This document shows, piece by piece, positions 1 through 64,000 of a stretch of DNA of 64,000 nt (the stretch's first letter is position 1; the number at the start of each line of letters is the position of its first letter). Where the stretch lies: the IMG/VR virus record IMGVR_UViG_3300042398_000969, positions 62,001-126,000 of that record. The stretch is one strand, 5' to 3'. Under the pieces are notes generated by a model. The model did no database searches and was not told the origin of the DNA. It saw only the letters and a list, made by a program, of their open reading frames with translations. The translations under genes and the position numbers were made by a program. The stretch is from a virus.

Positions 1-31
1 GCTCTAACGCAAATTCTTCTTCTTTTGTCAT
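1..31 (-). CDS. 5' end of a gene cut by the window edge
   Basis: An ATG at 31-29 on the minus strand overlaps the TGA stop of the preceding glycosyltransferase-like gene as ATGA, the coupling arrangement used elsewhere in this window. Only ten codons (MTKEEEFALE) are visible before the edge, so no function can be given. It is listed because the overlap and the acidic, Lys/Glu-rich start look like a real gene that continues the same transcription unit. Confidence 0.5.
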   Translation of the reverse strand, partial: MTKEEEFALE

Positions 32-630
32 AATAGTTTTTTTGTTTTTATGTTATTTTTATTTAACACATATGATAACGCAGCACCTTCTCCACTACCG
101 ATGATACCTTTATCACCCTCATGTAGTATACTTAACGTTTCAAATATAGGTTTTAATAATTCTAGTTCACAAATTAATTGTGTTGCAGGTAATGATTTAG
201 GTAAGTAAATAAAATTTTCTTTAATTGTTTCACTATCTAAATGGATATCATCAATCATATCCTTAAACATACCAAATCTAACATCATCAAGATCTTTTAA
301 TGTTCTTTTTGGCCAGTTTTCTAAGTATACAACAAATTTTTCATTCGGATTAATCTCTTTAATCCAATATAATAAATTATCATTAAATAACTCATCAGCA
401 TCGATATATAAAACATCCTCTCTATACTCTTCCACTATCCTTAACGCGTGTAATATTTTATCAAAATATGAGAATATTTTATTCTTATATTCTACTGTCA
501 AAACATCGGTAAACATATCTACATTGTTTGTTAACACAATGGAATCATTTTTAAATGATCCATTTCTACTCAAAAAATCGCTTAAGATTTTTGAATATGA
601 TAACCCAACTGAAACAAACGCGTACTTCAT
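28..630 (-). CDS. Glycosyltransferase-like protein, GT-A type
   Basis: The 200-aa protein has a beta-strand-rich start and a YIDADE motif near residues 75-80, the position and form of the metal-binding DxD motif of GT-A-fold glycosyltransferases. A second motif, GSGEGAA, lies near residues 178-184. Both motifs recur in the same order in the gene at 2196-2921 (LLDADT and GAGEG), so the two are distant paralogues. Its start codon overlaps the stop of the upstream gene by one base (TAATG), implying translational coupling. It is shorter than most GT-A enzymes, so it may be a minimal enzyme or a degenerate relative. Sugar modification of DNA, virion or host glycan is inferred only from the neighbourhood. 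Confidence 0.6.
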   Translation of the reverse strand: MKYAFVSVGLSYSKILSDFLSRNGSFKNDSIVLTNNVDMFTDVLTVEYKNKIFSYFDKILHALRIVEEYREDVLYIDADELFNDNLLYWIKEINPNEKFVVYLENWPKRTLKDLDDVRFGMFKDMIDDIHLDSETIKENFIYLPKSLPATQLICELELLKPIFETLSILHEGDKGIIGSGEGAALSYVLNKNNIKTKKLL

Positions 631-1475
631 TATATTGCAATTATGTTTTTAATTAAATTATCCCAAGGTCTATATGATCTGTATCTACCCTCGCATTTCT
701 CAAACATAAATTCCGGATTATTTAGATCTAGTCTAAATCTACTTTTTCTTAATTGATCATACATTAATTTATATTCTTGTGAATACGCATATTCTTGTTT
801 AAGATTAGCAACTGCTTGTATTCTTTCTATTGATGTTGCGTCCCACTTAAAATGGTGAACCTGAACATACGAATGTTGATTAATTAATGGGTGATTCCAA
901 CCCTGCCATCTCCAAGTTGTTTCACCGTTTATTTTTGCATAATGCTGACCAGACGTTAGTTCAATGTGACCTTTCATCACACAAACTTTATTAGGGCAAG
1001 CCTTACTCATTGGGTACCTAAAGAATCCCGCATTTGGAAATTGATCGAATAAAGAAACATCTGGTATTATTTCAGAGAACTCACCATTCTCACCAATTCT
1101 GTCTATGAATCCACCTCTAACTAATTGATAACCAAACTTTTCGCAGTTATCCACCAGATAACGTAAATTATCATTCGGATATAAATGAAGTTCGTCGATA
1201 TCAGCAATTACCCACCAGTCATTTGGTTTTTGTGATTTAATAAAATTGTATAATTTGGTAACCTTATCCCAATCAAATATTCTATCTTTGATTACTTTGA
1301 TAATCTTTACATTATCTTGATTACCAATGATTTGTGAAACATCAATGGATAATTGTGGATACATATCCGTTTCATAAACAGCAATATTAATCTCATCAAC
1401 ATATTGTTGATAATGCTTTATAAAATGTGGAAGTAAAGTAGTTCCGTGACCAATAACTGTTAAAAGCCTAATCAT
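630..1475 (-). CDS. Glycosyltransferase, GT2-like (Glyco_tranf_2_4 type)
   Basis: This 281-aa protein begins with a VIGHGTTLLPHFIKHY-like segment and carries WWVIADIDELHLYP near residues 87-100. That is the 'D.DE' signature of the GT2-like family in which the Asp residues bind the metal and sugar nucleotide. Downstream conserved blocks include a Trp-rich WRWQGWNHP segment and a VHHFKW segment, as in relatives of this family. The ATG at 1475 follows an AGGAG sequence very closely. The end overlaps the next start (TAATG at 630) and the beginning overlaps the methyltransferase end by 8 bp, so this is a tight operon. Acceptor and donor sugars are unknown. Confidence in the fold is high, in the substrate nil. 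Confidence 0.8.
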   Translation of the reverse strand: MIRLLTVIGHGTTLLPHFIKHYQQYVDEINIAVYETDMYPQLSIDVSQIIGNQDNVKIIKVIKDRIFDWDKVTKLYNFIKSQKPNDWWVIADIDELHLYPNDNLRYLVDNCEKFGYQLVRGGFIDRIGENGEFSEIIPDVSLFDQFPNAGFFRYPMSKACPNKVCVMKGHIELTSGQHYAKINGETTWRWQGWNHPLINQHSYVQVHHFKWDATSIERIQAVANLKQEYAYSQEYKLMYDQLRKSRFRLDLNNPEFMFEKCEGRYRSYRPWDNLIKNIIAI

Positions 1476-2199
1476 ATCTCCTGTTAATAATGGTTATACC
1501 ACTTGATGATGGTTTATCCATTAATATACGGAAATTGTGTAAATTAATCAAGTTCCAGGCCGGATTTTTTTGTAGTTCTTTGACTAACCTACTAGGGCCA
1601 TCAAACCTGTGGTGATCTTTTTTTGCGTCTTCTGAAATGATTAACGTTTCTTCGTACTGATCGTCAGTATCATGAAGAATGATGACACCCTTTGGTGACA
1701 ATATTGTTGAATATAAATCAAAGTCTTGTTTAACACCCTCATATGAGTGGTCCCCATCGATAAATAATAAATCTATTTTAATATCCTGTCTAATAAAAAA
1801 ATCATGATACGCGTCGAGAGAAGTTGATTTAATAAATCTCGGATAAAAATTCTTGCGGTAGAATGAATCTTCATTATCCAAATCGTTAGGGCCACCGATG
1901 CCATTGCAAGCATCAACAACGTAAGTAGACCCAATGTCACCCCAGTTATAGTCTCCATTTCCTTCAAATATATTTTGTTTATGTAAATCAATTCTAGCTT
2001 GTGTCATGATTCTAGGTATAAATCCACCACCAGACCCAATACAAACGCATACCTTGGTTCTCATCTGTTGAATCAATGAATATACAACAATACCATCACC
2101 GATATGAAGATCGGTTGCACCGTGTGTCCAACGATATGGTACCGGTTCATCACCATTGTTGGTGATATTGTTTTTTATAAATTCATTATTACTTATCAT
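1468..2199 (-). CDS. SAM-dependent methyltransferase, family 24 type
   Basis: A Rossmann-fold class I methyltransferase. The glycine-rich SAM loop CIGSGGGF lies near residue 55, and LLFIDGDHSYEGVKQD near residue 145 is the signature of Methyltransf_24 proteins, which often modify sugars in surface-glycan clusters. ILHDTDD follows. Three in-frame starts exist: GTG at 2217, ATG at 2208 and ATG at 2199. I chose 2199 because it overlaps the TGA of the upstream gene as ATGA, the coupling used repeatedly here. The location between glycosyltransferase genes suggests O-methylation of a transferred sugar. That role is inferred. Confidence 0.8.
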   Translation of the reverse strand: MISNNEFIKNNITNNGDEPVPYRWTHGATDLHIGDGIVVYSLIQQMRTKVCVCIGSGGGFIPRIMTQARIDLHKQNIFEGNGDYNWGDIGSTYVVDACNGIGGPNDLDNEDSFYRKNFYPRFIKSTSLDAYHDFFIRQDIKIDLLFIDGDHSYEGVKQDFDLYSTILSPKGVIILHDTDDQYEETLIISEDAKKDHHRFDGPSRLVKELQKNPAWNLINLHNFRILMDKPSSSGITIINRRYD

Positions 2200-2921
2200 C
2201 TCATCCATCTTGGCCACTGACTTTGTGGTGTATGTCTTCTACTTATACTTATCATCTTACCTTCTAATAACTTATACAATTCAATGTCTCTTTCTATTTC
2301 AATATTAGTAGACTTACAACTTATTTGTATTGATATACCTTCTCCGGCACCACTAATTTCTTTTTTTAATGGAAGATCCGAATATTCTTTTACTAGTTGT
2401 AGTTTTTCATAATAATAGTAAAATGATTCCATATCAAATCCATCTTTATTAATCACTAAAAAATATTCCCACATTGTTTCAAGATTAAAAAATGGTGGAT
2501 ATAATTTAGATGCATATTCGACATATGGTTTCCACTCAGGATTTGTTTCATTAAGTAATTCTTTTACAATTCCTTTTTTTGCACTATGATTCAATAAAGT
2601 ATCGATGTACGAAACTCCCTTTTTGAAACTATATGTTTTTAATAATTCTAAGAATGTATAATCTGTGACGTGGGTATCAGCATCAAGTAAGATGCAAATG
2701 TCATGATTTTTTAAGATGTATTTTGGTAATATCATCTTGTCTGAATATGATTTTAAGTTCCTATCATATTGAATTGTTGTAACATCAGTAAACTCCTCAG
2801 GTTTATCTGTAAGTACATACACAGATAACCCAACACTTAATAAATGTTTGATTTTTTCTTTAGTTCCTCTGTAATAGTAATCTTGACCAAAGCAAAATAT
2901 TCCAAATCCTATGTTATTCAT
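2196..2921 (-). CDS. Glycosyltransferase-like protein, GT-A type (paralogue)
   Basis: A 241-aa protein with an alternating hydrophobic N-terminus (GFGIFCFG), a strand-loop pattern VYVLTDKPEEF, and ILLDADTHV near residues 77-85, which fits a GT-A-fold DxD motif. GAGEG near residue 191 matches GSGEG in the 200-aa gene at 28-630. After this motif the protein has a basic tail ending SQWPRWMR. It is the first gene of the glycan cassette, starting 27 bp after the C1q-like tip gene, and its stop overlaps the methyltransferase start. Specificity is unknown. An alternative is a non-catalytic relative kept for binding. Confidence 0.6.
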   Translation of the reverse strand: MNNIGFGIFCFGQDYYYRGTKEKIKHLLSVGLSVYVLTDKPEEFTDVTTIQYDRNLKSYSDKMILPKYILKNHDICILLDADTHVTDYTFLELLKTYSFKKGVSYIDTLLNHSAKKGIVKELLNETNPEWKPYVEYASKLYPPFFNLETMWEYFLVINKDGFDMESFYYYYEKLQLVKEYSDLPLKKEISGAGEGISIQISCKSTNIEIERDIELYKLLEGKMISISRRHTPQSQWPRWMR

Positions 2922-2948
2922 AGGTGTAATATAAGAAAAAAAAATAAA

Positions 2949-3542
2949 TTAGTAAACTCCCAGATACATTCCGGTAAATAATTGATAATCGGAATAAAGT
3001 CGACCTACACCACCACCCCAATATGGTCTAATACTAACATAATCGCCAACAGATAAATAAATTATGGCATGTACGTGGATTCCATCTACGTGGTTGGCAA
3101 CCGCTCCGTGACCATAAATATTGTATGGTGTTCCACCTTGGTTAAATGCTTCAGATCCATTTTTATTTAATAAATAATGAATATAACCAGATGTACTATT
3201 GTTATCATTATAGTAATATGATTGAGCATAAAAATAATAGTTTCCCTCTAATGGTGCAGTATATCTACCGGTACTATTATTAAAACCATATGAACCCGCG
3301 CCAGTTTGTGTTGATGTCCAACCTAATTGACTCCCCATTTCTCTCCATGCTGTTCCACCAAGACTAGATGAATAAATCCATGTTGCTGCGGTTCCTGTTG
3401 CATAAAATGATGGTTGACCGGCAGCCCGTAAACTATTAGCAACGGTTAGGTTTCCATTTAATGTAAATCCATCACCAAAAGCACCTGTGTTTTGATTAAT
3501 GGTTGATTCTGAGTATGTTGCTGAGCCTACATATATTGCCAT
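2949..3542 (-). CDS. C1q-like tail-fibre tip protein 1
   Basis: The 197-aa protein opens with MAIYVGSATYSES, resembling the starts of its two neighbours, and ends in a roughly 130-residue C1q/TNF-like jelly-roll: STGRYTAPLEGNYYFYAQSYYY, then GDYVSIRPY and a final LFTGMYLG strand. These are the typical spacing and aromatic positions of C1q domains, which form trimers and bind ligands at their top. A small, detached C1q protein beside fibre genes is most easily read as a distal adhesin or fibre cap. Paralogues lie at 3545-4126 and 4440-5033, and a fused copy ends the fibre at 18120-21086. The receptor is unknown. Confidence 0.65.
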   Translation of the reverse strand: MAIYVGSATYSESTINQNTGAFGDGFTLNGNLTVANSLRAAGQPSFYATGTAATWIYSSSLGGTAWREMGSQLGWTSTQTGAGSYGFNNSTGRYTAPLEGNYYFYAQSYYYNDNNSTSGYIHYLLNKNGSEAFNQGGTPYNIYGHGAVANHVDGIHVHAIIYLSVGDYVSIRPYWGGGVGRLYSDYQLFTGMYLGVY

Positions 3543-3544
3543 AA

Positions 3545-4126
3545 TTAACTAATTAAATAACCACAAAATAATGTGTAACTACCATAAAGACGGCCAATAT
3601 TTCCACCCCAATAAGGAATAATACTAGCATAGTCACCAACACCTAAATTAAATATTGCTGACATGTTTATACCATCTGAGTGATTCGCCAATTCTCCATG
3701 ACCATAGATATTATATGGTGTTCTACCATTGTTCCATGTAACATTACCATTTCTAGCCAATTGATAATGAATATAACCTGAGGTACTATTACTATCAATA
3801 TTATAATACGTTGAGGTATGAAAATAATAATTTCCAGCAACGGGTGCCGTGTATCTACCAGTAGATGTACTAAAACCATAAGACCCCGCACCTTGTTGAG
3901 TTACTCCCCATCCCATTGGTGAACCTAATTCTCTCCAAGCACCTCCTCCACCGAAAGATGCTGGATACAACCAAGCACCACTTCCATTTGCATGAAATGC
4001 GGGTTGAACACCTATCGTTGTTTTATAAGTTGATGGCAAAAAAAGGTTATTCGATATGGCCAATTGACCACCCGCACCAGTTATTTGATTTGCCTCATAT
4101 GTTGTACCACCTAAATAAATTGGCAT
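3545..4126 (-). CDS. C1q-like tail-fibre tip protein 2
   Basis: A 193-aa paralogue of the preceding protein. The N-terminal MPIYLGGTTYEANQI block probably attaches it to the virion, and the C-terminal jelly-roll has STGRYTAPVAGNYYFHTSTYY, GYIHYQLARNG, a GDYASIIPYWG strand and a terminal LFCGYL strand. Long stretches around GRTPYNIYGHGELANH are almost the same as in tip protein 1, while the loop regions differ, as expected for receptor-facing loops. Its ATG overlaps the stop of the small helical gene at 4126 as TAATG. Two bases separate its stop from tip protein 1. Confidence 0.65.
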   Translation of the reverse strand: MPIYLGGTTYEANQITGAGGQLAISNNLFLPSTYKTTIGVQPAFHANGSGAWLYPASFGGGGAWRELGSPMGWGVTQQGAGSYGFSTSTGRYTAPVAGNYYFHTSTYYNIDSNSTSGYIHYQLARNGNVTWNNGRTPYNIYGHGELANHSDGINMSAIFNLGVGDYASIIPYWGGNIGRLYGSYTLFCGYLIS

Positions 4127-4410
4127 TATGCAAAAGGGTTTGTATTGTATCCACCGTCAACATCAGGTTGGAATTGGGCGTCTCTTTCTTCCGCCGACAT
4201 TATATCTGCAGCTAAAACAATTTCTTCTTTTGTCCCTGATATTGTTTGACCCGCTGCCAATTTTTTCTGAACTTCCGCATTTACAATTTCTTCGATTGCA
4301 CTTTGACATCTTGCGTTAACAAAATTTTCAATCCAATCTTGTGGGTCTTTTGCTACCCATCTTAGAGCCTTTTCTTGTGCGTCTGTTAATGTTACTGTGT
4401 ATTGTGCCAT
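4126..4410 (-). CDS. Small conserved phage protein beside fibre genes
   Basis: A 94-aa, mostly helical acidic protein with the pattern YTVTLTDAQEKAL.W....QDWIENFVNARCQSAI. A paralogue of 88 aa lies at 17830-18096 with YTITLSETEKLAM and KSWIENVAHHRAGIAI. Small proteins of this type occur among fibre genes of marine and freshwater T4-like phages. No catalytic residues are apparent. Both copies sit between fibre or tip genes, so a role as a structural adaptor or assembly chaperone is plausible but unproven. Two overlapping TATAAATA sequences (plus-strand reading) lie 13 bp upstream of the start. Confidence 0.7.
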   Translation of the reverse strand: MAQYTVTLTDAQEKALRWVAKDPQDWIENFVNARCQSAIEEIVNAEVQKKLAAGQTISGTKEEIVLAADIMSAEERDAQFQPDVDGGYNTNPFA

Positions 4411-4423
4411 GTTTTTCTTTTTT

Positions 4424-4437
4424 TATAAATATAAATA
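4424..4437 (-). promoter_or_regulatory. Two overlapping TATTTATA motif copies
   Basis: On the coding (minus) strand this reads TATTTATATTTATA, ending 13 bp before the ATG at 4410. It is one of at least ten exact occurrences of TATTTATA in short gaps upstream of starts in this window. Function is unproven. Confidence 0.35.
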
Positions 4438-4439
4438 AT

Positions 4440-5033
4440 TTATCCGATTTTCCAACACCAAAATGCACTATGTGCTGGATATATTCTGGTATCGTTGGTA
4501 TTGATGTATATTCTTTGGTCTACATAATCACCTGAATTAAGATACATAACTCCCGAAATGTTTATTCCATCAGGATAGTTTGCCGCTGCTCCATATGTGT
4601 AAATGGTATAAGGGGTGTTCCCATTATTCCAACCAAGAGATCCGTTTCTTGCAAATTGGGGGTGTATGTAACCCGCTCCCGTGTTATATGGTGCCGATAT
4701 ATCGTTTAACATATAGTGACTCATCATGAAATGATAATAACCATTACTCGGTGCTGTGAATCTACCCGTACTAGTACTAAAATTAGAACCTCTATCTACT
4801 GCCGACCATCCCATTCTTGAATCTAAGACTTGCCAAGTACCTGGCCCGTTCCAACCTGAACTGTTTGGATATCTCCAATCATAAACACCTCCTTGTGCTC
4901 TTACTAATGACTCAGGTCTACCTTTTCTAACCCAACCCGCCATTGATAAATGCGTGCTAGGTAATGTTAGTGTTCCAGATGTCGGCGTGAATGCACTTTC
5001 AGAATATGTTGAACCTCCAATATCTAATGGCAT
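4440..5033 (-). CDS. C1q-like tail-fibre tip protein 3
   Basis: A 197-aa third member of the tip family. It starts MPLDIGGSTYSESAF and has the C1q-like block STGRFTAPSNGYYHFMMSHY, GYIHPQFARNGS, NTPYTIYTYGAAANYPDGI and a GDYVDQRIY strand. It is more diverged than tips 1 and 2 and lacks the common LFxG ending, finishing with FWCWKIG. It lies directly after the 1366-aa fibre gene (1 bp gap), so it is the best candidate to cap that fibre. The ligand is unknown. Confidence 0.6.
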   Translation of the reverse strand: MPLDIGGSTYSESAFTPTSGTLTLPSTHLSMAGWVRKGRPESLVRAQGGVYDWRYPNSSGWNGPGTWQVLDSRMGWSAVDRGSNFSTSTGRFTAPSNGYYHFMMSHYMLNDISAPYNTGAGYIHPQFARNGSLGWNNGNTPYTIYTYGAAANYPDGINISGVMYLNSGDYVDQRIYINTNDTRIYPAHSAFWCWKIG

Positions 5034-5034
5034 A

Positions 5035-8000
5035 TTAAATTATTTCTGTTAAATCTATTTTGAACTTCTTACCATTCTTATTGTTAATAATATATAAGTT
5101 TTCATTACCTTCCTGTATTGTCCAGTTACCTGTTGTTCCATCTATTTCGTTTCCGCCTTCTTTACCTTCATTACTTAGGTGTAAGTCGTTGGTATATAAG
5201 TTAGCCCATCTAAGCGATGCGTTACCTAAATTGTATGAATTGTTTGCAGATGGTAATAAATTCGTGTGGCTTCTAACGTTACCATCACTAGCACCAATCG
5301 AAAATAATACACTACTTAAATCTTCATTATTATAGAAACGAATACCACCATACCCAGGCTGTGCTCCCATACGAATACCTGTATGCCATCTTAAATCTAA
5401 TTTATTATAGTTACCACCATAATCTTCCATGTTGGTACCAATATAATAATTTCCTTGAGCGTCTGCATCACCACCACCAAACATTAATCTTACACCACCA
5501 GCGATTGCATTATATGCATTTGCCGAATAATTACCACCGATAACCAAATAACCACTTGTAACAGCATTACTTGATAAAGTACCGGTACTACCTGCGGTTG
5601 TTGCAGATGTTGCGGTTGATGCGTTACCTATAAAATTACCACTATTATCGATGTAAGATACATCGGTTCCATTTCTTCTAAACTGAACAATTCTATCTGA
5701 AGAACTGTCAGCAACTATGTACCATCTATTGGCATGATATTGTATTTTTCCTTGTACACCAGGATCACCTGTCCAACTAGAAGAAGCGTTACTTCTGATA
5801 TCAGAACTAGTAATTGTTATAGCACCCGCGCCTCCTGTAAATGTTTTTGCCCCACCGATACTTTGGTCACCAACAGTATAAACTCCGTTTGTTACCGTTC
5901 CAGCATTTCCAGATACACTTGTTTGGTCACCTGTGTTAGTTCCTGAAGAAGACCCACTAAAATTTGCTGCAGCCCAGTTACCACTATCATCACAATATGC
6001 TCCCCACGATCCAGCTTGAGTTAAGAAACCAATCCGGTTAGAGTTACAATGTATTTCGCGTTGTCCCTCATCAGAATCACTCATGTAAATAGAACTAGAT
6101 GTACCAGCCCCAGTTACTGTAAGATATCCACCTACCGTTACACTACCACTACTTGATAAAAATGCACCCGTATTTTGATAAGCGGCAGAACCAAGACCTA
6201 AAAAAGATTGTACTTTAGCTGCAGTTGCAGACCGGTGATAGTTATCACCGAACTTAGCCATGATATGGGTTATAGTACCTGTACTTATATCATCGGTTGT
6301 GTTTACATAACCACCTAAGAAATAACGTGCATATAAATCACCACTACCATCTCTATATGCTATTGTGTTAGCAGTAGCGGCTGCTGTTGGATTATTGAAT
6401 CCTGATATAGAACCTGCAGTTGTTGCACTTGACACAGATTGTGAACCAATATTACCTGAATCAATAATCGTTTTCCAAGCTTGTGATGTGTTAATCGCTG
6501 TAGCATTAAAGCTTCTATAAAAAATTGTTCCTGTTGAATTAAAACCTAATTGACTATAGTAATTACCTGGATGTCTATTAAATGTTATAATACTATTTGA
6601 ATTATCACCTGTTGAAAATAATCCTGTCTCACTACTAACAATTGGAGAACTATGTATTAAAGTTCCACTACCCGCTTGCGTTGTTAATGTGCCAGATGCA
6701 GAAAGTGTTGGTGTGCTACTAGCTGTTGAAGCGTTACCACTTAATGCTCCAGTAAATGTTGTTGCACTTACTGTTGAGAATGTTGGTGTTGAGGTTGTTA
6801 ATACCGCTTGATTTAAATAGGTACCAAATCCTGTTGTTGATGACAATGTAATTTGTGAAGAACCTGATACTAAACCGGATGGTATACTACTAATTGATCC
6901 GAATGTTATTTGAGACGAACCCGATACTATACCAGATGGAATACTCGATAAACTACCATATGTAATTTGACTAGACCCAGATACAACACCATCTGCATTC
7001 ATTTTAGTTTTTACACCACTTGTAAAAGTTGCTGATGTTGTATCAAGACTAATTGTCCGTGTTGCTGATATGTCACCACCTCCACTCAAACCATTACCAG
7101 CACTAATTGATACTGCTGTGTGGTCAATATGTCTATTTGCAACATAATTTGTTGTTGCGTTATGATCAATTTGAGATGAACCAGAAACTATTGTTGTTCC
7201 GGTTGAAGTAATAGTACCGTTAATAACTGTATTAGATAAAATAGTTACCGTTGTTCCATTATCACTAATATTACTATCACCCAAATGTTCCGCATTAACA
7301 GCTTTAAGTAATCTATTATTTGTTGGGAACGCTTCATTACCTAAATTATTATACGTTTGTGGCCCCATCAATAATATTGATGATGTAACCGTTGTTTGAT
7401 TTTGGTGTACAAATATCCATTGGTCGTTTATTGAGTCAAATAAGATTGATCCAGACACTTGTGGTGACGAACCACTATCTATTACAGCAAGACCACCAAA
7501 TCTAATACTTGGGTTTTGCGCGTTAACTGTGATAATATTATCGGCGATGTTTACCACCGATGAACTGATGTGTTGTATCGATGATGAACCGGCAATAATT
7601 AAATCTTGTGAAACATATAGTGAACCAGTAATCGTTTGATTACCTTGAAAAATATTACTTCCTGTTGTTGCGTAACTACCTGTTTTTCCTTCAATAGAGG
7701 TTACTCTACCTTGAATGTTTGATGTTGTTGTAGCAACAGAAGAACTTAATGATCCAATGCTTGAACTTAGTCCTGATGTTGTTGTTGCAACTGAAGAACT
7801 TAAACTTGTAATCGTTGATGTTAAACCGCTGGTTGTTGTTGCAACTGATGAAGATAAACTTCCAATACTACTTGTTAAAGAAGAACTTAAATCATTTGTA
7901 GTTGTTGCAACTGATGAAGATAAACTTCCAATAGATGTACTAACAGAAGAACTAAAAGTATTATATCCGGTTGTTCCTGTTATGTTAACCTGAACACTAC

Positions 8001-9135
8001 CTGATATGACATTTTCAGCGTCTAATTTACTTTTAATAGTTGTATTAATTGAACTAGTAAATGAATTTAAACTACCTGTTGATGTCTCAATTGAATCAAC
8101 TCTATTTTTTAAATTTAATGTTGTTGTTGCAACTGAAGAACTAAGTTCACCAAAACTACTTGTTAAAGATGAACTTAACATTGTTATTGTTGAAGTTATC
8201 CCACTAGTAGTTGTTGCAACTGACCCACTAAGATTATTAATACTATTTGAAATACTTGAACTAAACGTTGAATATCCGGTTGTACCGGTTATATTAACTT
8301 GTGCGGAACCAGATATTACAGATTCAGTATCTAATTTAGATTTAATTGTTGTATTGATGGATGAAGTAAAACTATTTAAACTTCCACTACTTGTTTCTAA
8401 CGCATTTAATCTATTTTCTTGATTTAAATCAGTTGTTGCAATTGAACTTGATAAACTTCCAATACTACTTGTTAAAGATGAACTTAAACTTGTTACCGTT
8501 GATGTTAAACCGCTGGTTGTTGTTGCAATACTTGAACTAAATGTATCATACCCCGTTGTTCCTGTTAATACTACTTGTGCACTACCAGAAATAACATTAT
8601 CACCATCTAATTTTGATTTGATTGTTGTGTTAATAGAAGAAGTAAAACTATTTAAACTTCCTGTTGATGTCTCAAGTGCGGTTACTCTGCTATTATTACT
8701 TGATGTATATGATTGGAATGTTGTTTCATCCAATTTACCTGTACCAATTGCAACACCATTTAATGATATTGATCCACTAATCTGAACAGACCCAGTAAAT
8801 TTGTGGGTATCCATCACATCGTCACCAAATGCGGATGAACCACTAGCAAAACTGGTGGTCATGTAAGTTACTGATGAACTTACAATATATTCGTTAGCAA
8901 TTAAAGCCCCACTAACTGATAAATTACCTTGAATTTGGGTATTTTTATTAACAGTGAATCCTGATGTGGTAATAGATGCTGTAGCGTCTCCACTAGCAAT
9001 TTGTGATAGGTTTAAGCCGGTTACTCCGGAAGCTTGAATTCCGAATAAACCTGAACCATCACCAACAAATGAGCCAGTAAAGGCTGAGGCCGTAACTGAC
9101 CCCGAAATATTGAATAACGAACCGTATAATTCCAT
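5035..9135 (-). CDS. Giant tail fibre (1366 aa)
   Basis: A virion fibre built from Ser/Thr/Gly-rich beta-structured repeats. Residues about 120-500 hold repeated blocks of 'LETSTGSLNSFTSS', 'ISGSAQVxxTGTTGY' and 'SSVATTTSGLTSTITSLSSS', which suggest a trimeric, partly coiled-coil shaft. Around residues 510-610 lies a module with IADNIITVN, YDSGS-like and SGSILFDS motifs shared with three other fibres here. The C-terminus contains the SLRWANLYTNDLHLSNEGK and WTIQEG blocks, a module found at the ends of fibre proteins of T4-like environmental phages and also present in the 803-aa fibre. It has no S74 chaperone domain, so folding may need a separate factor. The receptor-binding part is probably tip protein 3, encoded directly downstream. 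Confidence 0.8.
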   Translation of the reverse strand: MELYGSLFNISGSVTASAFTGSFVGDGSGLFGIQASGVTGLNLSQIASGDATASITTSGFTVNKNTQIQGNLSVSGALIANEYIVSSSVTYMTTSFASGSSAFGDDVMDTHKFTGSVQISGSISLNGVAIGTGKLDETTFQSYTSSNNSRVTALETSTGSLNSFTSSINTTIKSKLDGDNVISGSAQVVLTGTTGYDTFSSSIATTTSGLTSTVTSLSSSLTSSIGSLSSSIATTDLNQENRLNALETSSGSLNSFTSSINTTIKSKLDTESVISGSAQVNITGTTGYSTFSSSISNSINNLSGSVATTTSGITSTITMLSSSLTSSFGELSSSVATTTLNLKNRVDSIETSTGSLNSFTSSINTTIKSKLDAENVISGSVQVNITGTTGYNTFSSSVSTSIGSLSSSVATTTNDLSSSLTSSIGSLSSSVATTTSGLTSTITSLSSSVATTTSGLSSSIGSLSSSVATTTSNIQGRVTSIEGKTGSYATTGSNIFQGNQTITGSLYVSQDLIIAGSSSIQHISSSVVNIADNIITVNAQNPSIRFGGLAVIDSGSSPQVSGSILFDSINDQWIFVHQNQTTVTSSILLMGPQTYNNLGNEAFPTNNRLLKAVNAEHLGDSNISDNGTTVTILSNTVINGTITSTGTTIVSGSSQIDHNATTNYVANRHIDHTAVSISAGNGLSGGGDISATRTISLDTTSATFTSGVKTKMNADGVVSGSSQITYGSLSSIPSGIVSGSSQITFGSISSIPSGLVSGSSQITLSSTTGFGTYLNQAVLTTSTPTFSTVSATTFTGALSGNASTASSTPTLSASGTLTTQAGSGTLIHSSPIVSSETGLFSTGDNSNSIITFNRHPGNYYSQLGFNSTGTIFYRSFNATAINTSQAWKTIIDSGNIGSQSVSSATTAGSISGFNNPTAAATANTIAYRDGSGDLYARYFLGGYVNTTDDISTGTITHIMAKFGDNYHRSATAAKVQSFLGLGSAAYQNTGAFLSSSGSVTVGGYLTVTGAGTSSSIYMSDSDEGQREIHCNSNRIGFLTQAGSWGAYCDDSGNWAAANFSGSSSGTNTGDQTSVSGNAGTVTNGVYTVGDQSIGGAKTFTGGAGAITITSSDIRSNASSSWTGDPGVQGKIQYHANRWYIVADSSSDRIVQFRRNGTDVSYIDNSGNFIGNASTATSATTAGSTGTLSSNAVTSGYLVIGGNYSANAYNAIAGGVRLMFGGGDADAQGNYYIGTNMEDYGGNYNKLDLRWHTGIRMGAQPGYGGIRFYNNEDLSSVLFSIGASDGNVRSHTNLLPSANNSYNLGNASLRWANLYTNDLHLSNEGKEGGNEIDGTTGNWTIQEGNENLYIINNKNGKKFKIDLTEII

Positions 9136-9151
9136 TAATTTATAGTTTAAC

Positions 9152-9159
9152 TATAAATA
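9152..9159 (-). promoter_or_regulatory. TATTTATA motif upstream of giant fibre
   Basis: Coding-strand TATTTATA in the context AGTATTTATAGTT, ending 16 bp before the ATG at 9135, in a 54-bp gap between genes. It is the same motif and flanks as at 26475 and 43247. It may be a phage promoter element or an AU-rich leader element. Confidence 0.4.
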
Positions 9160-9189
9160 CTTGAGATATCGGTTATGGGGCGATATTAT

Positions 9190-9552
9190 TTAAGGTATGA
9201 TCAGTTCTAATGAACCATCCCAAGGATCTGGATTCTCTTGATTTGACCAATCTCTGACCGCATCAATGAAAATACCCATTTTTGTAACCTTTTCTGTGTC
9301 ATTTTCTCTAAGTATATTTGATTGCTTCCATGATGGATAATATTTGAAAATATGTTCCTGAGCAAATTCATTTATTTCAGATTGTTCCCATTCAATATAA
9401 AGTTCTTCATCTGTTTTTGTGTAAACTAAAACAGGTGGGTCTTGATTAAAATCATACACTTGTTTAAGATGTAATAAATCATCTTTACAGGTTATACCTT
9501 TATTTTCTTTTGTACCATTCCATATACAAAGTCCGTATTCTATAATTTTCAT
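9190..9552 (-). CDS. Possible tail-fibre assembly chaperone-like protein
   Basis: A 120-aa protein with an acidic middle and a C-terminal helix pattern YYPSWKQSN....DTEKVTKMGIFIDAVRDWSN. The YPxWKQ plus downstream amphipathic helix resembles the end of many small tail-assembly or tail-fibre-assembly proteins. It lies between two fibre genes, the usual place for such chaperones. There is no signal peptide or enzyme motif. The assignment rests on this motif and on context. A plain conserved hypothetical is the alternative. Confidence 0.5.
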   Translation of the reverse strand: MKIIEYGLCIWNGTKENKGITCKDDLLHLKQVYDFNQDPPVLVYTKTDEELYIEWEQSEINEFAQEHIFKYYPSWKQSNILRENDTEKVTKMGIFIDAVRDWSNQENPDPWDGSLELIIP

Positions 9553-9568
9553 ATTAATATATTTTAAA

Positions 9569-10270
9569 TTAATTATTCCCTGTGGTACCTAATCTACCAT
9601 GAAGAATATATACTAAATCTATTATTCTTAACCGACTACGTTCATCGGTATTTCCGCCTAAATTTATTATTCTAAGTGTATCTGTACTTCCAAATAAACC
9701 ATTAAAATGGTTAGATAAACAATACCAACCACCATAAGCACCACCAGCATAAAATTGACCACTAACTCTAAAGTTTGCAAATGTATTAAGGCTATTATTC
9801 CCGTCTAATGTTCTAGGTTCACTATAGTTTGGTGAAGGGTCATTAGTTGTTTGAAATTGGTGATATGCACCGGCTTGAGTGCTTAACATCGCAACGTGTG
9901 TGTATGAATAATTATAACCAGGGTGTGGGCTATCTCCAACACCTAATTGTGCCCATAAAGATGCTTTACCAATATCACCTATAGCCGTTCCGGAGTTATT
10001 TCTTCTTCCATAATTTGTATCATGTAAATTATTATACCAAGTACTATGATGTGGAAACATTGGTATTGTTAAATCAATATATGCATTACCTCCAGCCGCA
10101 GCTCCTGGTGCATAATCACCAGCTGAGGTAAATAATTTTGTATCAGCTGTTGAATTATTATATCTTGGATTTAATGTTATAGTACCAACAGTTGTTGATG
10201 CATGTTGCACAATTGGTATTTGTATTTGCATGTATTGTATTGGTAAATTCGCACTTGATAATATTGCCAT
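9569..10270 (-). CDS. Fibre-associated structural protein of unknown fold
   Basis: A 233-aa protein, rich in Asn, Gly, Tyr and His, without recognisable catalytic motifs. It contains PMFPHHSTWYNNLHDTNYG, a GGAYGGWYCL block and a C-terminal strand SRLRIIDLVYILHGRLG. The composition and the ILHGRLG-like ending suit a beta-rich extracellular virion domain. It lies one base upstream of nothing but fibre genes (2-bp gap to the 803-aa fibre end), so a tip or collar protein for that fibre is likely. I do not recognise the family. Confidence 0.55.
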   Translation of the reverse strand: MAILSSANLPIQYMQIQIPIVQHASTTVGTITLNPRYNNSTADTKLFTSAGDYAPGAAAGGNAYIDLTIPMFPHHSTWYNNLHDTNYGRRNNSGTAIGDIGKASLWAQLGVGDSPHPGYNYSYTHVAMLSTQAGAYHQFQTTNDPSPNYSEPRTLDGNNSLNTFANFRVSGQFYAGGAYGGWYCLSNHFNGLFGSTDTLRIINLGGNTDERSRLRIIDLVYILHGRLGTTGNN

Positions 10271-10271
10271 T

Positions 10272-12683
10272 TTATTCTATTATTTTTTCTAATTTTATTT
10301 TAAATTTCTCCCCACTTCTATTGTTTAACATATAGATATCATTCTCACCTTCTTGTAACGTCCAATCACCCCATGTTCCATCAACAACGTTTTGTTTTCC
10401 TTCGTTTGATAGGTGTAAGTCAGTTGTGTATACGTGGTTCCATCTTAGTGATGTGGAACCTAAATTGTGTGTTGCGTCACTAACTGGAAGTATTGCACCT
10501 CTTACATTAACTTCGCCGCTAGATTTTATTATAAATCTATCCGCGTATGCCCCACTACTATAACTTCTAAAATAAAATCCATCGGTTCCCGCACTATCCA
10601 TTCCGAATTGTGTTTTACCAGATGAGTATGATATTGAAAATGAAGATACTCCTGGTTCTGTTATTGAAATTGGGCCATATGTGGTAAATCCACCACCAAT
10701 AGGTGTTCTCCACCTCTCAATCCAAGATGTTCCGTTATGATTCCAATATGATAATTCACCACCGCTACTATTAAAATCAAAACTACCTTTATATGTTCCA
10801 CCAGTATCAAATCCCAAACTTGCCAATGTTGATGAACTTGGTCTTGAACCAATTACAATTGACCTATCATTTAAATCGGACGTTCCGATTGTATTTGGTT
10901 TTACTTGTAATGTACCGGCACCACTTACACTTAATCTTTCTGCAAACGCACCACCAGATGCTTGTGTAAAAAATGATAAACCAATTGCATCGGTACCATT
11001 TTTAGATGCTTGAATTTTAACGGTTCCCGAATCGTATAAAAATCTACCCCAACCGTTATCACCATCTCCACTTGCAATTGTTCCTGAAACTTGTAATGCA
11101 ACTGTTGGTGTTAGATATCCCACACCAACTTTCCCATCTCTTAGAACAGAGAATCTACTTGTGTATGCACTACCGTTATAATATCTTAAATTAAGTATTC
11201 TATCTAAATCATTTGCCCCTTGTATATCAACAATCAAACCAATATCTTGGTTTCCATTACCTCCAGCGGTTGTTTGTCTAACTATTAAAGAAGTTCCATT
11301 TGTTGCAAATGGTTTGTTAAAATATCCAGATTGTGCTGTTAGTGATAAATTAAATGTGACATCACCGGCTGGCGTTATTTGATATGAATATACCTCATTT
11401 GTGTTATTATAAAGACCAAAATTACCATTATTTAAACTATATAGGTGCCAATCTCTACCTGTTGTACTTGTTGTATTGTTTATTCTAACACTTGCGGATG
11501 TACCAGTACCTACCGATGTTACAGACCCACTAACAATTTGATTATTTGTAAAAGTGTTTGAACCAGTTGTTGCCAACCGAGCTATATTTGTTGTTGACAT
11601 CACATCAACTTGAACACTACCAGATACAACCGATATACCATTAAAGAATGATCCAGAATGGATTGTTGTTCCGTTTAGCACTTGTGAACTTCCTGATACA
11701 ACTCCACTCGGTAAATTGGCAATTGTTTGTGCTGAGCTAGATACCAATCCCGAAGGTAACTGAGCACTACCACTAACAATACCACTTGGTACCCCACTTA
11801 ATCCACTATATGTGATTTGAGACGATCCTGAGACCAATCCTGAACCAGGAACACTAATACTTCCACTAACGGTTAAGCTCCCTGTAAATGAATGTGTGTC
11901 ACCTAATTCGTCACCAAATTTTGTACTACCACTTCTATATAAAATCGAACTACTAATATATGTTGTTCTTAATTCTTGTGTTTCAATAAATCCAGTCACA
12001 ACTAATGAACCAGTCATTGTTACACTATTACCAAACTGAATAGCATTACCATCAGATGATAATACCTTGTTACCCGCATAAATTGTTGTTGTACCTTTAA
12101 GTGCAATAACACCTGTTGTTGGGTCTAATATAACATCACCACCGCCCGACGTTGCAAGTGTAATGTTTCCGTCGGCTGCTTGTAATGTAATTGTATCTGA
12201 ACCAGCTTCTAATATTTTAAATGATTGTCCAGCATCTGTTGTTATTTGAAGTTCCTGTGTTGTACTTCCTAATACCTTTGTTCCATCGATATATAATGAT
12301 GCAGATGATAAATATAAGTGTCTAAATTCATGTGTTGACGAACCTAAATCATAGGTACCATTAACAGCCGGTACAATTGAACCAGATATTGTTTGGTTAC
12401 CAACAAACACATTAGAACTAGTGGTTGCCATCATCCCTTTTATTGAAGATGAGACGTCGTTCATTGATGTCATCATTGATGACGATAAACTACCTATACT
12501 TGAGGTCAATGACGAAGATAAACTTGTCATAGATGACGCCATTGATGATGATAGTTGACCAATACTTGCCGATACGGAAGATGATACACTTGTAACCGTA
12601 GATGCTACGGATGACGATATTGATGTAATGTTTTCCCCACCACTTTGGAGAGAACCTGTAACTAAGAGATTATGGACTTTCAT
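10272..12683 (-). CDS. Long tail fibre (803 aa)
   Basis: The N-terminus has short heptad-like SSSVASTVTSVSSSV repeats, then a block of about 200 residues (YDLGSSTHEFRHLYLSS, YIDGTKVLGST, ISSSILYRSGSTKFGDE) that is nearly identical in the fibres at 16149-17807 and 18120-21086. After repeated 'SGSSQI' elements comes a region with several beta-hairpin units, and the end is the SLRWNHVYTTDLHLSNEGK plus WTLQEGENDIYMLNN module also ending the 1366-aa fibre. The product is a trimeric fibre or fibre segment on the virion exterior. It starts just upstream of the 233-aa putative tip. Confidence 0.8.
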   Translation of the reverse strand: MKVHNLLVTGSLQSGGENITSISSSVASTVTSVSSSVSASIGQLSSSMASSMTSLSSSLTSSIGSLSSSMMTSMNDVSSSIKGMMATTSSNVFVGNQTISGSIVPAVNGTYDLGSSTHEFRHLYLSSASLYIDGTKVLGSTTQELQITTDAGQSFKILEAGSDTITLQAADGNITLATSGGGDVILDPTTGVIALKGTTTIYAGNKVLSSDGNAIQFGNSVTMTGSLVVTGFIETQELRTTYISSSILYRSGSTKFGDELGDTHSFTGSLTVSGSISVPGSGLVSGSSQITYSGLSGVPSGIVSGSAQLPSGLVSSSAQTIANLPSGVVSGSSQVLNGTTIHSGSFFNGISVVSGSVQVDVMSTTNIARLATTGSNTFTNNQIVSGSVTSVGTGTSASVRINNTTSTTGRDWHLYSLNNGNFGLYNNTNEVYSYQITPAGDVTFNLSLTAQSGYFNKPFATNGTSLIVRQTTAGGNGNQDIGLIVDIQGANDLDRILNLRYYNGSAYTSRFSVLRDGKVGVGYLTPTVALQVSGTIASGDGDNGWGRFLYDSGTVKIQASKNGTDAIGLSFFTQASGGAFAERLSVSGAGTLQVKPNTIGTSDLNDRSIVIGSRPSSSTLASLGFDTGGTYKGSFDFNSSGGELSYWNHNGTSWIERWRTPIGGGFTTYGPISITEPGVSSFSISYSSGKTQFGMDSAGTDGFYFRSYSSGAYADRFIIKSSGEVNVRGAILPVSDATHNLGSTSLRWNHVYTTDLHLSNEGKQNVVDGTWGDWTLQEGENDIYMLNNRSGEKFKIKLEKIIE
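11810..12420 (-). repeat. Duplicated fibre module, copy 1
   Basis: Approximate limits of the first of three near-identical fibre segments, marked at the protein level by YIDGTKVLGST, SFKILEAGSD and TKFGDE. The other copies are near 16850-17460 and 20255-20865. Confidence 0.7.
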
Positions 12684-12710
12684 ATGTAAATAAATAGTCC
12701 GATTGACCGA

Positions 12711-12917
12711 TTAGATCTCAACAATTCTGTAAACTCTACCAGACGGATCTGCAGTTTCTAATTCAACCTTTTTGGTTTCAGCCTCTTCTAATGTATCAAA
12801 CTCATCCACAGAATCTTCTGCGTTTAATTTTGATACCCATATTTGTCTTTTTGCCCAATCTGGATCACCATTGTTGGTGTCTACCGGAACGAATTGTTTT
12901 TGTATTCTATATGCCAT
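12711..12917 (-). CDS. Small conserved hypothetical protein
   Basis: A 68-aa protein with a beta-strand YRIQKQFVP, an acidic middle (EFDTLEEAETKKVELE) and a final GRVYRIVEI strand, an alternating pattern typical of a small alpha/beta domain. It stands between two fibre-region genes, 14 bp downstream of the conserved 122-aa protein. A coding-strand TATTTATT lies 3 bp upstream of the start. Function unknown. An assembly or adaptor role is only suggested by position. Confidence 0.6.
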   Translation of the reverse strand: MAYRIQKQFVPVDTNNGDPDWAKRQIWVSKLNAEDSVDEFDTLEEAETKKVELETADPSGRVYRIVEI

Positions 12918-12931
12918 ATTAATAAATAGTT

Positions 12932-13300
12932 TTATTCTTCAGTATATTCTACCCAAGATTGTTCATCTTCATTCCACGTATAAACTTTACCATCAGATGG
13001 TCTTTCTATTGGTGCTTCCCATAAACAAGTTTCTTCATTTAACACCCAAGAAGAGAATGGTTTTGATGGTAAAAATGCGTCTCTAATTTCATCATACGTA
13101 TCATCTAAACCAGCATATCTTTTTCTAAAATTTGAATTGTATGATGTTTGTTTCCACGTTCCAGTTAACCCAATTGAACTTATAAAATTTTGTCCAACGA
13201 TTTCACTTTCAGGAAATTCTAAATCTCCACAATCCTCGTTTGTAATTACAATAACTTGTTTAACTATATTGTTTTCATCTATTTGTGCAAAATGTGCCAT
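12932..13300 (-). CDS. Conserved T4-like phage protein (122 aa)
   Basis: The start MAHFAQIDENNIVKQVIVI, the block FRKRYAGLDDTYDEIRDAFLPSKP and the Trp-rich C-terminus SSWVLNEETCLWEAP together recall a small protein widely seen among structural genes of cyanophages and other T4-like environmental phages. No enzymatic motif is known for it. Here it lies between the glycine-rich adhesin and fibre genes. It is probably a virion or tail-assembly component. The exact role is not established. Confidence 0.75.
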   Translation of the reverse strand: MAHFAQIDENNIVKQVIVITNEDCGDLEFPESEIVGQNFISSIGLTGTWKQTSYNSNFRKRYAGLDDTYDEIRDAFLPSKPFSSWVLNEETCLWEAPIERPSDGKVYTWNEDEQSWVEYTEE

Positions 13301-13313
13301 ATTTTTTTAATAT

Positions 13314-15803
13314 TTAAATTCCGTATTTATTTTTATATGAGTTATAATTTTGTAGAACTTCAGTAGAAGTTAAAATTCGATTATATAATTTAAAAACACC
13401 CATATTACCTTTGAAAAAATCTAAATTCCAGTTCTGCCCTGAATTTGTATTAAAACTTTTTCCGATATCAATAATATTAGATCCAATATACGTACCCGCA
13501 GATGACCATTGTGCATATGTTGCCACATCAAAATTTGCAGTAGCTGATAATACACCATTTAAATAGATTTCCATCAAACCTGTTGTTGTGTTTTTATTGA
13601 AAATAACATGATGATATTGATTTAAAGTAATTGTTGACGTTGTCTGTGCAACAACATAAACTTGTGATGCGGCGATAACCGACGCCCATATTTGATTGTT
13701 TTCACGAATATATAACCAACCAATAGTACCGTTGCTATAACCACCGTTATGTCTATAACCACCCAAACTCATTCTTGTATTGTTTGTTGTTGGTTTAAAA
13801 ATAACCTCAATTGCACTACTACTTAAATGACTATGACTTGTTGGTATACCTAAAATTTGATCATTAACCCCATCGAATAACATTGTACCACCATTTTCAG
13901 GACTATAAGCAATATCACCCGTTAATACCGCATGACTTCCGTATCCGCTTATATCATTCCAACCAGCTCTTGTTGTGTCTGTTGGTGTAAATGTTCCGCT
14001 TGATGTAAATGTATGAACTGTATACCCATTAACTGTTGATATTGTTCCTCCGGTTGCCTTTGGAGCACCGAAGTATCTTACACATACTATACCCGAACCA
14101 CCATTTCCTGAACCACCACCAGCACCGCCTGTTGTTCCTCCACCTATTCCACCAGGCGAACTTGATCCACCACCACCACCGCCAGAAAACCAACCACTCG
14201 CGTTAAAGTTTGTACCAAATTTATCACCATAATATAATCCATTACCACCTCTACCACTCACACTTCCACTTTGGCTATCTTGACCAATACCACCGGCACC
14301 ACCACCACCTGCACCGGGATAATTTGGTTCGGTGTAATTTCTAGCTCTTCCTCCAGCATTTCCTTGCCCACTTGTTCCCGCTCCACCATTTCCTGCGGAA
14401 CCATCCGGACCATCACCACCTCCACCTGAACCACCAGGTAATCGGTTTACTCCACTAACGTTACCACCATCACCCGTATAACTTGCACCACCACCGCCAC
14501 CTGATGCGGTAACACCAAAAGCAGAACTATCAGTTCCTCTATTTCCACTTGCATTTGTTACTGATGTACCACCAGCACCAACCACTATTGTTGAAGCACT
14601 TTGTGTTTGATTTATATTTAAAGTTGTTGTACCATATACTAATCCACCGGCACCACCACCTCCACCAGATCCACCAGGTCCGTGATTTCCACAACCACCA
14701 GCACCTCCGCCAGTATTTGCAGTTCCATCTGGAGATTTTGTACTACCACCACCACCTGCACCACCACCAGCAACTATGAGATACTCAACAGTTAATGTTT
14801 GTGTAAATCTAGTTGGGTAACTCACATCATTTGACGCGTCTAAGTTTAATACAACACCATCTGTTACATTTATATTTTCATTGATTGATGATTGATTTTT
14901 AGTATAACGTATAATAATAATACCCGAACCTCCGGCACCACTACTTCTAGCAGTTGAACCTCCATTGGCTTCAGTACCTCCACCTCCACCACCTCTATTT
15001 GCTGTTCCACTAGTGGCAGTTGCACCACCATGTATTCCACCCTTTCCACCACCACCTAAACCGCCATTACCACTATCTCCTCCATATGATACTGAGTTTC
15101 CGCCACCGCCACCACCACCATAATATGTGATAGTTCCAGATATAATACTTTGCATTCCATTTCCACCAGAACCAGATCCACCGCTTTGTGGTCCAATACC
15201 AGCAATACCGATACCACTAGCGCCGCCACCTCCCGATACAAAATCACCACTACCTCCGTTAGACCCTTGTCCTCTTGTTCCTAACGCTAACGTTGGTCTT
15301 TGGTTACTACCTCCACCGCCAGATCCACCAGCATTACCTCGTCTTCTGTCTGGTATGGTACCGCCGTAAGGTGAACTTAAATCATCACCACCTCCACCGC
15401 CACCACCGATTGCGGTTAATCCTAATGCAGTTGTATTTGAACCATTATTACCCGCAAGTCCTGTTGAACCTTGAGCACCACCACCACCACCAATTGTGAT
15501 ATTGTATGATTGTTTGTTTAATGTCATCATTCCGGTCAATACACCACCCGCACCACCTCCGGCGCCAGGTGTACCACTATTACCAAAACAGTTTCCACCG
15601 CTACCTCCACCAGCAACAATTAGATATTCAACCATTAAAGTTGGATCAATAACTGTGAATTGTCCGCTACCGGTAAATGTATGTATTCTGTAATTGCCAG
15701 ATTCTGTTATAGTCCCACCAACAGCTCTAATACCTTGAGCCCTTAATAAAGATTCAGAATCGAATCCATTTAACCCTCTTTGTTGTGATGATTTTATTGC
15801 CAT
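13314..15803 (-). CDS. Glycine-rich adhesin with LamG-like domain (829 aa)
   Basis: After a short N-terminus (MAIKSSQQRGLNGFDSESLL) the protein has a first glycine-rich domain introduced by GNYRIHTFTGSGQF and VEYLIVAGGG, a second one with the same VEYLIVAGGGAGG start near residue 345, and a trailing GYTVHTFTSSGTFTP strand pair. These regions are full of GGGGG and GGSGG runs, which may form polyglycine-II-like helices as in some phage adhesins. The last 220 residues, from GYGSHAVLTGD through SSAIEVIFKP to VFKLYNRILTSTEVLQNY, form a LamG / concanavalin A-like lectin domain. Sugar binding at the tail tip is a reasonable inference. Confidence 0.75.
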   Translation of the reverse strand: MAIKSSQQRGLNGFDSESLLRAQGIRAVGGTITESGNYRIHTFTGSGQFTVIDPTLMVEYLIVAGGGSGGNCFGNSGTPGAGGGAGGVLTGMMTLNKQSYNITIGGGGGAQGSTGLAGNNGSNTTALGLTAIGGGGGGGDDLSSPYGGTIPDRRRGNAGGSGGGGSNQRPTLALGTRGQGSNGGSGDFVSGGGGASGIGIAGIGPQSGGSGSGGNGMQSIISGTITYYGGGGGGGNSVSYGGDSGNGGLGGGGKGGIHGGATATSGTANRGGGGGGTEANGGSTARSSGAGGSGIIIIRYTKNQSSINENINVTDGVVLNLDASNDVSYPTRFTQTLTVEYLIVAGGGAGGGGSTKSPDGTANTGGGAGGCGNHGPGGSGGGGGAGGLVYGTTTLNINQTQSASTIVVGAGGTSVTNASGNRGTDSSAFGVTASGGGGGASYTGDGGNVSGVNRLPGGSGGGGDGPDGSAGNGGAGTSGQGNAGGRARNYTEPNYPGAGGGGAGGIGQDSQSGSVSGRGGNGLYYGDKFGTNFNASGWFSGGGGGGSSSPGGIGGGTTGGAGGGSGNGGSGIVCVRYFGAPKATGGTISTVNGYTVHTFTSSGTFTPTDTTRAGWNDISGYGSHAVLTGDIAYSPENGGTMLFDGVNDQILGIPTSHSHLSSSAIEVIFKPTTNNTRMSLGGYRHNGGYSNGTIGWLYIRENNQIWASVIAASQVYVVAQTTSTITLNQYHHVIFNKNTTTGLMEIYLNGVLSATANFDVATYAQWSSAGTYIGSNIIDIGKSFNTNSGQNWNLDFFKGNMGVFKLYNRILTSTEVLQNYNSYKNKYGI

Positions 15804-15806
15804 ATA

Positions 15807-16136
15807 TTATGTTAATTCTGAACCAAATGCGTTAAAACTCATATTTGCAGAACTTGCATATATGGTTACCACATCTGTTGTTGCTAAAGTTATTCCTAGT
15901 GTGAACGTTACCGTGTCATTTGCTGCAATTGCTGAATCATAAACAATATAATGTTGATTCGCAAGTGATGCACCTGATGGCCGAACTGCGATTCTAAATG
16001 TTCCCGCAGAACTATCTCTGTTACATACTGTTAATGTTGACACTATAGTTGAAGTACTTGAGGGTACTGTGTACAGTGTTGTTGCTGTTGTTGCTGAAGG
16101 TGCTGATTGACCTAATACTTTATAAGTTGCTGGCAT
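15807..16136 (-). CDS. Small beta-rich virion-type protein
   Basis: A 109-aa protein beginning MPATYKVLGQSAP, with TLYTVPSSTSTIVSTLTVCNR, FRIAVRPSG and a C-terminal VVTIYASSANMSF. The alternating hydrophobic pattern and the YTVP.....S.L.VCN motif occur in small phage proteins encoded beside tail fibres, sometimes called neck or tail-decorating proteins. It has 3 bp to the glycine-rich adhesin gene and 12 bp from the 552-aa fibre. A decorating or attachment role is likely, the precise one unknown. Confidence 0.65.
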   Translation of the reverse strand: MPATYKVLGQSAPSATTATTLYTVPSSTSTIVSTLTVCNRDSSAGTFRIAVRPSGASLANQHYIVYDSAIAANDTVTFTLGITLATTDVVTIYASSANMSFNAFGSELT

Positions 16137-16148
16137 ATTTTAAATTTT

Positions 16149-17807
16149 TTATGATCCCATTAATAAAAATTGTTGAGCAAATAAATCATTTGGTAATGAT
16201 AATCCGTTTATTGTTCCTGTTGTTGTTAAGTTACCGGTTATTGTTGCGGAACCAGATGTTAATGTTAATGTTAAATTTGAGTCTCCAACAAAAAATCTAA
16301 ATCCAGATGTGTTATCAGCACCATATATTGACCCTCTATTGACACCATCTTTTCTAAAAAATAAATAAGGTTCTCCGGATGTGCTTCTATTAATTACAAT
16401 ACCGTCTGAGTTTACATTAACATTACCTGTTGTTGTTAAGCTACCACTAACTAATGCATTACCATTAACATCTAATGTTGCGTTTGTTGAGTTTTTATTG
16501 ATACCAACTTGACCGCTACCGCTTGCAAAAATTATAACATTACCATTAGCTGCAGTGGCATCATCTTCTCTGAAAATTCTTAACGCATTCCCACTCCAGT
16601 TATCTACGTTATATCTATTAACTGGTCCTCTTAAAATTAATTGTCCACCTTCTGTTCCTAAATTATCAAAAGATGATTCTATTGACCCACTTACCCTAAA
16701 ACTACCACTAACAATTTGATTACCTACAAATGTATTTGAACCTGTTGTTGCAAGTCTTGCAATGTTTGTTGTTGACATAACATCAACTTGCGCACTTCCT
16801 GACACAACACCTGATGGTAATTGAGCACTACCGCTCCATACACCACTTCCATTTAATATTTGTGATGATCCTGAAACTAAATTAGAATCTGGAACACTAA
16901 TCGTTCCACTAACCAATAAACTTCCTGTGAATGAGTGAGTATCACTTAACTCATCTCCGAATTTTGTGCTTCCACTTCTGTAAAGTATAGACGATGAAAT
17001 ATAAGTTGTTCTTAACTCTTGTGTTTCGATAAATCCTGTAACAATTAAACTACCTGTTATAGTTGCACTATTACCAATTTGAATTGCGTTTCCGTCTGAT
17101 GATAATATTTTATTACCGGCATATAATGTAGTTGTTCCTTTAAGTGCAATTACTCCCGTTGTTGGGTCTAATATTACATCACCACCACCACTTGATTTTA
17201 ATTCAATGTTACCATCGGCGGATTGAAGTGTGATATTGTCACTACCAGCTTCTAATATCTTAAATGACTGACCTGTGTCGGTTGTAATTTGTAATTCTTG
17301 TGCGGTACTACCTAAAACTTTTGTTCCATCAATGTATAATGATGCCGATGAAAGGTATAAATCTCTAAATTGGTGTGTAACACTACCTAAATCGTAGGCA
17401 TTGTCAACTGCAGGTATAATTGAACCTGATATTGTTTGATTACCTTTAAATAAATTGGAACCAGTTGTTGCATAACTACCCGACACACCTTCAATAGAAT
17501 TTAATCTTGTTGTTGCACTTGAGGTAAAACTATTTAAACTACCTGTACTTGTTTGTAGTGTTCCGATAACTGTATCGGTTGTTCCACTATATGTGTTAAA
17601 CGAAGATGTTAATAGATAACTCGCAGCGTGTGAAGCTGATAATGCGTTCTGTGTTGTACCACTTAAGGTAAGATTACCCAAGGTTAAACCTGTCATTCCT
17701 GATAGGTCAAGTGTACCTCCTGAAAATGATATATTTGAACCACTTCCTGAGATAAATGATACCACATTACCCGAATTGTCTTTAAATTTAAATGCTCCGT
17801 TTGCCAT
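16149..17807 (-). CDS. Long tail fibre (552 aa)
   Basis: It starts MANGAFKFKDNSGNVVSF, followed by LDLSGMTGLTLGNLTLSG and 'LQTSTGSLNSFTSS' repeats. The central module with YDLGSVTHQFRDLYLSS, YIDGTKVLGST and TKFGDE is the second copy of the block shared with the fibres at 10272 and 18120. The C-terminal third contains IIFASGSGQVGIN and a GNLTTTGTINGLSLP strand, and it ends abruptly in LFAQQFLLMGS with no tip domain. It may be a shaft segment completed by the 109-aa or 829-aa proteins downstream. Confidence 0.75.
   Translation of the reverse strand: MANGAFKFKDNSGNVVSFISGSGSNISFSGGTLDLSGMTGLTLGNLTLSGTTQNALSASHAASYLLTSSFNTYSGTTDTVIGTLQTSTGSLNSFTSSATTRLNSIEGVSGSYATTGSNLFKGNQTISGSIIPAVDNAYDLGSVTHQFRDLYLSSASLYIDGTKVLGSTAQELQITTDTGQSFKILEAGSDNITLQSADGNIELKSSGGGDVILDPTTGVIALKGTTTLYAGNKILSSDGNAIQIGNSATITGSLIVTGFIETQELRTTYISSSILYRSGSTKFGDELSDTHSFTGSLLVSGTISVPDSNLVSGSSQILNGSGVWSGSAQLPSGVVSGSAQVDVMSTTNIARLATTGSNTFVGNQIVSGSFRVSGSIESSFDNLGTEGGQLILRGPVNRYNVDNWSGNALRIFREDDATAANGNVIIFASGSGQVGINKNSTNATLDVNGNALVSGSLTTTGNVNVNSDGIVINRSTSGEPYLFFRKDGVNRGSIYGADNTSGFRFFVGDSNLTLTLTSGSATITGNLTTTGTINGLSLPNDLFAQQFLLMGS
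16850..17460 (-). repeat. Duplicated fibre module, copy 2
   Basis: Approximate limits of the second near-identical fibre module, which differs from copy 1 at scattered positions (for example TAQEL instead of TTQEL). Confidence 0.7.
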
Positions 17808-17811
17808 TAGT

Positions 17812-17819
17812 TATAAATA
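17812..17819 (-). promoter_or_regulatory. TATTTATA motif 4 bp before a fibre start
   Basis: Coding-strand CTATTTATAACTA immediately precedes the ATG at 17807. The 4-bp gap is too short for a conventional -10 element driving that start codon, which argues for a translational or processing role at least here. Confidence 0.35.
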
Positions 17820-17829
17820 GTTTTAAAAA

Positions 17830-18096
17830 TTATTGTTCAGAAGATAATTCCTCGTCAGTTTTTTGTTTTGCTGTCTTTACCCATCCATATTCATATGCGC
17901 CGGCAATAATTTCTTCCTTAGTTGGTGGCACTTGTATATTATTCTCCAAATACTTATCAACTGCAATTCTATATAAATCTTCAATAGCAATACCTGCTCT
18001 GTGATGAGCAACATTTTCTATCCAAGACTTAACGTCATATGCAACATATTCCATTGCTAGTTTTTCCGTTTCACTTAATGTTATTGTATAATTCAT
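17830..18096 (-). CDS. Small conserved phage protein, paralogue of 4126-4410
   Basis: An 88-aa acidic helical protein with YTITLSETEKLAMEYVA and SWIENVAHHRAGIAIEDL, aligning with the 94-aa protein at 4126 through the TLT/TLS..E..A......W+EN pattern and the later TKEEI block. Both copies stand between fibre genes. The C-terminus is charged and probably flexible. Retention of two copies beside different fibres suggests one dedicated copy per fibre assembly, an inference not yet tested. Confidence 0.65.
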   Translation of the reverse strand: MNYTITLSETEKLAMEYVAYDVKSWIENVAHHRAGIAIEDLYRIAVDKYLENNIQVPPTKEEIIAGAYEYGWVKTAKQKTDEELSSEQ

Positions 18097-18119
18097 ATTT
18101 ATAATTTTTATTTTTATTT

Positions 18120-21086
18120 TTATTTTAATAGATACCCACAGAAGTGATTAGCACCAAATAAATCAAACTGTCCGTCCCTAACTAATATTCTAACAGTATC
18201 TCCATAATTAAGGTATAAAACCACTGTAGCAGATCTTTGCGTTAAACCAGAAGTTGCTGCGCCAGCTAAATCATTTCCTCTAAAATGAACCGAATTTCCT
18301 ATATCGGCACTGTTAATTTGCCAATAAGCTCTTGGAACCGTATTCGGATAACTTCCTCCAGCATATGCGTTACATGTTGCAGAGAACATATACATTCCCG
18401 CAACAGGAGCGGTATAAGTTCCGTTAGTGTTATAACCACCACCATAATCATATAATTCATTCTGATATGGAAGAATTGTGTTTACATAGTTAACATCACT
18501 AGCATTATGATATGCAAAAAATCCAATGTCTTGAACTACAGTTTCAGAAGATGTTATTGTAAAATTAGAAACCTCAAGGGTTCCTGTGAAATTTAATATT
18601 CCACAATAACCAAATCCTGGATTATATCCGTACCGGTTGTGATATAAAACACCATCAACCCAAATTCTTACTCTCCCATCGTGGGATAGTTCAGTAACAT
18701 AATGATGCCAATTACCATCCTTTTCATCAAAAGGAACAGCGGCAGATACTGCTTGATCGCTATTTCCGTTGATGTCTCTTATATTAATTGTGTTTGAGCT
18801 TGGTTGAAATACCCATTTGAATCCTGCATTAGAATCAGCACCGAGGGTTGTTTGACTACTAGACCAGAAAAATCCATAATGGTCAGCATTACTAGATTTT
18901 ATATCGGCCTCGATTCTCATATATCTCCATCTTGAAGATTGAGTTCTTAATCCACTATATGAACCGGAGTTTATTATATTGAATCTGTTTGATCCTGCAT
19001 ATCTGATTATTGAAGGGGTTGTTCCTACCCATGTTGTTACTTCATATCCATCATAATCAGGAGATGTAATTTGAAATCCCGCAGAACTACCTTGAAGATT
19101 TACACCTAAATTTCCAGAACTATTAACATTCAAATATTCTTTATTAACAGCCGTGCCACCAGCAACTCTCTGATACACCCCAAAAGAAGATGTGTCGGTG
19201 TTAGATGCACCTAATGACCAGTTACCTGATGTAGAAATTAAATCAATCCACGTGTTTGCATTGGGTGACTCAAATCCTGCCACTTGATTAGCATTTTTCT
19301 TAACATGGAGTGTATATGATGGTGAATCTCCAATACCAACCTGTCCTCCATTTGGAACCATTACTATATTACTTTGAGAGTAACGATTTAAATATAACGC
19401 GGCTCCGTCAATGTTTAAACCAATTCCCGTACCTGATGAAATTTTAGGATCAACACCCTTACTTAAAACAATATCACCACTAAATGTGGCCAATTGATTT
19501 GTTCCTAATGTTAGTGCTAATGTACCATTAGCGGCACCTGCAGTACTAGTGTAAAATCTTAACCTACTAGCAGCAATATCCACATCACGATACCCATTAG
19601 CAACATTATAATTTCCTATTTCTACAATATTGTCTCCATTATATATCGCTCTAAAAATTGCACCTGTTCCGGTATTTGCAATTAAAGTACTACCTACGGT
19701 TACAACTCCTGAGGTGTTTAAACTCCCCGTAATATTTGCACTACCATTAATATCTACTCTTCTTGCTGAACCATATACTGCTAATATTTCTGTTCCACCA
19801 TACCCATCACCAATTCTTACATCTGATTTTGATACAGCATTACTCATACCATACCAGTTGAGCCATAACGTTTTATTTCCCGCAGAATTTAACCATACAT
19901 TTCCGTTATCCGCCATTAATAATGACCCCGTATCATTATGTGTTGGGTTATTTAATGCAATATAATAATCACCAGCAGCGTCTGGTGACGCCGCACTAGC
20001 TAATTTTGTTGTTATTTTAACTCTACCAATTGTGGACAAACTTCCTGACACACTTTCCGTTCCAATAAATGTATTTGACCCTGTAGTTGCAAGTCTTGCA
20101 ATGTTTGTTGTTGACATAACATCAACTTGGACACTACCCGAAACTGTTCCTGACGGTAATTGAGCACTACCGCTCCATACACCACTCGCATTTAATACTT
20201 GTGAAGATCCCGAAACAATTCCAGAAGGGACATTTGATAAACCTGTATAAGATACTTGTGAACTACCCGAAACTAATCCTGAACCAGGGACACTAATACT
20301 ACCACTTACCAATAAACTACCCGTAAATGCATGTGTATCACCTAACTCGTCTCCGAATTTTGTTGATCCTGAACGATATAAAATCGAACTACTAATATAT
20401 GTTGTTCTTAATTCTTGTGTTTCGATAAATCCTGTTACCGTTATACTACCTGAAACTGTTAACCCATCACCAAAAACAATATTGTTTCCGTCTGATGAAC
20501 GAACTTTATTACCGGCATATATTTGTGTTGTGCCTTTTAAAGCAATAATACCTGTTGTTGGGTCCATTATCACATCACCACCTCCTGAAGTTGCCAATGT
20601 TATATTACCATCAGCACTTTGTAATGTGATTGTATCAGACCCAGCTTCTAATATCTTAAATGATTGTCCAGCATCTGTTGTGATTTGTAATTCTTGTGAT
20701 GTGGAACCTAAAACCTTTGTTCCGTCAATATATAATGAACCAGAAGAAATGTAAATGTGTCTAAATTGATGTGTTGATGAACCTAAATCATAAGCATTTG
20801 TTACTGAAGGAATAACGGAACCACTAATTGTTTGATTTCCAACAAACACGTTACTACCAGTTGTTGCATATGAACCAGTCACACCTTCAATTGTATTTAA
20901 TCTTGTTGTTGCACTACTTGTAAATGTATTTAACGAATGTGTCGCTGTCATAACATGACCCATCGTTGTATTCACCGATGAAGTATATGTATTCAGCGAA
21001 GATGTTGTTACTAACACATCTAAGTCGGCAACCGTATCACCATTTAAATTAAAACTACCTGTAATTTGAGGTCCGTCTATTCTCAT
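18120..21086 (-). CDS. Long tail fibre with LamG-like and C1q-like ends (988 aa)
   Basis: The N-terminus (MRIDGPQITGSFNLNGD) leads into SSL..TSS repeats and the third copy of the shared 200-residue module. Residues about 380-670 hold short beta units such as VGIGDSPSYTLHV. Around residues 690-850 is a concanavalin-like domain (RYMRIEADIKSS, DGNWHHYVTELSHDGRVRIWVDG), and the last 120 residues form a C1q-like domain (NGTYTAPVAGMYMFSATCN, LNYGDTVRILV, FCGYLLK). So this fibre carries its own lectin-type and C1q-type tip, unlike its neighbours. Its start overlaps the stop of the 1101-aa fibre as ATGA. Confidence 0.8.
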   Translation of the reverse strand: MRIDGPQITGSFNLNGDTVADLDVLVTTSSLNTYTSSVNTTMGHVMTATHSLNTFTSSATTRLNTIEGVTGSYATTGSNVFVGNQTISGSVIPSVTNAYDLGSSTHQFRHIYISSGSLYIDGTKVLGSTSQELQITTDAGQSFKILEAGSDTITLQSADGNITLATSGGGDVIMDPTTGIIALKGTTQIYAGNKVRSSDGNNIVFGDGLTVSGSITVTGFIETQELRTTYISSSILYRSGSTKFGDELGDTHAFTGSLLVSGSISVPGSGLVSGSSQVSYTGLSNVPSGIVSGSSQVLNASGVWSGSAQLPSGTVSGSVQVDVMSTTNIARLATTGSNTFIGTESVSGSLSTIGRVKITTKLASAASPDAAGDYYIALNNPTHNDTGSLLMADNGNVWLNSAGNKTLWLNWYGMSNAVSKSDVRIGDGYGGTEILAVYGSARRVDINGSANITGSLNTSGVVTVGSTLIANTGTGAIFRAIYNGDNIVEIGNYNVANGYRDVDIAASRLRFYTSTAGAANGTLALTLGTNQLATFSGDIVLSKGVDPKISSGTGIGLNIDGAALYLNRYSQSNIVMVPNGGQVGIGDSPSYTLHVKKNANQVAGFESPNANTWIDLISTSGNWSLGASNTDTSSFGVYQRVAGGTAVNKEYLNVNSSGNLGVNLQGSSAGFQITSPDYDGYEVTTWVGTTPSIIRYAGSNRFNIINSGSYSGLRTQSSRWRYMRIEADIKSSNADHYGFFWSSSQTTLGADSNAGFKWVFQPSSNTINIRDINGNSDQAVSAAVPFDEKDGNWHHYVTELSHDGRVRIWVDGVLYHNRYGYNPGFGYCGILNFTGTLEVSNFTITSSETVVQDIGFFAYHNASDVNYVNTILPYQNELYDYGGGYNTNGTYTAPVAGMYMFSATCNAYAGGSYPNTVPRAYWQINSADIGNSVHFRGNDLAGAATSGLTQRSATVVLYLNYGDTVRILVRDGQFDLFGANHFCGYLLK
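20255..20865 (-). repeat. Duplicated fibre module, copy 3
   Basis: Approximate limits of the third copy of the fibre module shared with 11810-12420 and 16850-17460. Confidence 0.7.
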
Positions 21087-24000
21087 TTCTTCTTATTTTT
21101 ATTTTCTAATTTAGTAACTCTCTTGGTTAATTCTTTAATTCCCTCAACTAACAATGCATTTACTTTAGCATAGTCTAATAATTTAATTTCCTCTTCTTTA
21201 CCACCTAATAACATTGTTCTTTTAGAAATTAATTCGGGTTGTACTTCATAAACTTCATCAGCTAACATACCGATTTGTTTTGTTCTATCATCACTATACT
21301 CCTCTAACCAATTGAATGTATAACCATTTAATTTTTCAATCTTATCTAACGCACCTTCAATTCTAATTAAATCTGTTTTTAATTTCTTATCAGATGTTGT
21401 GTTGAAAGTATTTGCATCAACATCACCAGTAACAACCAATGAACCCGTGATTCCAATATTATAACTTGTGTTATAATATGAACCTGTTTGAACAAATAAT
21501 GATGTTGTACGAGGTCCACCCACTGTTATAGTTGCATTACCAGATGTTGGTGTTGCAAAATCAATTTGTGTTCTGTTAACAGAAACCGCAGTTATTTTTT
21601 GTGGTATTAATTGTTCGTCAGCACCATCATAAACATTTATTGTTACATATTTGTAACCAATGTTATGGTCAATAACCCACGAACCTGTTGCAGATGTTTG
21701 TGTGTGTAGATATCTATCAGCAGTGCTTGTTGATATACCTCCAACTGACACCAACGCGTATCCATATTCTGGTGTTGCGAATGTTACTTGTGTTGTGTTT
21801 GCATTTATTGATATAACATCGGCAGGTAACATCACCTTATTATTTGAACCATCATAAATTGTTACGTTAGGATAGTTGTAATTTAAGTTGTGTGTAATAT
21901 TCCATGTTGTGGAACCAGTTGTTTGTGTAAACAAGTATCTTGAACTGCCGACATTTGCACTTGATATATCTAATGAACCTGATATAACAACACTACCCGT
22001 TACAGATAAATTACCATTTATATTTTCGTTACCAACAAACGCGTTACTACCAGTAGTTGCATAACTTCCTGTTTTACTTTCCAATGAAGAAACTCTACCA
22101 TCATTACTTGATGTGTATGTATTAAATGAACTTGTTTGTAAAAATCCAAATGCACCTATTTGAGTGCTACTTGAAACAATGTCATTTGGTTTGTTTGCGA
22201 TATTATCCCAAGTTGTTTGTGTTATACTTCCGCTAAGAACATAACGTGTATCATATGAACCTGTTAATTGTTCACTACCACTTACAATGTTGTTAGGTAT
22301 TCCTGTTAATCCTGAATAAATAATTTGTGAACTTCCAGATACAATACCTGAAGGTATTCCTGTTAAACCACTATAAATAACTTGTATCGAACCAGATATA
22401 ACACCATCACTATCTAACTTACTCTTAATTGTTGTATTAATTGAAGAGGTGAATGAATTTAAACTTCCTGTTGATGTTTCTAAATTTACTAATCTACCAT
22501 CTTGATTGAAGTCTGTGGTTGCAATTGAAGAAGATAGTAAACCAATACTTGAACTTACTGAACTACTAAAAGTTGAATATCCTGTTGTTCCTGTTATATC
22601 AATTTGAGATGATCCTGAAACTAACGTTGGTCTATTAACTAAACCTAAAAAATCAAACGCTCCCGTTATTGAATTTGCAACCAAATCACCCGCAACTGTT
22701 ATTGTTGTTCCGGTTTCAGATATGATAGACACGTCAATATGATCTCCACCAACTGACTTTACAATTCTACCATTTATCAAGTTTGGTTCATCACCTAAAG
22801 AACCTGAATTTCTTGGCCCCGAAAGTAACATACCACCAGAATAAGAACTACCACTTGCATTTTGATAAACCCAATGGTTGTGTAAACTATCCCACGCTAA
22901 TGATGCTGTTGCATTTGAACTTCCACTATCATAAACTTTTAATCCTCCAAATCTTTCGGCGGGTTCAAATACATTTACACTTATGAATGAAGCACTTACA
23001 GCTAAATTTGATGAGGTTACATAAACAAGTGATGATGAACCTAATACTGTTAAATTTTGTGTAATTGTTAAACTACCTGTAACGGCATAGTTACCATTTA
23101 AACTTCTACTATTTACCCATACACTACCACTCTTAACCAATAAGTCACCATATGATGAATTGGTTGTGGTATCAACAAAATCGTGTGCTTCACCTAATTC
23201 CGAACCATTATCTATACGAACATATATTGAACCGTTATTTTGTTGAACTCTTAATACTTCACCAAGTCTAACACCGTGATTTGGTGCGGTTGGTGGTGTG
23301 GTGGTGAATGTACCATTAACACCTAAGAATAGTAATTGACCTGCGGTCATTCCATTGGTATTAACACCAAGTAAAACACCTTCAGTAATTACTAAACCAA
23401 AACCATCATTTGGAATATTTTCTGTTGCAATACCTAACGTATTTGCGGATTGACCTTCAGTTAATAGTGATGCCACACCTATTAATGGATTATCACCAAC
23501 CGAACCTACAATTCTTACAACAGTTCCCTTATTTATTTGGGCACCCGACATATTTTTACAATATACATCCGTTTGTAATGTTCTGAATGACATTGAGGAT
23601 GATGGTACAAGTTGTGAACCACTATACGCTTCTAATACATCTAAACGATTATCTATTGAACCAGATACTGTTGTATAAGATGATGTGAATGTATTAAAAT
23701 CACTTCTAATGCTACCACTGGTAGTTTCAAGTGAATCTAATCTACCATTTTGTGTATTATCAATTGAGGCAACGCTTGAACTTAAACTTCCTATAGAAGA
23801 ACTTAGTCCACTAGTTGTTGTTGCAACAGATGAACTAAATGTTGAATAACCTGTTGTACCCGTTAAGTCTACCTGAATTGATCCAGATATTAATCCACTC
23901 GGTTTGTTTGCAATATTATCCCAAGTTGTTTGTGTGATTGATCCACTTAACACATAACGAGTATCGTAAGAACCTGTTAATTGTTCACTACCACTAACAA

Positions 24001-24388
24001 TCCCTGATGGGACATTTGTAATTCCTGTATATGATATTTGTGAAGATCCAGAAACAATACCTGAAGGTATTCCTGTTAATCCACTATAAATAATTTGTGA
24101 AGATCCAGAAATTAATGTAGGCACATTAGTTAAATTATTGAAATTAAGTGAACCTGTTAATGAACTTGCATTAACTTTTCCGTTAACCAATACCGAACCA
24201 GTAAATTCGTGTGTGTCGTCTGATGTGTCACCAAATTTTGTGGAACCAGATTCGTATAGAATTGATGTACTAACGATCGATACATTGTATTGATCTGCGG
24301 TTAATGTACCGCGTACAGTTAGATTTTGTTCGATGTCAGCTGAACCGGATATAATAATCCCGTTCTTGACCTTAAATTCATTTGCCAT
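21083..24388 (-). CDS. Long tail fibre with S74 intramolecular chaperone (1101 aa)
   Basis: The N-terminal part has SGSADIEQNLTVRGTLTADQY and repeated 'YSGLTGIPSGIVSGSxQ' and 'TGSYDTRYVLSGSITQTTWDN' elements. Residues about 270-400 (VYCKNMSGAQINKGTVVRIVG and following) form a distinct globular module. Near residues 455-530 is the FGGLKVYDSGS / LAWDS module shared with other fibres. The last 100 residues, from TSDKKLKTDLIRIEGALDKI through GMLADEVYEVQPEL, are a peptidase-S74 / endosialidase chaperone domain. It trimerises the fibre and normally cleaves itself off at the Ser in the SDxxLK motif. A basic coiled-coil tail (TKRVTKLENKNKKK) follows. Confidence 0.9.
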   Translation of the reverse strand: MANEFKVKNGIIISGSADIEQNLTVRGTLTADQYNVSIVSTSILYESGSTKFGDTSDDTHEFTGSVLVNGKVNASSLTGSLNFNNLTNVPTLISGSSQIIYSGLTGIPSGIVSGSSQISYTGITNVPSGIVSGSEQLTGSYDTRYVLSGSITQTTWDNIANKPSGLISGSIQVDLTGTTGYSTFSSSVATTTSGLSSSIGSLSSSVASIDNTQNGRLDSLETTSGSIRSDFNTFTSSYTTVSGSIDNRLDVLEAYSGSQLVPSSSMSFRTLQTDVYCKNMSGAQINKGTVVRIVGSVGDNPLIGVASLLTEGQSANTLGIATENIPNDGFGLVITEGVLLGVNTNGMTAGQLLFLGVNGTFTTTPPTAPNHGVRLGEVLRVQQNNGSIYVRIDNGSELGEAHDFVDTTTNSSYGDLLVKSGSVWVNSRSLNGNYAVTGSLTITQNLTVLGSSSLVYVTSSNLAVSASFISVNVFEPAERFGGLKVYDSGSSNATASLAWDSLHNHWVYQNASGSSYSGGMLLSGPRNSGSLGDEPNLINGRIVKSVGGDHIDVSIISETGTTITVAGDLVANSITGAFDFLGLVNRPTLVSGSSQIDITGTTGYSTFSSSVSSSIGLLSSSIATTDFNQDGRLVNLETSTGSLNSFTSSINTTIKSKLDSDGVISGSIQVIYSGLTGIPSGIVSGSSQIIYSGLTGIPNNIVSGSEQLTGSYDTRYVLSGSITQTTWDNIANKPNDIVSSSTQIGAFGFLQTSSFNTYTSSNDGRVSSLESKTGSYATTGSNAFVGNENINGNLSVTGSVVISGSLDISSANVGSSRYLFTQTTGSTTWNITHNLNYNYPNVTIYDGSNNKVMLPADVISINANTTQVTFATPEYGYALVSVGGISTSTADRYLHTQTSATGSWVIDHNIGYKYVTINVYDGADEQLIPQKITAVSVNRTQIDFATPTSGNATITVGGPRTTSLFVQTGSYYNTSYNIGITGSLVVTGDVDANTFNTTSDKKLKTDLIRIEGALDKIEKLNGYTFNWLEEYSDDRTKQIGMLADEVYEVQPELISKRTMLLGGKEEEIKLLDYAKVNALLVEGIKELTKRVTKLENKNKKK

Positions 24389-24439
24389 ATTTAATTAGTT
24401 TCACTCTCCACTAATGTGTTACTAATAAATACTTTGTTT

Positions 24440-26407
24440 TTAACAAGCGTATGAATTAATTACGTAACCAGATGAATCAATTTGTAGTGTTGTCCCAAAG
24501 GTTAATCCAAAGTCTCCATAATATAAACTGTTACCGTTAAATGGTGTTGTCATTCCGCTATTTGTATAGAATCTTGTTACCGATGTCCACACATTACTAT
24601 TCCCATAAACAGAGACAGTAAATGGTCCACCTAATCCATCACAATAATTTGGCGCGGTAGTACCGGTTGCACTAATCATATAGTTTGTACTAGCTGGTGT
24701 TGCTGTTGGCGTTGCCGTTGGTGATGGTACCGATGTTGCTGTTGGTGTTGGTGTTGCCGTTGGTACAATAGTTGGTGTAGGTGTAGGGGTTCTTGTTGGA
24801 GTAGGAGCTGGTGTTGCTGTTGGTGTCACAATTCCATTACCTAAAGCTCTATATAACACCTCAACTAACCATGTACCTGAACTCACGGTTGCATTTAATC
24901 TACCTGTACCAGAAACATTAAAACCAACAGGGTTTGTGTTACCCAAATCCATTGTTGTAGTTTCATTGAATGTTGCATCAGTACCATTCCAAGCACTCAT
25001 TATACTACCGGCTCTCATGTTAGTACCATTCTTAACAACATAGTCAAAGAATGCACCATCAAAAGAACTTAAATTAAAAATTTCTGTGTTACTTGATATT
25101 GTAACAGCTGTTGAACAAATCTTAGCATTATTAAGTGTTAAGCAACCATTGATTGTTTGACTACCAACAAATGTGTTAGACCCTGTGGTTGCATAACCTA
25201 AATTGGAAATCTGTGAACTACCAGTAATTAAACCTGATATTGACTGAGCCGATCCACTTAATATATGACCACCTCTAGATACACTAACATGACCACTAAC
25301 CGGCATGCTAAAATAAATTTTTATTTGATTTGCAGTTATAGATTCAATTCGATTAGGGAAAATTATATTTCTATTAGAATCCCAAACCGTTACATCTGGA
25401 TAATCTGTTCCTAAATTATGATTAACGGTCCACAAATTTGAATTTATAAATTCTTGTGTAGTTCCATTACCACCACCAAGAGAAGCAATAACAATACCTG
25501 TTTGTGGGCTTGGAAATATGATTTCAGCGAGATCTTCATCAATCGCTCTTATTTGACTTGGAATAACAACAAGACCGTTACTATCAAAAACTTGAAATAT
25601 TGGATATTGTTGTCCGGAATTATGAGCAAAACTCCATGTTGAGGCCGCACTTGTAACTTCTAAAGAACTATATGAACCTATTGCTGAACCACCTCCTCCA
25701 CCAGCGCCGGCATTTAACGCAAATGCTGCGGTAACAGCATATGATGCACTTAAGACCGTCATTGAACCAGTTTGTGATGTTAAAACAACACTTGAAGTAA
25801 AATTATTTAAAGTATTAATGGAACCGGTAATGGTGTCCATTCTGGTATTTAATGATGATGATAGGTTTGTAGTACTAATTTTTAGCTCTTTAACATAACC
25901 ATTACTATTTGTATCTGTAATTGACGTTGTAATCTCAATACCACCTAATGGTATAATTTCAAAAGCATCAGATCCAGTAGCACTTAATATTGGTGAACCA
26001 GAAACAAAAATATCTTTAAAATGTGAACCTATTGAAATAAATGCAGTTCCAGGAGTGTTTTCATTAACGTTTAATCCTGTACTATCGTCAAATTGTAATT
26101 TTGTGAATGTTTTGTTATATGTGTTACCACTAATATCCGAACCTGATATGTGAAATGGTACGTTTGTTAAACCAAGTGCACTACCACTAAATGCGGATGC
26201 TGTAATCGAACCTACTAATTGTAAAGACCCCGTATTAACCGTGTTTGTTGAGATTAATTCCTCAACTGATGGTCCGAGAGAACCTGATTTAGCCATATAA
26301 ACCTTACCATCGGTAGTGTTTAAAGCTAATTCACCTAATTGTAAATTTGAGTTAGTGGGTTTTTGACCGGATACACTACTCCTACGCAGTTTTACTATTT
26401 GTGCCAT
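24440..26407 (-). CDS. Tail fibre with virion-attachment N-terminus and Pro-Thr linker (655 aa)
   Basis: It begins MAQIVKLRRSSVSG..P and LQLGELALNTTDGKVYM, the classic short N-terminal attachment motif of many phage fibres, also related to the N-domain of the Bordetella phage tropism determinant. Two similar modules (WSFAHNSGQQYPIFQVFDSNG; WTVNHNLGTDYPDVTVWD) occupy the middle. Residues about 530-570 are a Pro-Thr-Ala linker, followed by an 80-residue cysteine-containing C-terminal domain (GYVINSYAC) that resembles the C-terminal domain of the protein at 53883-55067. This links the fibre region with the adhesin region at the right end. A purine-rich AGGAGAG lies 10 bp before the ATG. Confidence 0.8.
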   Translation of the reverse strand: MAQIVKLRRSSVSGQKPTNSNLQLGELALNTTDGKVYMAKSGSLGPSVEELISTNTVNTGSLQLVGSITASAFSGSALGLTNVPFHISGSDISGNTYNKTFTKLQFDDSTGLNVNENTPGTAFISIGSHFKDIFVSGSPILSATGSDAFEIIPLGGIEITTSITDTNSNGYVKELKISTTNLSSSLNTRMDTITGSINTLNNFTSSVVLTSQTGSMTVLSASYAVTAAFALNAGAGGGGGSAIGSYSSLEVTSAASTWSFAHNSGQQYPIFQVFDSNGLVVIPSQIRAIDEDLAEIIFPSPQTGIVIASLGGGNGTTQEFINSNLWTVNHNLGTDYPDVTVWDSNRNIIFPNRIESITANQIKIYFSMPVSGHVSVSRGGHILSGSAQSISGLITGSSQISNLGYATTGSNTFVGSQTINGCLTLNNAKICSTAVTISSNTEIFNLSSFDGAFFDYVVKNGTNMRAGSIMSAWNGTDATFNETTTMDLGNTNPVGFNVSGTGRLNATVSSGTWLVEVLYRALGNGIVTPTATPAPTPTRTPTPTPTIVPTATPTPTATSVPSPTATPTATPASTNYMISATGTTAPNYCDGLGGPFTVSVYGNSNVWTSVTRFYTNSGMTTPFNGNSLYYGDFGLTFGTTLQIDSSGYVINSYAC

Positions 26408-26431
26408 ATATATGGTTCTCTCCTATGATTT

Positions 26432-26445
26432 GTGGTATATACCAC
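26432..26445. promoter_or_regulatory. Perfect 14-bp palindrome in a 150-bp leader
   Basis: GTGGTATATACCAC is a perfect inverted repeat 25 bp upstream of the fibre start at 26407, between that start and the TATTTATA motif at 26475. It could be a repressor or activator site, or a hairpin in the leader RNA. Confidence 0.4.
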
Positions 26446-26474
26446 GGTTAATTTAGACCTATATAGATCTTAAC

Positions 26475-26482
26475 TATAAATA
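26475..26482 (-). promoter_or_regulatory. TATTTATA motif upstream of the 655-aa fibre
   Basis: Coding-strand TGTATTTATAGTT, 67 bp before the ATG at 26407 and just downstream of a terminator. The position after a terminator and before a long leader fits a promoter best among all copies of this motif. Confidence 0.45.
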
Positions 26483-26510
26483 CACAAAAATTTAGATTAA
26501 ATAAATAAAA

Positions 26511-26535
26511 AAGGGAGGTTTTTTGGACCTCCCTT
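26511..26535 (-). terminator. Rho-independent terminator
   Basis: A 9-bp stem (AAGGGAGGT with ACCTCCCTT, 7-nt loop) followed on the minus strand by six T residues. It lies 23 bp past the stop of the 834-aa fibre gene and separates it from the 655-aa fibre unit. Confidence 0.85.
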
Positions 26536-26557
26536 ATTATTTTATATTGAACTACGT

Positions 26558-29062
26558 TTAGTAAGTTCCGCCATCGATGACTGTTGAGAAAACTAAGCCA
26601 CCGTTTGAATTTTTATAACCTAAGATTCCATCAAGCACATCTTCAGTTTCTGTTGTTGAAACAAAACCAACAAGATTGTTTGAGTTTCTGAACATAATTG
26701 CAGATGTGTTAGAATTTGTATCGGTTCCACCAGAGTATGATAATGTGAAATTACCACTTACTAAAGTATCACCGTTATCAGAATTAATTGTGAATTTATT
26801 TGTATTAAGTGCTAATGTTGTTCCACTATAAGTTAATAAACTATCACCAATTGTATTGTTTGATGTTGCAATAGGGAATGTTCCAGAAGTTAAACTATTT
26901 TCAGAACCATATGTTCCAGCAGTTGTACCAATAATTTTACTTGACTGACCGCTTGAAGAAACAAACATCCAATAATCGCGTAATGAATCCCAAAGTAATG
27001 AACCAGATGCTCCACCAGATCCTGAATCATATGCTGCTAATCCAGCATATTGTTGGAATGGAGAGTATGCATTAACTAATATAATGTTGTCACCAATTTC
27101 AACTGTGCTTGATTGTAAGCTTACGTTTGTTGCTGTACCTAAAACTTCTAAGTTACCAGAAACATATAAGTTAGCTCCTAATTGTGTGTTACCAGTTACT
27201 GTTAGTACACCATTTACTGTTAAATCTCCATTACTTGTAAAGCCATTAGCTGTTAATGAACCTGAAGTTCTGATATCACCATCAGCGTTGTCAACTTCAA
27301 ACTGACCACCACCGATTTGTAAAACTGTACCGTTATATGTTAATCCACTGTAATCAACTAATGCGCCGCCAGCACCAACACCAACAATTCTATTTTGTGT
27401 TAAGTCTTCAACAACTGAAGAAGAAACCGTTGCAACACCATCAACATTAATTGTTGATGAGAATTGAGCCGATCCGCTAACCCCTAATGATCCTGTAACA
27501 TCTAATGAACCAGTTACTGTTGTACCGCTTTTAACTATTAATGAGCCTGTTAATGTTGTATCACCTTTAACATCTAAAGGACCAGCTACGTTTGCTGAAC
27601 CACTAAGATTAAATGAACCAGTTACGGTCGCACCACCCTTAACCAATAATGAACCTGACATTCTTGTGTCACCACTCATGATGTCAACCTCGAATGCCCC
27701 AGCTCTTAATGTAACTTCATCATATGTCAAATATTGGCTATCACCAACTAATCCGTTAGGGCCAGCTACTAAAACTCTATTGTCTGTTAATTGATCATTA
27801 TATATTGAACCAGTTACTTGTAATGAAGAACTAATAATTACACCGTTTACACCAACAAGTGTTGCTGTTTGTGCATAATTATCTATTTTTAAATAATTTG
27901 TATCATCACCGAAGAAATTTAAATCTGCATTACCCACAAGATGAATATCTGTATAACCTGAAGGTCCTGCACTATTATAAATTTCAAATAATCTAGAGTC
28001 ATTTAAATCGGGTTTCAAATATAATGAACCAGTACCTTGAATGTTTGTTACTTCAAGAGCACCAGATAAATTTAAATTACCATTATCAAAAGTTAAACCA
28101 CTATAATTTGTTAATAAACCATTGGTACCAGCAACTACTAATCTTTTTTCTGTTAATGCATCATTATAAATTGAACCAGAAACAACCACGTTGTCTCCGC
28201 CACCTTGACCTAAGAAAGATGAACCACTAACAACCAAATCTTGGAATACTGTGATACCGCTCAAACTAATTGTTCCTGCGTTTAATGTTCCAACATTTGC
28301 TGTTCCAGAAACATGTAAATCTCTCCACGCTTGGCTTGGAGCACCTAAATCAAAAGCATTATTAACTTCAGGTAAAATTGATGAACTAACTTCACCTTGG
28401 AAAACAACCAAATCACTTGTTTGATTACCAATGAATATATTTCCACCTAATGTTACATTACCTGTTAAATCAATAGAACCAGTTTGAATGATATTACCAC
28501 TAATATATAAATCACCGTCTAATCTTGTTGTTCCGGTAACATTTAATGTTCCACCAGTTAATGTACCAACATATGCATTGCTACTTGTTAATGCAGTAAT
28601 ATTACTATTTGTACTAGTAAACGTTACACCAGTTAAATTTAAAAATTTACCGTTACTACCACTGATTGAACCAGTAATTGATGTTATATCAGCGTTACTA
28701 CCAGTTAAAGAGTTAATTGTAACCCCAGAAATGGTGTTACCCTCGATGTTACCAGTAAGGTCTATTTTTGAGTTACCTGCTTGACTAAGAATATAGAGAG
28801 ATTTATTACCAGAAGCATAGAATGGTGTACCATCAAGTACTGAACCATATGAACCAACTGTAATAGTTGGTGCCGCCGCTCCTTGGTAAATCTTAGAAAC
28901 TGGTCTATATGCACCAGCCACACCTTCTGTTTCACCAACAAAAAGGAACGGTCCATTTAGATTTCCTATCGATCCAGTTGCAACAACAAGTTCACTGATT
29001 CTGGCTGTAACATCCTTTAATTGGGTTATACTACCTCTTCTCTGTTTAATTATTTGTGCCAT
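26558..29062 (-). CDS. Long tail fibre (834 aa)
   Basis: The N-terminus MAQIIKQRRGSITQLKD parallels the MAQIVKLRRSSV start of the next fibre, so both probably plug into the same virion socket. Many short units of 'LTGSLxVKSGTTVTGSLDVTG' and 'SGSxxNDxLTxNRVLVAGxNGL' follow, indicating a repeating beta shaft. Near residue 660 is the GDNIILVNAYSPFQQYAGLAAYDSG / LLWDSLRDYW module shared with the fibres at 5035, 21083 and 29108. It ends LGYKNSNGGLVFSTVIDGGTY without a chaperone domain. A strong terminator lies just after the stop, so it closes a transcription unit. Confidence 0.8.
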   Translation of the reverse strand: MAQIIKQRRGSITQLKDVTARISELVVATGSIGNLNGPFLFVGETEGVAGAYRPVSKIYQGAAAPTITVGSYGSVLDGTPFYASGNKSLYILSQAGNSKIDLTGNIEGNTISGVTINSLTGSNADITSITGSISGSNGKFLNLTGVTFTSTNSNITALTSSNAYVGTLTGGTLNVTGTTRLDGDLYISGNIIQTGSIDLTGNVTLGGNIFIGNQTSDLVVFQGEVSSSILPEVNNAFDLGAPSQAWRDLHVSGTANVGTLNAGTISLSGITVFQDLVVSGSSFLGQGGGDNVVVSGSIYNDALTEKRLVVAGTNGLLTNYSGLTFDNGNLNLSGALEVTNIQGTGSLYLKPDLNDSRLFEIYNSAGPSGYTDIHLVGNADLNFFGDDTNYLKIDNYAQTATLVGVNGVIISSSLQVTGSIYNDQLTDNRVLVAGPNGLVGDSQYLTYDEVTLRAGAFEVDIMSGDTRMSGSLLVKGGATVTGSFNLSGSANVAGPLDVKGDTTLTGSLIVKSGTTVTGSLDVTGSLGVSGSAQFSSTINVDGVATVSSSVVEDLTQNRIVGVGAGGALVDYSGLTYNGTVLQIGGGQFEVDNADGDIRTSGSLTANGFTSNGDLTVNGVLTVTGNTQLGANLYVSGNLEVLGTATNVSLQSSTVEIGDNIILVNAYSPFQQYAGLAAYDSGSGGASGSLLWDSLRDYWMFVSSSGQSSKIIGTTAGTYGSENSLTSGTFPIATSNNTIGDSLLTYSGTTLALNTNKFTINSDNGDTLVSGNFTLSYSGGTDTNSNTSAIMFRNSNNLVGFVSTTETEDVLDGILGYKNSNGGLVFSTVIDGGTY

Positions 29063-29087
29063 CTTACGTGTTTAATTGTTTTATTTA

Positions 29088-29095
29088 TATAAATA
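29088..29095 (-). promoter_or_regulatory. TATTTATA motif upstream of the 834-aa fibre
   Basis: Coding-strand AGTATTTATATAA, 25 bp before the ATG at 29062 in a 45-bp gap. Confidence 0.4.
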
Positions 29096-29107
29096 CTTTA
29101 TTTTTAA

Positions 29108-29899
29108 TTAGAAAAATCCATCTCCACAATCAAGAACACTAATTTGTGCTCTATCTGATAATGCTCCAAGATTCTCTATTTTCAATTGTGCTCTAACCAA
29201 TTGTGCACCTATCTCATTTTTAACTATGTTCATTGCACCAGACACAATAAGGGTATCAAGATTCGGATCATTTGGTTGTCTCAATGTTGTTGTACCGTCC
29301 ACAATTAAATCACCTTTAATTCTCATTGAACCAGTAACTTGTAAATCGTGAGTTGTTGCATAAAATGAACCAGTTTGTCTAAATATACCAACATTATTGA
29401 TTAATGTTGCTACCGAACTTGAGTATTGCTGTAAATCTGGTTGTAGAACAATTATTGATTCGTTTCCTAAAGGTCCACCAATCCATCTATCATTTGTACT
29501 ATCCCATAAAAGTGATCCAGATATAGTATTTGGGCTGGTAACATCTTTTACCATTAAACCACCATAAGCGGCTTCACTACCATTTAACTCAATTACATTG
29601 TCACCAATAGACACAGTAGTTGAATTAACAGCTGTTGTTGTTCCTTTTACTAATAAATTCCCTTTAACTGTTAAATTGGACCCTGTTGTTTCTATTGCTG
29701 CTTTTAACGATGCGCTATAGAGATTTAATTGAGCAGTACCTGAGTTCTCAATATATTGTTGAAGGGTTTGTCCAGAAATAAACAAGTTATCGGCATATAC
29801 CGAATGTAAAGCCCCAGAAACCGCACCTAAATCTATTACCGATCCGGATGGGACTGTTGCTGTGTCAATCTGTAACCAATTAATTTGTTGTAATGCCAT
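29108..29899 (-). CDS. Short fibre-module protein (263 aa)
   Basis: It begins MALQQINWLQIDTATVPSGS and has the module SIGDNVIELNGSEAAYGGLMV..SGSLLWDSTNDRWIGG also present in three long fibres, then a short shaft (LQVTGSMRIKGDLIVDGTTTLR). The C-terminus AQLKIENLGALSDRAQISVLDCGDGFF is not seen in the other fibres. It may be a proximal fibre segment or adaptor. The TWLQIDT-like N-terminus resembles the beginnings of fibre-attachment proteins in marine phages. It is the first gene of the fibre region in the direction of transcription. Confidence 0.7.
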   Translation of the reverse strand: MALQQINWLQIDTATVPSGSVIDLGAVSGALHSVYADNLFISGQTLQQYIENSGTAQLNLYSASLKAAIETTGSNLTVKGNLLVKGTTTAVNSTTVSIGDNVIELNGSEAAYGGLMVKDVTSPNTISGSLLWDSTNDRWIGGPLGNESIIVLQPDLQQYSSSVATLINNVGIFRQTGSFYATTHDLQVTGSMRIKGDLIVDGTTTLRQPNDPNLDTLIVSGAMNIVKNEIGAQLVRAQLKIENLGALSDRAQISVLDCGDGFF

Positions 29900-29952
29900 G
29901 TAAAAAGTAAAGTCTTTTACATAAATACTTTTATTATAGTTCTTGGCATAAA

Positions 29953-29979
29953 AAAAGGGATTTTTTTTAAATCCCTTTT
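29953..29979 (-). terminator. Rho-independent terminator
   Basis: An 11-bp stem AAAAGGGATTT / AAATCCCTTTT with a 5-nt loop, running into a T-rich end on the minus strand. It begins 8 bp past the glutaredoxin stop and separates the redox genes from the fibre region. Confidence 0.85.
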
Positions 29980-29987
29980 AGTTTTTT

Positions 29988-30260
29988 TTAAATATACTTT
30001 CTAATTTTCTCAATTGCTTCCTCTTTTGAGTTAAAATCTCTACCGGCAACAAAGATTGGCCCAGATTCTGTTTCCGGATTTTGTAAATAAACTGTTGGTA
30101 ACGCATCTTCTTTTGTAACCTCTGTTATCGCTTTGTACAAATCTCTAAATTTATTAATTTCAAATTCAGTATATTGTATACCTTGTTTTTTTAATTCCTC
30201 TTTTAGAGTTTTACAATGAGAACAACCATCTAATGTGAAAATATTGACAGTATAAGCCAT
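29988..30260 (-). CDS. Glutaredoxin-like protein
   Basis: A 90-aa thioredoxin-fold protein with the redox motif CSHC at residues 13-16 (TLDGCSHCKTL), a cis-Pro segment LPTVYL, and a C-terminal helix KEEAIEKIRKYI. The length and the early CxxC fit phage glutaredoxins that serve ribonucleotide reductase or other thiol enzymes. The CSHC centre differs from the usual CPYC, so its redox potential may differ. The stop of the thioredoxin gene is one base away, so both are cotranscribed. No ribonucleotide reductase is visible in this window. Confidence 0.85.
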   Translation of the reverse strand: MAYTVNIFTLDGCSHCKTLKEELKKQGIQYTEFEINKFRDLYKAITEVTKEDALPTVYLQNPETESGPIFVAGRDFNSKEEAIEKIRKYI

Positions 30261-30261
30261 T

Positions 30262-30567
30262 TTATAAATCGTTTAAAATATCTTTATAGAAAGAGTCTGA
30301 GTTGGCACCAGTTGATCTGTTTATTAAATCCTCACCTTTATAAAAAATGATAGTTGGAACAGATCTAATACCAGCTTCAACCGCATGTGGCATATTTTCA
30401 TCCACATCTATTGAAACAAATTTTACATTAGGGTAATCGCTTTGTAATGCTGCTAATCTTGGCATAAGTGACTTACAAGGGCCACACCATTTAGCGAAAT
30501 AATCCACTAAAATTGCATCCCCATTTGATTGTAATTGTTTTAATTGTTCTGATGTAATGTTTTCCAT
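30262..30567 (-). CDS. trxA: Thioredoxin
   Basis: A 101-aa classical thioredoxin: active site WCGPC at residues 27-31, buried Asp in the LVDYFAKW strand, and the cis-Pro loop SVPTIIFYKG. It reduces protein disulfides in the cytoplasm; in phages it can serve nucleotide reduction or act as a polymerase factor. It lies 3 bp from the AAA+ ATPase gene and 1 bp from glutaredoxin. The symbol denotes the family, not proven orthology. Confidence 0.92.
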   Translation of the reverse strand: MENITSEQLKQLQSNGDAILVDYFAKWCGPCKSLMPRLAALQSDYPNVKFVSIDVDENMPHAVEAGIRSVPTIIFYKGEDLINRSTGANSDSFYKDILNDL

Positions 30568-30570
30568 ATT

Positions 30571-31638
30571 TTAAAATCCTATTTTTGATCCTTTATTTTT
30601 TGATGATTTATGAACTTCAACGTCTATATTATATATATCAGCAAGTACCATTCCTTCCTCTGAAACGTGATCTTTTTCTAAATGTTTTAATAAATTGTTG
30701 GTTTCGTCTATTGATAATTTTTCGAACTTATGTTCAGCAATTAATCTACCTTTTCTAAGTAAAGCTTGATCAATTTTTTCTTTTTTCATGTTGAAAGTAG
30801 CAATTACCTGAATATTAAGACAGTCACCAAGAATACCATCGGTTAGGTTTAATATATTAGAAACACCCGCTGGAGACCCGTTACCTTCTCTATCTGATAT
30901 CACTCTTTCAGCATCTTCGATTATTAGAATACTATTTCTGTGATCCATTAAGAATGGAATAAAACTAGGTTCAGATAACATCTCGGCCATTGATGGTGGA
31001 ATAAATAAAATAACTTTATCCTTAATTAATTTGGTTAGATACTTTATGTATGATGTTTTTCCTGTTCCCGGATCTCCGTGAAGTAGAATAATACCCTTAT
31101 CGTTTGGTTTATTTAATCTTTCAATAATAACATCATGAACTTTAGTAAATTCTTCACCATAATTTAATGTCAAGTCCATATCGGGAATCTGTAAATCATA
31201 TTCTTCTGTATCCATATGACCCATTTCACTTTTAACTAAATTAATATTAGCTTTTCTTTTTTGTCTCTCAAAAGTTTTAATTTCCTCTAAGTTTATTTGT
31301 TCACCCAATTCACCTGAAAGTAAATTATATAAAAACTCAAGACTAACTAAATCATTTTTACTTTCATTTCTTGTTGAAATGTCAATAAAAATATTTTTAT
31401 CTTGATTGATAAGTACTGTTTCCCATGAGCTTTCGCTTCTTCTAGAAGATGCTACTCTAACTACCTCAACAAATCCCGTTTGTTTTAGATGATCTATGAT
31501 TTTAGGATCATACATTGTTTTATTAGTAAATTTTGATGGTACAGCATCAAAGTGTGTTAAATACAATTGTTCACATGGTATATCATTACCATATGATGTT
31601 TCGTAAACAACAAAATTATGTGGGAGTTTCATCTTCAT
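30571..31638 (-). CDS. AAA+ ATPase
   Basis: A 355-aa protein. The N-terminal 150 residues are of unknown fold. The C-terminal half is an AAA+ module: Walker A HGDPGTGKTS near residues 187-196, Walker B SILIIEDAE near 236-244, sensor-1 ATFN near 280 and an arginine-finger-like LLRKGR near 293-298. The order and the 'ILNLTDGILGD' helix between Walker B and sensor 1 resemble BCS1/FtsH-like AAA proteins. Such ATPases occur in many T4-like and giant phages, with role unknown. It stands between the NusG-like and thioredoxin genes. Remodelling of a host or phage complex is the likely activity. Confidence 0.85.
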   Translation of the reverse strand: MKMKLPHNFVVYETSYGNDIPCEQLYLTHFDAVPSKFTNKTMYDPKIIDHLKQTGFVEVVRVASSRRSESSWETVLINQDKNIFIDISTRNESKNDLVSLEFLYNLLSGELGEQINLEEIKTFERQKRKANINLVKSEMGHMDTEEYDLQIPDMDLTLNYGEEFTKVHDVIIERLNKPNDKGIILLHGDPGTGKTSYIKYLTKLIKDKVILFIPPSMAEMLSEPSFIPFLMDHRNSILIIEDAERVISDREGNGSPAGVSNILNLTDGILGDCLNIQVIATFNMKKEKIDQALLRKGRLIAEHKFEKLSIDETNNLLKHLEKDHVSEEGMVLADIYNIDVEVHKSSKNKGSKIGF

Positions 31639-31675
31639 GAATCTAATATAACGGAAAAAAATTGATTTTCAAAAA

Positions 31676-31969
31676 TTAATTCATACAAATTCCTGGGTAG
31701 TCATCTAAAAATAAAAATAATTTATCATCACTATAGAAAACCCTCTGTTTGCTAATTGTTGTTGCTAAAGCAGCAACCCTTAATAACTCAAACTGTTCTT
31801 TGGTTAATTCTGGTTGTCCGTTTGTTTCAAAATTTTTTTCAGAAACGGTTGTTAATTGTCTGTAAAATTCATCAACATCAGATTCACCAATGAAATATTT
31901 GCTGGCTTCTTCGTTTGTTTTTAAAAAGCTTTTTACTTTTTGTAAATAAACTAAAATCTCAGTATCCAT
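31676..31969 (-). CDS. Conserved hypothetical protein (97 aa)
   Basis: A small, mostly helical acidic protein (FLKTNEEASKYFIGESDVDEFYRQLT) with a final strand LFLFLDDYPGICMN. No signal peptide or known motif. It overlaps nothing and lies one base downstream of the NusG-like gene, so it is probably cotranscribed with it. Function unknown. Confidence 0.7.
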   Translation of the reverse strand: MDTEILVYLQKVKSFLKTNEEASKYFIGESDVDEFYRQLTTVSEKNFETNGQPELTKEQFELLRVAALATTISKQRVFYSDDKLFLFLDDYPGICMN

Positions 31970-31970
31970 T

Positions 31971-32495
31971 TTAATATACTTTTGAAATTTGATCTAAATT
32001 AACTTCAACTGAGGTATCTCTACCAAACACCTTTACATTCAATTGAACCTTCTCGTTTTTTATTGAACCAATAACTCCATTAAAAGATGAAAAGGGACCT
32101 TCAGTGATAACTACGTTTTCCCCTGAAATAAATTTAATTGATTTACTTTCCTTGTGTTTTTCTAAACTATCATCCTTTAATATCTTTTCGATATCATCCT
32201 CTCTCATTCTTCTAGGTGTTTTATCACCTAACATTCCCATAATAGAAGGATTCGCAGCAACCGTTTTTAATTGATCATCAGTTAAGGTGTTTTCAGATTC
32301 AAAATAAAGATAACCATTGTATATGACCTTTTCTCTTAATGTTTTCTTCTTTCTAACTACAACAAATTCTTTCTCCAATGGACATACGAATCTATTAATA
32401 AACCCTATTTTACCCATTGTTATTTGCGTATTAAATTGCTCAGATAATTGTCTTTCCTTACCCGGCATAACCTTTATTACATACCATTTAGACAT
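31971..32495 (-). CDS. nusG: NusG-like transcription elongation factor
   Basis: A 174-aa protein with an NGN domain beginning MSKWYVIKVMPGKERQL, including the GYLYFE strand, and a C-terminal KOW domain (FISGENVVITEGPFSSFNGVIGSI) near residues 122-150. NusG binds the beta-prime clamp of RNA polymerase and couples transcription to termination or translation; phage copies may antiterminate or favour phage operons. It is slightly shorter than cellular NusG. It is read divergently from the plus-strand pair at 32619-33451, so the 120-bp space between them probably holds back-to-back promoters. Confidence 0.9.
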   Translation of the reverse strand: MSKWYVIKVMPGKERQLSEQFNTQITMGKIGFINRFVCPLEKEFVVVRKKKTLREKVIYNGYLYFESENTLTDDQLKTVAANPSIMGMLGDKTPRRMREDDIEKILKDDSLEKHKESKSIKFISGENVVITEGPFSSFNGVIGSIKNEKVQLNVKVFGRDTSVEVNLDQISKVY

Positions 32496-32618
32496 AAAAA
32501 TAAATTTAAGTTGTTAATATTGATAAATATATACCAATTTTATTAACACTAATATATGGTTTTTTTGGTAAAATACAAAAATATTTGTTTTTTAAATTTA
32601 AATTATTTATATTATATC

Positions 32619-32771
32619 ATGGGCTGTAGTAAATGTAAAAATAAAAACGAAATTAAAGACGAATTTATGGCTAAGGCTAACTTCTTTGAGAAGGTTGGTA
32701 TTGCTATATTAGCCATTTTATTAATCCTATCTAGCTATGGGATATATTCCTTAATTCAAAAAGTAATATGA
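32619..32771 (+). CDS. Small membrane protein with CxxC head
   Basis: A 50-aa plus-strand protein starting MGCSKCKNKNEIKDEF and followed by one transmembrane helix (VGIAILAILLILSSYGIYSLI). The two N-terminal cysteines could bind metal or be lipidated or oxidised, but there is no lipobox. An upstream in-frame ATG at 32556 gives an implausible AT-encoded leader, so the ATG at 32619 was chosen. Its TGA overlaps the next start as ATGA, so it is coupled to the 227-aa gene. Function unknown. Confidence 0.65.
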   Translation: MGCSKCKNKNEIKDEFMAKANFFEKVGIAILAILLILSSYGIYSLIQKVI

Positions 32772-33451
32772 CCGATAAACCAAAGCACAAATACTCAATT
32801 ATAGTAATGCTACAGGATCCTGAAAATCCTAAATTGTGGGTAAGAAAAAAGGTTTTATATTCAACCAATAAAAGAACTACAATACATGAAAAATGGAGAG
32901 AATGTAAAACTCAAGTTAAGCCATTATATTGGGCTGAAAATAGAGGTAGATCTAGGGCTAAATTAATTTTTAAACTATTATTAATTTATCCTAGAAATAG
33001 GTGGACAACAAATGACATTTATCAAGAAAGAGATGAGTTGGGTAGATTAGAGGATGTTAAACTAGATCCAAAGGAGAATCCTTATCAAGTAATTAAAGAA
33101 AGTATGAAATGGTGGGAGCCGGAAAAAATATATGATGCACAACAAAAGAAACATATATTCTTTGAGGAAATGCTAGAAATAGTAAGTAATATAAAAGAGA
33201 ATGGAACAATATATACTTTAAATAATAAAGTGATTATTCAGGTGGATAATGATGTGTGGTTATATCAAAACAAAAATGTGAATGACACAAAAAGATTATT
33301 TTTTCTTTTAAGAGAACAAATTTATAAGAAGGGAAAAACAAATTTTATTTTTAATAATCCAACAACGGTAGCATTCAAGAAACAGCTATATGATATGCTG
33401 GAAGGTATGGGATTCAAGAGGTCTGAGCTGCTTAGACATTATTCATATTAA
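32768..33451 (+). CDS. Conserved hypothetical protein (227 aa)
   Basis: One of only two plus-strand genes in the window. The product begins with a beta-rich region (KYSIIVMLQDPENPKLWVRKKVLY), has a basic centre and a C-terminal helix pair (FKKQLYDMLEGMGFKRSELL). No known catalytic motif is visible. It is coupled by ATGA to the small membrane protein and converges with the minus-strand gene at 33432, their 3' ends overlapping by 20 bp. Opposite transcription suggests early expression apart from the minus-strand genes; this is inferred. Confidence 0.7.
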   Translation: MTDKPKHKYSIIVMLQDPENPKLWVRKKVLYSTNKRTTIHEKWRECKTQVKPLYWAENRGRSRAKLIFKLLLIYPRNRWTTNDIYQERDELGRLEDVKLDPKENPYQVIKESMKWWEPEKIYDAQQKKHIFFEEMLEIVSNIKENGTIYTLNNKVIIQVDNDVWLYQNKNVNDTKRLFFLLREQIYKKGKTNFIFNNPTTVAFKKQLYDMLEGMGFKRSELLRHYSY

Positions 33452-33665
33452 AAACAATATTAAGATTTCCAATCTTAACATTAAATGTATCTTTAGGAAA
33501 TCCGGTTGTGAATCTTACCTTGGATTGTACAATTTTATAAATTCTATCAAACTCTTCTTTAGATACTTCAATAACAATAGTTTGGCTTACAGAAACTAAA
33601 TTACATTTCTCTATTAAGTCTGATACAATAGCTAACTGATTAAATAAGTCACCCCTTTTTTCCAT
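33432..33665 (-). CDS. Conserved hypothetical protein (77 aa)
   Basis: A 77-aa protein with a helical N-terminus (DLFNQLAIVSDLIEKC), a KEEFDRIYKIV helix and a C-terminal beta hairpin ending FNVKIGNLNIVFNMNNV. The ATG at 33665 was preferred over a TTG at 33671. Its 3' end overlaps the convergent plus-strand gene by 20 bp and its 5' end overlaps the next minus-strand gene by 17 bp. Function unknown. Confidence 0.6.
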   Translation of the reverse strand: MEKRGDLFNQLAIVSDLIEKCNLVSVSQTIVIEVSKEEFDRIYKIVQSKVRFTTGFPKDTFNVKIGNLNIVFNMNNV

Positions 33666-33852
33666 ATCCAAAAATTATTAATATCTTATCCCAAATAGAT
33701 ATTTTCTTTTTTGGTTTTATTGCAAACATTTCGGTCTTATCTAAGGACTTAATTTCTTTTACCAGATTTTTTTTGTGGTTCTGGATCTCCGTCTTGTCCT
33801 TCTCCATCTCCTTCGATAGCCAATCCAATCCCTGTTGAATCCTCTTGCTCAT
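33649..33852 (-). CDS. Small basic protein overlapping its upstream gene
   Basis: A 67-aa lysine-rich protein, MSKRIQQGLDWLSKEMEKD followed by an EIKSLDKTEMF helix and a hydrophobic end ISIWDKILIIFGYGKKG that may touch membrane. Its first 104 bp lie within the 157-aa gene in another frame. The amphipathic helix pattern looks like a real protein rather than a shadow, but the long overlap is unusual and lowers confidence. Confidence 0.5.
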   Translation of the reverse strand: MSKRIQQGLDWLSKEMEKDKTEIQNHKKNLVKEIKSLDKTEMFAIKPKKKISIWDKILIIFGYGKKG

Positions 33853-34222
33853 TGTTTTCTAAAAAATTAATATCTTTTAATTTATCTAATGATTCATTTC
33901 TGAATAACGTTTCAAGTTCTCTAACCTTTTCTTTAAATAATCTATCCTTCTCTTCTAGTTCAATGTTATATTTGATTATTTCAGTTGCACAAGATCTAGC
34001 AGTATCATAGCCTTCTGCTGTTGCAAATGATACTAATGATACCAATTGGTACTTGTCATTCTTGTCCTGAACTTTTAATGACATTGATTTATATTGTGAA
34101 ACTACTTGTTGCACATGCTCTAGTCGCCATGTTGTTGGTATCTTTAGATCCAAGCTAACGTTTTTTTCTATCTCCCTTAATGAGAAGAAATATGGTCTAA
34201 GATTTGAAATTAGTTCGTACAC
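33749..34222 (-). CDS. Conserved helical protein (157 aa)
   Basis: The protein has a conserved-looking N-terminal block (MYELISNLRPYFFSLREIE, IPTTWRLEHV) and helices with KYQLVSLVSFATAEGYDT, then a long charged helix (LEEKDRLFKEKVRELETLF). The last 30 residues are Gly/Asp/Glu-rich and disordered, and coincide with the region overlapped by the 67-aa gene. The start is GTG at 34222, overlapping the TAG of the upstream gene by one base (TAGTG); no nearer ATG exists. Function unknown. Confidence 0.65.
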   Translation of the reverse strand: MYELISNLRPYFFSLREIEKNVSLDLKIPTTWRLEHVQQVVSQYKSMSLKVQDKNDKYQLVSLVSFATAEGYDTARSCATEIIKYNIELEEKDRLFKEKVRELETLFRNESLDKLKDINFLENNEQEDSTGIGLAIEGDGEGQDGDPEPQKKSGKRN

Positions 34223-34404
34223 TATAATGTAATTAAAAATGTTATTATATAGGAAACTGCAAAATAAATAATAATTTCAGTTACCTTGTTTATTGTTATC
34301 GGTTTTGGGTTTTCATCTCGCAGGGCGAGTAAAAACTCTGAAACATATCTTAGTAAAAAAATAATACTAAGTATGAAAAAAAATATACTAGCTATTTTCA
34401 TCAT
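34222..34404 (-). CDS. Small two-helix membrane protein
   Basis: A 60-aa protein with two predicted transmembrane segments, IASIFFFILSIIFLLRYVSEF and IIIYFAVSYIITFLITL, separated by a short basic loop. Two ATG codons stand at its start (34404 and 34401). It overlaps the Hc1-like gene by 17 bp and the following gene by one base. Small membrane proteins of this kind may act in lysis or superinfection exclusion, but nothing specific is visible. Confidence 0.55.
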   Translation of the reverse strand: MMKIASIFFFILSIIFLLRYVSEFLLALRDENPKPITINKVTEIIIYFAVSYIITFLITL

Positions 34405-34576
34405 GTCTTTTTATTTCTTCTAAGATTTCTTTTCTGTAAACCCCAATCATAGCTTTAAGCTCCTGGGCGTGTTTTCTTGCTCGGATTGATGCGCTTCGAT
34501 TACCCTTATCAAAAACTTTTTGAGTATCAACGGACATCTTCTCCACCAAATCTTTTATTTTCTTTAAAGTTTCCAT
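34388..34576 (-). CDS. Histone H1-like (Hc1-family) DNA-binding protein
   Basis: A 62-aa basic helical protein. The segment FDKGNRSASIRARKHAQELKAM near residues 22-43 matches the KGNKxAGTRARKxxLEL core of the Hc1 / histone H1-like proteins common in Bacteroidota, and YRKEILEEIK follows like KEFRKxSVE in that family. Those proteins bind and compact DNA. A phage copy could organise phage DNA or displace host chromatin proteins. It is close to the usual length of the family and supports a Bacteroidota host. The TATTTATA motif at 34603 lies 26 bp upstream. Confidence 0.75.
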   Translation of the reverse strand: METLKKIKDLVEKMSVDTQKVFDKGNRSASIRARKHAQELKAMIGVYRKEILEEIKRHDENS

Positions 34577-34602
34577 TAAAAATATGTTTTTATTTAATAC
34601 AA

Positions 34603-34610
34603 TATAAATA
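34603..34610 (-). promoter_or_regulatory. TATTTATA motif upstream of the Hc1-like gene
   Basis: Coding-strand TTTATTTATATTG, 26 bp before the ATG at 34576 in a 73-bp AT-rich gap. Confidence 0.35.
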
Positions 34611-34649
34611 AAAATATTGGTTTTTTAAAGTAAATAACAAGGTTTTTTT

Positions 34650-35105
34650 CTACTTTTTAATATTTGATTCTAAAATTTTGTAGATTTCGGTGAGCATGTC
34701 TAACTCAGACCTAGTTTTTCGGTAATCAAACTTGAATAATTTTGTAAAATATTCTCTGATCCTGTTTTGAGTGGTATCATTCATATAATATGCTTCATTA
34801 AAGAAATTCCACATATAATCATGATGTTGACCAGACTCCCTAAAGTGTATTGATTCTTTTTCGAAACTGTGTAAGACTTTTTTCCAACACCAATCAAAGT
34901 GTTGTTTTTGTTGTGCTTCAGTGATCACAACATCCGGACCCAAATAAGTTTCGTCTATAACATCATATAATGAGATAACAAAATCATAGAACAATTCAGT
35001 TTTCTCGTGAATGATATTATAGGCTTTATACCAAACCTCTGCTTGATTACGAAAATTTTCGGATGCAATAAACTCTAAATAACCTTCATCTTTTCTCATA
35101 TCCAT
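34650..35105 (-). CDS. Conserved hypothetical protein (151 aa)
   Basis: An all-helical protein rich in aromatics: YLEFIASENFRNQAEVWYKAYN, FVISLYDVIDETYLG, QQKQHFDWCWKKV and HHDYMWNFFNEAYY. The pattern suggests a compact helical bundle without an obvious active site. An alternative ATG lies two codons downstream (35099). Function unknown; related small proteins occur in other large phages. Confidence 0.65.
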   Translation of the reverse strand: MDMRKDEGYLEFIASENFRNQAEVWYKAYNIIHEKTELFYDFVISLYDVIDETYLGPDVVITEAQQKQHFDWCWKKVLHSFEKESIHFRESGQHHDYMWNFFNEAYYMNDTTQNRIREYFTKLFKFDYRKTRSELDMLTEIYKILESNIKK

Positions 35106-35148
35106 AACATACCTTTAATATAAGGATAAAAGAATCGAAAAAAAAGCG

Positions 35149-36432
35149 TTACTGAGTTTTTTTGTTGTATGAAAACATCTCCTTCATTCTATTAACTTCT
35201 TCGGAAATTACTTTAGATTCGTTAACATTTATTGATGGGGATGGATCTTTCACGTACATTGGGGCCTCTTTTTTTGCCTCTTCCTTTCTTTTAACCTTCT
35301 TGATCATCTTTTCTCCTAACTTGCTAGGGATAACGTTCCCTATACCTTCTTGGGCATTACCCATTTTGGTGTGACCCTTAAGAGACATTTCTAATCTTTC
35401 TTTAAACTTATCAGATGGTTCAACGTCATAATCTAAATCTTCTAAACCTCCGCCTCTGTTGTCAGCAATCTCATCAGCTTCGTCGCCGGTTGATTGTCTT
35501 GCTTCAACATCACCTTCGTTGTGACCAGGAAATTCTGGATTATCGTTACCATCAAATGTCAAATATTGTTTTATTTTCTTTTCTACATCTGAAAGCGCTT
35601 GATCGTTTTGTGATCCACTTTCTTTGTGTGCTTTTTGGAAAGCTGTTAAACCAGGTACAGCTTCGTTAACCATTTGTGAAATTAAATTAACAAGTTCAGC
35701 TTCAGTTAATCTAACTGATTTTTTAGACTCATACATACCACTTCCACATTCACACATCTCTTTACCACATGTTTCACAAATTTCAACTTCTTCTTCCATT
35801 GAAGACATTCCACTACCACACTCATAACAATCTTTCTCTTCTTCAACATCAAATTCTTTACCGTCAACAGTAAAAGAATCGCCACCATCTTCTTTAGCTT
35901 TTGCTAAAGCACCAGTAAATGCGTTACCTTCTTTGGTTTCAACCTTTTTAATTTTAATTTTAGATTTTAACTCTGGCATATCATAATCATCTAAGATATC
36001 AAAAACTCTACCTGCTGGGATTTTATCACCATACATTTCACACAATTCCTTAAGATCATCTTCAGCATCAGGTACAACGTCACCAGCTTTTTTTGCTAGC
36101 TTCATTACTTGATCCATTGTAAAATGACCCTTATGTTCTTTTGATGTTTCTTTAATATTTTCCATGTTATCTAATTTTTCTGACATTGCGTCTAATTCGT
36201 CGAACGTTGGTTCTTGACCTGGTTCGATTATTAATTCTTGTTCTGGGTGTTTTTCTTCGTAACCTAATTTTTTTTCTTCAGCCTCTTCTTGAGTCTGACA
36301 AACTTCAATTGGTTCGCCCTTTTTATTTTTTATGATATAAACTTCTTTAGAGTCTGTATTCTCTAAAATAGCTCTTTTAACCTCTCTTCTTATGGTTTCT
36401 TCAATTATATCTTTTAATTTAATGTTTTCCAT
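35149..36432 (-). CDS. Acidic protein with zinc-ribbon cysteines (427 aa)
   Basis: An acidic, largely disordered protein. It starts with a coiled segment (IIEETIRREVKRAILE). In the middle CYECGSGM and CETCGKEMCECGSGM give several CxxC pairs, likely metal-binding. A VRLTEAELVNLISQMVNEA segment recurs in large-phage proteins of this type. The C-terminus (GEKMIKKVKRKEEAKK, NESKVISEEVNRMKEMF) is charged. It lies 1 bp from the DUF5661/ParB-like gene. A scaffold, prohead or internal virion role is possible but unproven. Confidence 0.6.
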   Translation of the reverse strand: MENIKLKDIIEETIRREVKRAILENTDSKEVYIIKNKKGEPIEVCQTQEEAEEKKLGYEEKHPEQELIIEPGQEPTFDELDAMSEKLDNMENIKETSKEHKGHFTMDQVMKLAKKAGDVVPDAEDDLKELCEMYGDKIPAGRVFDILDDYDMPELKSKIKIKKVETKEGNAFTGALAKAKEDGGDSFTVDGKEFDVEEEKDCYECGSGMSSMEEEVEICETCGKEMCECGSGMYESKKSVRLTEAELVNLISQMVNEAVPGLTAFQKAHKESGSQNDQALSDVEKKIKQYLTFDGNDNPEFPGHNEGDVEARQSTGDEADEIADNRGGGLEDLDYDVEPSDKFKERLEMSLKGHTKMGNAQEGIGNVIPSKLGEKMIKKVKRKEEAKKEAPMYVKDPSPSINVNESKVISEEVNRMKEMFSYNKKTQ

Positions 36433-36433
36433 A

Positions 36434-37495
36434 CTAGATAAATATACCTTTAATCTGATTTAATACTAAATTGTTTACTTCTTTATGTGATAATCCGTAT
36501 TTTTTTGCTGTTTCTTTTATCGCTATTTTAATTTCTTCTGATTCTAGCAATTCAAGGGCACTCATATCACCCTGAGTACAATATGGATATTTTTTACACT
36601 TATCTTTTATCTTAACAAATTTACCACCTGGACCACCCCATTTAGGGAAATTCTTATCTTTAACCGCTCTACCCTTATAAATGGTATCTGGGCCACCAAT
36701 ACTTAATGGACTCTTACGTCCCTTGGTACCACCGAATAATGGTACATCATATGAACCGGAAGAACTAGCATCAGTTATCTCATCCAGTTCCTCTTCCTCA
36801 TTCATGTTATGTATTTTATTGACTACAGTTTTTTTACCTCCGAAAGCAGGGGCACTAAATGCACCGGCTGAATCAGCACCAGTCATTTCTTTAGTCTCCA
36901 TTTTTTTTAACTTAGTGTAGTATGTTGGATCTTCCCATAAATGATCCATTACAATTTCTTTGGCTTTATCCTTATCATCAGTATGTTCCATCTCAACTGG
37001 TATACCAATGGCTACTTGTCTTTTAAGAGATTGAACCATATTATCAATATGATAATAACCTTTAGCGTCATGCTTTTTTGCAATTTGGATTAAAGATTTA
37101 TTATCAGCATTACCACCTTTTAATAAATTAGAGCTATCCGATTCTTCATCTAATTTAACAACCCACAATTTGGGGTTTATTCCGTTTTTTACTAGGCCGG
37201 CCAATCTGGTGTTGCCACCTACCAAATCATAATCATCCTCATTAAACTTAACCACGATTGGTATTTCTACCACACCCTTTTCAAACGCCACCTCAAATCT
37301 TTCCTTTTTATCTTCTTCTAAGCTATCAAAATCTAAATTAACATTACCTAATACATCTTTAATTGCTTCGTAATTTGTTATTTCAAAATTATTTTGCGCA
37401 ATATCTAACCACCCCTTCTTACCCATCTCTTCGAATTCCGGGTAACGGATCGCTTCATTCCACTCTCGTTTAAAATTAGGTTTTGAATATTTCAT
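36434..37495 (-). CDS. ParB/sulfiredoxin-like plus DUF5661-like protein (353 aa)
   Basis: Residues about 60-120 (GVVEIPIVVKF, DYDLVGGNTRLAGLVKNGI) resemble a ParB/sulfiredoxin-like core, in which GGNTRL is the nucleotide-binding turn. Residues about 138-205 (IAKKHDAKGYY, VEMEHTDDKDKAKEIVMDHLWEDPTYYTKL) match DUF5661, seen in phage structural and maturation proteins. Two Gly-Ser-rich spots (GADSAGAFSAPAFGG; ASSSGSYDVPLFGG) could be processing or flexible linker sites. The C-terminus has KYPYCTQGD and a helix. Its start overlaps the stop of the 79-aa gene as TAATG. Role unknown; DNA contact or virion assembly are options. Confidence 0.65.
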   Translation of the reverse strand: MKYSKPNFKREWNEAIRYPEFEEMGKKGWLDIAQNNFEITNYEAIKDVLGNVNLDFDSLEEDKKERFEVAFEKGVVEIPIVVKFNEDDYDLVGGNTRLAGLVKNGINPKLWVVKLDEESDSSNLLKGGNADNKSLIQIAKKHDAKGYYHIDNMVQSLKRQVAIGIPVEMEHTDDKDKAKEIVMDHLWEDPTYYTKLKKMETKEMTGADSAGAFSAPAFGGKKTVVNKIHNMNEEEELDEITDASSSGSYDVPLFGGTKGRKSPLSIGGPDTIYKGRAVKDKNFPKWGGPGGKFVKIKDKCKKYPYCTQGDMSALELLESEEIKIAIKETAKKYGLSHKEVNNLVLNQIKGIFI

Positions 37496-37734
37496 TACTT
37501 AACACTCTTTAATGCAGATTCCCAGAAGCCTTTTCTTTGCCATAAGGTTTTAAAAAGTTCAACCACAACTTTGGTAGATAAATCTATAATCTTATCATCG
37601 ATTTTTCTAACCCCAAGTTCTTTCTGAATTATTTTAACAACAATATCATGAGCTTTAGTTGTATCTAAAAAGTTTGTGATCTCTTTCTTGACGATCTTTT
37701 CAATTTCTTTTTTGTCTTCGTTATTTAAAGCCAT
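37495..37734 (-). CDS. Conserved small helical phage protein (79 aa)
   Basis: A charged helical protein: KKEIEKIVKKEITNFLD, IVVKIIQKELGVR and a final VVELFKTLWQRKGFWESAL. The 'LWQR+.FW' ending recurs in small proteins next to DUF5661-type genes of T4-like environmental phages. It is coupled to the following gene by TAATG. Function unknown. Confidence 0.7.
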   Translation of the reverse strand: MALNNEDKKEIEKIVKKEITNFLDTTKAHDIVVKIIQKELGVRKIDDKIIDLSTKVVVELFKTLWQRKGFWESALKSVK

Positions 37735-37736
37735 TT

Positions 37737-38225
37737 TTAATTAGTTTTTCTAGTATTCATCATTTCATTAACCACATCTTCGAATGTGTGTTGAAACTTA
37801 TTTAACTTCTCAATTATTACCGTTGTTTCGTCATTTAACATTAACATGTCAGAATTGATATATATACCTCTATCTTCTCCAGCAATAAACACAAACCCTA
37901 AGTCTTCGCTTATTGATCCGTCTAATCTAATGCTGTTTGTGTATATATTAAATCCCTCCTCAAACGTAGCTATTTCACTAACCTGAGTTTTAAAGTTCTC
38001 AATTAATTGGTTTAGGGCATTCTTTTCCTCATCACTAATATTAAGATCTTCTTGATCAGCGCTGTGGACTTTGATTTCAACATTATTGTTTAGAACTAAA
38101 TTGTTTACTTTCTCTTCTTCTTCTTCTTTTAGGGTTGCTTTTGATGCTGTATTTTCGTTAAGGGTTCTCATTGTATTGAGCATCCTTTTTATACCATCAT
38201 ATCCTAGATTCTGCTTGTTTGACAT
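37737..38225 (-). CDS. Conserved hypothetical protein (162 aa)
   Basis: The N-terminus ([24 protein letters not shown]) is an amphipathic helix, followed by an acidic linker and an alpha/beta region with VFIAGEDRGIYINSDML. An in-frame TTG at 38234 would add three residues; the ATG at 38225 was preferred. Its first 29 bp overlap the end of the amidase-like gene. Function unknown. Confidence 0.6.
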   Translation of the reverse strand: MSNKQNLGYDGIKRMLNTMRTLNENTASKATLKEEEEEKVNNLVLNNNVEIKVHSADQEDLNISDEEKNALNQLIENFKTQVSEIATFEEGFNIYTNSIRLDGSISEDLGFVFIAGEDRGIYINSDMLMLNDETTVIIEKLNKFQHTFEDVVNEMMNTRKTN

Positions 38226-38811
38226 TTTCTTCAAATATATTAAAATTAAACGAAGGGTTTATATCTGTATAAATATCAAAGAAATTCGATTTACTGACTA
38301 TTCCATCAATGTTTTTTGCGTTTTCGATATACCCAGACGATGGTACGCAACGATATGTTATGCTGTAATTGATACATAATACGAAACAAAGCTCCGCTAA
38401 TGCGTTTAATTGGGCTTCTGTGTACACATCCCAGTAAAAGTAACCCCTCCATCCTCTGATGTGCGGGGTGCCCCTAAATGGATCGTTAATCCAATTATTG
38501 TATATTCCTGTGATTGTGTTTCTATTAAGCCATCCAAGGTTCTCGACGGCTATTTTGATTTGCTTTCGATCTATACTAGTGTTGTCAAAAGTAGTTGAAC
38601 TATATTCGGGCTCCAGTATTTTATAAATCTTACCAGCTTTTGTAATGCAAAAATGAGGGATGTCATCATAATTCCCATTTCTTCTATATTTTAACATTTT
38701 AATGAAATCATCATACTTTCTTTTAGTATCATATAAAAGGATCTGTGATTTCTTATATTTTTTTCTTTTTGTATTCGGTTTAAAAGCTTCTGCGTCTAGA
38801 ATTTCTAACAT
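38197..38811 (-). CDS. N-acetylmuramoyl-L-alanine amidase-like endolysin
   Basis: The 204-aa region from the ATG at 38811 resembles a diverged amidase_2 / PGRP domain: [16 protein letters not shown] as the first metal-site strand, [10 protein letters not shown] as the second conserved strand, a [22 protein letters not shown] segment matching the 'W.G...PYT..Q..AL..L' helix, and CINYSIT as the strand after it. Such enzymes cleave the amide between N-acetylmuramic acid and L-alanine in peptidoglycan at lysis. The second metal ligands are not certain. The reading frame stays open upstream to 38892 but lacks a better ATG. An adjacent Pro-Thr-rich frame leads into it and may be its true N-terminus (see the entry at 38783-39019). 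Confidence 0.65.
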
Positions 38812-39019
38812 TTCTTTGTATTGTTTTGTAACCACCAATAATAATTCTTGGTGTGTCCCCAACAAAAGGTGTTGGTTCTGGCGTTTCAGTTAGTGTAGGC
38901 GTCGGTGAGGGTGTCTCGGTTGGTAATATTGTGCTTGTTGGCTCCGGAGTACTAGTTGGTGTACTTGTTGGAGTTTCCGTGGGTAAAGGAGTTTCTGTAG
39001 GTGTGGGACTCGTTATGAT
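38783..39019 (-). other. Start-less Pro-Thr-rich frame reachable by a -1 shift on A10
   Basis: From an A10 run (coding strand, 39028-39019) to a TAA at 38782 an open frame of about 79 codons reads [20 protein letters not shown]... then [20 protein letters not shown] and a short basic end. It is bounded upstream by a TGA in the same frame directly before TTTAAAAAAAAAA and has no ATG, GTG or TTG before the Pro-Thr stretch. The only entry is a -1 slip from the 414-aa membrane-protein gene, whose own stop follows the A-run by one codon. Its Pro-Thr composition matches the linkers of six virion proteins in this window, so it is very likely translated. A +1 change in the following ACAAAAC region would run into the amidase frame as [13 protein letters not shown]. 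Confidence 0.6.
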
Positions 39020-40257
39020 TTTTTTTTTAAATCATCTTCTTCTTGATCTTGTTCTACTTCTTCATAAAGGTGGTCTCTCCAAAAACTATCGTCGGTATTT
39101 TCAGATACAGGTTCTTCAACCTTTTCATCAAAATACTCCTTAACTGATTCATCAATATTATATTTTTCTACTTCCTCTGGTGTTGCAAATGGTTCTGGAA
39201 CTACCCCATCAAACTCCTCATTCATATCTAAATCTCTTTCATATTCCTGTTGGTTCATTTCCATTATTTCTTCATCAGATAATGATGGAATATATTCTTC
39301 CTGGAAAATATTTGTTGGTTCGGGAGTTATAGTGGAAAAATTTTGTTGAATTTCTTCTTCTGTTGGTTCTTGTTGTAAAATATTTTCTATTTCTTCGTCA
39401 GTAAAAAATGGCGGTTCGTCTTCTAAACCATCCATGAGTGTAACGTCCCAATCAGAAACATCTTCTTTATCTTCTTTAATTAACGGATTATCAAATGGTT
39501 CATTATATAGACCTAGCTCTTCATCATTCTTCATCATCTCAGCCAATAGTTCACCACGTTTTTCACGTTCAGCATCAAAATCATTGATGTGGGTATGTTT
39601 CTCTCTTACTTCATCACTGTATCTTTGTGCAGCTTGTTTTAACGCTTCATTTGGTGGATTTGGATTCAACAAATGCTTTTCTAAAATCTCTAAATCGTTT
39701 TGTGATAATTTTAATCTATTAGTTTCATCAGCAATATCTGCAGATGGAACATTATCTTGAATCTTTTTATCTATATTATCTCCTTTAAGTCTGTCTTCTT
39801 CTGTAAACTGAACTAGCATGTGAAGAAAAGAAAGTGAAATTATTGGTAACATACCACCAGCAAAAAATGCTAGAAATCTTTTATGACCTACAAAATCAGT
39901 TGGATCAACTCCCATGAATTCAACAAATGGTGAAACTAATCCAACCCAATCTTTAAATGATTGAGCATTTATATCAATATATGAATAGGCAAAATATATA
40001 TTACCTATAAATTGAACAATGGTTACAATAGCAAACGGGAAATAAACTTTCTTACCCATATTTGCTGATATTGCAGCTAATGCTGATAATGCAGCTATCT
40101 CAATACCAATAGACAAATATATCGACCAGCTAACTGGATTAGATATACCATACCATTTAGTAACGTGCGAGATAGAAACAATTGCCACGGTAATGATCGG
40201 AACCAAGAACGCGGCAATTATTAATGTCTTATAATTTTTTTCTAACCAATTTTTCAT
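39013..40257 (-). CDS. Multi-pass membrane protein with acidic tail (414 aa)
   Basis: The N-terminal 150 residues have four probable transmembrane helices: [59 protein letters not shown] and [21 protein letters not shown]. The remaining 260 residues are acidic and probably cytoplasmic or periplasmic, ending EEDDLKKKS at an A10 tract. Start overlaps the stop of the 97-aa gene as ATGA. The topology would suit a holin-like or virion-associated envelope protein, but I do not recognise the family. The terminal A-run creates a frameshift opportunity into a Pro-Thr-rich extension. Confidence 0.65.
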
Positions 40258-40547
40258 TTAGACTCTTGTTCTTTTTTTAGATTCTCTTTAACAATAAAAT
40301 GTAGTTCCATTAATTGCGGACCTCTATCTTTTTGTGTAATCCAATTATCATAAAAACTATGAATTGCTATCTTTTCGTTTTTATGTGCTATCTTAATACT
40401 ATCCATCATAGCAGTATTTTGTTTTTCAATTTTTTCTAACTTACTAATTTTACTTGAACTAGCACAAGATCTAAAAAAGAAAACAACTGTTAAAAATATC
40501 AGTATCTGTAGTTTATATGTTTTGATTAATTCTATTAACTTTTTCAT
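40254..40547 (-). CDS. Small single-pass membrane protein (97 aa)
   Basis: The N-terminus has a transmembrane helix (LQILIFLTVVFFFRSCASS) followed by a helical, charged domain (SKLEKIEKQNTAMMDSIKIAH) likely to form a coiled coil outside the membrane. This resembles i-spanin-like or holin-associated proteins, though no family can be named. A TATTTATA lies 13 bp upstream but is also the last codons of the sigma-factor gene. Confidence 0.6.
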   Translation of the reverse strand: MKKLIELIKTYKLQILIFLTVVFFFRSCASSSKISKLEKIEKQNTAMMDSIKIAHKNEKIAIHSFYDNWITQKDRGPQLMELHFIVKENLKKEQESK

Positions 40548-40559
40548 AATGTTATATTG

Positions 40560-41372
40560 TTATAAATATTTTAGGAGAGAAAAGCTCTCGTTTCTTAATT
40601 TTTTTATTGCTTTATCTTTTAATTGACGAATCCTTTCTTTGGTGCAACCAAACTCTTCACCAAGATCCTCTAAGTTTTTTTCTGTACCCATCAATCCAAA
40701 GTAACCATCAATGATTGCTCTTTCTCTTTCATCTAGAAAAGACATCATGTAATTAATTCTGTGTTTAAGATCCTCCGCACTATTCGCTATTGTATCTGGT
40801 AATTCGGCGTTTGGATTTGCAATGATCTCAACCAAAGTATCACCATCCTCATTAATCTCTCTAAATAAATCAATTGTAGATGGTATACCTGTTAATGGAA
40901 CTTCAGAATATTCAATAAAATATTTGTCCTCATCTTTTGCAATTTCTTTCTTTGCCTTTTGTGCATCTTGAATAATGTTAGATGGAACTCTAATTGTTCT
41001 TGAGTATTCATTTAATGAATATAATATTTGTTGTTTTATCCACCACACAGCATATGAAATGAATTTAAAACCAGAAGTCACATCAAACCTTTCTATTGCT
41101 TTGATTAATCCAATATTTCCTTCGGATATTAAATCACTAATATCTAATCCTTGATTTTGATACGTTTTGGCAACCGAAATAACAAAACGTAAGTTTCCTT
41201 CTACAACCTCATCTGTTAACTTCTGTCGATCAGCTTTCGTCAGACTCTTGTTTTCTTTTAAACTTTTGAAAATTTCATACTCTCTTTCGTGAGTAATAAC
41301 AGGGATTTTCTTTAAATCCTTTAAGTAGTACTGAATTTCTTCAGTTTTAACGATGGGTGCAGTCTTCTTCAT
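40560..41372 (-). CDS. Sigma-70 family RNA polymerase sigma factor
   Basis: A 270-aa sigma factor. Region 1.2 begins IQYYLKDLKKIPVITHEREYEI. Region 2 holds NLRFVISVAKTYQNQGLDISDLISEGNIGLIKAIERFD and ISYAVWWIKQQI, including the -10 recognition helix. After a short region 3, region 4 has EDLGEEFGCTKERIRQLKDKAIKKLR, the -35 helix-turn-helix. It has the layout of primary-type sigma factors of Bacteroidota without a long N-terminal extension. It probably directs host RNA polymerase to phage promoters, as T4 gp55 does for late genes, though it is far closer to RpoD than gp55 is. Target promoters are unknown. Confidence 0.93.
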   Translation of the reverse strand: MKKTAPIVKTEEIQYYLKDLKKIPVITHEREYEIFKSLKENKSLTKADRQKLTDEVVEGNLRFVISVAKTYQNQGLDISDLISEGNIGLIKAIERFDVTSGFKFISYAVWWIKQQILYSLNEYSRTIRVPSNIIQDAQKAKKEIAKDEDKYFIEYSEVPLTGIPSTIDLFREINEDGDTLVEIIANPNAELPDTIANSAEDLKHRINYMMSFLDERERAIIDGYFGLMGTEKNLEDLGEEFGCTKERIRQLKDKAIKKLRNESFSLLKYL

Positions 41373-41410
41373 GTAAAGGTTATTATTATGCTAAAATAAG
41401 TAAAAAAAAT

Positions 41411-41860
41411 CTATTTTCCAAATTCATCCAGAAAATTCTTTTCTCCCTCTGTTAGACTTTCAATACCGCTAGCTTGGATCTTCTCTAAAATCTCATCTAG
41501 GTCATAGTTTGTGTCAAGATAGGTTATTCTGATTTTAATGGGTGTTTCGTCTTCCTTACTTGTTTCGGCTGGTTTGAAAATAAAATTACTCAAACTTTCT
41601 GGTAATTCAGCAAAAAATACTTTGTCTTTTTCAAACATTAAATAAAATTTAATATGCTCAATGGCTAAAGTTTCTTTAACGTCTTTTATTAGCTCTTTCC
41701 TATCCTTTTCAGAATCGAAAATAATAACACAATTACCGCCACTTTCAATAACGAATTTAATACCAGATTCTGATACCTTAGTAAAATGTTCTAGACAGAA
41801 GAATTCCAGATCTTCATGATCTTCAAACGCACCAAAAATGAAAAGAATGTATGAACCCAT
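41411..41860 (-). CDS. Conserved hypothetical protein with DUF6576-like tail
   Basis: A 149-aa alpha/beta protein (SYILFIFGAFEDHEDLEFF, VIESGGNCVIIFDSE) whose last 25 residues, YDLDEILEKIQASGIESLTEGEKNFLDEF, match the C-terminal motif of DUF6576-type proteins common in Bacteroidota. An upstream TTG at 41866 is in frame; the ATG at 41860 was preferred. Function unknown. It precedes the sigma-factor gene. Confidence 0.65.
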   Translation of the reverse strand: MGSYILFIFGAFEDHEDLEFFCLEHFTKVSESGIKFVIESGGNCVIIFDSEKDRKELIKDVKETLAIEHIKFYLMFEKDKVFFAELPESLSNFIFKPAETSKEDETPIKIRITYLDTNYDLDEILEKIQASGIESLTEGEKNFLDEFGK

Positions 41861-41905
41861 ACCCAAATATAGGTATTAAATTCATTTTAATACAGAGAAA
41901 TTGTA

Positions 41906-42550
41906 TTATTTTTTACTACCTATTTTCCAGTAGATACCGCCGCCAAGGTATGGTGTAAATGAGCCGCTTATTCTATCTGGGCCAACTGTGTTTTCAATAC
42001 CACCACTTATTCTATAAATTCTATCTCGTTTGTCTTTGATTATAAAGCCAAGACCAAGAAGTCTTACGTAGTTAGGGTCATCAAACTTAGAGTCAAAGCC
42101 AAAATAATAAGTTGTTTTACGTGGCTCCGGTGTATATACTGTATCTCTAACAGTTGTTTGTTTAACTTTTGCATCTATTTTCCTAGACACAATTTTGTTC
42201 TGTGAAATTTCATCAGTTACAGCAACAGTACCTTGATTATTCGGTAAAACCAATAAATCTTTATGTTCTGTTTTAGCTGTATATATTTTTAAAATTTCAG
42301 CAGTATCAACCTTCTGCATTACCGGTACTTCTACCAATTTTTCAACCTGAACCTCAACTTCGACTGGAACTTCAACCTCCACCTCAACCTCCATCTCTAC
42401 GGTATCGTGGACTGGATACGGAATTGAATCAATTCTGTGAAGGTATTCAACTCTGTTTGGCATTATTCCTTTTGGGTTAATAGCTACCAACGCTGTTGAT
42501 GCTGTTAATACCAAAATTATTATGTTTCGAATGTCTAGGTATTTCTTCAT
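41906..42550 (-). CDS. Envelope protein with Glu-Val linker and beta-rich C-terminus
   Basis: The 214-aa protein has an N-terminal hydrophobic segment (IIILVLTASTALVAINP), a long alternating Glu-Val-Pro linker (MEVEVEVEVPVEVEVQVEKLVEVPV is only summarised here as EV and EVPV units, residues about 52-75), then a beta-rich C-terminus (YYFGFDSKF, YVRLLGLGFIIKD, PYLGGGIYWKIG) reminiscent of outer-membrane beta strands. It may span the periplasm. It lies with the spanin-like pair at 42552-43233. I do not recognise the family. Confidence 0.55.
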   Translation of the reverse strand: MKKYLDIRNIIILVLTASTALVAINPKGIMPNRVEYLHRIDSIPYPVHDTVEMEVEVEVEVPVEVEVQVEKLVEVPVMQKVDTAEILKIYTAKTEHKDLLVLPNNQGTVAVTDEISQNKIVSRKIDAKVKQTTVRDTVYTPEPRKTTYYFGFDSKFDDPNYVRLLGLGFIIKDKRDRIYRISGGIENTVGPDRISGSFTPYLGGGIYWKIGSKK

Positions 42551-42551
42551 T

Positions 42552-42971
42552 TTATTTAAGTAATAACATTGATGTTGCTATAACACCAACAAATGAACCA
42601 ATCTTATACAAAAAAGTCTTTCTTCTTTGCCCCTTCAACTCTTTTAATAAGCCGTCAGATTTAGCCCTTTCTAAAGAAAATTGTTCGTCTTTCTTTGAAA
42701 TGATAAGTTCTAGATTACTTATTTTTTGATCTTTTAAGGTGTCTTTTTGTTTAAATAGATTAATTTGATCGTCTTTTAAACTGATTACTTTTTTCAATTC
42801 AGCGATTTCTAGCTTAGCACCATCATAACGAAGTAGATCTTGGTATACTAATCTAGCAACTCTTGTTGATAAGACCACCTTAGTTGTATCTTGCTTATTT
42901 AGAGTATCTGTCTGTGAATAACTGCTCAAGCTCAGTGTTACCAATAGTGTTAACAATATTAACTTTTTCAT
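42552..42971 (-). CDS. Periplasmic coiled-coil protein with C-terminal membrane anchor
   Basis: A 139-aa protein with a clear signal peptide (MKKLILLTLLVTLSLSSYSQ), a DLLRYDGAKLEIAEL block, a long coiled coil, and a C-terminal transmembrane helix (IGSFVGVIATSMLLL). Its first 77 bp overlap the end of the 112-aa gene in a different frame, as in Rz/Rz1-type spanin pairs. However, the o-spanin partner is normally a short lipoprotein and no lipobox Cys is present here. It probably acts at lysis or in envelope contact. Confidence 0.6.
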   Translation of the reverse strand: MKKLILLTLLVTLSLSSYSQTDTLNKQDTTKVVLSTRVARLVYQDLLRYDGAKLEIAELKKVISLKDDQINLFKQKDTLKDQKISNLELIISKKDEQFSLERAKSDGLLKELKGQRRKTFLYKIGSFVGVIATSMLLLK

Positions 42972-43233
42972 CTGTTTCGTTTTTAATTAAGGTTATGTTT
43001 TTAGTCACGTTATTGATGTTTGCATCAACTTTATTAATGTCTTTATCAATTGTAACAATTTGTTCGGTTAATTTTTCATTAATTACCTGAACAGAATCAA
43101 TCTCATTTTGGATTGAATCAATTTTAGCATTATAGCCGGCCACATCGGTTTTGATACCACTTCCTTGGAAAATGCTATAAGCCGCTAAACAAGCTATTAA
43201 AACTAGTAAAATGTTGGTTTTATTAATTTTCAT
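42895..43233 (-). CDS. Spanin-like protein (single TM plus coiled coil)
   Basis: A 112-aa protein with one N-terminal transmembrane helix (NILLVLIACLAAYSIFQ) and a periplasmic coiled coil (SIQNEIDSVQVINEKLTEQIV...NNVTKNITLI), ending ELEQLFTDRYSK. This topology is that of an i-spanin (Rz) subunit, which bridges inner and outer membranes at lysis. Overlap with the downstream secreted coiled-coil gene supports the spanin reading. The TATTTATA motif at 43247 lies 13 bp upstream. Confidence 0.6.
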   Translation of the reverse strand: MKINKTNILLVLIACLAAYSIFQGSGIKTDVAGYNAKIDSIQNEIDSVQVINEKLTEQIVTIDKDINKVDANINNVTKNITLIKNETDEKVNIVNTIGNTELEQLFTDRYSK

Positions 43234-43246
43234 CTTTATGTTTTAC

Positions 43247-43254
43247 TATAAATA
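43247..43254 (-). promoter_or_regulatory. TATTTATA motif upstream of the spanin-like gene
   Basis: Coding-strand TGTATTTATAGTA, 13 bp before the ATG at 43233 and directly downstream of a terminator hairpin. Confidence 0.45.
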
Positions 43255-43258
43255 CAAA

Positions 43259-43279
43259 CGGGGTACAAAAAGTACCCCG
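43259..43279 (-). terminator. Probable terminator hairpin
   Basis: A perfect 8-bp stem CGGGGTAC / GTACCCCG with an A5 loop, 29 bp past the stop of the 281-aa gene. The following T-tract on the minus strand is weak (TTTGTATTT), so efficiency may be partial. Confidence 0.65.
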
Positions 43280-43307
43280 AATGCCTGACCTTGTGATTAG
43301 TTTATTG

Positions 43308-44153
43308 TTAAAATTTGGTTCCGCAATGTGGACAGAACTTATGTGTGTCTTTCTTTCTTTTGCTACCACACTCTGCGCAATATGTGACCAAATCCTCCCT
43401 AGTTTTCAATTTAGTTGATTCTGGCTTGATTTTCCACCAATTAGTGGTTGATGGCCAAGTATTAAATGAAGTGTTGTCATATGTAAAGGATTGACCAGAA
43501 ACCGAACCTTTTTCTACTCTACCAGTTTCGAGACTTTTTTTACCTATTGGTTCATTGTATAAACCTTTATTTTTAATATCCCTTAAGATTGAATTAGTAT
43601 TTATACCACTTGTATATGTTGCGTTATTGTAAAACGCGGTACCAGTACTTGTTGTGGTAAAAGTCCCGTGAGTTGGTATTGATGTACCGCCTAAGGTATT
43701 ATGCGTTGTGTATGTATATGGTGAACCTGTATTTATCCAAGCTGGATTACTAATTGTTAGTGTAGAACTACCGCTTAAATAAGTTGGTGTAACAATTTCA
43801 TTATAAAACTTTACTGTTACATCGCCATTATTGGCAATAGCTTGTTGTACTTCTTCAGTATCACCATTTACTGCGTATGTTTCAAACAAAAACTTCTTTG
43901 CCTCGTCAAGATACCTTTCGAGGAAAACACGTTCACCTGGACGAAGTATAATACCATTACCAATGGAATTACCATTCATCTCGATTTTTGCTAAAACTTT
44001 ATTTTGTGTGGGATTGTAAAGTTCGATTTCGAACTCATCACCGTTATTAAGATAAACGGTATCAACGTGCTGTTTTAATCTTTTTTTACTTTTAGTAATG
44101 AAAGATTGTGGTACAGCGAAACCAGTTGTGTTAACTGAAATTCTTCTGTTCAT
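43308..44153 (-). CDS. Virion-type protein with C-terminal zinc ribbon (281 aa)
   Basis: The N-terminal 110 residues (MNRRISVNTTGFAVPQSF, FEIELYNPTQNKVLAKIEMNG, LRPGERVFLERYLDEAKKF, VKFYNE) form a beta-rich domain that recurs in proteins of giant phages and some large eukaryotic viruses. The middle is Ser/Thr/Asn-rich and flexible. The last 30 residues form a four-Cys zinc ribbon, CAECGSKRKKDTHKFCPHCG. It is probably a structural or virion-associated protein. The ATG is preceded by AAGGA. Its 174-bp leader is the longest intergenic stretch here. Confidence 0.7.
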   Translation of the reverse strand: MNRRISVNTTGFAVPQSFITKSKKRLKQHVDTVYLNNGDEFEIELYNPTQNKVLAKIEMNGNSIGNGIILRPGERVFLERYLDEAKKFLFETYAVNGDTEEVQQAIANNGDVTVKFYNEIVTPTYLSGSSTLTISNPAWINTGSPYTYTTHNTLGGTSIPTHGTFTTTSTGTAFYNNATYTSGINTNSILRDIKNKGLYNEPIGKKSLETGRVEKGSVSGQSFTYDNTSFNTWPSTTNWWKIKPESTKLKTREDLVTYCAECGSKRKKDTHKFCPHCGTKF

Positions 44154-44327
44154 TTTTCCTTATATTTTTTTTGTATTTGAACCCGAATTCGTTGGTATCA
44201 ATTCCAACTCAAATGCCTCAAGGACACTTCGACTTCAACCACAAGGTCTATTATAAGTATATGTAAATTAATAAAAAAAGGGAAGCCTAAAAGACTTCCC
44301 TCCACACACAAAAATGGACACACAAAA
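44154..44327. other. 174-bp intergenic stretch with structured leader
   Basis: No credible gene is seen. The part beyond the terminator (44302-44327) is an A-rich spacer. The part nearer 44160-44250 contains a possible stem GTTGG / CCAAC on the minus strand and a GGGTTCAAAT segment resembling a T-psi-C loop, but the flanks do not close a tRNA. It is probably the leader of the 281-aa gene. Confidence 0.4.
44279..44301 (-). terminator. Rho-independent terminator after clpP
   Basis: A 7-bp stem AGGGAAG / CTTCCCT with a 9-nt loop and a T7 tract on the minus strand, 27 bp past the clpP stop. Confidence 0.85.
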
Positions 44328-44999
44328 CTATTTCTTTTTAACTATCTCATCAATGATACCATAAGCTAGAGCATCGTCTGCTGATAACCATAAGTCTCTA
44401 GATGCATCTTGTTTTACTTGTTCTCCAGATTTACCACAATATTCACCCAATAAGTCAAATAAAATATTATTTAACTTCTCCCACTCAATCATATCAATCT
44501 TAGCGTCTTGAATGTTACCTCTAAATCCACCAGAAGATTGGTGTAACATAGTTCTTGAGAATCTCAATGATCCACGTTTACCTTTCGTTCCTGCACCCAA
44601 CAAGATTGAACCCATAGATGCTGCCATACCTGTATTAATAGTTCTAATATCAGACTTAATATATGCCATAACATCAACCATAGATAAACCAGATTTAACT
44701 GATCCGCCAGGACTATCAATATGCATTGTAATATCATTATTATCTAAACTATCCAAGAACATTAACTGAGCTTGTACAACAGTTGACATGTGATCATTAA
44801 CTTCTCCAGCAACCCAAATGATTCTTTCCATCATTAATCTACTGAATACATCCATCACCGTTACATTTAAACTTCTTTCTTCAAGAATGTATGGTGTTAA
44901 ACTGCTTTCAATACTTTTATTGAAATTGTGGATGTTTAAGGAGCTTACTCCAAAGTCTTTTGCGTAAAGACCGAAATCTTTGTAATCTTTAGGTGTCAT
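44328..44999 (-). CDS. clpP: ClpP-like serine protease
   Basis: A 223-aa ClpP. With the ATG at 44999 the catalytic triad is Ser128 (TGMAASMGS), His153 (TMLHQSSGG) and Asp202 (ASRDLWLS). The block SSLTPYILEERSLNVTVMDVFSRLMMERI closely follows Bacteroidota ClpP, including the extended N-terminal segment, which points to acquisition from such a host. ClpP forms a tetradecameric proteolytic barrel that works with ClpX- or ClpA-type unfoldases; none is seen in the window, so it may use host ClpX or process virion proteins. An in-frame TTG at 45020 is a less likely start. It is followed by a terminator. Confidence 0.93.
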   Translation of the reverse strand: MTPKDYKDFGLYAKDFGVSSLNIHNFNKSIESSLTPYILEERSLNVTVMDVFSRLMMERIIWVAGEVNDHMSTVVQAQLMFLDSLDNNDITMHIDSPGGSVKSGLSMVDVMAYIKSDIRTINTGMAASMGSILLGAGTKGKRGSLRFSRTMLHQSSGGFRGNIQDAKIDMIEWEKLNNILFDLLGEYCGKSGEQVKQDASRDLWLSADDALAYGIIDEIVKKK

Positions 45000-45041
45000 A
45001 TCTATTAATTGTTTAAGCAAATATAATTAATGTTTTCCAAA

Positions 45042-47378
45042 TTAAGAAATTTTGGTAGAAATGTAATCGATTGAAGACACGTTTTCCTCTTTTTTAATCA
45101 TGATAAGGTTATCGGACCAGTTCCTAATCAATGGGTTATGCGAAATTACGAAAATATGTTCAAAATAATTTTTAATTTTCTTAAAGAACTCACCAACCAT
45201 CTCTAGGTTCTCATCAGCAACTTTACCAAATACCTCGTCCATTACAACTATGTTTGGTTTAGGTAGTGAAGATACTTTTGTTAATACACTTCTCAATGCT
45301 AAAGATGAAATTGTTCTTTCATAACCAGATCCAGCATTTAATGGTTTAATAACTCTGGTTTCAGAATCAATCATGATAAATTCTAATTCGTTCTTATCAT
45401 TAATGTTTAATTCTAAAATAAAATAACAGCTTTCTGATAGTAATCGACTCAATTCCTGATTGATTAGTGGTATCATGTTTTTTAATATCGTTTTTGATAT
45501 ACCATTTTTACCATAAACCAATAGGTATGTTTTAAACACTCCCTGTAGTTCTTCCTCGGCTTTAATTTTAGAAATTAAATCATTAGCGGTACCAATCTTT
45601 TCTTCCATTGAGGTGATATTGTTTTTGTTTCTCTCAATAGTTGTGTCAGATATTCTAATGTCAGCGTTTATTGTTTCTATTTTTGTTTTTAAAGTAACCA
45701 TCTCATTGTGAATCTTTTGGTTATCTTCAAGTTTCTTTCTGTTAGCTTCGTAGTTGTCTAACTTTTGCTGCTTAGTGTTGATCTCAAGTTGTTTTTGTTC
45801 AACCTCCAACTCGTATCTTTCTTTACGAAGTTTGTTTCTCTCGTAATTATCAAATTCTGTCTTCAGGGCCTCAAAAGATTCGGACTCTTTTCTTAAAGTT
45901 TCCAATTCTTTATCACAATTTTCTCTATCTTTTTCAATTTGTTCAATTTCTTTCTTTGTCTCTTCAATCTCATCTGTATGATCAACCTCATCTAAGGGTC
46001 TATTACACTTAGGACATATCTTACCCTCTTCTAATAGCTTAATATGTTTTTCTTTTTCTGTTTTCTCTCTCTCACCTAAACGATTCTCCATAACCAACTG
46101 ATTGATTTTCTCTTTCAATTGTCCGTGTTCTTCTTCAAGATAATAACGTGATGGCTCTATAACTGAAATACCGTCAGCATTTTGTTGACTTGCTTGTTTT
46201 TGTAATTTTAAGCCAGCAATATCTTTTTCTAATGTTGTTGGATTAGTTCTTATTAGTTCTTGATCAATATCATTAGATCTTAAACCTAATATTAATTCTT
46301 TTCTATCCTCAAATTCTTTAAGTGAGATTTTATATTCACCTAATAACCTAGTATGATTTGTTATTTCACCCTTAGAGTTTGTAATTGCATTACCATAAGA
46401 CTCTATATCGATTTGTAGCTGTGCAATGTTGTGACTATTACTGATTAATTTCTTAGCCCAATCATTGTAGATGTTTCTACATACTTCTTCCTTTTGCTTT
46501 AATGATTCTAAGCCCAAAAATTTAGTCAATATTTGACCTCTAGCTGTTGGTTTAGATTCAATCAACTCTTCTAAGTTGTAACCTGTTGTAAGAATTGTTG
46601 ATAAGAAATCTTCTTCGGTACCAATAGCTGACGCAATAAAGGTTTCTGTTTCTCTTCTTTGTTCTCCAGTTAAATTTTCTAATTCCCCATCAGCTTTTTC
46701 TTTATAGAATTCTAATTCACTCTTAACTGTATAGTCACCAGATCTTCCTTTCTTTCTAGTTAATGTTCTTACAATAACATATTCTTCACCATCAATTGTG
46801 ATGTATCCTTTAACAGATACTGTATCAACATCAGTAAACTTGTTAAAGATTTCAGCATTTGTTTTTGTCTTTGTTGTTGAATTAAAAAACAAAAACATTA
46901 ATAGGTCAACACTAGATGTTGACTTACCACCAAAGTTTCTTGGATTGGATTCAATTACAGTAATCCCATCCAGACTTGTAAAATCAATAGTATTATTATC
47001 ACCAAATGAAAGAAAATTGGAGAATTCAACCTTCTTAATAAACCACTTATTATACCTGACTTTATTTTCATTTTCTTTATTGATTTCGGTGTTAACACGA
47101 TTGTCTAATCTATCAACTAATTCCCACTTAATTTGAACATCATTCTCTGTTAAGAAATCTTTCATTAATTTCTTTTGAAATTGATTGTCCAATATATTAT
47201 CACTAACCTCTAGAGTTTTAAGTCTAGTGTCCTGCTTTTGGCTTAACGTCTTGGTGATTACTTGAACATGTGTTGTGTTATACTTTGTTTGAAAGTATGT
47301 TTTAACACGTTTGATACGTTCTGGGGTAAAGTTTTCTGCAACGTCTTCCCACTCTACTTTTATAAAAGGATTGTTCAT
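45042..47378 (-). CDS. SbcC / T4 gp46-like recombination ATPase
   Basis: A 778-aa SMC-like ATPase. Walker A is NPRNFGGKSTSS near residues 144-155, the signature NAGSGYERTISSLALRS lies near 681-697, Walker B VVMDEVF near 712 and the H-loop ISHNP near 745. Two coiled-coil arms flank a CPKC zinc hook near residues 455-458. With the SbcD-like partner at 48205 it forms the Mre11/Rad50-type nuclease that processes DNA ends for recombination-dependent replication. It has about 115 extra N-terminal residues before the ABC domain, absent from T4 gp46. The genes for the two subunits are separated by two small genes. Confidence 0.93.
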   Translation of the reverse strand: MNNPFIKVEWEDVAENFTPERIKRVKTYFQTKYNTTHVQVITKTLSQKQDTRLKTLEVSDNILDNQFQKKLMKDFLTENDVQIKWELVDRLDNRVNTEINKENENKVRYNKWFIKKVEFSNFLSFGDNNTIDFTSLDGITVIESNPRNFGGKSTSSVDLLMFLFFNSTTKTKTNAEIFNKFTDVDTVSVKGYITIDGEEYVIVRTLTRKKGRSGDYTVKSELEFYKEKADGELENLTGEQRRETETFIASAIGTEEDFLSTILTTGYNLEELIESKPTARGQILTKFLGLESLKQKEEVCRNIYNDWAKKLISNSHNIAQLQIDIESYGNAITNSKGEITNHTRLLGEYKISLKEFEDRKELILGLRSNDIDQELIRTNPTTLEKDIAGLKLQKQASQQNADGISVIEPSRYYLEEEHGQLKEKINQLVMENRLGEREKTEKEKHIKLLEEGKICPKCNRPLDEVDHTDEIEETKKEIEQIEKDRENCDKELETLRKESESFEALKTEFDNYERNKLRKERYELEVEQKQLEINTKQQKLDNYEANRKKLEDNQKIHNEMVTLKTKIETINADIRISDTTIERNKNNITSMEEKIGTANDLISKIKAEEELQGVFKTYLLVYGKNGISKTILKNMIPLINQELSRLLSESCYFILELNINDKNELEFIMIDSETRVIKPLNAGSGYERTISSLALRSVLTKVSSLPKPNIVVMDEVFGKVADENLEMVGEFFKKIKNYFEHIFVISHNPLIRNWSDNLIMIKKEENVSSIDYISTKIS

Positions 47379-47415
47379 GTATTAAAATTACATTATTAAA
47401 ATTAAAAAACAAAAA

Positions 47416-47730
47416 TTACTTGATTCTGGATTCTTCAAAGAATTCCACGATACCATTAATAGCCCATACCATACCACAGGTTGCCATACCATCGAAAAAT
47501 ATCGAGAATAACCAGTTGGTATCTAATATTCTACTAGCTAGTCCACCCAAAACGATAGACATAAAAAAACCAACCCAAGTTGATGTACACATCATACATC
47601 CAATTAGATCACCGAAAAACTTTGAGTTTCTCTTTATCCAAGCTCTTGGCTTGTCAAAAATTGAACCGTAAACCAAAATGGTGGTCATACCGTATCCAAT
47701 AAACGCCCATAATACTACAATACTAATCAT
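47416..47730 (-). CDS. DUF1360-like membrane protein (104 aa)
   Basis: A small integral-membrane protein with three hydrophobic segments (IVVLWAFIGYGMTTILVYG, STWVGFFMSIVLGG, IFFDGMATCGMVWAINGIV). The CMMCTSTWVGFF block resembles the 'C..C...W.G' motif of DUF1360 proteins. Phages sometimes carry such proteins near replication genes with unknown role. It lies between the SbcC-like and the charged-repeat gene. Function unknown. Confidence 0.65.
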   Translation of the reverse strand: MISIVVLWAFIGYGMTTILVYGSIFDKPRAWIKRNSKFFGDLIGCMMCTSTWVGFFMSIVLGGLASRILDTNWLFSIFFDGMATCGMVWAINGIVEFFEESRIK

Positions 47731-47741
47731 ATATTTAATTT

Positions 47742-48236
47742 TTATTCTTCGTACAAATTATTGAGATCACTTCCTTTAAGATATCTTGCTTTATTCATTT
47801 TTTCAAGAGATTCTGTGATCTTGTTTAACTCGTCTTTTAATTTTTTATTTTCTTCTTTTAGTAATTTATTTTCAGCATCGTCGCTAACGATCTTTTCAAC
47901 TATAACCTCTTTTATAACTTCTTTTGTTATTACCTGAGTTTCGCCTTTTATCTCAACCGGTACCTCTTTTATTACTTCAACAATCTTTTCAACAGGAACT
48001 TCTTTTATTATTTCAACAATTTTCTCCACCTCGATAATTTTTTCAATTTCCTTGATGACTTCTTTTTCAATAATAGTTTCTTTCCCTTTTGATGCAACTG
48101 GTGTTTCACCAAATTTAAGAATTGTGAAACCTCGCTGAAATGTTTTTTTAGCTAGGCCCTCAATATCTACAATTTTATTTAATTCACAATATCTGGTGAA
48201 TTCATCATCCAGCATTAATGATTGTTTCTTTTTCAT
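47742..48236 (-). CDS. Protein with periodic Glu-Val-Lys-Ile repeats (164 aa)
   Basis: The N-terminus (LDDEFTRYCELNKIVDIEGLAKKTFQRGF) looks like a small helical DNA- or protein-binding motif common in phage proteins. Residues about 58-115 alternate charged and hydrophobic amino acids with a short period (EKIVEVIKEVPVE repeated), suited to an extended stalk. The C-terminus is a coiled coil (LLKEENKKLKDELNK). Its start overlaps the SbcD-like gene end by 32 bp. It sits between both subunits of the SbcCD-like complex, so it may interact with them; this is unproven. Confidence 0.6.
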   Translation of the reverse strand: MKKKQSLMLDDEFTRYCELNKIVDIEGLAKKTFQRGFTILKFGETPVASKGKETIIEKEVIKEIEKIIEVEKIVEIIKEVPVEKIVEVIKEVPVEIKGETQVITKEVIKEVIVEKIVSDDAENKLLKEENKKLKDELNKITESLEKMNKARYLKGSDLNNLYEE

Positions 48237-49023
48237 CTTCTATGTCTTTTATATCTGATATGCTAAAGTGCATAAAAGGTTTTTCATTTTGCAAATCAAA
48301 AAATTGATAATCATTATTATCAACGTCATATACACCGTACCCATGATGTTTTATTGTTTCACCAAAATTCTGTTGAATTAATGACCCAATCATTACAGCT
48401 AATCCACCGCCAGGTAATTTAAATGTTTGTCTCTTATGAATGTCACCACATAGTAATAAATCCAAACCAACAAAGTTTAAACGGTCATAACCATCTTCAA
48501 ATTTAAACCCAAGATCAGTTGACATTCCTTGAATTGCGCCATGGAATAAACCAACATTTAGTTTATCTTCTGTGTTCTTAAACTCTGGTCTCTGGTTATG
48601 TTGGTACAATGAATATACCACCCAATTAACGTTTTCATCCGGATACACACCCATATCTTTATAATAAACAATATTATCATTGTCTAGTAATTCAACAACA
48701 GGTGTGATACTATCTAGTCTTTGAGTATTATTCTCTAAGAAGTCATGATTACCAGGAATGATAACAACCTTACCATATGAAGTTAATTCTCTTAAGAACC
48801 AACTAGTTAAAAGAAGTTGTTCATTCGAGATATTAATCTTTTGATGTGCGATGTCACCCGCAATAACAATTCTAATTTCGTTGTGCGATATACCCTCATC
48901 TGTCCATTCTAAAAATTTAGCTCCAATTTCTTTTAACAATTTTTCAAACTGTTCTTTATACAAATCATGTAACTGAATTGTACGAATGTGGAGATCAGCA
49001 ATGTGTATTATTTTCTTTATCAT
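48205..49023 (-). CDS. SbcD / T4 gp47-like exonuclease subunit
   Basis: A 272-aa calcineurin-fold nuclease. Motif I IIHIADLHIR near residue 5, motif II IAGDIAHQK, motif III IIPGNHD, then GLFHGAI and LLCGDIHKR carry the metal-binding Asp and His residues of the Mre11/SbcD family. With the SbcC-like ATPase it resects DNA ends. It is shorter than bacterial SbcD, as is usual for phage gp47. Its start overlaps the stop of the PD-(D/E)XK nuclease gene as TAATG, suggesting balanced synthesis. Confidence 0.92.
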   Translation of the reverse strand: MIKKIIHIADLHIRTIQLHDLYKEQFEKLLKEIGAKFLEWTDEGISHNEIRIVIAGDIAHQKINISNEQLLLTSWFLRELTSYGKVVIIPGNHDFLENNTQRLDSITPVVELLDNDNIVYYKDMGVYPDENVNWVVYSLYQHNQRPEFKNTEDKLNVGLFHGAIQGMSTDLGFKFEDGYDRLNFVGLDLLLCGDIHKRQTFKLPGGGLAVMIGSLIQQNFGETIKHHGYGVYDVDNNDYQFFDLQNEKPFMHFSISDIKDIEDEKETIINAG

Positions 49024-49787
49024 TATGCACCATATTTAAACATGTCCTCAATTTCTTTACGCATATCTTGGCACTTGAATACCTTGTATGTATCGTTTCC
49101 TTCAAAGAACCAAACAAAATATAAGTCACCAACTTTAAGGTTAGTATTTTTTTCGATAATGTATTTGTAAAGACTTGTCTGTAAACTATACGAGTTAAAC
49201 TCACACTCTTCTAAATGTGAAATTGGTCTTTTAAATCTATTACCAAATGCACTCTTTGTGTTGATCGCTTTATTTGTTTTCCAATCCCATATCTGCAATT
49301 GATTTGTTTTCTTATTCCAGAATATTTGGTCAATCATTCCACAGATACCTAACTCAGCATCACCAATAACAAACTCATTTTTGATTGGTACTAAATTAGC
49401 TTTACTGTCATTATAGAACTGATCAAATAATTTAACACACTTATCATAAGCGGGTTTAACAATATCTTCACCAAATCTATTCAATGCTGGTGCCGAATCA
49501 TACGGGAATATTTTATTGTTCCAATGATTTTCAGCATAGTCATGCACTGCACTACCTTTAATAGTGCTGTAATCTCTTTTGTGATCCCATTCTGCTAACA
49601 CCTCTTCTTTGATAAGACCGTGTTTGTTTGCGTATTTTTCCGCTTGACCATCACTGTCGAATTTGTTTTTAAATTGTCCAATAAATGTTGTAGCTGATGT
49701 TAACAAACGATCACCAATATAATAGTGATGTGGTTCATCATGGTATTTGATGTGATCAAATTTGTTTAATTCTAATAGTAAATCCAT
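49023..49787 (-). CDS. PD-(D/E)XK (RecB/Cas4-like) nuclease
   Basis: A 254-aa protein with the RecB-like layout: an upstream KGSAVHDYAENHW helix providing a conserved His, then GICGMIDQIFWN containing the first acidic ligand, and QIWDWKTNK as the D-x-K pair of the catalytic hairpin, with a Gln-containing SLQTSLYKYIIE helix as motif QxxxY. Enzymes of this class act in phage recombination or DNA trimming. It lies beside the SbcCD-like genes and the primase, consistent with a role in DNA end processing. No Fe-S cysteine cluster is seen, so it is not a complete Cas4. Confidence 0.85.
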   Translation of the reverse strand: MDLLLELNKFDHIKYHDEPHHYYIGDRLLTSATTFIGQFKNKFDSDGQAEKYANKHGLIKEEVLAEWDHKRDYSTIKGSAVHDYAENHWNNKIFPYDSAPALNRFGEDIVKPAYDKCVKLFDQFYNDSKANLVPIKNEFVIGDAELGICGMIDQIFWNKKTNQLQIWDWKTNKAINTKSAFGNRFKRPISHLEECEFNSYSLQTSLYKYIIEKNTNLKVGDLYFVWFFEGNDTYKVFKCQDMRKEIEDMFKYGA

Positions 49788-49788
49788 G

Positions 49789-50730
49789 TTAATCTAATTG
49801 TATTTTATTTAAGTTTTCAAAATTTCCTTGTAAGTCCGCAATATCTTTATCTTCTGGCATTTTAACAACCCATACTTTAAAAAACAGTTTTCCGTTGTTT
49901 AATTTATGAAATAGTTTTTCAGCATCATTCCACGCATCACCATCTAATACTATAATTAATTCCTTTGCTTTATCATATAACTTAGAATATAAAAATTCAC
50001 TCATTACTTTACCTAATAGTGGTATTGAGTTTGGAACGAATATACTATCAAATGCCCCTTCAACCAAATAGATTGGTTTATCCCAATCAATCAAATATTC
50101 GTTAAAGATAATAATTTCTTTTTGAACATCTGGGTTCTTGTACTTCATTTTAGTTCTAGGTAGATATGATCTAGCAATAAAGTAATTTAACTTGTTCTCG
50201 GCATCATATGATGGTATAATAATTCTATTAGCATAATCACCCTCATATGCAAATCCAATATTATATCTAGTAAGCATCTCGTCAGTTATGTTTCTACTTC
50301 TGATGTAGTTATATGCTTGTTTATAATAATGTGTTAGCTTTAACCCTAGTGATGCTGTTGTAAATGACACAAATTCTTTTGGTAACCCCTTGAGAATCTT
50401 TGGTTTAGGTAATGTTGTATCAACCTCTTCAGGTCTCATTAATTCATAAAAATGAATTTGTTTCTTATTACCATATTTTTTAATAAGTCTGTATAATGTC
50501 CCTCTTGTGTTATGTGTTTCGCTACAAGACCAACATTTGTATACCCCAAGTTTGTAATTAATTTCTAGATTACCCTTACCATCACCCTCGTCTAAACCCT
50601 TGATTTCATGGGAACATACGGGACAATCAAAGGATATTTGTCCCTTACCATCGTTGTGCAGTTTGTAGTCTCCAAGAATGTCTTCAAGGATCTCAATAAT
50701 AGGTTCGAATTCGGTGTCAATTGTTGCCAT
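49789..50730 (-). CDS. DNA primase, DnaG-type with zinc finger and TOPRIM
   Basis: A 313-aa primase. A zinc finger uses CPVC at residues 36-39 and CWSC at 66-69. The TOPRIM core has the Glu of YLVEGAFDSI near residue 224 and the DxD of VLDGDAWNDA near 263-265. It synthesises RNA primers on the lagging strand. It resembles T4 gp61 / small DnaG-like phage primases, without a C-terminal helicase domain. A strong terminator precedes it, so it starts its own transcription unit that continues into the nuclease and SbcD-like genes. Confidence 0.9.
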   Translation of the reverse strand: MATIDTEFEPIIEILEDILGDYKLHNDGKGQISFDCPVCSHEIKGLDEGDGKGNLEINYKLGVYKCWSCSETHNTRGTLYRLIKKYGNKKQIHFYELMRPEEVDTTLPKPKILKGLPKEFVSFTTASLGLKLTHYYKQAYNYIRSRNITDEMLTRYNIGFAYEGDYANRIIIPSYDAENKLNYFIARSYLPRTKMKYKNPDVQKEIIIFNEYLIDWDKPIYLVEGAFDSIFVPNSIPLLGKVMSEFLYSKLYDKAKELIIVLDGDAWNDAEKLFHKLNNGKLFFKVWVVKMPEDKDIADLQGNFENLNKIQLD

Positions 50731-50767
50731 GGTTTAAATATAGATAAAATATTTGACAAAAAAAAAT

Positions 50768-50791
50768 CCCCAGAGACACCACCCTCTGGGG
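50768..50791 (-). terminator. Rho-independent terminator before the primase unit
   Basis: A perfect 8-bp GC-rich stem CCCCAGAG / CTCTGGGG, 8-nt loop, then a T9 tract on the minus strand. It closes the unit ending with the 67-aa gene and isolates the primase operon. Confidence 0.92.
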
Positions 50792-50860
50792 AACCAACCA
50801 AAATGCAGTTTTTCGCTACATTCCCGCCTACTTACTTAAATATAAGTAAATTATTTTTGG

Positions 50861-51064
50861 TTACGAAACATTAGTTGCCATATTTTTTTTCTTTACCTGA
50901 CCAACCGGATAATATGTTGTTTCACCTATTCTAATTGAATCAATTCTGTTACCTGTTTGTGGATTTAATATAATTGATTTCTTATTCACACTAGTATCAT
51001 AGATCACATCTTCTAATACAATTTTACCATCAGTCATTCTTTTAAATGTTTTTTGCTCTGTCAT
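50861..51064 (-). CDS. Small conserved hypothetical protein (67 aa)
   Basis: A 67-aa basic protein of short beta strands (GKIVLEDVIYD, KSIILNPQTG, IRIGETTYYPVGQVK). It has no known motif. It is the last gene before a strong terminator, 20 bp downstream of the RuvC-like gene. Function unknown. Confidence 0.6.
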   Translation of the reverse strand: MTEQKTFKRMTDGKIVLEDVIYDTSVNKKSIILNPQTGNRIDSIRIGETTYYPVGQVKKKNMATNVS

Positions 51065-51084
51065 TTTTTGTTTTTTAAATAAAT

Positions 51085-51687
51085 TTATTCTGTTTCTTTT
51101 AACATATTAATGTAACCAATCACACAACATGCAGCATCTGCCATGTCATAATTTTCTTTTTTAAGGGCTCCGGTTTTGCCATATAACCAATTAACATCCG
51201 GACAAACCGCATTTACGTGTTCCCAAATAACATGTTTTTTATCTATGTCTTTTGGGTATCCACCAAATAGAACATTGCGTCCCTTGTCATTTGAACCCAC
51301 TAAATCGGGAAATGCATATTTTCTTGAATTATATGTTGAGATGAATGTAGGAACAATACCTAGAATATCATAGACAGCTTTGCAGATCATTGTATTGTAA
51401 CGCAATAATGTGCCAACCGTATAAACGTTATTAGAGTTCAATAATGGCTCTTCAATAATAACCTTAACGATACCCATATCTCTGTATCCTTCTAGTTGTT
51501 TTTGGAAAGCAATCGCTTTTTTGATTAACTCTTCTAGTTTGTCTTCTGGTTGTGGTTTAATCTTTGGTGAAAAATGTGTTAATTCTAACAATTTCTTACC
51601 AGTTAAATCAAATAGAGCCCACCCAATAGTTTTGGTTGAAATATCCAAGCCTAATATCTTGGATTTGTTTTTAAATTTTACATCCAT
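51085..51687 (-). CDS. RuvC-like Holliday junction resolvase
   Basis: A 200-aa RNase H-fold endonuclease. ILGLDISTKTIGWALFD near residues 11-27 carries the first catalytic Asp (residue 15), VIIEEPLL near 77-84 the Glu, and YDMADAACCVIGY near 180-192 the C-terminal acidic residues. This is the DDE-type order of RuvC and of the viral RuvC-like resolvases. It would resolve branched DNA before packaging, taking the place of T4 gp49. No dimer partner is needed. Cotranscribed with the 712-aa virion gene upstream. Confidence 0.88.
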   Translation of the reverse strand: MDVKFKNKSKILGLDISTKTIGWALFDLTGKKLLELTHFSPKIKPQPEDKLEELIKKAIAFQKQLEGYRDMGIVKVIIEEPLLNSNNVYTVGTLLRYNTMICKAVYDILGIVPTFISTYNSRKYAFPDLVGSNDKGRNVLFGGYPKDIDKKHVIWEHVNAVCPDVNWLYGKTGALKKENYDMADAACCVIGYINMLKETE

Positions 51688-51726
51688 AAATCAATTATAT
51701 GGAAAAATAAAATTATTGTAAAGTCT

Positions 51727-53865
51727 TTAGAAGTCTAATCTAACAGAAAATACCTGATTTCCAATTCTTTGGATTGGTTTAGGACATTTAGCCATTACTA
51801 TGGGTTCCTTATTGTCATTTAATAAAGCCACTTCGGTAATTCTTTTTTGTTGTCCTGTAACATAAGTAGGGTTCTGTGTTGTAATAAATTGTGAAGATGG
51901 TAAGTTTACCATGAAATTTAACACCTGAACATCCGTTGCTCTTGTTAGTTTAATGCTACCTGGGAATGGTTGTTGATCACCAAATTGTGGCGATGTTGTT
52001 TGTGTTTTATCTGGTAAAGAACCTAAATATGTTTCAAGATTATATGTTGACGCACCATTTACCATATCGCCGGTAACAACAAATTGGTAACCACACATAT
52101 TTGTGTTAGAAATAAGATTTCCAACAGTATGGCCAGATATTTGTGATGTTAAATCAATTCGCTTCCAGTTGTTTGGTGAAGGTTGTGATCCAGTTGTTGT
52201 TACTTGAACTAACGCAAAAAACTTATTAGCAGTAAATCCAGTAAATTGAGAAGATGAACTTAAAAATTTAAATTCACCAGTATTAAACTTGAAGCCAATA
52301 TTTGAATTGGTTGATCCTGTTATCTCACCATAATAGTTACAGTGCATGCCGGTGATACCAGTTGTTGATGTATTTTGGAACATATATGTTACCCAAGCTG
52401 TTTGTCCTGTTGTGATTACCGGATCTAAATCATAGAAAGTTGGTAAGTCCAAAGGTACAGTACTAAATCTTGGTGCAGGTAATGTCCATTTTCTATTTGT
52501 TTTATATTCTAATGCCGCAACTAATTCTTGATCATCAAAAACAATAATTTTTTTGTCAACAAAAACTTTACCGACATTAACGCCTTGTTGATCAACTAGG
52601 TATCTAAACTTAAGGTTGTTTGAGTTTGGTTTAACGTTTAAAGCGGATGATACATAATAATCAGTTGTCCCCATAGTAAATACTGCTCCAATTGTAGAGC
52701 CTGTGTTTCTATGATATAATAAAAATGGGATATAAACTTCGAAGTATTCCGAGTCAGAAATTGGTTCTCCATATAATGTTTCGTTATCAATTGTACCATG
52801 AGCAATATAGTCATCATACTTATAAAATCTTTCTGGATCATTTACAATATCACCTAATTCAGAATAATGAATAACAGCAATTGCTCTTTGGTTAGCTGGT
52901 TTAACATCAACTTTTTCACCAAATGTGTTTGTATATGATGTTGGGTTAGTTATTGTACCACCAGTTGTATTTGTAAATGTTTGGCCAGTATTTGATGTAT
53001 AACCAAGATATTCTTTTAATGATGCAAATTGAGATCCAGTATAACCTGAAATATATTCATCATCATCTGTTGTGTCTAAACCAGCTGGTTCTTGTGTCCA
53101 AACTAGTTCTAATTGCCAAGGATCATGTTGTGCTAAATTATCTGGTTGGAGTGGTGAACAAACATCAGCAACTTCGGTGTCTTGTGGGTAATCTAATTTA
53201 CATTTATTACATACCACACGAACAATTCCGGTATTTTGTGCAGAAAAATCTGGCATATTTCTATCTAAAGTGATTGTTTGCCCACTAATACTTACAATTT
53301 TATAAACTAAACTTTGTGAATTTCCGCTTATTGTCTTTTCTGAACCAACAAAATCTGATTTAAAAACTAAAGTAATATATTGACAATTTGAAAAATCATT
53401 TGTTGTTGCTCCCGTCATTAATGATGTTAATAAATCTTTACCACCATTAACTCTATTAAGAAGTATTGCACCAGATACACATTCAACTGTTGATCCAGTA
53501 CATGGATCAGCAACATATGGAATAAATTCTGAAACAAATCCCGCTGGTCCCATTGGGTTTTTTAATGTGTCAACATATGATTGTTGTGCAGCATTACCAA
53601 AATTAATTGTCTCATTAGCATTAATTAAATATGGGTACTTAACATGTTGATCACCATCAACAGGAGATAATACTCTTTGATGTGGTGCTCTCGTGCCACC
53701 CGTTATTGCTCCTGTAAATCCACTGAATTTTGTGTTATAGTCAAATTCAGAATCTCCGATCTGAAAATATTTTATAATAAAATTACCTTCAGCAATAGAT
53801 TGTCTACCTCTTCTTGTTATTCTTGCGGATAAAAACTCTGAATTATTACTATTTAAAAAGCTCAT
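51727..53865 (-). CDS. Large virion protein, tail/baseplate-associated (712 aa)
   Basis: The N-terminus (MSFLNSNNSEFLSARITRRGRQSIAEG) has the 'ARIT.KGR..IAEG' pattern seen at the starts of tail or baseplate proteins in several giant phages. The protein is beta-rich with several aromatic loops, and its end, ITEVALLNDNKEPIVMAKCPKPI followed by a strand VFSVRLDF, resembles the carboxyl-terminal 'EIALYNxNGxxLAYA' domain of tail-collar fibre proteins. It contains a CNKCKLDYP...C cysteine group of unknown role. It lies between the adhesin cluster and the resolvase. A structural role is likely; the exact position on the virion is not known. Confidence 0.65.
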   Translation of the reverse strand: MSFLNSNNSEFLSARITRRGRQSIAEGNFIIKYFQIGDSEFDYNTKFSGFTGAITGGTRAPHQRVLSPVDGDQHVKYPYLINANETINFGNAAQQSYVDTLKNPMGPAGFVSEFIPYVADPCTGSTVECVSGAILLNRVNGGKDLLTSLMTGATTNDFSNCQYITLVFKSDFVGSEKTISGNSQSLVYKIVSISGQTITLDRNMPDFSAQNTGIVRVVCNKCKLDYPQDTEVADVCSPLQPDNLAQHDPWQLELVWTQEPAGLDTTDDDEYISGYTGSQFASLKEYLGYTSNTGQTFTNTTGGTITNPTSYTNTFGEKVDVKPANQRAIAVIHYSELGDIVNDPERFYKYDDYIAHGTIDNETLYGEPISDSEYFEVYIPFLLYHRNTGSTIGAVFTMGTTDYYVSSALNVKPNSNNLKFRYLVDQQGVNVGKVFVDKKIIVFDDQELVAALEYKTNRKWTLPAPRFSTVPLDLPTFYDLDPVITTGQTAWVTYMFQNTSTTGITGMHCNYYGEITGSTNSNIGFKFNTGEFKFLSSSSQFTGFTANKFFALVQVTTTGSQPSPNNWKRIDLTSQISGHTVGNLISNTNMCGYQFVVTGDMVNGASTYNLETYLGSLPDKTQTTSPQFGDQQPFPGSIKLTRATDVQVLNFMVNLPSSQFITTQNPTYVTGQQKRITEVALLNDNKEPIVMAKCPKPIQRIGNQVFSVRLDF

Positions 53866-53882
53866 ATTTTATATCATTAATT

Positions 53883-55067
53883 TTATGTTAAACCACCACT
53901 ACCACTACCACCGCCTCCGGCACAATTTCTTAATGCTGTTGATATTATATATCCATCGGTATCAATTTGTATTGCGTTAAATTGTCCATCATTTAGTGTG
54001 TTTATATTGTCTGTTGCTACAGCATACCATAAATTAAAACCATTAAATGGTTCATAATTTGTATTCGCATACACCCTAGTATATGAAATTGCAGCAGGTA
54101 GTGTTGCTCCAGTACTGAACCATCCTGCTGATGTCTGATAGCCAGGGCTAGAACAGAATGTATCTATAGATGATTGACCACCGCTCCTAAAATACCCATA
54201 AAGTGGTGGTGATGTTGGGGTTGGCGTTGGTGTAGCCGTTGGTGATGGAACCCCAAGACATTGAATACCAACCTCCCAGAAATCATTTACTTCATTAGGC
54301 GGAGCTAAGGCCGGAGCTGTTAATACATCAATATAATATGTTTTAGTATTATCATATGTGATTGATAATGTTATTGGCCCCATTGCTGTTGGATACCAAT
54401 AATCCTGTGAATTATATCCAGATGAATTACCAAACCATCCCGTACTTTCAAGAACTGTTAAAGATGTTCTAATTGAAATATTATTTGGTCTATCATTTGC
54501 AGTACATGTGAAATTAATTATTGAACCATTTGCTACTCCGGCAAAGTTTAATTGAATGTCATCATAGTTGTTCATTGTTGAGCCAGTGAACGTTCCCGAA
54601 ACTGTAGAACCACAACCAGGTAATGCTGTTGGTGTTGGTGTTGCTGTCGGTGTTATTGGTGTAGCAGTTGGTGTCACCGGTGTTGCTGTCGGTGTTACTG
54701 GTGTAGCAGTTGGTGGTACTGGTGTAGCAGTTGGTGGTACTGGTGTGGCAGTTGGACCAGGACCTGCTGTTGCTGTCGGTGCTGGAGTTGCTGTAGGTGC
54801 TGGTGTTGCTGTTGGACCAGGGAACCCAGTAACTTGTATATTTTGAGTGGTACCACTACAAGCCCCAACAGGTTCTACTTTAAGCCACGTTTTACCATCA
54901 GTTATTCCTGTTATTGTATAAGTTGGGTTAAATAATGACACTGCCACATTACCATAATTTGTTAAAGCAATGCAATTGGTATTGTTACCTTCACATTCAT
55001 AGAATTTAACAGATGTTATACCTAAACCTATTGTTGGACCTAATCTTACTGATGCTATATATGCCAT
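53883..55067 (-). CDS. Adhesin with Pro-Thr linkers (394 aa)
   Basis: The plan is an N-terminal beta domain (MAYIASVRLGPTIGLGITSV...QNIQVTGFPG), a first Pro-Thr-Ala linker of about 70 residues, a middle domain with the jelly-roll-like pattern GTFTGSTMNNYDDIQLNF, a second short Pro-Thr linker and a C-terminal domain (GYFRSGGQSSIDTFC, YEPFNGFNLWYAV, IQIDTDGYIISTALRNC) that is related to the end of the fibre at 24440-26407. It ends in a Gly/Ser tail. Middle domains of this kind resemble PPC-like domains of bacterial secreted proteins. Host-surface binding is inferred. Confidence 0.65.
   Translation of the reverse strand: MAYIASVRLGPTIGLGITSVKFYECEGNNTNCIALTNYGNVAVSLFNPTYTITGITDGKTWLKVEPVGACSGTTQNIQVTGFPGPTATPAPTATPAPTATAGPGPTATPVPPTATPVPPTATPVTPTATPVTPTATPITPTATPTPTALPGCGSTVSGTFTGSTMNNYDDIQLNFAGVANGSIINFTCTANDRPNNISIRTSLTVLESTGWFGNSSGYNSQDYWYPTAMGPITLSITYDNTKTYYIDVLTAPALAPPNEVNDFWEVGIQCLGVPSPTATPTPTPTSPPLYGYFRSGGQSSIDTFCSSPGYQTSAGWFSTGATLPAAISYTRVYANTNYEPFNGFNLWYAVATDNINTLNDGQFNAIQIDTDGYIISTALRNCAGGGGSGSGGLT
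54600..54840 (-). repeat. Pro-Thr-Ala linker repeats (GTTGGTGTT-type DNA repeat)
   Basis: Coding-strand repeats of CCAACTGCTACACCAGTA-like 18-bp units encode a TPTATPV pattern. The DNA is a degenerate tandem repeat and prone to length change. Confidence 0.65.
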
Positions 55068-55071
55068 ATGT

Positions 55072-55079
55072 TATAAATA
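55072..55079 (-). promoter_or_regulatory. TATTTATA motif 4 bp before an adhesin start
   Basis: Coding-strand AATATTTATAACA just before the ATG at 55067. Confidence 0.35.
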
Positions 55080-55091
55080 TTCTTATTTAAT

Positions 55092-55736
55092 TTAACGATT
55101 AGTGTTATTTAGAAAATAGTTCTTATCGTTTGACAAAAACTCATTAACGCTAAATGTTGTTATTGTTTCCGAGTTTGGGTTATTTTGAACTTTATTTATC
55201 ATTTTTTCGGTATGTCTACCGTTTATACCATAATTTCCTTGAACCAAGTAATCACCCAATAAAATAAAATTTGGATCATTTCTTAAATCCTTCTCTTCAA
55301 AATCATCATTAATTTGTTTTTTACTATAACCAATTTTTTTATGAATTATATTATCAGGTTTAAACTCGTTTTCAACCATTTCGTCATATATTAAATTTGA
55401 TGGCCTTTGTTCATACCACGTAACATCGACTAAAAGATTATATTCATTTAACCCCATATTCATTATAAAATTTAAATCATTTTCAATTTTTAAATCTGTA
55501 TGGTTTCCACCAACAATACACATATCCAAATCCCACGTGTTGTTAAAGTCAAATAAAACTCCACCCATTAAGTACATATCATATTCTTTTATAATCATTG
55601 ATTTAACATATAAATTAAATAAAAAATCATAAACTTTTTGATATGACGGTCTTGTCCAATGACTTGTTGTTGTTACAACCCCTCTTTGAAAAAAAATACT
55701 ATCTTTTAAATTTGCTACTTTATTAAATGTGCTCAT
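55092..55736 (-). CDS. Nucleotidyltransferase-like protein (214 aa)
   Basis: The core YLMGGVLFDFNNTWDLDMCIVGG near residues 55-77 fits the nucleotidyltransferase signature hGG..(9-13)..DhDh, with Asp69 and Asp71 as metal ligands, and LLVDVTWYE near 101-109 can supply the third Asp (104). The distance between motifs is normal for minimal nucleotidyltransferases. The rest of the protein is helical and ends with a polar Asn-rich tail. It is set between two adhesin genes on both sides, an odd place for an enzyme. It could modify a host molecule, act as a toxin, or be a virion-borne enzyme; none is proven. Confidence 0.55.
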   Translation of the reverse strand: MSTFNKVANLKDSIFFQRGVVTTTSHWTRPSYQKVYDFLFNLYVKSMIIKEYDMYLMGGVLFDFNNTWDLDMCIVGGNHTDLKIENDLNFIMNMGLNEYNLLVDVTWYEQRPSNLIYDEMVENEFKPDNIIHKKIGYSKKQINDDFEEKDLRNDPNFILLGDYLVQGNYGINGRHTEKMINKVQNNPNSETITTFSVNEFLSNDKNYFLNNTNR

Positions 55737-55747
55737 AATTTATATTT

Positions 55748-57280
55748 TTAACCACTATATCCTCCGGAACCTCCTCCAGAACCTCCTCCAGAACCTCCAC
55801 TGTCTGGAACTGGTGTTGCAGTTGGACTCGGTGTTGATCCATCGCAAGGTGAACATCCTGTATCTAATATAGTAAATACCGGTGTACTATAAACAACCGA
55901 TTTATAGTTATCTTTTGCAATTACCTTCCAACAGAATGTGTTTAAGAACGAATCGTTAACTCTAAACGTACCATTAATTCCAATTGTTGGTAATGTATCG
56001 GACCATACTGTTACACTATAGGATGCATTATCACATCTCACACCATCCATTTTATATTTTTTTGGCGTTGCATTACAACTTGAACAATCACCATATCCTT
56101 GGAACATTGGTTGACCTAAAACAAACGGTCCAGAATCTGTAATTTGATATCCATCAAAACCTTCACTTGGGTCTGTAATTACAAATTGTGGTCCTAGATT
56201 TTTATTAATGGTCATACATCTTGGATTCCCAGCAACAACGCCGTTTTCATATAATTGTATTCCATATGTTCTACCGGTGGTCATACCTAATAGCGAATAT
56301 GCTATAATATTTTCACCCGTATCACAAGTTACACCGCTATATCCAGTTATTGTGAAACCAGTAAATGGCGGGTCACAAGCAGCACAAGGATTTGCACCAG
56401 CTACTGGTGAAACACCATCTAAATTATATGTATAACCCGTAACATATTGTGTTTGGACTGCAATGATAGATAAACATGAATTACCAACTTGATATACCGT
56501 TCCTTCTGTTAACTGTGTTGAACTTCTTGCTATTGCCACGCCACCATAATTTTGACCAAAACCACAAGGATCTAGTGGATTTGAAAGTACGTATGATGTC
56601 GATGCTGGATTTTGCATTGATAATGTTCCAATATTTGCTAAAGTATCACAACCAGGTATTTGTATTGGTGCACTAAATCCAGTTGCAGTTATTGCTGTAT
56701 ATGAATATCTCATATCATTACAGTCGCCCATTGCGTAATAATAATATGATGGATCAATAACAACATTTGTTGTTGGTGTTGGTGTTGGTGTTGATGTTGG
56801 TATCACTGTCGTTGCTGTTGGTGTAGGAGTTGCTGTTGGGTTAGGTGTTGGCGTTGGGCCAATAACAACAGTCGCTGAACCACCAGAGAAATCGCAATTA
56901 GGTGTAGGGCTAGGTGTTGGACTAGGTGTTGGTGTTGGTGCAATATATACTGCGCTACCAACATTAGGAAAATAACAATAATTTATACAGTTATCATAAA
57001 CTTCAGCCTCATTCGTATATATATTTTCTATAACGTAATTAACATCACCGGTATCTCCAGTATATGTTAATTTAAACCAATATTGTGTATCAAAAGATGC
57101 GTCTGTAAAAATAATAGGATTTGTGTTATAGTCTCTACTTGAACTATTAGGATACAAAGAACCATAAGACGTGTATCCTGTTGCTATAACAGAGTCATCA
57201 CCAGCAGTTTTACCTGTTTTATATGATAAGGTAAAAGCTTTAGGTGAATTAATTCCATATAATCTTATGTTTAATCCCAT
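55748..57280 (-). CDS. Adhesin with Pro-Thr linkers (510 aa)
   Basis: An N-terminal beta domain of 110 residues (MGLNIRLYGINSPKAFTLSY, FWFKLTYTGDTGD-like) is followed by Pro-Thr-Ser linkers that surround a Cys-containing cassette NCDFSGGSATVV, then by beta-rich Cys-containing domains (AMGDCNDMRYSYTA, GPFVLGQPMFQGYGDCSSC, CWKVIAKDNYKSVVYSTPVF), a short second linker and a Gly/Ser tail. Cys pairs suggest disulfide-stabilised domains outside the cell. Same overall plan as the neighbouring adhesins. Confidence 0.65.
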   Translation of the reverse strand: MGLNIRLYGINSPKAFTLSYKTGKTAGDDSVIATGYTSYGSLYPNSSSRDYNTNPIIFTDASFDTQYWFKLTYTGDTGDVNYVIENIYTNEAEVYDNCINYCYFPNVGSAVYIAPTPTPSPTPSPTPNCDFSGGSATVVIGPTPTPNPTATPTPTATTVIPTSTPTPTPTTNVVIDPSYYYYAMGDCNDMRYSYTAITATGFSAPIQIPGCDTLANIGTLSMQNPASTSYVLSNPLDPCGFGQNYGGVAIARSSTQLTEGTVYQVGNSCLSIIAVQTQYVTGYTYNLDGVSPVAGANPCAACDPPFTGFTITGYSGVTCDTGENIIAYSLLGMTTGRTYGIQLYENGVVAGNPRCMTINKNLGPQFVITDPSEGFDGYQITDSGPFVLGQPMFQGYGDCSSCNATPKKYKMDGVRCDNASYSVTVWSDTLPTIGINGTFRVNDSFLNTFCWKVIAKDNYKSVVYSTPVFTILDTGCSPCDGSTPSPTATPVPDSGGSGGGSGGGSGGYSG

Positions 57281-57285
57281 ATTAC

Positions 57286-57293
57286 TATAAATA
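57286..57293 (-). promoter_or_regulatory. TATTTATA motif 5 bp before an adhesin start
   Basis: Coding-strand TGTATTTATAGTA just before the ATG at 57280, downstream of the terminator at 57316. Confidence 0.4.
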
Positions 57294-57315
57294 CAATAAT
57301 TAAAAATTTAAATAA

Positions 57316-57341
57316 AAAACCCCTTTAAATAAAGGGGTTTT
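57316..57341 (-). terminator. Rho-independent terminator
   Basis: A perfect 11-bp stem AAAACCCCTTT / AAAGGGGTTTT with a 4-nt loop, followed by a T-rich stretch on the minus strand. It ends the unit closing with the 191-aa adhesin. Confidence 0.9.
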
Positions 57342-57373
57342 AATAATATTAAATTTAACCTTTTTTTAATTTA

Positions 57374-57949
57374 TTAGACTATCACACCGCCACCACAAGT
57401 GTTATCTACATTACATTGGTTCATTACTGACTGAGCAACACCATTTAAACCTATTTGGAACATATATCCAGAAGTGTGATAATACCAACCAGCACTTGCA
57501 TAATTTGAAGGTGATGCTATATTTTGTGTATACATAGTACCCTGTAATGATGTTAGATTATTTAAATTAGCTTCAGTTATATAGAATGTAGTATATGATT
57601 GTAAGTTATTGTAACCTGAACACGCATTAGTACAGTCTTGGTATGGACCTTGTGCTTGCATTCCCGTTAATGCTACACCAGACTCTGTTGCTGTTGGCGT
57701 AGGTGTTGGTGTCGGAGGAGCCACAGACCAAGACTGAGTTGTTGAGCATGTTCCAGTACTAGCTATTGTACCACCCGTTAATGTTTCAAGCGTTGTGTTT
57801 ATTGTATAACCTGTTGTTAATTGTGATTTGGTAACACCAGTGGCCAACCAGTGTGCTGCTCCAGCGCTAGTTGTACCTGAAATATTAAAAGGACCAGCAA
57901 CAAATGTTGCGCCTGTATAACTTGGACTTAGTGTGAATGTAATTTGCAT
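57374..57949 (-). CDS. Small adhesin with Pro-Thr linker (191 aa)
   Basis: The N-terminal 80 residues (VAGPFNISGTTSAGAAHWLATGVTKSQLTTGY) match the start of the 1375-aa adhesin (GPYNVYYDQ...[13 protein letters not shown]), so both share an attachment domain. A short [12 protein letters not shown] linker leads to a 95-residue C-terminal domain (CTNACSGYNNLQSYTTFYITEANL, GYMFQIGLNGVAQSVMNQC) similar in its ending to those of the proteins at 53883 and 24440. It is a minimal member of the adhesin set. A terminator follows. Confidence 0.65.
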   Translation of the reverse strand: MQITFTLSPSYTGATFVAGPFNISGTTSAGAAHWLATGVTKSQLTTGYTINTTLETLTGGTIASTGTCSTTQSWSVAPPTPTPTPTATESGVALTGMQAQGPYQDCTNACSGYNNLQSYTTFYITEANLNNLTSLQGTMYTQNIASPSNYASAGWYYHTSGYMFQIGLNGVAQSVMNQCNVDNTCGGGVIV

Positions 57950-57965
57950 TGTTCTTCTTTTTTAA

Positions 57966-57973
57966 TATAAATA
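57966..57973 (-). promoter_or_regulatory. TATTTATA motif upstream of the small adhesin
   Basis: Coding-strand GATATTTATATTA, 16 bp before the ATG at 57949. Confidence 0.4.
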
Positions 57974-57994
57974 TCTGTTTATTTTGTTTTTTTT

Positions 57995-60900
57995 TTATAC
58001 TTGTGCACCACCGCCGCCACCAAGACAATCATTACATGATGTCCATACACTTGAATATGATCCATCCGTTAAATGTGTCGCCTCTTGATCACATGTAGTA
58101 CCAACATAATAATCTACTTGTAAGCACACATTATTTACTTTAACAGCTTTAGTTCCACCTAAGAATGCACTAACCAATAAATCTGGTGATGTCATATATC
58201 CAACTAGATTATTTGAACAATTAATTACTTGATATTTGTAATATGATGCTGGTTCAGGTATCGCTGTTATACCACTGTTTACCACACAACCATTTGCGTC
58301 TGTAACCTCTAAACAATACCCATATGTTGTTAAATTATCTACATTGAATGTTGTACCAAAAGTTGATGTGCTATATGTTCCAACTAAAGTTCCACCACAT
58401 GTTGTATATGGTGAACTTGTGTCAGCATATAATCTATATGTTTTAGGGAATACACCACCACTTGATGTTAATTCTAAAACACCTGAGCTTGGTGAAGCAC
58501 ATGTTGGGTATGTAATAATTGTTAACGACGCAGATTGTGCCGTTGGTTGGCTAATTCCTTGACCATATGATGCCACACAATTATTACCATCTTTAACAGA
58601 TATTGTATACGTATCTGATATTAAATTATTAAATATCTTTGGAGGATAATAATAATTGTAACCATCAATTGAAACTTGTCTAGGTGATGTTCCGCCAACT
58701 AATGTTGTCACTTCAATAAAACCATTTGAACCACCATAACAAGAAACATTACCAACATCCACTATTCCAAGCGCTGGTGTAGATACTGTTAAGTTATATG
58801 ATACAATTGCAAAACAACTATTATTATCTAAAACTTGTATTGAATGATTACCACTTGGTAAGTTATTAAAAGTATGTGAAAATTTAAATGCTGTTAACGC
58901 TGAATATGAACCACCATTACTACTAATACAAAATTTATATCCTGAAGCATTTGGTGTTCCACCGCTACCCTGAATTGTTAATGATCCATTTGTTGAATTG
59001 TAACAAGTTGGAAAAGATGCACTAGTAATAGTGCCAGCCACCGCTGACGGTATAGTTACGGTTGCTGAATATGATTGTTCACAACCGGCACCATCTTTAA
59101 TAAAAATACTATATGTACCGCCACCTAATGATGAATAAGTTACTGGTAAGTTTGCATATGTTCCACCAGAGCCAAGTTTTGCTTGATAACCAGACCCAGA
59201 TCCTCCAGATCCACTAGAAACACCAATGGTGCCTGTTCCCGCATTACAATCTGGATTTGTAACAGATATTGTTGCATTCGGAGCTGATTTGGATAATAAC
59301 ACATAATCTATGGCCACACAACCATTACTGTCTTTAGCATATAAAGTATATAATCCTGTACCTAAACTACTAAAAGTTCCGCTGGCTTGATAATTTGAAC
59401 CATCTCTTGAATATGTAAAACCACCCACACCGCCTGAACCTGAAGCTGTTATTGAACCATTTGTACCATTCCAACATGTTGGATTTGTACCAGATACTGA
59501 TATAGATACCGCACTTGGTTGTGTTACTGTTTGATTATATGTTTGAACACAACCCGCGCCGTCTTTAATATATATTGTGTATGTTCCCGCAGATAATGGG
59601 TTGGAGTATGTAACTGGTAAATTTGCATAAGTTCCACCTACTCCGTTTTTAGCTTGGTATCCTGAACCACTTCCTCCAGTTCCATCACTAACCGTGATTG
59701 CACCTGTTCCACCACCATTACAAGCTACATTTGTAATTGAAAAAGTTGCATTAGGTGCTGATTTAGATAAAGTTGTTGCCGCTGAAGTTACACAGTCATT
59801 TGCATCCTTAATATAAATTGTTTTAGTCCCAACGGTTTGCCCAGTAAATGTTGCACTAGATTGATATGTTAAACCATCTGAAGAATATGTGTATGGTGAT
59901 GTACCACCTGTAGGAGATGCTGTAACGCTACCATCACTACCATTATAACATGTTGGATTTGTTGATGAAGATATTGAACCAAAAAGTTGTGTTGGCTCTG
60001 TTATTGTTACAGAATATGTTCTAGAACAAGCAGATTGATCAATAACAGTTACTGTGTATGTTCCAGCAGTTGGTACACCAAACGTTGCTGGTAAATTCTG
60101 ATATTGAAATGCACCATAATTTACTTTTGCTTGATATGTTCCACCGTTACCACCACTACCATTTGAAATTGTTATTGAACCGCCTCCATTTTGATAACAT
60201 GGTAAATTTGTTTGTGAAATAGTTGCACTTACTTGTGTTTTATTTAAACCGGTTGTATTTGTTCTAATACATCCACTAGCATCTTTAACATATGTGGTAT
60301 ATGTACCATTTGTTAAACCTGTAAATGTTAAACCAGATTGATAATTTGAACCATCTATTGAATATGTATATGGCGAAACACCACCACTTACACTAGATAA
60401 TGTTATTGAACCGTTTGAATTACCATTACAAGTTGGTTCTGTACCTGTAGCAGTGAAACTAATAATTGCAGGTTCTGTTATCGTTAATGATGTTAATTGA
60501 CCAACTTCATTATTTGAATCTTTAACATATAATGAATATGTTTGTGCTGTTAAACCTGTAAATACGTTACTTGATTGATAGGTAGTACCATTTATTGAAT
60601 ATGTATAACTACCTGAACCACCACTTGGACTAGTTATTGTTATTGTACCATTAGATCCTCCATTACATGTAACATTTGTTGAAGATCTAGATGCTGTTAT
60701 AACAACATTGGTTATATTGATAGTTATAACCACATCAAAATATAAACCTAAAGCATCAGTTGATCTAACTTTAATTAGATATGTACTTTTTGTTTCATAA
60801 TCAAATACTACTTTAGATTTTAAAACATTTCCAGCAATAGTAAAACTAGTATAATCTGGATATGATGAAGTATCTACAAATGAATATGTAAAAGTATCAC

Positions 60901-62122
60901 CCGCATCAGGATCTGCTGTTGAAAAAGTACCAATTGTTGTACCAGTTGCAACATTTTCAGATATTGAAGATGATGATAAATCAATTCCTGTTGGAGCCTC
61001 ATTAACACTAGTTACGGTAACTGAAACAAGACCATCATATGTTAATCCACCAGCATCTGTTGTTCTTATATTTAATAGATACGAACTTTTTGTTTCAACA
61101 TCGAAAACTTCTTTTGATGTTAATTGACCGCCAGAACTTAAATTAAAACTATTATTGTCTGGATATGAACCAGTATTAACAAATGAATATGTAAATGTAT
61201 CACCGGCATCTGGATCTAACGTTGATAGTGTACCAGCGTTTGTACCAATTCCACTATTCTCAGGTATTGTGCCAGATATGCTAATACCAAATGGTGCTTC
61301 ATTTACGTTATCAATATAAATTGTAAATTGTTTATCAAAGAATTGACCAACACTATCGGTAGTACGAATTGCCACTGTATATGAAGTTCCTGTTTCATAG
61401 TTAAATAATATTGAGTTAACTAAAGTATTACCACTAGTAGTGAAAGGTGCAGAATTTACTATAGAATATGTATGGGCATCATTACTATCACTTGACGCTG
61501 TTGCTAAATAACCAATCACCGTACCAATAGCTGAATTTTCGTTTATTCTATCATAACTTAATGAAAGATCTGTTGGTGCATAATTAACTGTTGTATCAAT
61601 TAAAAATAAACAATTAGGTGTTGAAGTTGGACTCGGTGTTGGCGTCGCTGTTGATGTCGGTGATGGTGTTGGTGTAGGTGTGGCGGTTGAACTCGGTGTT
61701 GGAGTTGGTGTTGCTGTTATAATATTTGTATCTATTCCAAAATCACAATTAGGTGTTGGAGTAGGACTAGGTGTAGGACTAGGACTTGGAGTTGGACTTG
61801 GAGTTGGACTTGGTGATGGACTTGGAGTTGGTGTTGGACTCGTTGTTGGAGTTGGTGTAGGTAATATAGTTTCATCAATATTTGATTGACATTCTGCAAT
61901 AACCCTAGCATTTGTATTGTATACAATTATTTTAGTTGCACTATCTGGTACACTAACGTGTAAACCTAAATTTGATATTAATTCAGTGCGTGTAACACCA
62001 CTAGCAAGAAATGATGTATCAAAATTGGTTGCAAGATTTGCAGCGTTAACTTGGTCATAATAAACATTATAAGGACCCGCGTCAGTACCAGAAACAATCT
62101 TTACATAAAACTTCTTTGCCAT
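57995..62122 (-). CDS. Giant adhesin with cadherin-like and SprB repeats (1375 aa)
   Basis: The N-terminal 80 residues are the attachment domain shared with the 191-aa adhesin. Pro-Thr-Ser linkers with two Cys cassettes ([23 protein letters not shown]) occupy about residues 88-175. Residues about 175-485 hold three cadherin-like repeats ([45 protein letters not shown]). About ten SprB-type repeats follow to about 1285, each with C.GGSNGxIT...GGxxxYTYSxDGxxY...F..L..GTYTxYVKDxxGC. The end is a small Cys-containing domain and a GGGGG tail. SprB repeats occur in gliding-motility and cell-surface adhesins of flavobacteria, so this looks like a captured host module. Calcium binding by the DPDAGD loops is likely. 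Confidence 0.8.
58267..60664 (-). repeat. About ten SprB-type repeats in DNA
   Basis: The coding region for the SprB-type array, about 240 bp per unit and diverged between units. Limits are approximate. Confidence 0.7.
60667..61600 (-). repeat. Three cadherin-like repeats in DNA
   Basis: Approximate limits of the three cadherin-like units of about 100 codons; the second and third are most alike ([14 protein letters not shown] and [14 protein letters not shown]). Confidence 0.65.
61600..61861 (-). repeat. Pro-Thr linker repeats in the 1375-aa adhesin
   Basis: A short copy of the same linker-plus-cassette plan as at 62895-63905, with two cassettes. Confidence 0.65.
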
Positions 62123-62129
62123 CTATAAT

Positions 62130-62408
62130 TTATTTTCCGCAACCACAATCTGATTCATTATTTGTTGTGATTAACGATTTTGTTACACTATTAAAATAGT
62201 TTTTATTATTTTCAATGAAATCATTCGCTTTCTCCATTAATAACTCATTTACTTGATCATTGATATAGCTAATGTACATCTCATCATTTAAAGTAAATAG
62301 TTCTCTAACCATAACTTTAACACCATTAATTGTAAATAAATCATTTATATCAATGGTATAACCGTCATTTGTGTATGTTAAAATTTTATTTGTTATTATT
62401 ACTTCCAT
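62130..62408 (-). CDS. Small protein with Cys-rich end (92 aa)
   Basis: An alpha/beta protein (IDINDLFTINGVKVMVRELFTL, SYINDQVNELLMEKANDFIEN) with the sequence SDCGCGK at its end. It lies between two giant adhesin genes with gaps of one and seven bases. An adaptor or assembly role is possible. Function unknown. Confidence 0.6.
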   Translation of the reverse strand: MEVIITNKILTYTNDGYTIDINDLFTINGVKVMVRELFTLNDEMYISYINDQVNELLMEKANDFIENNKNYFNSVTKSLITTNNESDCGCGK

Positions 62409-62409
62409 A

Positions 62410-64000
62410 TTAAACTACTTGACCTGTACAAGGATTTATTGTTAAGAAATTATTGTTTGGACAACCACTATAAATTGTTTCATTATTAAGTTTTAACGTA
62501 ACCCAGGTTACGTTAGTGTGACATTGTCCATTTCCAAAACCAAGATTTACATTTATTGGTGTTGCACAAACTAATGCAAAACTTATATTACCACCAGTTG
62601 ATGATGCTGCAATATCTTGTGCTTGTTGCGTTGTTAGTGTTAATGAGTTATATCTAGCATTACCACTAGTAACCCCAGGAGGATAATTAAATTGATCATT
62701 TGACCCACCAGTGTTACTTAAATAAACTGTACCTATATTAATATTATTACCTCTTAAATAAAAAGTTGCAGCATTACATGTGTGTCCACCAGGACAAGGT
62801 CCTAATGTTGGGCTATATTGAACAATAAATTCCATATTAGCCAAACAGTTTACTACTTCAGTTAATTCAGGTGTAATTGTTGTATCTAAAGCGCAATCAA
62901 TAGTTGCTGTAGGTGTTGGACTTGGAGTTGGTGTTGGACTCGTTGTTGGAGTCGGTGACGGTGATGGGCTAGGACTAGGCGTTGGCGTTGGTGTAGCCGT
63001 TATAATATTAGTATCAACACCAAAATCACAATTCTCGGTAGGAGATGGTGTTGGTGTTGGTGTCGCTGTTGCTGTTGGGCTCGGCGTTGGGCTAGGAGTT
63101 GGTGTTGGGCTTGTTGTTGGAGTTGGCGTTGCTGTTATTATATTAGTATCAATACCAAAGTCACAATTAGGTGTTGGGCTAGGTGTTGGAGTTGGTGTAC
63201 TAGTTGGTGTTGAGCTTGGTGTTGGTGTTGGACTAGGACTTGGGCTAGGTGTTGGGGTTGGTGTGGCAGTAATAATATTTGTATCAATACCGAAATCGCA
63301 ATTAGGTGTTGGACTCGGTGTTGGAGTTGGTGTACTAGTTGGTGTTGAGCTTGGTGTTGGACTCGGTGTTGGTGTAGGTGTAGCTGTAATAATATTTACA
63401 CCAACGTTAATATCACAATTAGGGGTTGGACTTGGGCTCGGAGTTGGACTAGGACTAGGTGTTGGGCTCGTTGTTGGTGTTGGTGTTGCTGTAATAACAT
63501 TAACTCCCATTCCAAAGTCACAATTAGGTGTAGGGCTTGGAGTTGGTGTAGGACTAGTTGTTGGTGTTGGCGTTGCTGTTATAATAATAACACCAACGTT
63601 AATATCACAATTAGGGGTTGGGCTTGGAGTCGGTGTTGGTGTAGCTGTAATAATATTTACACCCACACCAAATGTACAATCATTGGTCGGTGTAGGAGTT
63701 GGTGTTGGTGTGGCAGTAATAACATTTGATGTTACTTGAAAAGTACAATCAGATGTTGGCGTTGGTGTTGGGGTTGGCGTTGCTGTAACAACATTAGTAT
63801 TAACACCAAAATTACAATTTGCTGTTGGACTTGGTGTTGGTGTAGGTGTGGCAGTTGGACTTGTTGTTGGTGTTGGGGTTGGTGTTGCGGTTGGTAATGG
63901 ACAGCTACCCAAATTAAGATTTATTGATGTAACACTACTTGTCCCATTAATTGTCCATCCAGTATTTGGTGAATCACTTGTTGTTGTATTTCTAGGTTCT
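62410..64000 (-). CDS. Adhesin with tandem Pro-Thr / Cys-cassette array, 5' end outside window
   Basis: The frame is open to the window edge: before the TTG at 63912 it reads [22 protein letters not shown], so the gene begins outside. About residues 1-330 of the visible part are Pro-Thr-Ser linkers interrupted by nine short cassettes of the form (N/D)C(D/T/N)(F/I)...N(I/V)(I/V)TA, each with one Cys. A C-terminal domain of 160 residues ([48 protein letters not shown]) with paired Cys residues ends the protein. It has the same logic as the neighbouring adhesins but an unusually long linker array. Function: extended virion spike or adhesin, inferred. Confidence 0.7.
62895..63905 (-). repeat. Minisatellite-like array of Pro-Thr linkers and Cys cassettes
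   Basis: About 1 kb of degenerate tandem repeats; GTTGGTGTTGG-type units (plus-strand reading) alternate with about nine cassette units near 63720, 63650, 63580, 63490, 63400, 63270, 63140 and 63000. Repeats of this type are prone to slippage. Confidence 0.75.

Follow-up and report, generated by a model that had tools for sequence, protein, structure and literature searches.

A conserved run of about ten A's in a phage membrane-protein gene as a probable programmed one-base slip site

Does a run of A's at the end of a phage membrane-protein gene give one gene two products of different length? The question is raised by the window, by which we mean the whole 64,000-nucleotide stretch analyzed here (positions 62,001 to 126,000 of IMG/VR virus record IMGVR_UViG_3300042398_000969). 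The membrane-protein gene (39013..40257, minus strand) encodes 414 aa in its short, 0-frame form. Its 3' end reads GAT TTA AAA AAA AAA TCA TAA, with the stop TAA at 39013-39015. An earlier note on this DNA had given the same reading, and the run indeed holds exactly ten A's (39019..39028, minus strand). The note had also reported a TGA before the run and a start-less frame beyond it, and both are there. The TGA immediately precedes the A10 run in the -1 frame, and no ATG, GTG or TTG occurs anywhere in the window's -1 frame, so that frame has no independent start. Past the run, it forms an extension (38780..39019, minus strand) made of a Pro-Thr linker and a conserved basic end. The note had described this frame as free of stops. 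It is open for 80 codons, but its stop, TAA at 38780-38782, falls 32 nt into the downstream amidase-fold gene. The predicted long product has 413 + 79 = 492 aa.

We consider it highly probable that the run is the site of a programmed one-base slip, which would make a minority product with an extra C-terminal tail. The majority of products of this phage inner-membrane protein gene would end a few codons past the run of about ten A's, at 414 aa in the window. A minority would continue in the -1 frame, after the ribosome slips back one base on A_AAA_AAA or RNA polymerase inserts one additional A, and would carry the extra tail, for 492 aa in the window. The amidase-fold protein would be a separate product, translated from an ATG of its own, with its gene overlapping the extension.

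The earlier note had proposed more than this. It suggested two slips that join membrane protein, linker and amidase-fold protein into one product of about 690 aa, and in the window the amidase-fold ORF is indeed in phase with the membrane gene, as the note had stated. However, the amidase-fold gene (38197..38811, minus strand; 204 aa; Pfam Amidase_2) shares 32 nt with the extension and begins at a normal ATG of its own, at 38811; the listed TTG at 38865 is only an upstream in-frame codon. Across relatives, this ORF starts at the same point, nearly always with ATG, and the extension terminates near that start. No relative is fused to the amidase-fold protein, and the second junction has no conserved slip site. 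Given where the extension stops and where the amidase-fold protein starts, a -1 slip gives the 492-aa product and not an amidase fusion. The second slip is therefore rejected, and we hold the larger fusion to be extremely unlikely.

Using the amidase-fold protein and the membrane domain as queries, we scanned IMG/VR and obtained about 140 loci, of which 60 distinct regions, the window included, hold both genes. The N-terminal membrane domain of the window protein, termed type I here, is conserved (39778..40257, minus strand; mean column identity of 84% in the 36-member alignment A3). A run of A9 to A11 lies within 22 nt of the 0-frame stop in 48 of the 60 regions. The run is A9 in 2 of these slip-type loci, A10 in 36 and A11 in 10, and it is 7 or 8 in none. 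The open continuation is the -1 frame in all 48, with a length of 34 to 152 codons. Most extensions terminate 32 to 38 nt inside the amidase-fold gene, with RNVxN(S/T)xRR or a similar sequence; in several relatives of either membrane-domain type (L010, L011, L048, L091, L095, L108, L110 and L142), the extension stop precedes the amidase-fold start. Both run and extension are missing from seven short relatives (236 to 266 aa), whose C terminus is KKVLSYLRRDA or similar, and L160 is divergent among the 60. The Pro-Thr linker that the earlier note had emphasized is present in the window and in some clades, but linkers range from Pro-Thr to acidic across relatives. Many extensions contain the motif LYWExDDxNPNQVIYDLENN, with YWExDDxNPNQVIYDLENN in the acidic-extension clades, and the extension motifs are absent from every other gene of the fetched loci. 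The family occurs in large, mostly uncultured phages, and in dozens of relatives the membrane gene ends with the run of about ten A's. Annotated phages gave one distant membrane-domain match only, in the 462-kb uncultured phage LR756500, and bacterial genomes gave no homologue of the type-I membrane domain.

The extension has the marks of a coding sequence. When shuffled, the window extension stays open in 1.75% of cases (median of 0.4% over the 48 loci), and the other two frames of the extensions average about 6 and 8 stops. Differences at codon positions 1, 2 and 3 of the -1 frame number 80, 124 and 187 over 13 disjoint pairs (P = 2e-9), with the third-position excess weak or nil in several clades. 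For the window extension, the counts are 6/6/22 against L002 (P = 2e-4) and 8/7/21 against L003 (P = 2e-3). Comparison shows an extension that evolves as protein-coding sequence. The run also stands out. In each of 31 lineages, the lysine triplets of the slip site are written in A alone, whereas 10 of 117 KKK tracts in other long ORFs of the loci are likewise free of AAG (Fisher P = 1e-23); some of the 117 tracts are redundant, and internal runs of the fused relatives may be among them. Runs of at least nine A's are rare: they occur at six sites in the whole 169-kb record, and 34 such runs other than the slip site occur in 504 kb of loci. By these sequence comparisons, the -1 slip organization is beyond what chance would be expected to give.

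The second coding-strand A10 of the window (57987-57996, minus strand) lies at the stop of a 1375-aa SprB-repeat/cadherin protein.

In four type-I relatives (L009, L033, L034 and L046), the tail reads into the extension without a shift, and the A10 is kept. A slip at the A10 of these genes leads to an early stop and thus to the short form. The four are scattered, adjoining slip-type relatives, in a joint two-gene tree in which several deep nodes are weak. Their fusions, like those of two type-II relatives described below, end at the stop after RNVxN..RRxFR, short of the amidase-fold protein. Because the fused relatives keep the A10 slip site, both short and long forms are possible in either arrangement. 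Comparison thus shows an A-run that is maintained even where the default form has been swapped.

In 17 further distinct variants, including loci L108, L109, L110, L116, L117, L120, L122, L125, L126, L142, L149 and L153, the tail, run, extension and amidase-fold gene are the same but the N-terminal membrane domain is another one, termed type II here. The type-II domain bears a long coiled-coil-like loop, and homology between it and the type-I domain was not detected (hhalign probability, 0.5 per cent). Fourteen of the variants need -1, two are fused (L117 and L132), and one, L111, is a run-length variant: it has A10, and the closely related L110 and L112 have A11 (about position 3777-3790). Read in the 0 frame, L111 has another C terminus, of about 29 aa; its extension would need +1 and is thus beyond a -1 slip. 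Run length can therefore change, and replication slippage is a possible contributor. Relatives of the type-II domain are found among hypothetical proteins of huge phages and of cultured phages that infect Flavobacterium (immuto), Pelagibacter, Stenotrophomonas and Xanthomonas. In immuto, annotated chitinase and holin genes precede the gene for this domain by about 2 kb, and in Mosig its neighbor is a putative glucosaminidase. The tail motifs WDVTxxDGLxxE and DEDHxLDxVMNDM of family members, e.g., L019, also occur in the immuto protein immuto35A_85 (L171:3426-4571), which has no A-run near its end.

The relatives include unfused and fused arrangements, with 48 type-I loci (the window included) and 14 type-II variants needing -1 and four type-I and two type-II members fused to the extension. 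This comparison strongly supports the earlier note's proposal that a -1 slip joins the membrane protein to the Pro-Thr frame. The note had also offered two assembly indels as an alternative, and the site is a homopolymer, where sequencing or assembly errors could be suspected. However, the same organization is found in 48 distinct type-I sequences and in many independent assemblies, and an identical copy, with A10 in all, is present in 12 assemblies from 12 different metagenomes. The alternative is refuted, and we give such indels virtually no weight. The run might instead be a mutable switch, with one state per genome rather than two products. Homopolymers do mutate, fused relatives exist, and the close relatives L110/L112 and L111 are in different states. 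Against such phase variation, the states are not random: among type-I lineages, 31 need -1, 4 are fused and 0 need +1 (P = 1e-12 if the three states were equally likely). The A10 persists in fused relatives, and an identical background with two run lengths was not found among type-I loci. We consider phase variation unlikely.

Short gaps and overlaps are common in phages, and the -1 frame could be a separate small gene that uses a nonstandard start or reinitiation after the membrane-protein stop. The window frame speaks against this with its lack of ATG, GTG or TTG and with the in-frame stop that adjoins the run upstream, as do the natural in-frame fusions, and a separate gene is very unlikely. 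Several relatives do have ATG, GTG or TTG within the extension frame, and internal starts may be possible in those. The conserved run, the constant direction, the protein-like extension and the recurrence on type II together make sequencing error, chance and random phase variation unlikely. The programmed slip remains our preferred reading, and the slip family is well supported by comparison, which shows the run, the shift direction and a coding extension. We infer the occurrence of the slip in the cell, its efficiency and the importance of the ratio of the two forms.

Either the RNA polymerase or the ribosome could make the programmed slip. Slippage by the polymerase, in which A11 mRNAs would give the long form, has in our view about an even chance. 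The run is 9 to 11 long and never 7 or 8, though 7 A's are enough for ribosomal -1 slippage. Stimulatory RNA structure downstream of the run was sought in 15 loci, where z ranged from -2.3 to +1.0 and no common structure was found. Such structure is typical of ribosomal shifts but not obligatory, and it is not defining for poly-A slippage. A9 to A10 is the length of transcriptional realignment in Thermus dnaX and of that proposed for Chlorobium-type dnaX (PMC3711429), and the A11 of tssM slips in transcription at 20 to 25% (PMC4256274). Yet the slip-type type-I relatives always need -1, and the rule of the GeneTack study, that one shift direction favors ribosomal frameshifting (PMC3711429), reads this as ribosomal.

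Programmed -1 ribosomal frameshifting on A_AAA_AAA is a serious possibility, somewhat short of even. The shift has a single direction in all 48 slip-type loci, and the window context, U_UUA_AAA_AAA, is a classic slippery string. Ribosomal sliding on iterated AAA codons is described in PMC4363877. However, the downstream structure is absent, the run is longer than a ribosome needs, and the base preceding the run and its codon phase vary between loci. Thus, the run length fits transcriptional slippage, and the single direction, by the GeneTack rule, fits ribosomal -1 slippage. Polymerase and ribosome may both act.

An AF2 model of low confidence (pLDDT 70) gives the membrane protein an N-terminal domain of about four transmembrane helices followed by a long acidic tail. 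A fold search with this model found nothing significant. By the positive-inside rule, the tail is probably cytoplasmic. The TacA1 antitoxin profile (PF08681) matches, with its C-terminal half, a segment of the acidic tail (39616..39738, minus strand; 22.5 bits against a cut-off of 21), and 27 of 37 family members match it as well (best E, 4e-8). This TacA1-like segment could bind GNAT-type toxins, or it could merely mimic such a segment. Weak Pfam matches of the type-I domain to NapE, TssN and holin were set aside as chance. In gene order, a sigma factor and a small membrane protein lie upstream of the membrane gene, and the amidase-fold gene lies downstream. The gene does not fit a tail assembly chaperone of the gpG/gpGT kind, which is a small tail gene beside the tape measure and has no membrane domain: it encodes a membrane protein between the sigma factor region and the amidase-fold gene and has no tail family match.

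The amidase-fold protein is a clear member of its fold. PF01510 is matched by 71 of 71 members, and the AF2 model (pLDDT 89) has Foldseek matches to AmpD/LysC/PGRP and phage amidases at E of about 1e-5. Sequence searches of solved structures with this protein and with the membrane domain gave no significant match. The zinc ligands of Amidase_2 are His, His and Asp/Cys. At what are presumably the AmpD ligand positions, mapped by sequence pattern, the first residue is Asp in 64 of 71 members and His in 7, the second is Lys/Arg in 71 of 71, and the third is Asp in 71 of 71. The window protein has Asp and Lys at two of the three positions, and so it appears to lack two of three zinc ligands. These non-His residues make an active zinc enzyme doubtful. 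The seven short relatives without the A-run keep His at the first position. Annotated phages yielded no amidase-fold homologue, and bacterial genomes yielded one contig, L170 (RFNS01000300.1), from an alphaproteobacterial MAG. This locus has the same gene order, in the short arrangement without a terminal A-run, and is probably a misbinned phage fragment.

The doubtful zinc enzyme, the membrane helices and the gene context suggest, with low confidence, a membrane complex of two protein lengths that would act at the cell envelope. Tentatively, the two forms might co-assemble in the host inner membrane, where only some subunits, those of the minor long form, would have the additional cytoplasmic tail with which to bind a partner in late steps related to the envelope or cell wall. 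We suggest, as a speculative possibility, that tail, A10 slip and extension could form a transferable module on two unrelated membrane domains. It would build a two-length inner-membrane complex with a stoichiometry set by slippage, as in tssM, and its default form would have been swapped several times with both forms kept.

The closest analogue is poly-A slippage in tssM, where the slip makes the long form in one of two genes, tssM1 of Citrobacter rodentium and tssM3 of Yersinia pseudotuberculosis, and the short form in the other (PMC4256274). The likeness includes an inner-membrane gene, an A-run near a premature stop, two lengths, and a swap like that between the window and its fused relatives. 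However, tssM is a bacterial secretion-system gene with slippage proven by experiment, whereas here the gene is from a phage, the shift is shown by comparison, and the sequences are not known to be related. Known phage slippage concerns tail chaperones and capsid or tail proteins (PMC5009743). In the gpG/gpGT tail assembly chaperones of lambda and other tailed phages, a -1 shift likewise adds a C-terminal domain to a minority product (PMC5009743), but these are not membrane proteins and have their own slip site and neighbors (tape measure). The capsid and tail extensions of T3, A2, A118 and PSA are also optional and C-terminal, made by a shift or in frame in relatives (PMC5009743). Those belong to virion proteins and often have Ig-like domains, whereas here a membrane-protein tail without a known domain is extended. 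The dnaX genes of Thermus and Chlorobium-type bacteria share A9 to A10 runs and two protein lengths (PMC3711429) but encode a cellular DNA polymerase subunit. The downstream protein has the same fold as Amidase_2/AmpD/PGRP, but two of three canonical zinc positions are not His in the slip clade.

We found no report of this slip-site membrane-protein family in the literature searched. With it, a membrane-protein family of phages would join the genes that depend on slippage to express a conserved C-terminal domain; the phage cases in the review are mainly virion or assembly proteins. Gene callers would overlook the extension wherever this arrangement occurs. Natural switches of the default between the short and the long form offer a ready comparative test of whether selection keeps two length forms.

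Elsewhere in the window, the head maturation protease (44328-45020, minus strand) is 62.5% identical to that of LR745206, a 635-kb uncultured huge phage, and about 46% identical to those of Lak megaphages. These identities place the 169-kb record probably near the huge phages.

Follow-up and report, generated by a model that had tools for sequence, protein, structure and literature searches.

A cadherin and SprB repeat protein as a probable virion fibre of an uncultured phage

A minus-strand gene in an IMG/VR virus record encodes a 1375-residue protein that is probably a long, modular virion fibre of a contractile-tailed Bacteroidota phage, with an N-terminal anchor, a stalk of cadherin and SprB domains, and a C-terminal binding tip. 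The gene has an ATG start and lies in the window, by which we mean the whole 64,000-nucleotide stretch analyzed (bases 62001-126000 of the 169,422-base record). From the N to the C terminus, the protein comprises an 84-residue domain, a Pro/Thr linker, three cadherin domains, ten SprB domains, an 81-residue domain, and a Gly-rich tail. We infer that the product is likely a virion protein, one that would attach through its N terminus and bind a receptor through its C terminus. Given the phage-type anchor and the fast-changing tip, the protein most likely helps the particle to reach and hold its host.

Table 1. Features of the gene and its neighbours (window coordinates)
Feature	Coordinates	Strand	Basis
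Whole gene, probable phage fibre/adhesin, stalk of cadherin and SprB domains	57995..62122	-	ORF; Pfam and PHROG; four full-length orthologues
N-terminal domain, residues 1-84, proposed virion anchor	61871..62122	-	39 viral loci; 0/80 bacterial loci; pLDDT ~80
Pro/Thr/Ser-rich linker, residues 85-173, predicted flexible hinge	61604..61870	-	Sequence; pLDDT; similar linkers in neighbours
Cadherin unit 1, residues 177-274	61301..61594	-	Unit profile; AlphaFold, Foldseek
Cadherin unit 2, residues 271-374, calcium-site-like motifs	61001..61312	-	Pfam; motif listing
Cadherin unit 3, residues 371-474	60701..61012	-	Unit profile; motif listing
Ten SprB units, Ig-like, residues 477-1294	58241..60694	-	Pfam; unit boundaries and alignment; model, Foldseek to GhpA
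C-terminal domain, residues 1295-1375, with Gly-rich tail, proposed receptor-binding tip	57998..58240	-	Low identity in most pairs; replaced in L063, L066
92-residue neighbour, kept beside the gene in group I phages	62130..62408	-	ORF; relatives
Pro/Thr-linker protein, previous cassette gene, extends beyond window end	62410..63999	-	Relatives, cassette order
191-residue Pro/Thr-linker protein, next gene	57374..57949	-	ORF
510-residue Pro/Thr-linker protein, same cassette	55748..57280	-	Cassette comparison
394-residue Pro/Thr-linker protein, same cassette	53883..55067	-	Cassette comparison
712-residue conserved protein, marks end of variable cassette	51727..53865	-	38 viral loci; following gene order conserved

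Pfam searches place the protein in both repeat families. The SprB family (PF13573) is matched with E = 3.3e-40 in seven separately significant stretches (135.8 bits, against a curated cut-off of 28), and the cadherin family (PF00028) with E = 6.1e-17 in two stretches (62.3 bits, cut-off 28.8). Profiles built from the units themselves resolve three cadherin units over residues 177-474 and exactly ten SprB units, well outside what chance would give. The original prediction, which described three cadherin-like units and about ten SprB-type repeats, was therefore accurate, and the repeats fall in the two expected families rather than in an unrelated Ig-like one. In the unit alignment, SprB units 3, 5, and 7 stand apart as a second type, and most units carry a pair of cysteines. 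Calcium-site-like motifs are retained in the cadherin units; those of the second are PEN, DPD, DVE, DAGG, and NVNEAP.

Structure prediction, proposed earlier as a check, agrees with these assignments. An AlphaFold model of residues 1-480 contains three confident β-sandwiches at the cadherin units, which match a protocadherin in Foldseek (1.8e-16); a search against solved structures has cadherins as its best matches for these units, over residues ≈217-468 and with E values down to 2e-49. The model of residues 400-1375 is a chain of Ig-like sandwiches with a mean pLDDT of 75 and a pTM of 0.29, values at which the SprB domain fold is usable and the overall shape of the stalk is not predicted. Among solved structures it best matches the neck of grappling hook protein A (GhpA) from Aureispira (E = 8e-27 along most of the modeled chain, 18% identity), and the SprB-like GhpA is also the best solved structure found with a one-unit SprB profile (6e-14).

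The ends of the protein are of another kind. The N-terminal domain, modeled as folded and β-rich (pLDDT ≈80), was found in 39 viral loci, where the parts that follow it vary: ten SprB units with three or six cadherins, four to six SprB units, one or two SprB units, or no SprB at all. It is absent from all 80 of the best bacterial SprB loci, and a second copy was not found elsewhere in the virus record. Comparison with GenBank phages, solved structures, and PHROGs gave no match of known function for this domain and nothing useful for the C-terminal domain. Within the linker, residues 90-169 have pLDDT values below 50 and are predicted to be disordered. A match of the protein to NCBIfam TIGR04526 (E = 0.0058) was treated as compositional because it covers the Pro/Thr linker region and falls far below the cut-off. 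Pro/Thr linkers recur across many late proteins of the window (53883-63999, and also 24440-26407), with their units in tandem repeat.

Members of the family are known from uncultured phages alone. Four orthologues of 1372-1373 residues keep the layout of three cadherin and ten SprB units, their SprB parts being 70-77% identical. The members of a second group have ten SprB units and three or six cadherins, and those of a third have 14-15 SprB units and three or six cadherins, are ≈40% identical over the SprB part, and are encoded in the same neighbourhood. Across the relatives, the stalk ranges from 2 to 15 SprB and from 0 to 6 cadherin units, and groups I and II hold ten SprB units despite their divergence.

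A single C-terminal domain is common to proteins with 2, 4, 6, or 10 SprB units. This domain is usually the fastest-changing part of the protein, and in two otherwise alignable pairs it has been replaced: the bodies of L070 and L066 are 78% identical and their tips 16% (replaced in L066), and those of L063 and L080 are 62% identical with tips at 21% (replaced in L063). In four more pairs, three from group I and one from group III, tip identity is at or below that of virtually every other alignment window. The tip does not stand out in all pairs, however: in the comparison of the 1375-residue protein with L058 or L061, ≈20% of the body windows equal it in divergence. By sequence comparison, then, a putative attachment domain that is conserved and a tip that is exchangeable or variable, the combination by which a receptor-binding fibre may be recognized, are seen in most but not all pairs. 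Separately, near 5000-6243 in L186-L188, we noticed a protein in syntenic position that combines a Pro/Thr linker of great length with what look like two SprB units and this same tip; it begins far upstream.

A conserved anchor, an adjustable stalk, and a changing tip form the pattern expected of a fibre. In the arrangement that we propose, the N-terminal domain would dock on the particle, most likely at the baseplate or tail, and the Pro/Thr linker would serve as a hinge. Calcium probably stiffens the three cadherin domains, which together with the ten Ig-like SprB domains would form a long stalk, and the C-terminal domain at its far end, judging from its swapping and rapid change, may be the receptor-binding tip. 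The stalk would give reach and possibly a weak stickiness, letting the tip meet a surface target beyond the host polysaccharide. The long stalk suggested originally is thereby supported as a reading. The accompanying suggestion of a receptor mimic found no evidence; stalk length varies on a tip that is shared and changes quickly, which argues for repeats that serve chiefly as a spacer.

The record is that of a T4-like virus, a large contractile-tailed phage with a probable Bacteroidota host. Its tail sheath and tube genes lie at the record end and are followed by homologues of baseplate wedge proteins (gp25-like, 1.6e-16; gp6-like, 6.7e-18), then by a gene for a 1617-residue protein that ends in a distal domain behind a Pro/Thr linker of the same kind, and then by the cassette that holds this gene, all on one strand. 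The gene thus lies within the tail/baseplate module, a location by which receptor-binding fibres are recognized. A terminator-like stem (57341-57316) follows the 191-residue gene; promoter-like sites were set aside, being consensus matches only. With the conserved 712-residue protein as a marker, we compared the locus across 38 viral loci. Some relatives encode SprB10 proteins there and others SprB5 or SprB4 proteins, and in many more the locus holds different Pro/Thr-linked proteins of ≈1200-1900 residues. Such varied occupants at one locus identify it as a site where surface proteins are exchanged.

Where the SprB repeats came from was addressed by comparing the ten units with those of other phage groups and with 1622 bacterial units drawn from the 80 best bacterial loci. 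For all ten, units of other phage groups give higher scores than any bacterial unit does. Among 90 bacterial SprB ORFs, a cadherin stands beside SprB in one and Pro/Thr runs in none, and GC3 in the gene is low, at 10.9%, and close to that of its structural neighbours. The unit scores, the rarity of the cadherin-SprB combination, and the GC3 led us to reject a recent capture of a whole host gene. Phage-closer units, a combination that is rare in bacteria, and phage-type ends instead mark an old chimera rebuilt by phages, the present protein having been put together within phages. The repeats themselves are most plausibly of Bacteroidota origin, because their bacterial relatives are Bacteroidota: nearly all of the best 80 bacterial loci are in records whose titles name Bacteroidota groups, and one title reads only "uncultured bacterium". 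The same titles support the host group predicted originally. Any such transfer would be an old event whose direction is unproved, and the units would since have been inherited and reshuffled within phages. The earlier idea of a captured host adhesion module therefore finds partial support: the repeats are shared with bacteria and may have an ancient host origin, but the gene is not one captured from a host.

The least likely account of the protein, and a very improbable one, is that it is exported to the surface of the infected cell and alters the host, for instance by superinfection exclusion, as a bacterial SprB protein might be. Such proteins do seem to exist in phages. LR756502.1, a 642-kb uncultured phage, encodes a 1670-residue SprB protein (L017:13843-18855, corresponding to 514378-519390) with a signal-peptide-like start, 13 SprB stretches, a PKD domain, and a T9SS type B domain (2.4e-13), and this protein is likely a phage-encoded T9SS substrate. 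Set against the fibre family, it indicates that SprB repeats have at least two uses among phages. The 1375-residue protein looks different. By a simple hydropathy measure, its highest 10-residue value near the N terminus is 0.64, and the corresponding peak is at most 1.51 in 13 phage proteins, whereas it exceeds 1.8 in 93% of 55 bacterial SprB proteins. A T9SS sorting domain (TIGR04183, TIGR04131, or type C) had no match in it at E ≤ 0.01, in the same search that detected the domain in the LR756502.1 protein, and was not found in six phage relatives either; among complete bacterial SprB proteins, at least 20 out of 23 have one. T9SS secretion was rejected on these grounds: neither the sorting domain nor the signal peptide that would be expected of an SprB-type gliding adhesin is apparent in the sequence.

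Other explanations keep the protein on the virion and assign its parts differently. It is unlikely, in our judgment, that the SprB and cadherin repeats themselves adhere, binding polysaccharide or the host surface and so retaining the virion in biofilm or close to hosts, much as the Ig-like Hoc and BACON/PKD proteins act in mucus. Gliding bacteria have SprB and RemA as adhesins on the cell surface (PMC11205867), and displayed phage Ig-like proteins mediate adherence (PMC13370021). The constancy of ten units across groups I and II, which a pure spacer does not require, also speaks for such a role, but the stalk otherwise varies widely while the tip is retained, and a known ligand of the SprB repeat itself was not found. 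We consider it quite unlikely that the protein decorates the capsid, in the manner of Hoc or the T5 decoration protein, rather than forming a tail or baseplate fibre. The protein matches PHROG 26672, which is filed under head and packaging and counts against a tail fibre, and the SprB unit profile has weak matches to Ig-like phage decoration proteins (E = 0.003-0.012); the gene, however, follows the baseplate genes beside a baseplate-region protein with the same type of linker, and the fast-changing, replaceable end fits a tip. Highly doubtful is a functional mimicry in which virion SprB repeats pair with the moving SprB adhesins of the host, or share their targets, so that the gliding machinery carries particles to the site of infection.

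Several known systems resemble the proposed fibre in part. SprB adhesins (Flavobacterium johnsoniae SprB and its relatives, PF13573) share the repeat itself and its tandem arrays, with ≈30-39% identity to bacterial arrays, but many of them have more repeats, and unlike them the phage protein has neither a signal peptide nor a T9SS domain and does have cadherins, a Pro/Thr linker, and domains of phage type at both ends. GhpA (PDB 9flp and others) is the T9SS-secreted heptameric hook with which a predatory cell attaches to prey flagella (PMC11205867), and its solved SprB-like domains, the best match found, lie in a mechanical stalk. Its chain, however, has 5898 residues, the match is a remote one, and there is no evidence of a heptamer for the phage protein. 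T4 Hoc, the BACON/PKD adhesins of gut phages, and cadherin-like proteins of Caulobacter phages likewise have repeated β-sandwich domains near structural genes, and the Caulobacter phage cadherins match residues ≈185-455 at 33-37%; these proteins belong to other repeat families, with no SprB repeats reported. Bacteroidota phages have modular adhesins that mediate adherence, and adhesins of the Ig-like type are established in phages (PMC13370021).

SprB-annotated phage proteins are already present in databases. SprB-like stretches occur in A0A6J5LD72 and A0A6J5LDA4 of UniProt ("SprB repeat," uncultured Caudovirales phage) and in PHROG 26672. Cellulophaga phage Nekkels gp50, annotated as virion structural, also has such a stretch but is a weak match with no Pfam SprB hit. 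In the open literature (most subscription papers lay outside the scope), no account of virion proteins with SprB repeats came up, nor any paper on these database entries. A repeat of Bacteroidota gliding adhesins and predatory hooks thus appears to have been reused as a virion fibre stalk in several uncultured phage groups, at a locus that exchanges whole adhesins, and the contrast with the secreted-type protein of LR756502.1 separates two phage uses of it. The phage anchor and tip domains could serve as markers for such fibres and for predicting Bacteroidota hosts of uncultured viruses.

Some further genes of the record drew our attention. At 2949-5033 of the window, three similar proteins of ≈195 residues are C1q/TNF-like (GRYTAPxxGxYxF) and lie downstream of a 1366-residue fibre-like protein. 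Outside the window, a paralogous run of Cys-rich genes (record bases ≈50236-59017; CCHHP and PCCIS motifs), radical SAM/SPASM-like, stands beside several SGNH-like genes. At record bases 19597-21369, also outside the window, a gene of this myovirus record has the signal-peptide start typical of Bacteroidota (MRKTITMLSLMLALLFTTTMSFGQ) and looks outer-membrane-barrel-like; a role in superinfection exclusion is possible.
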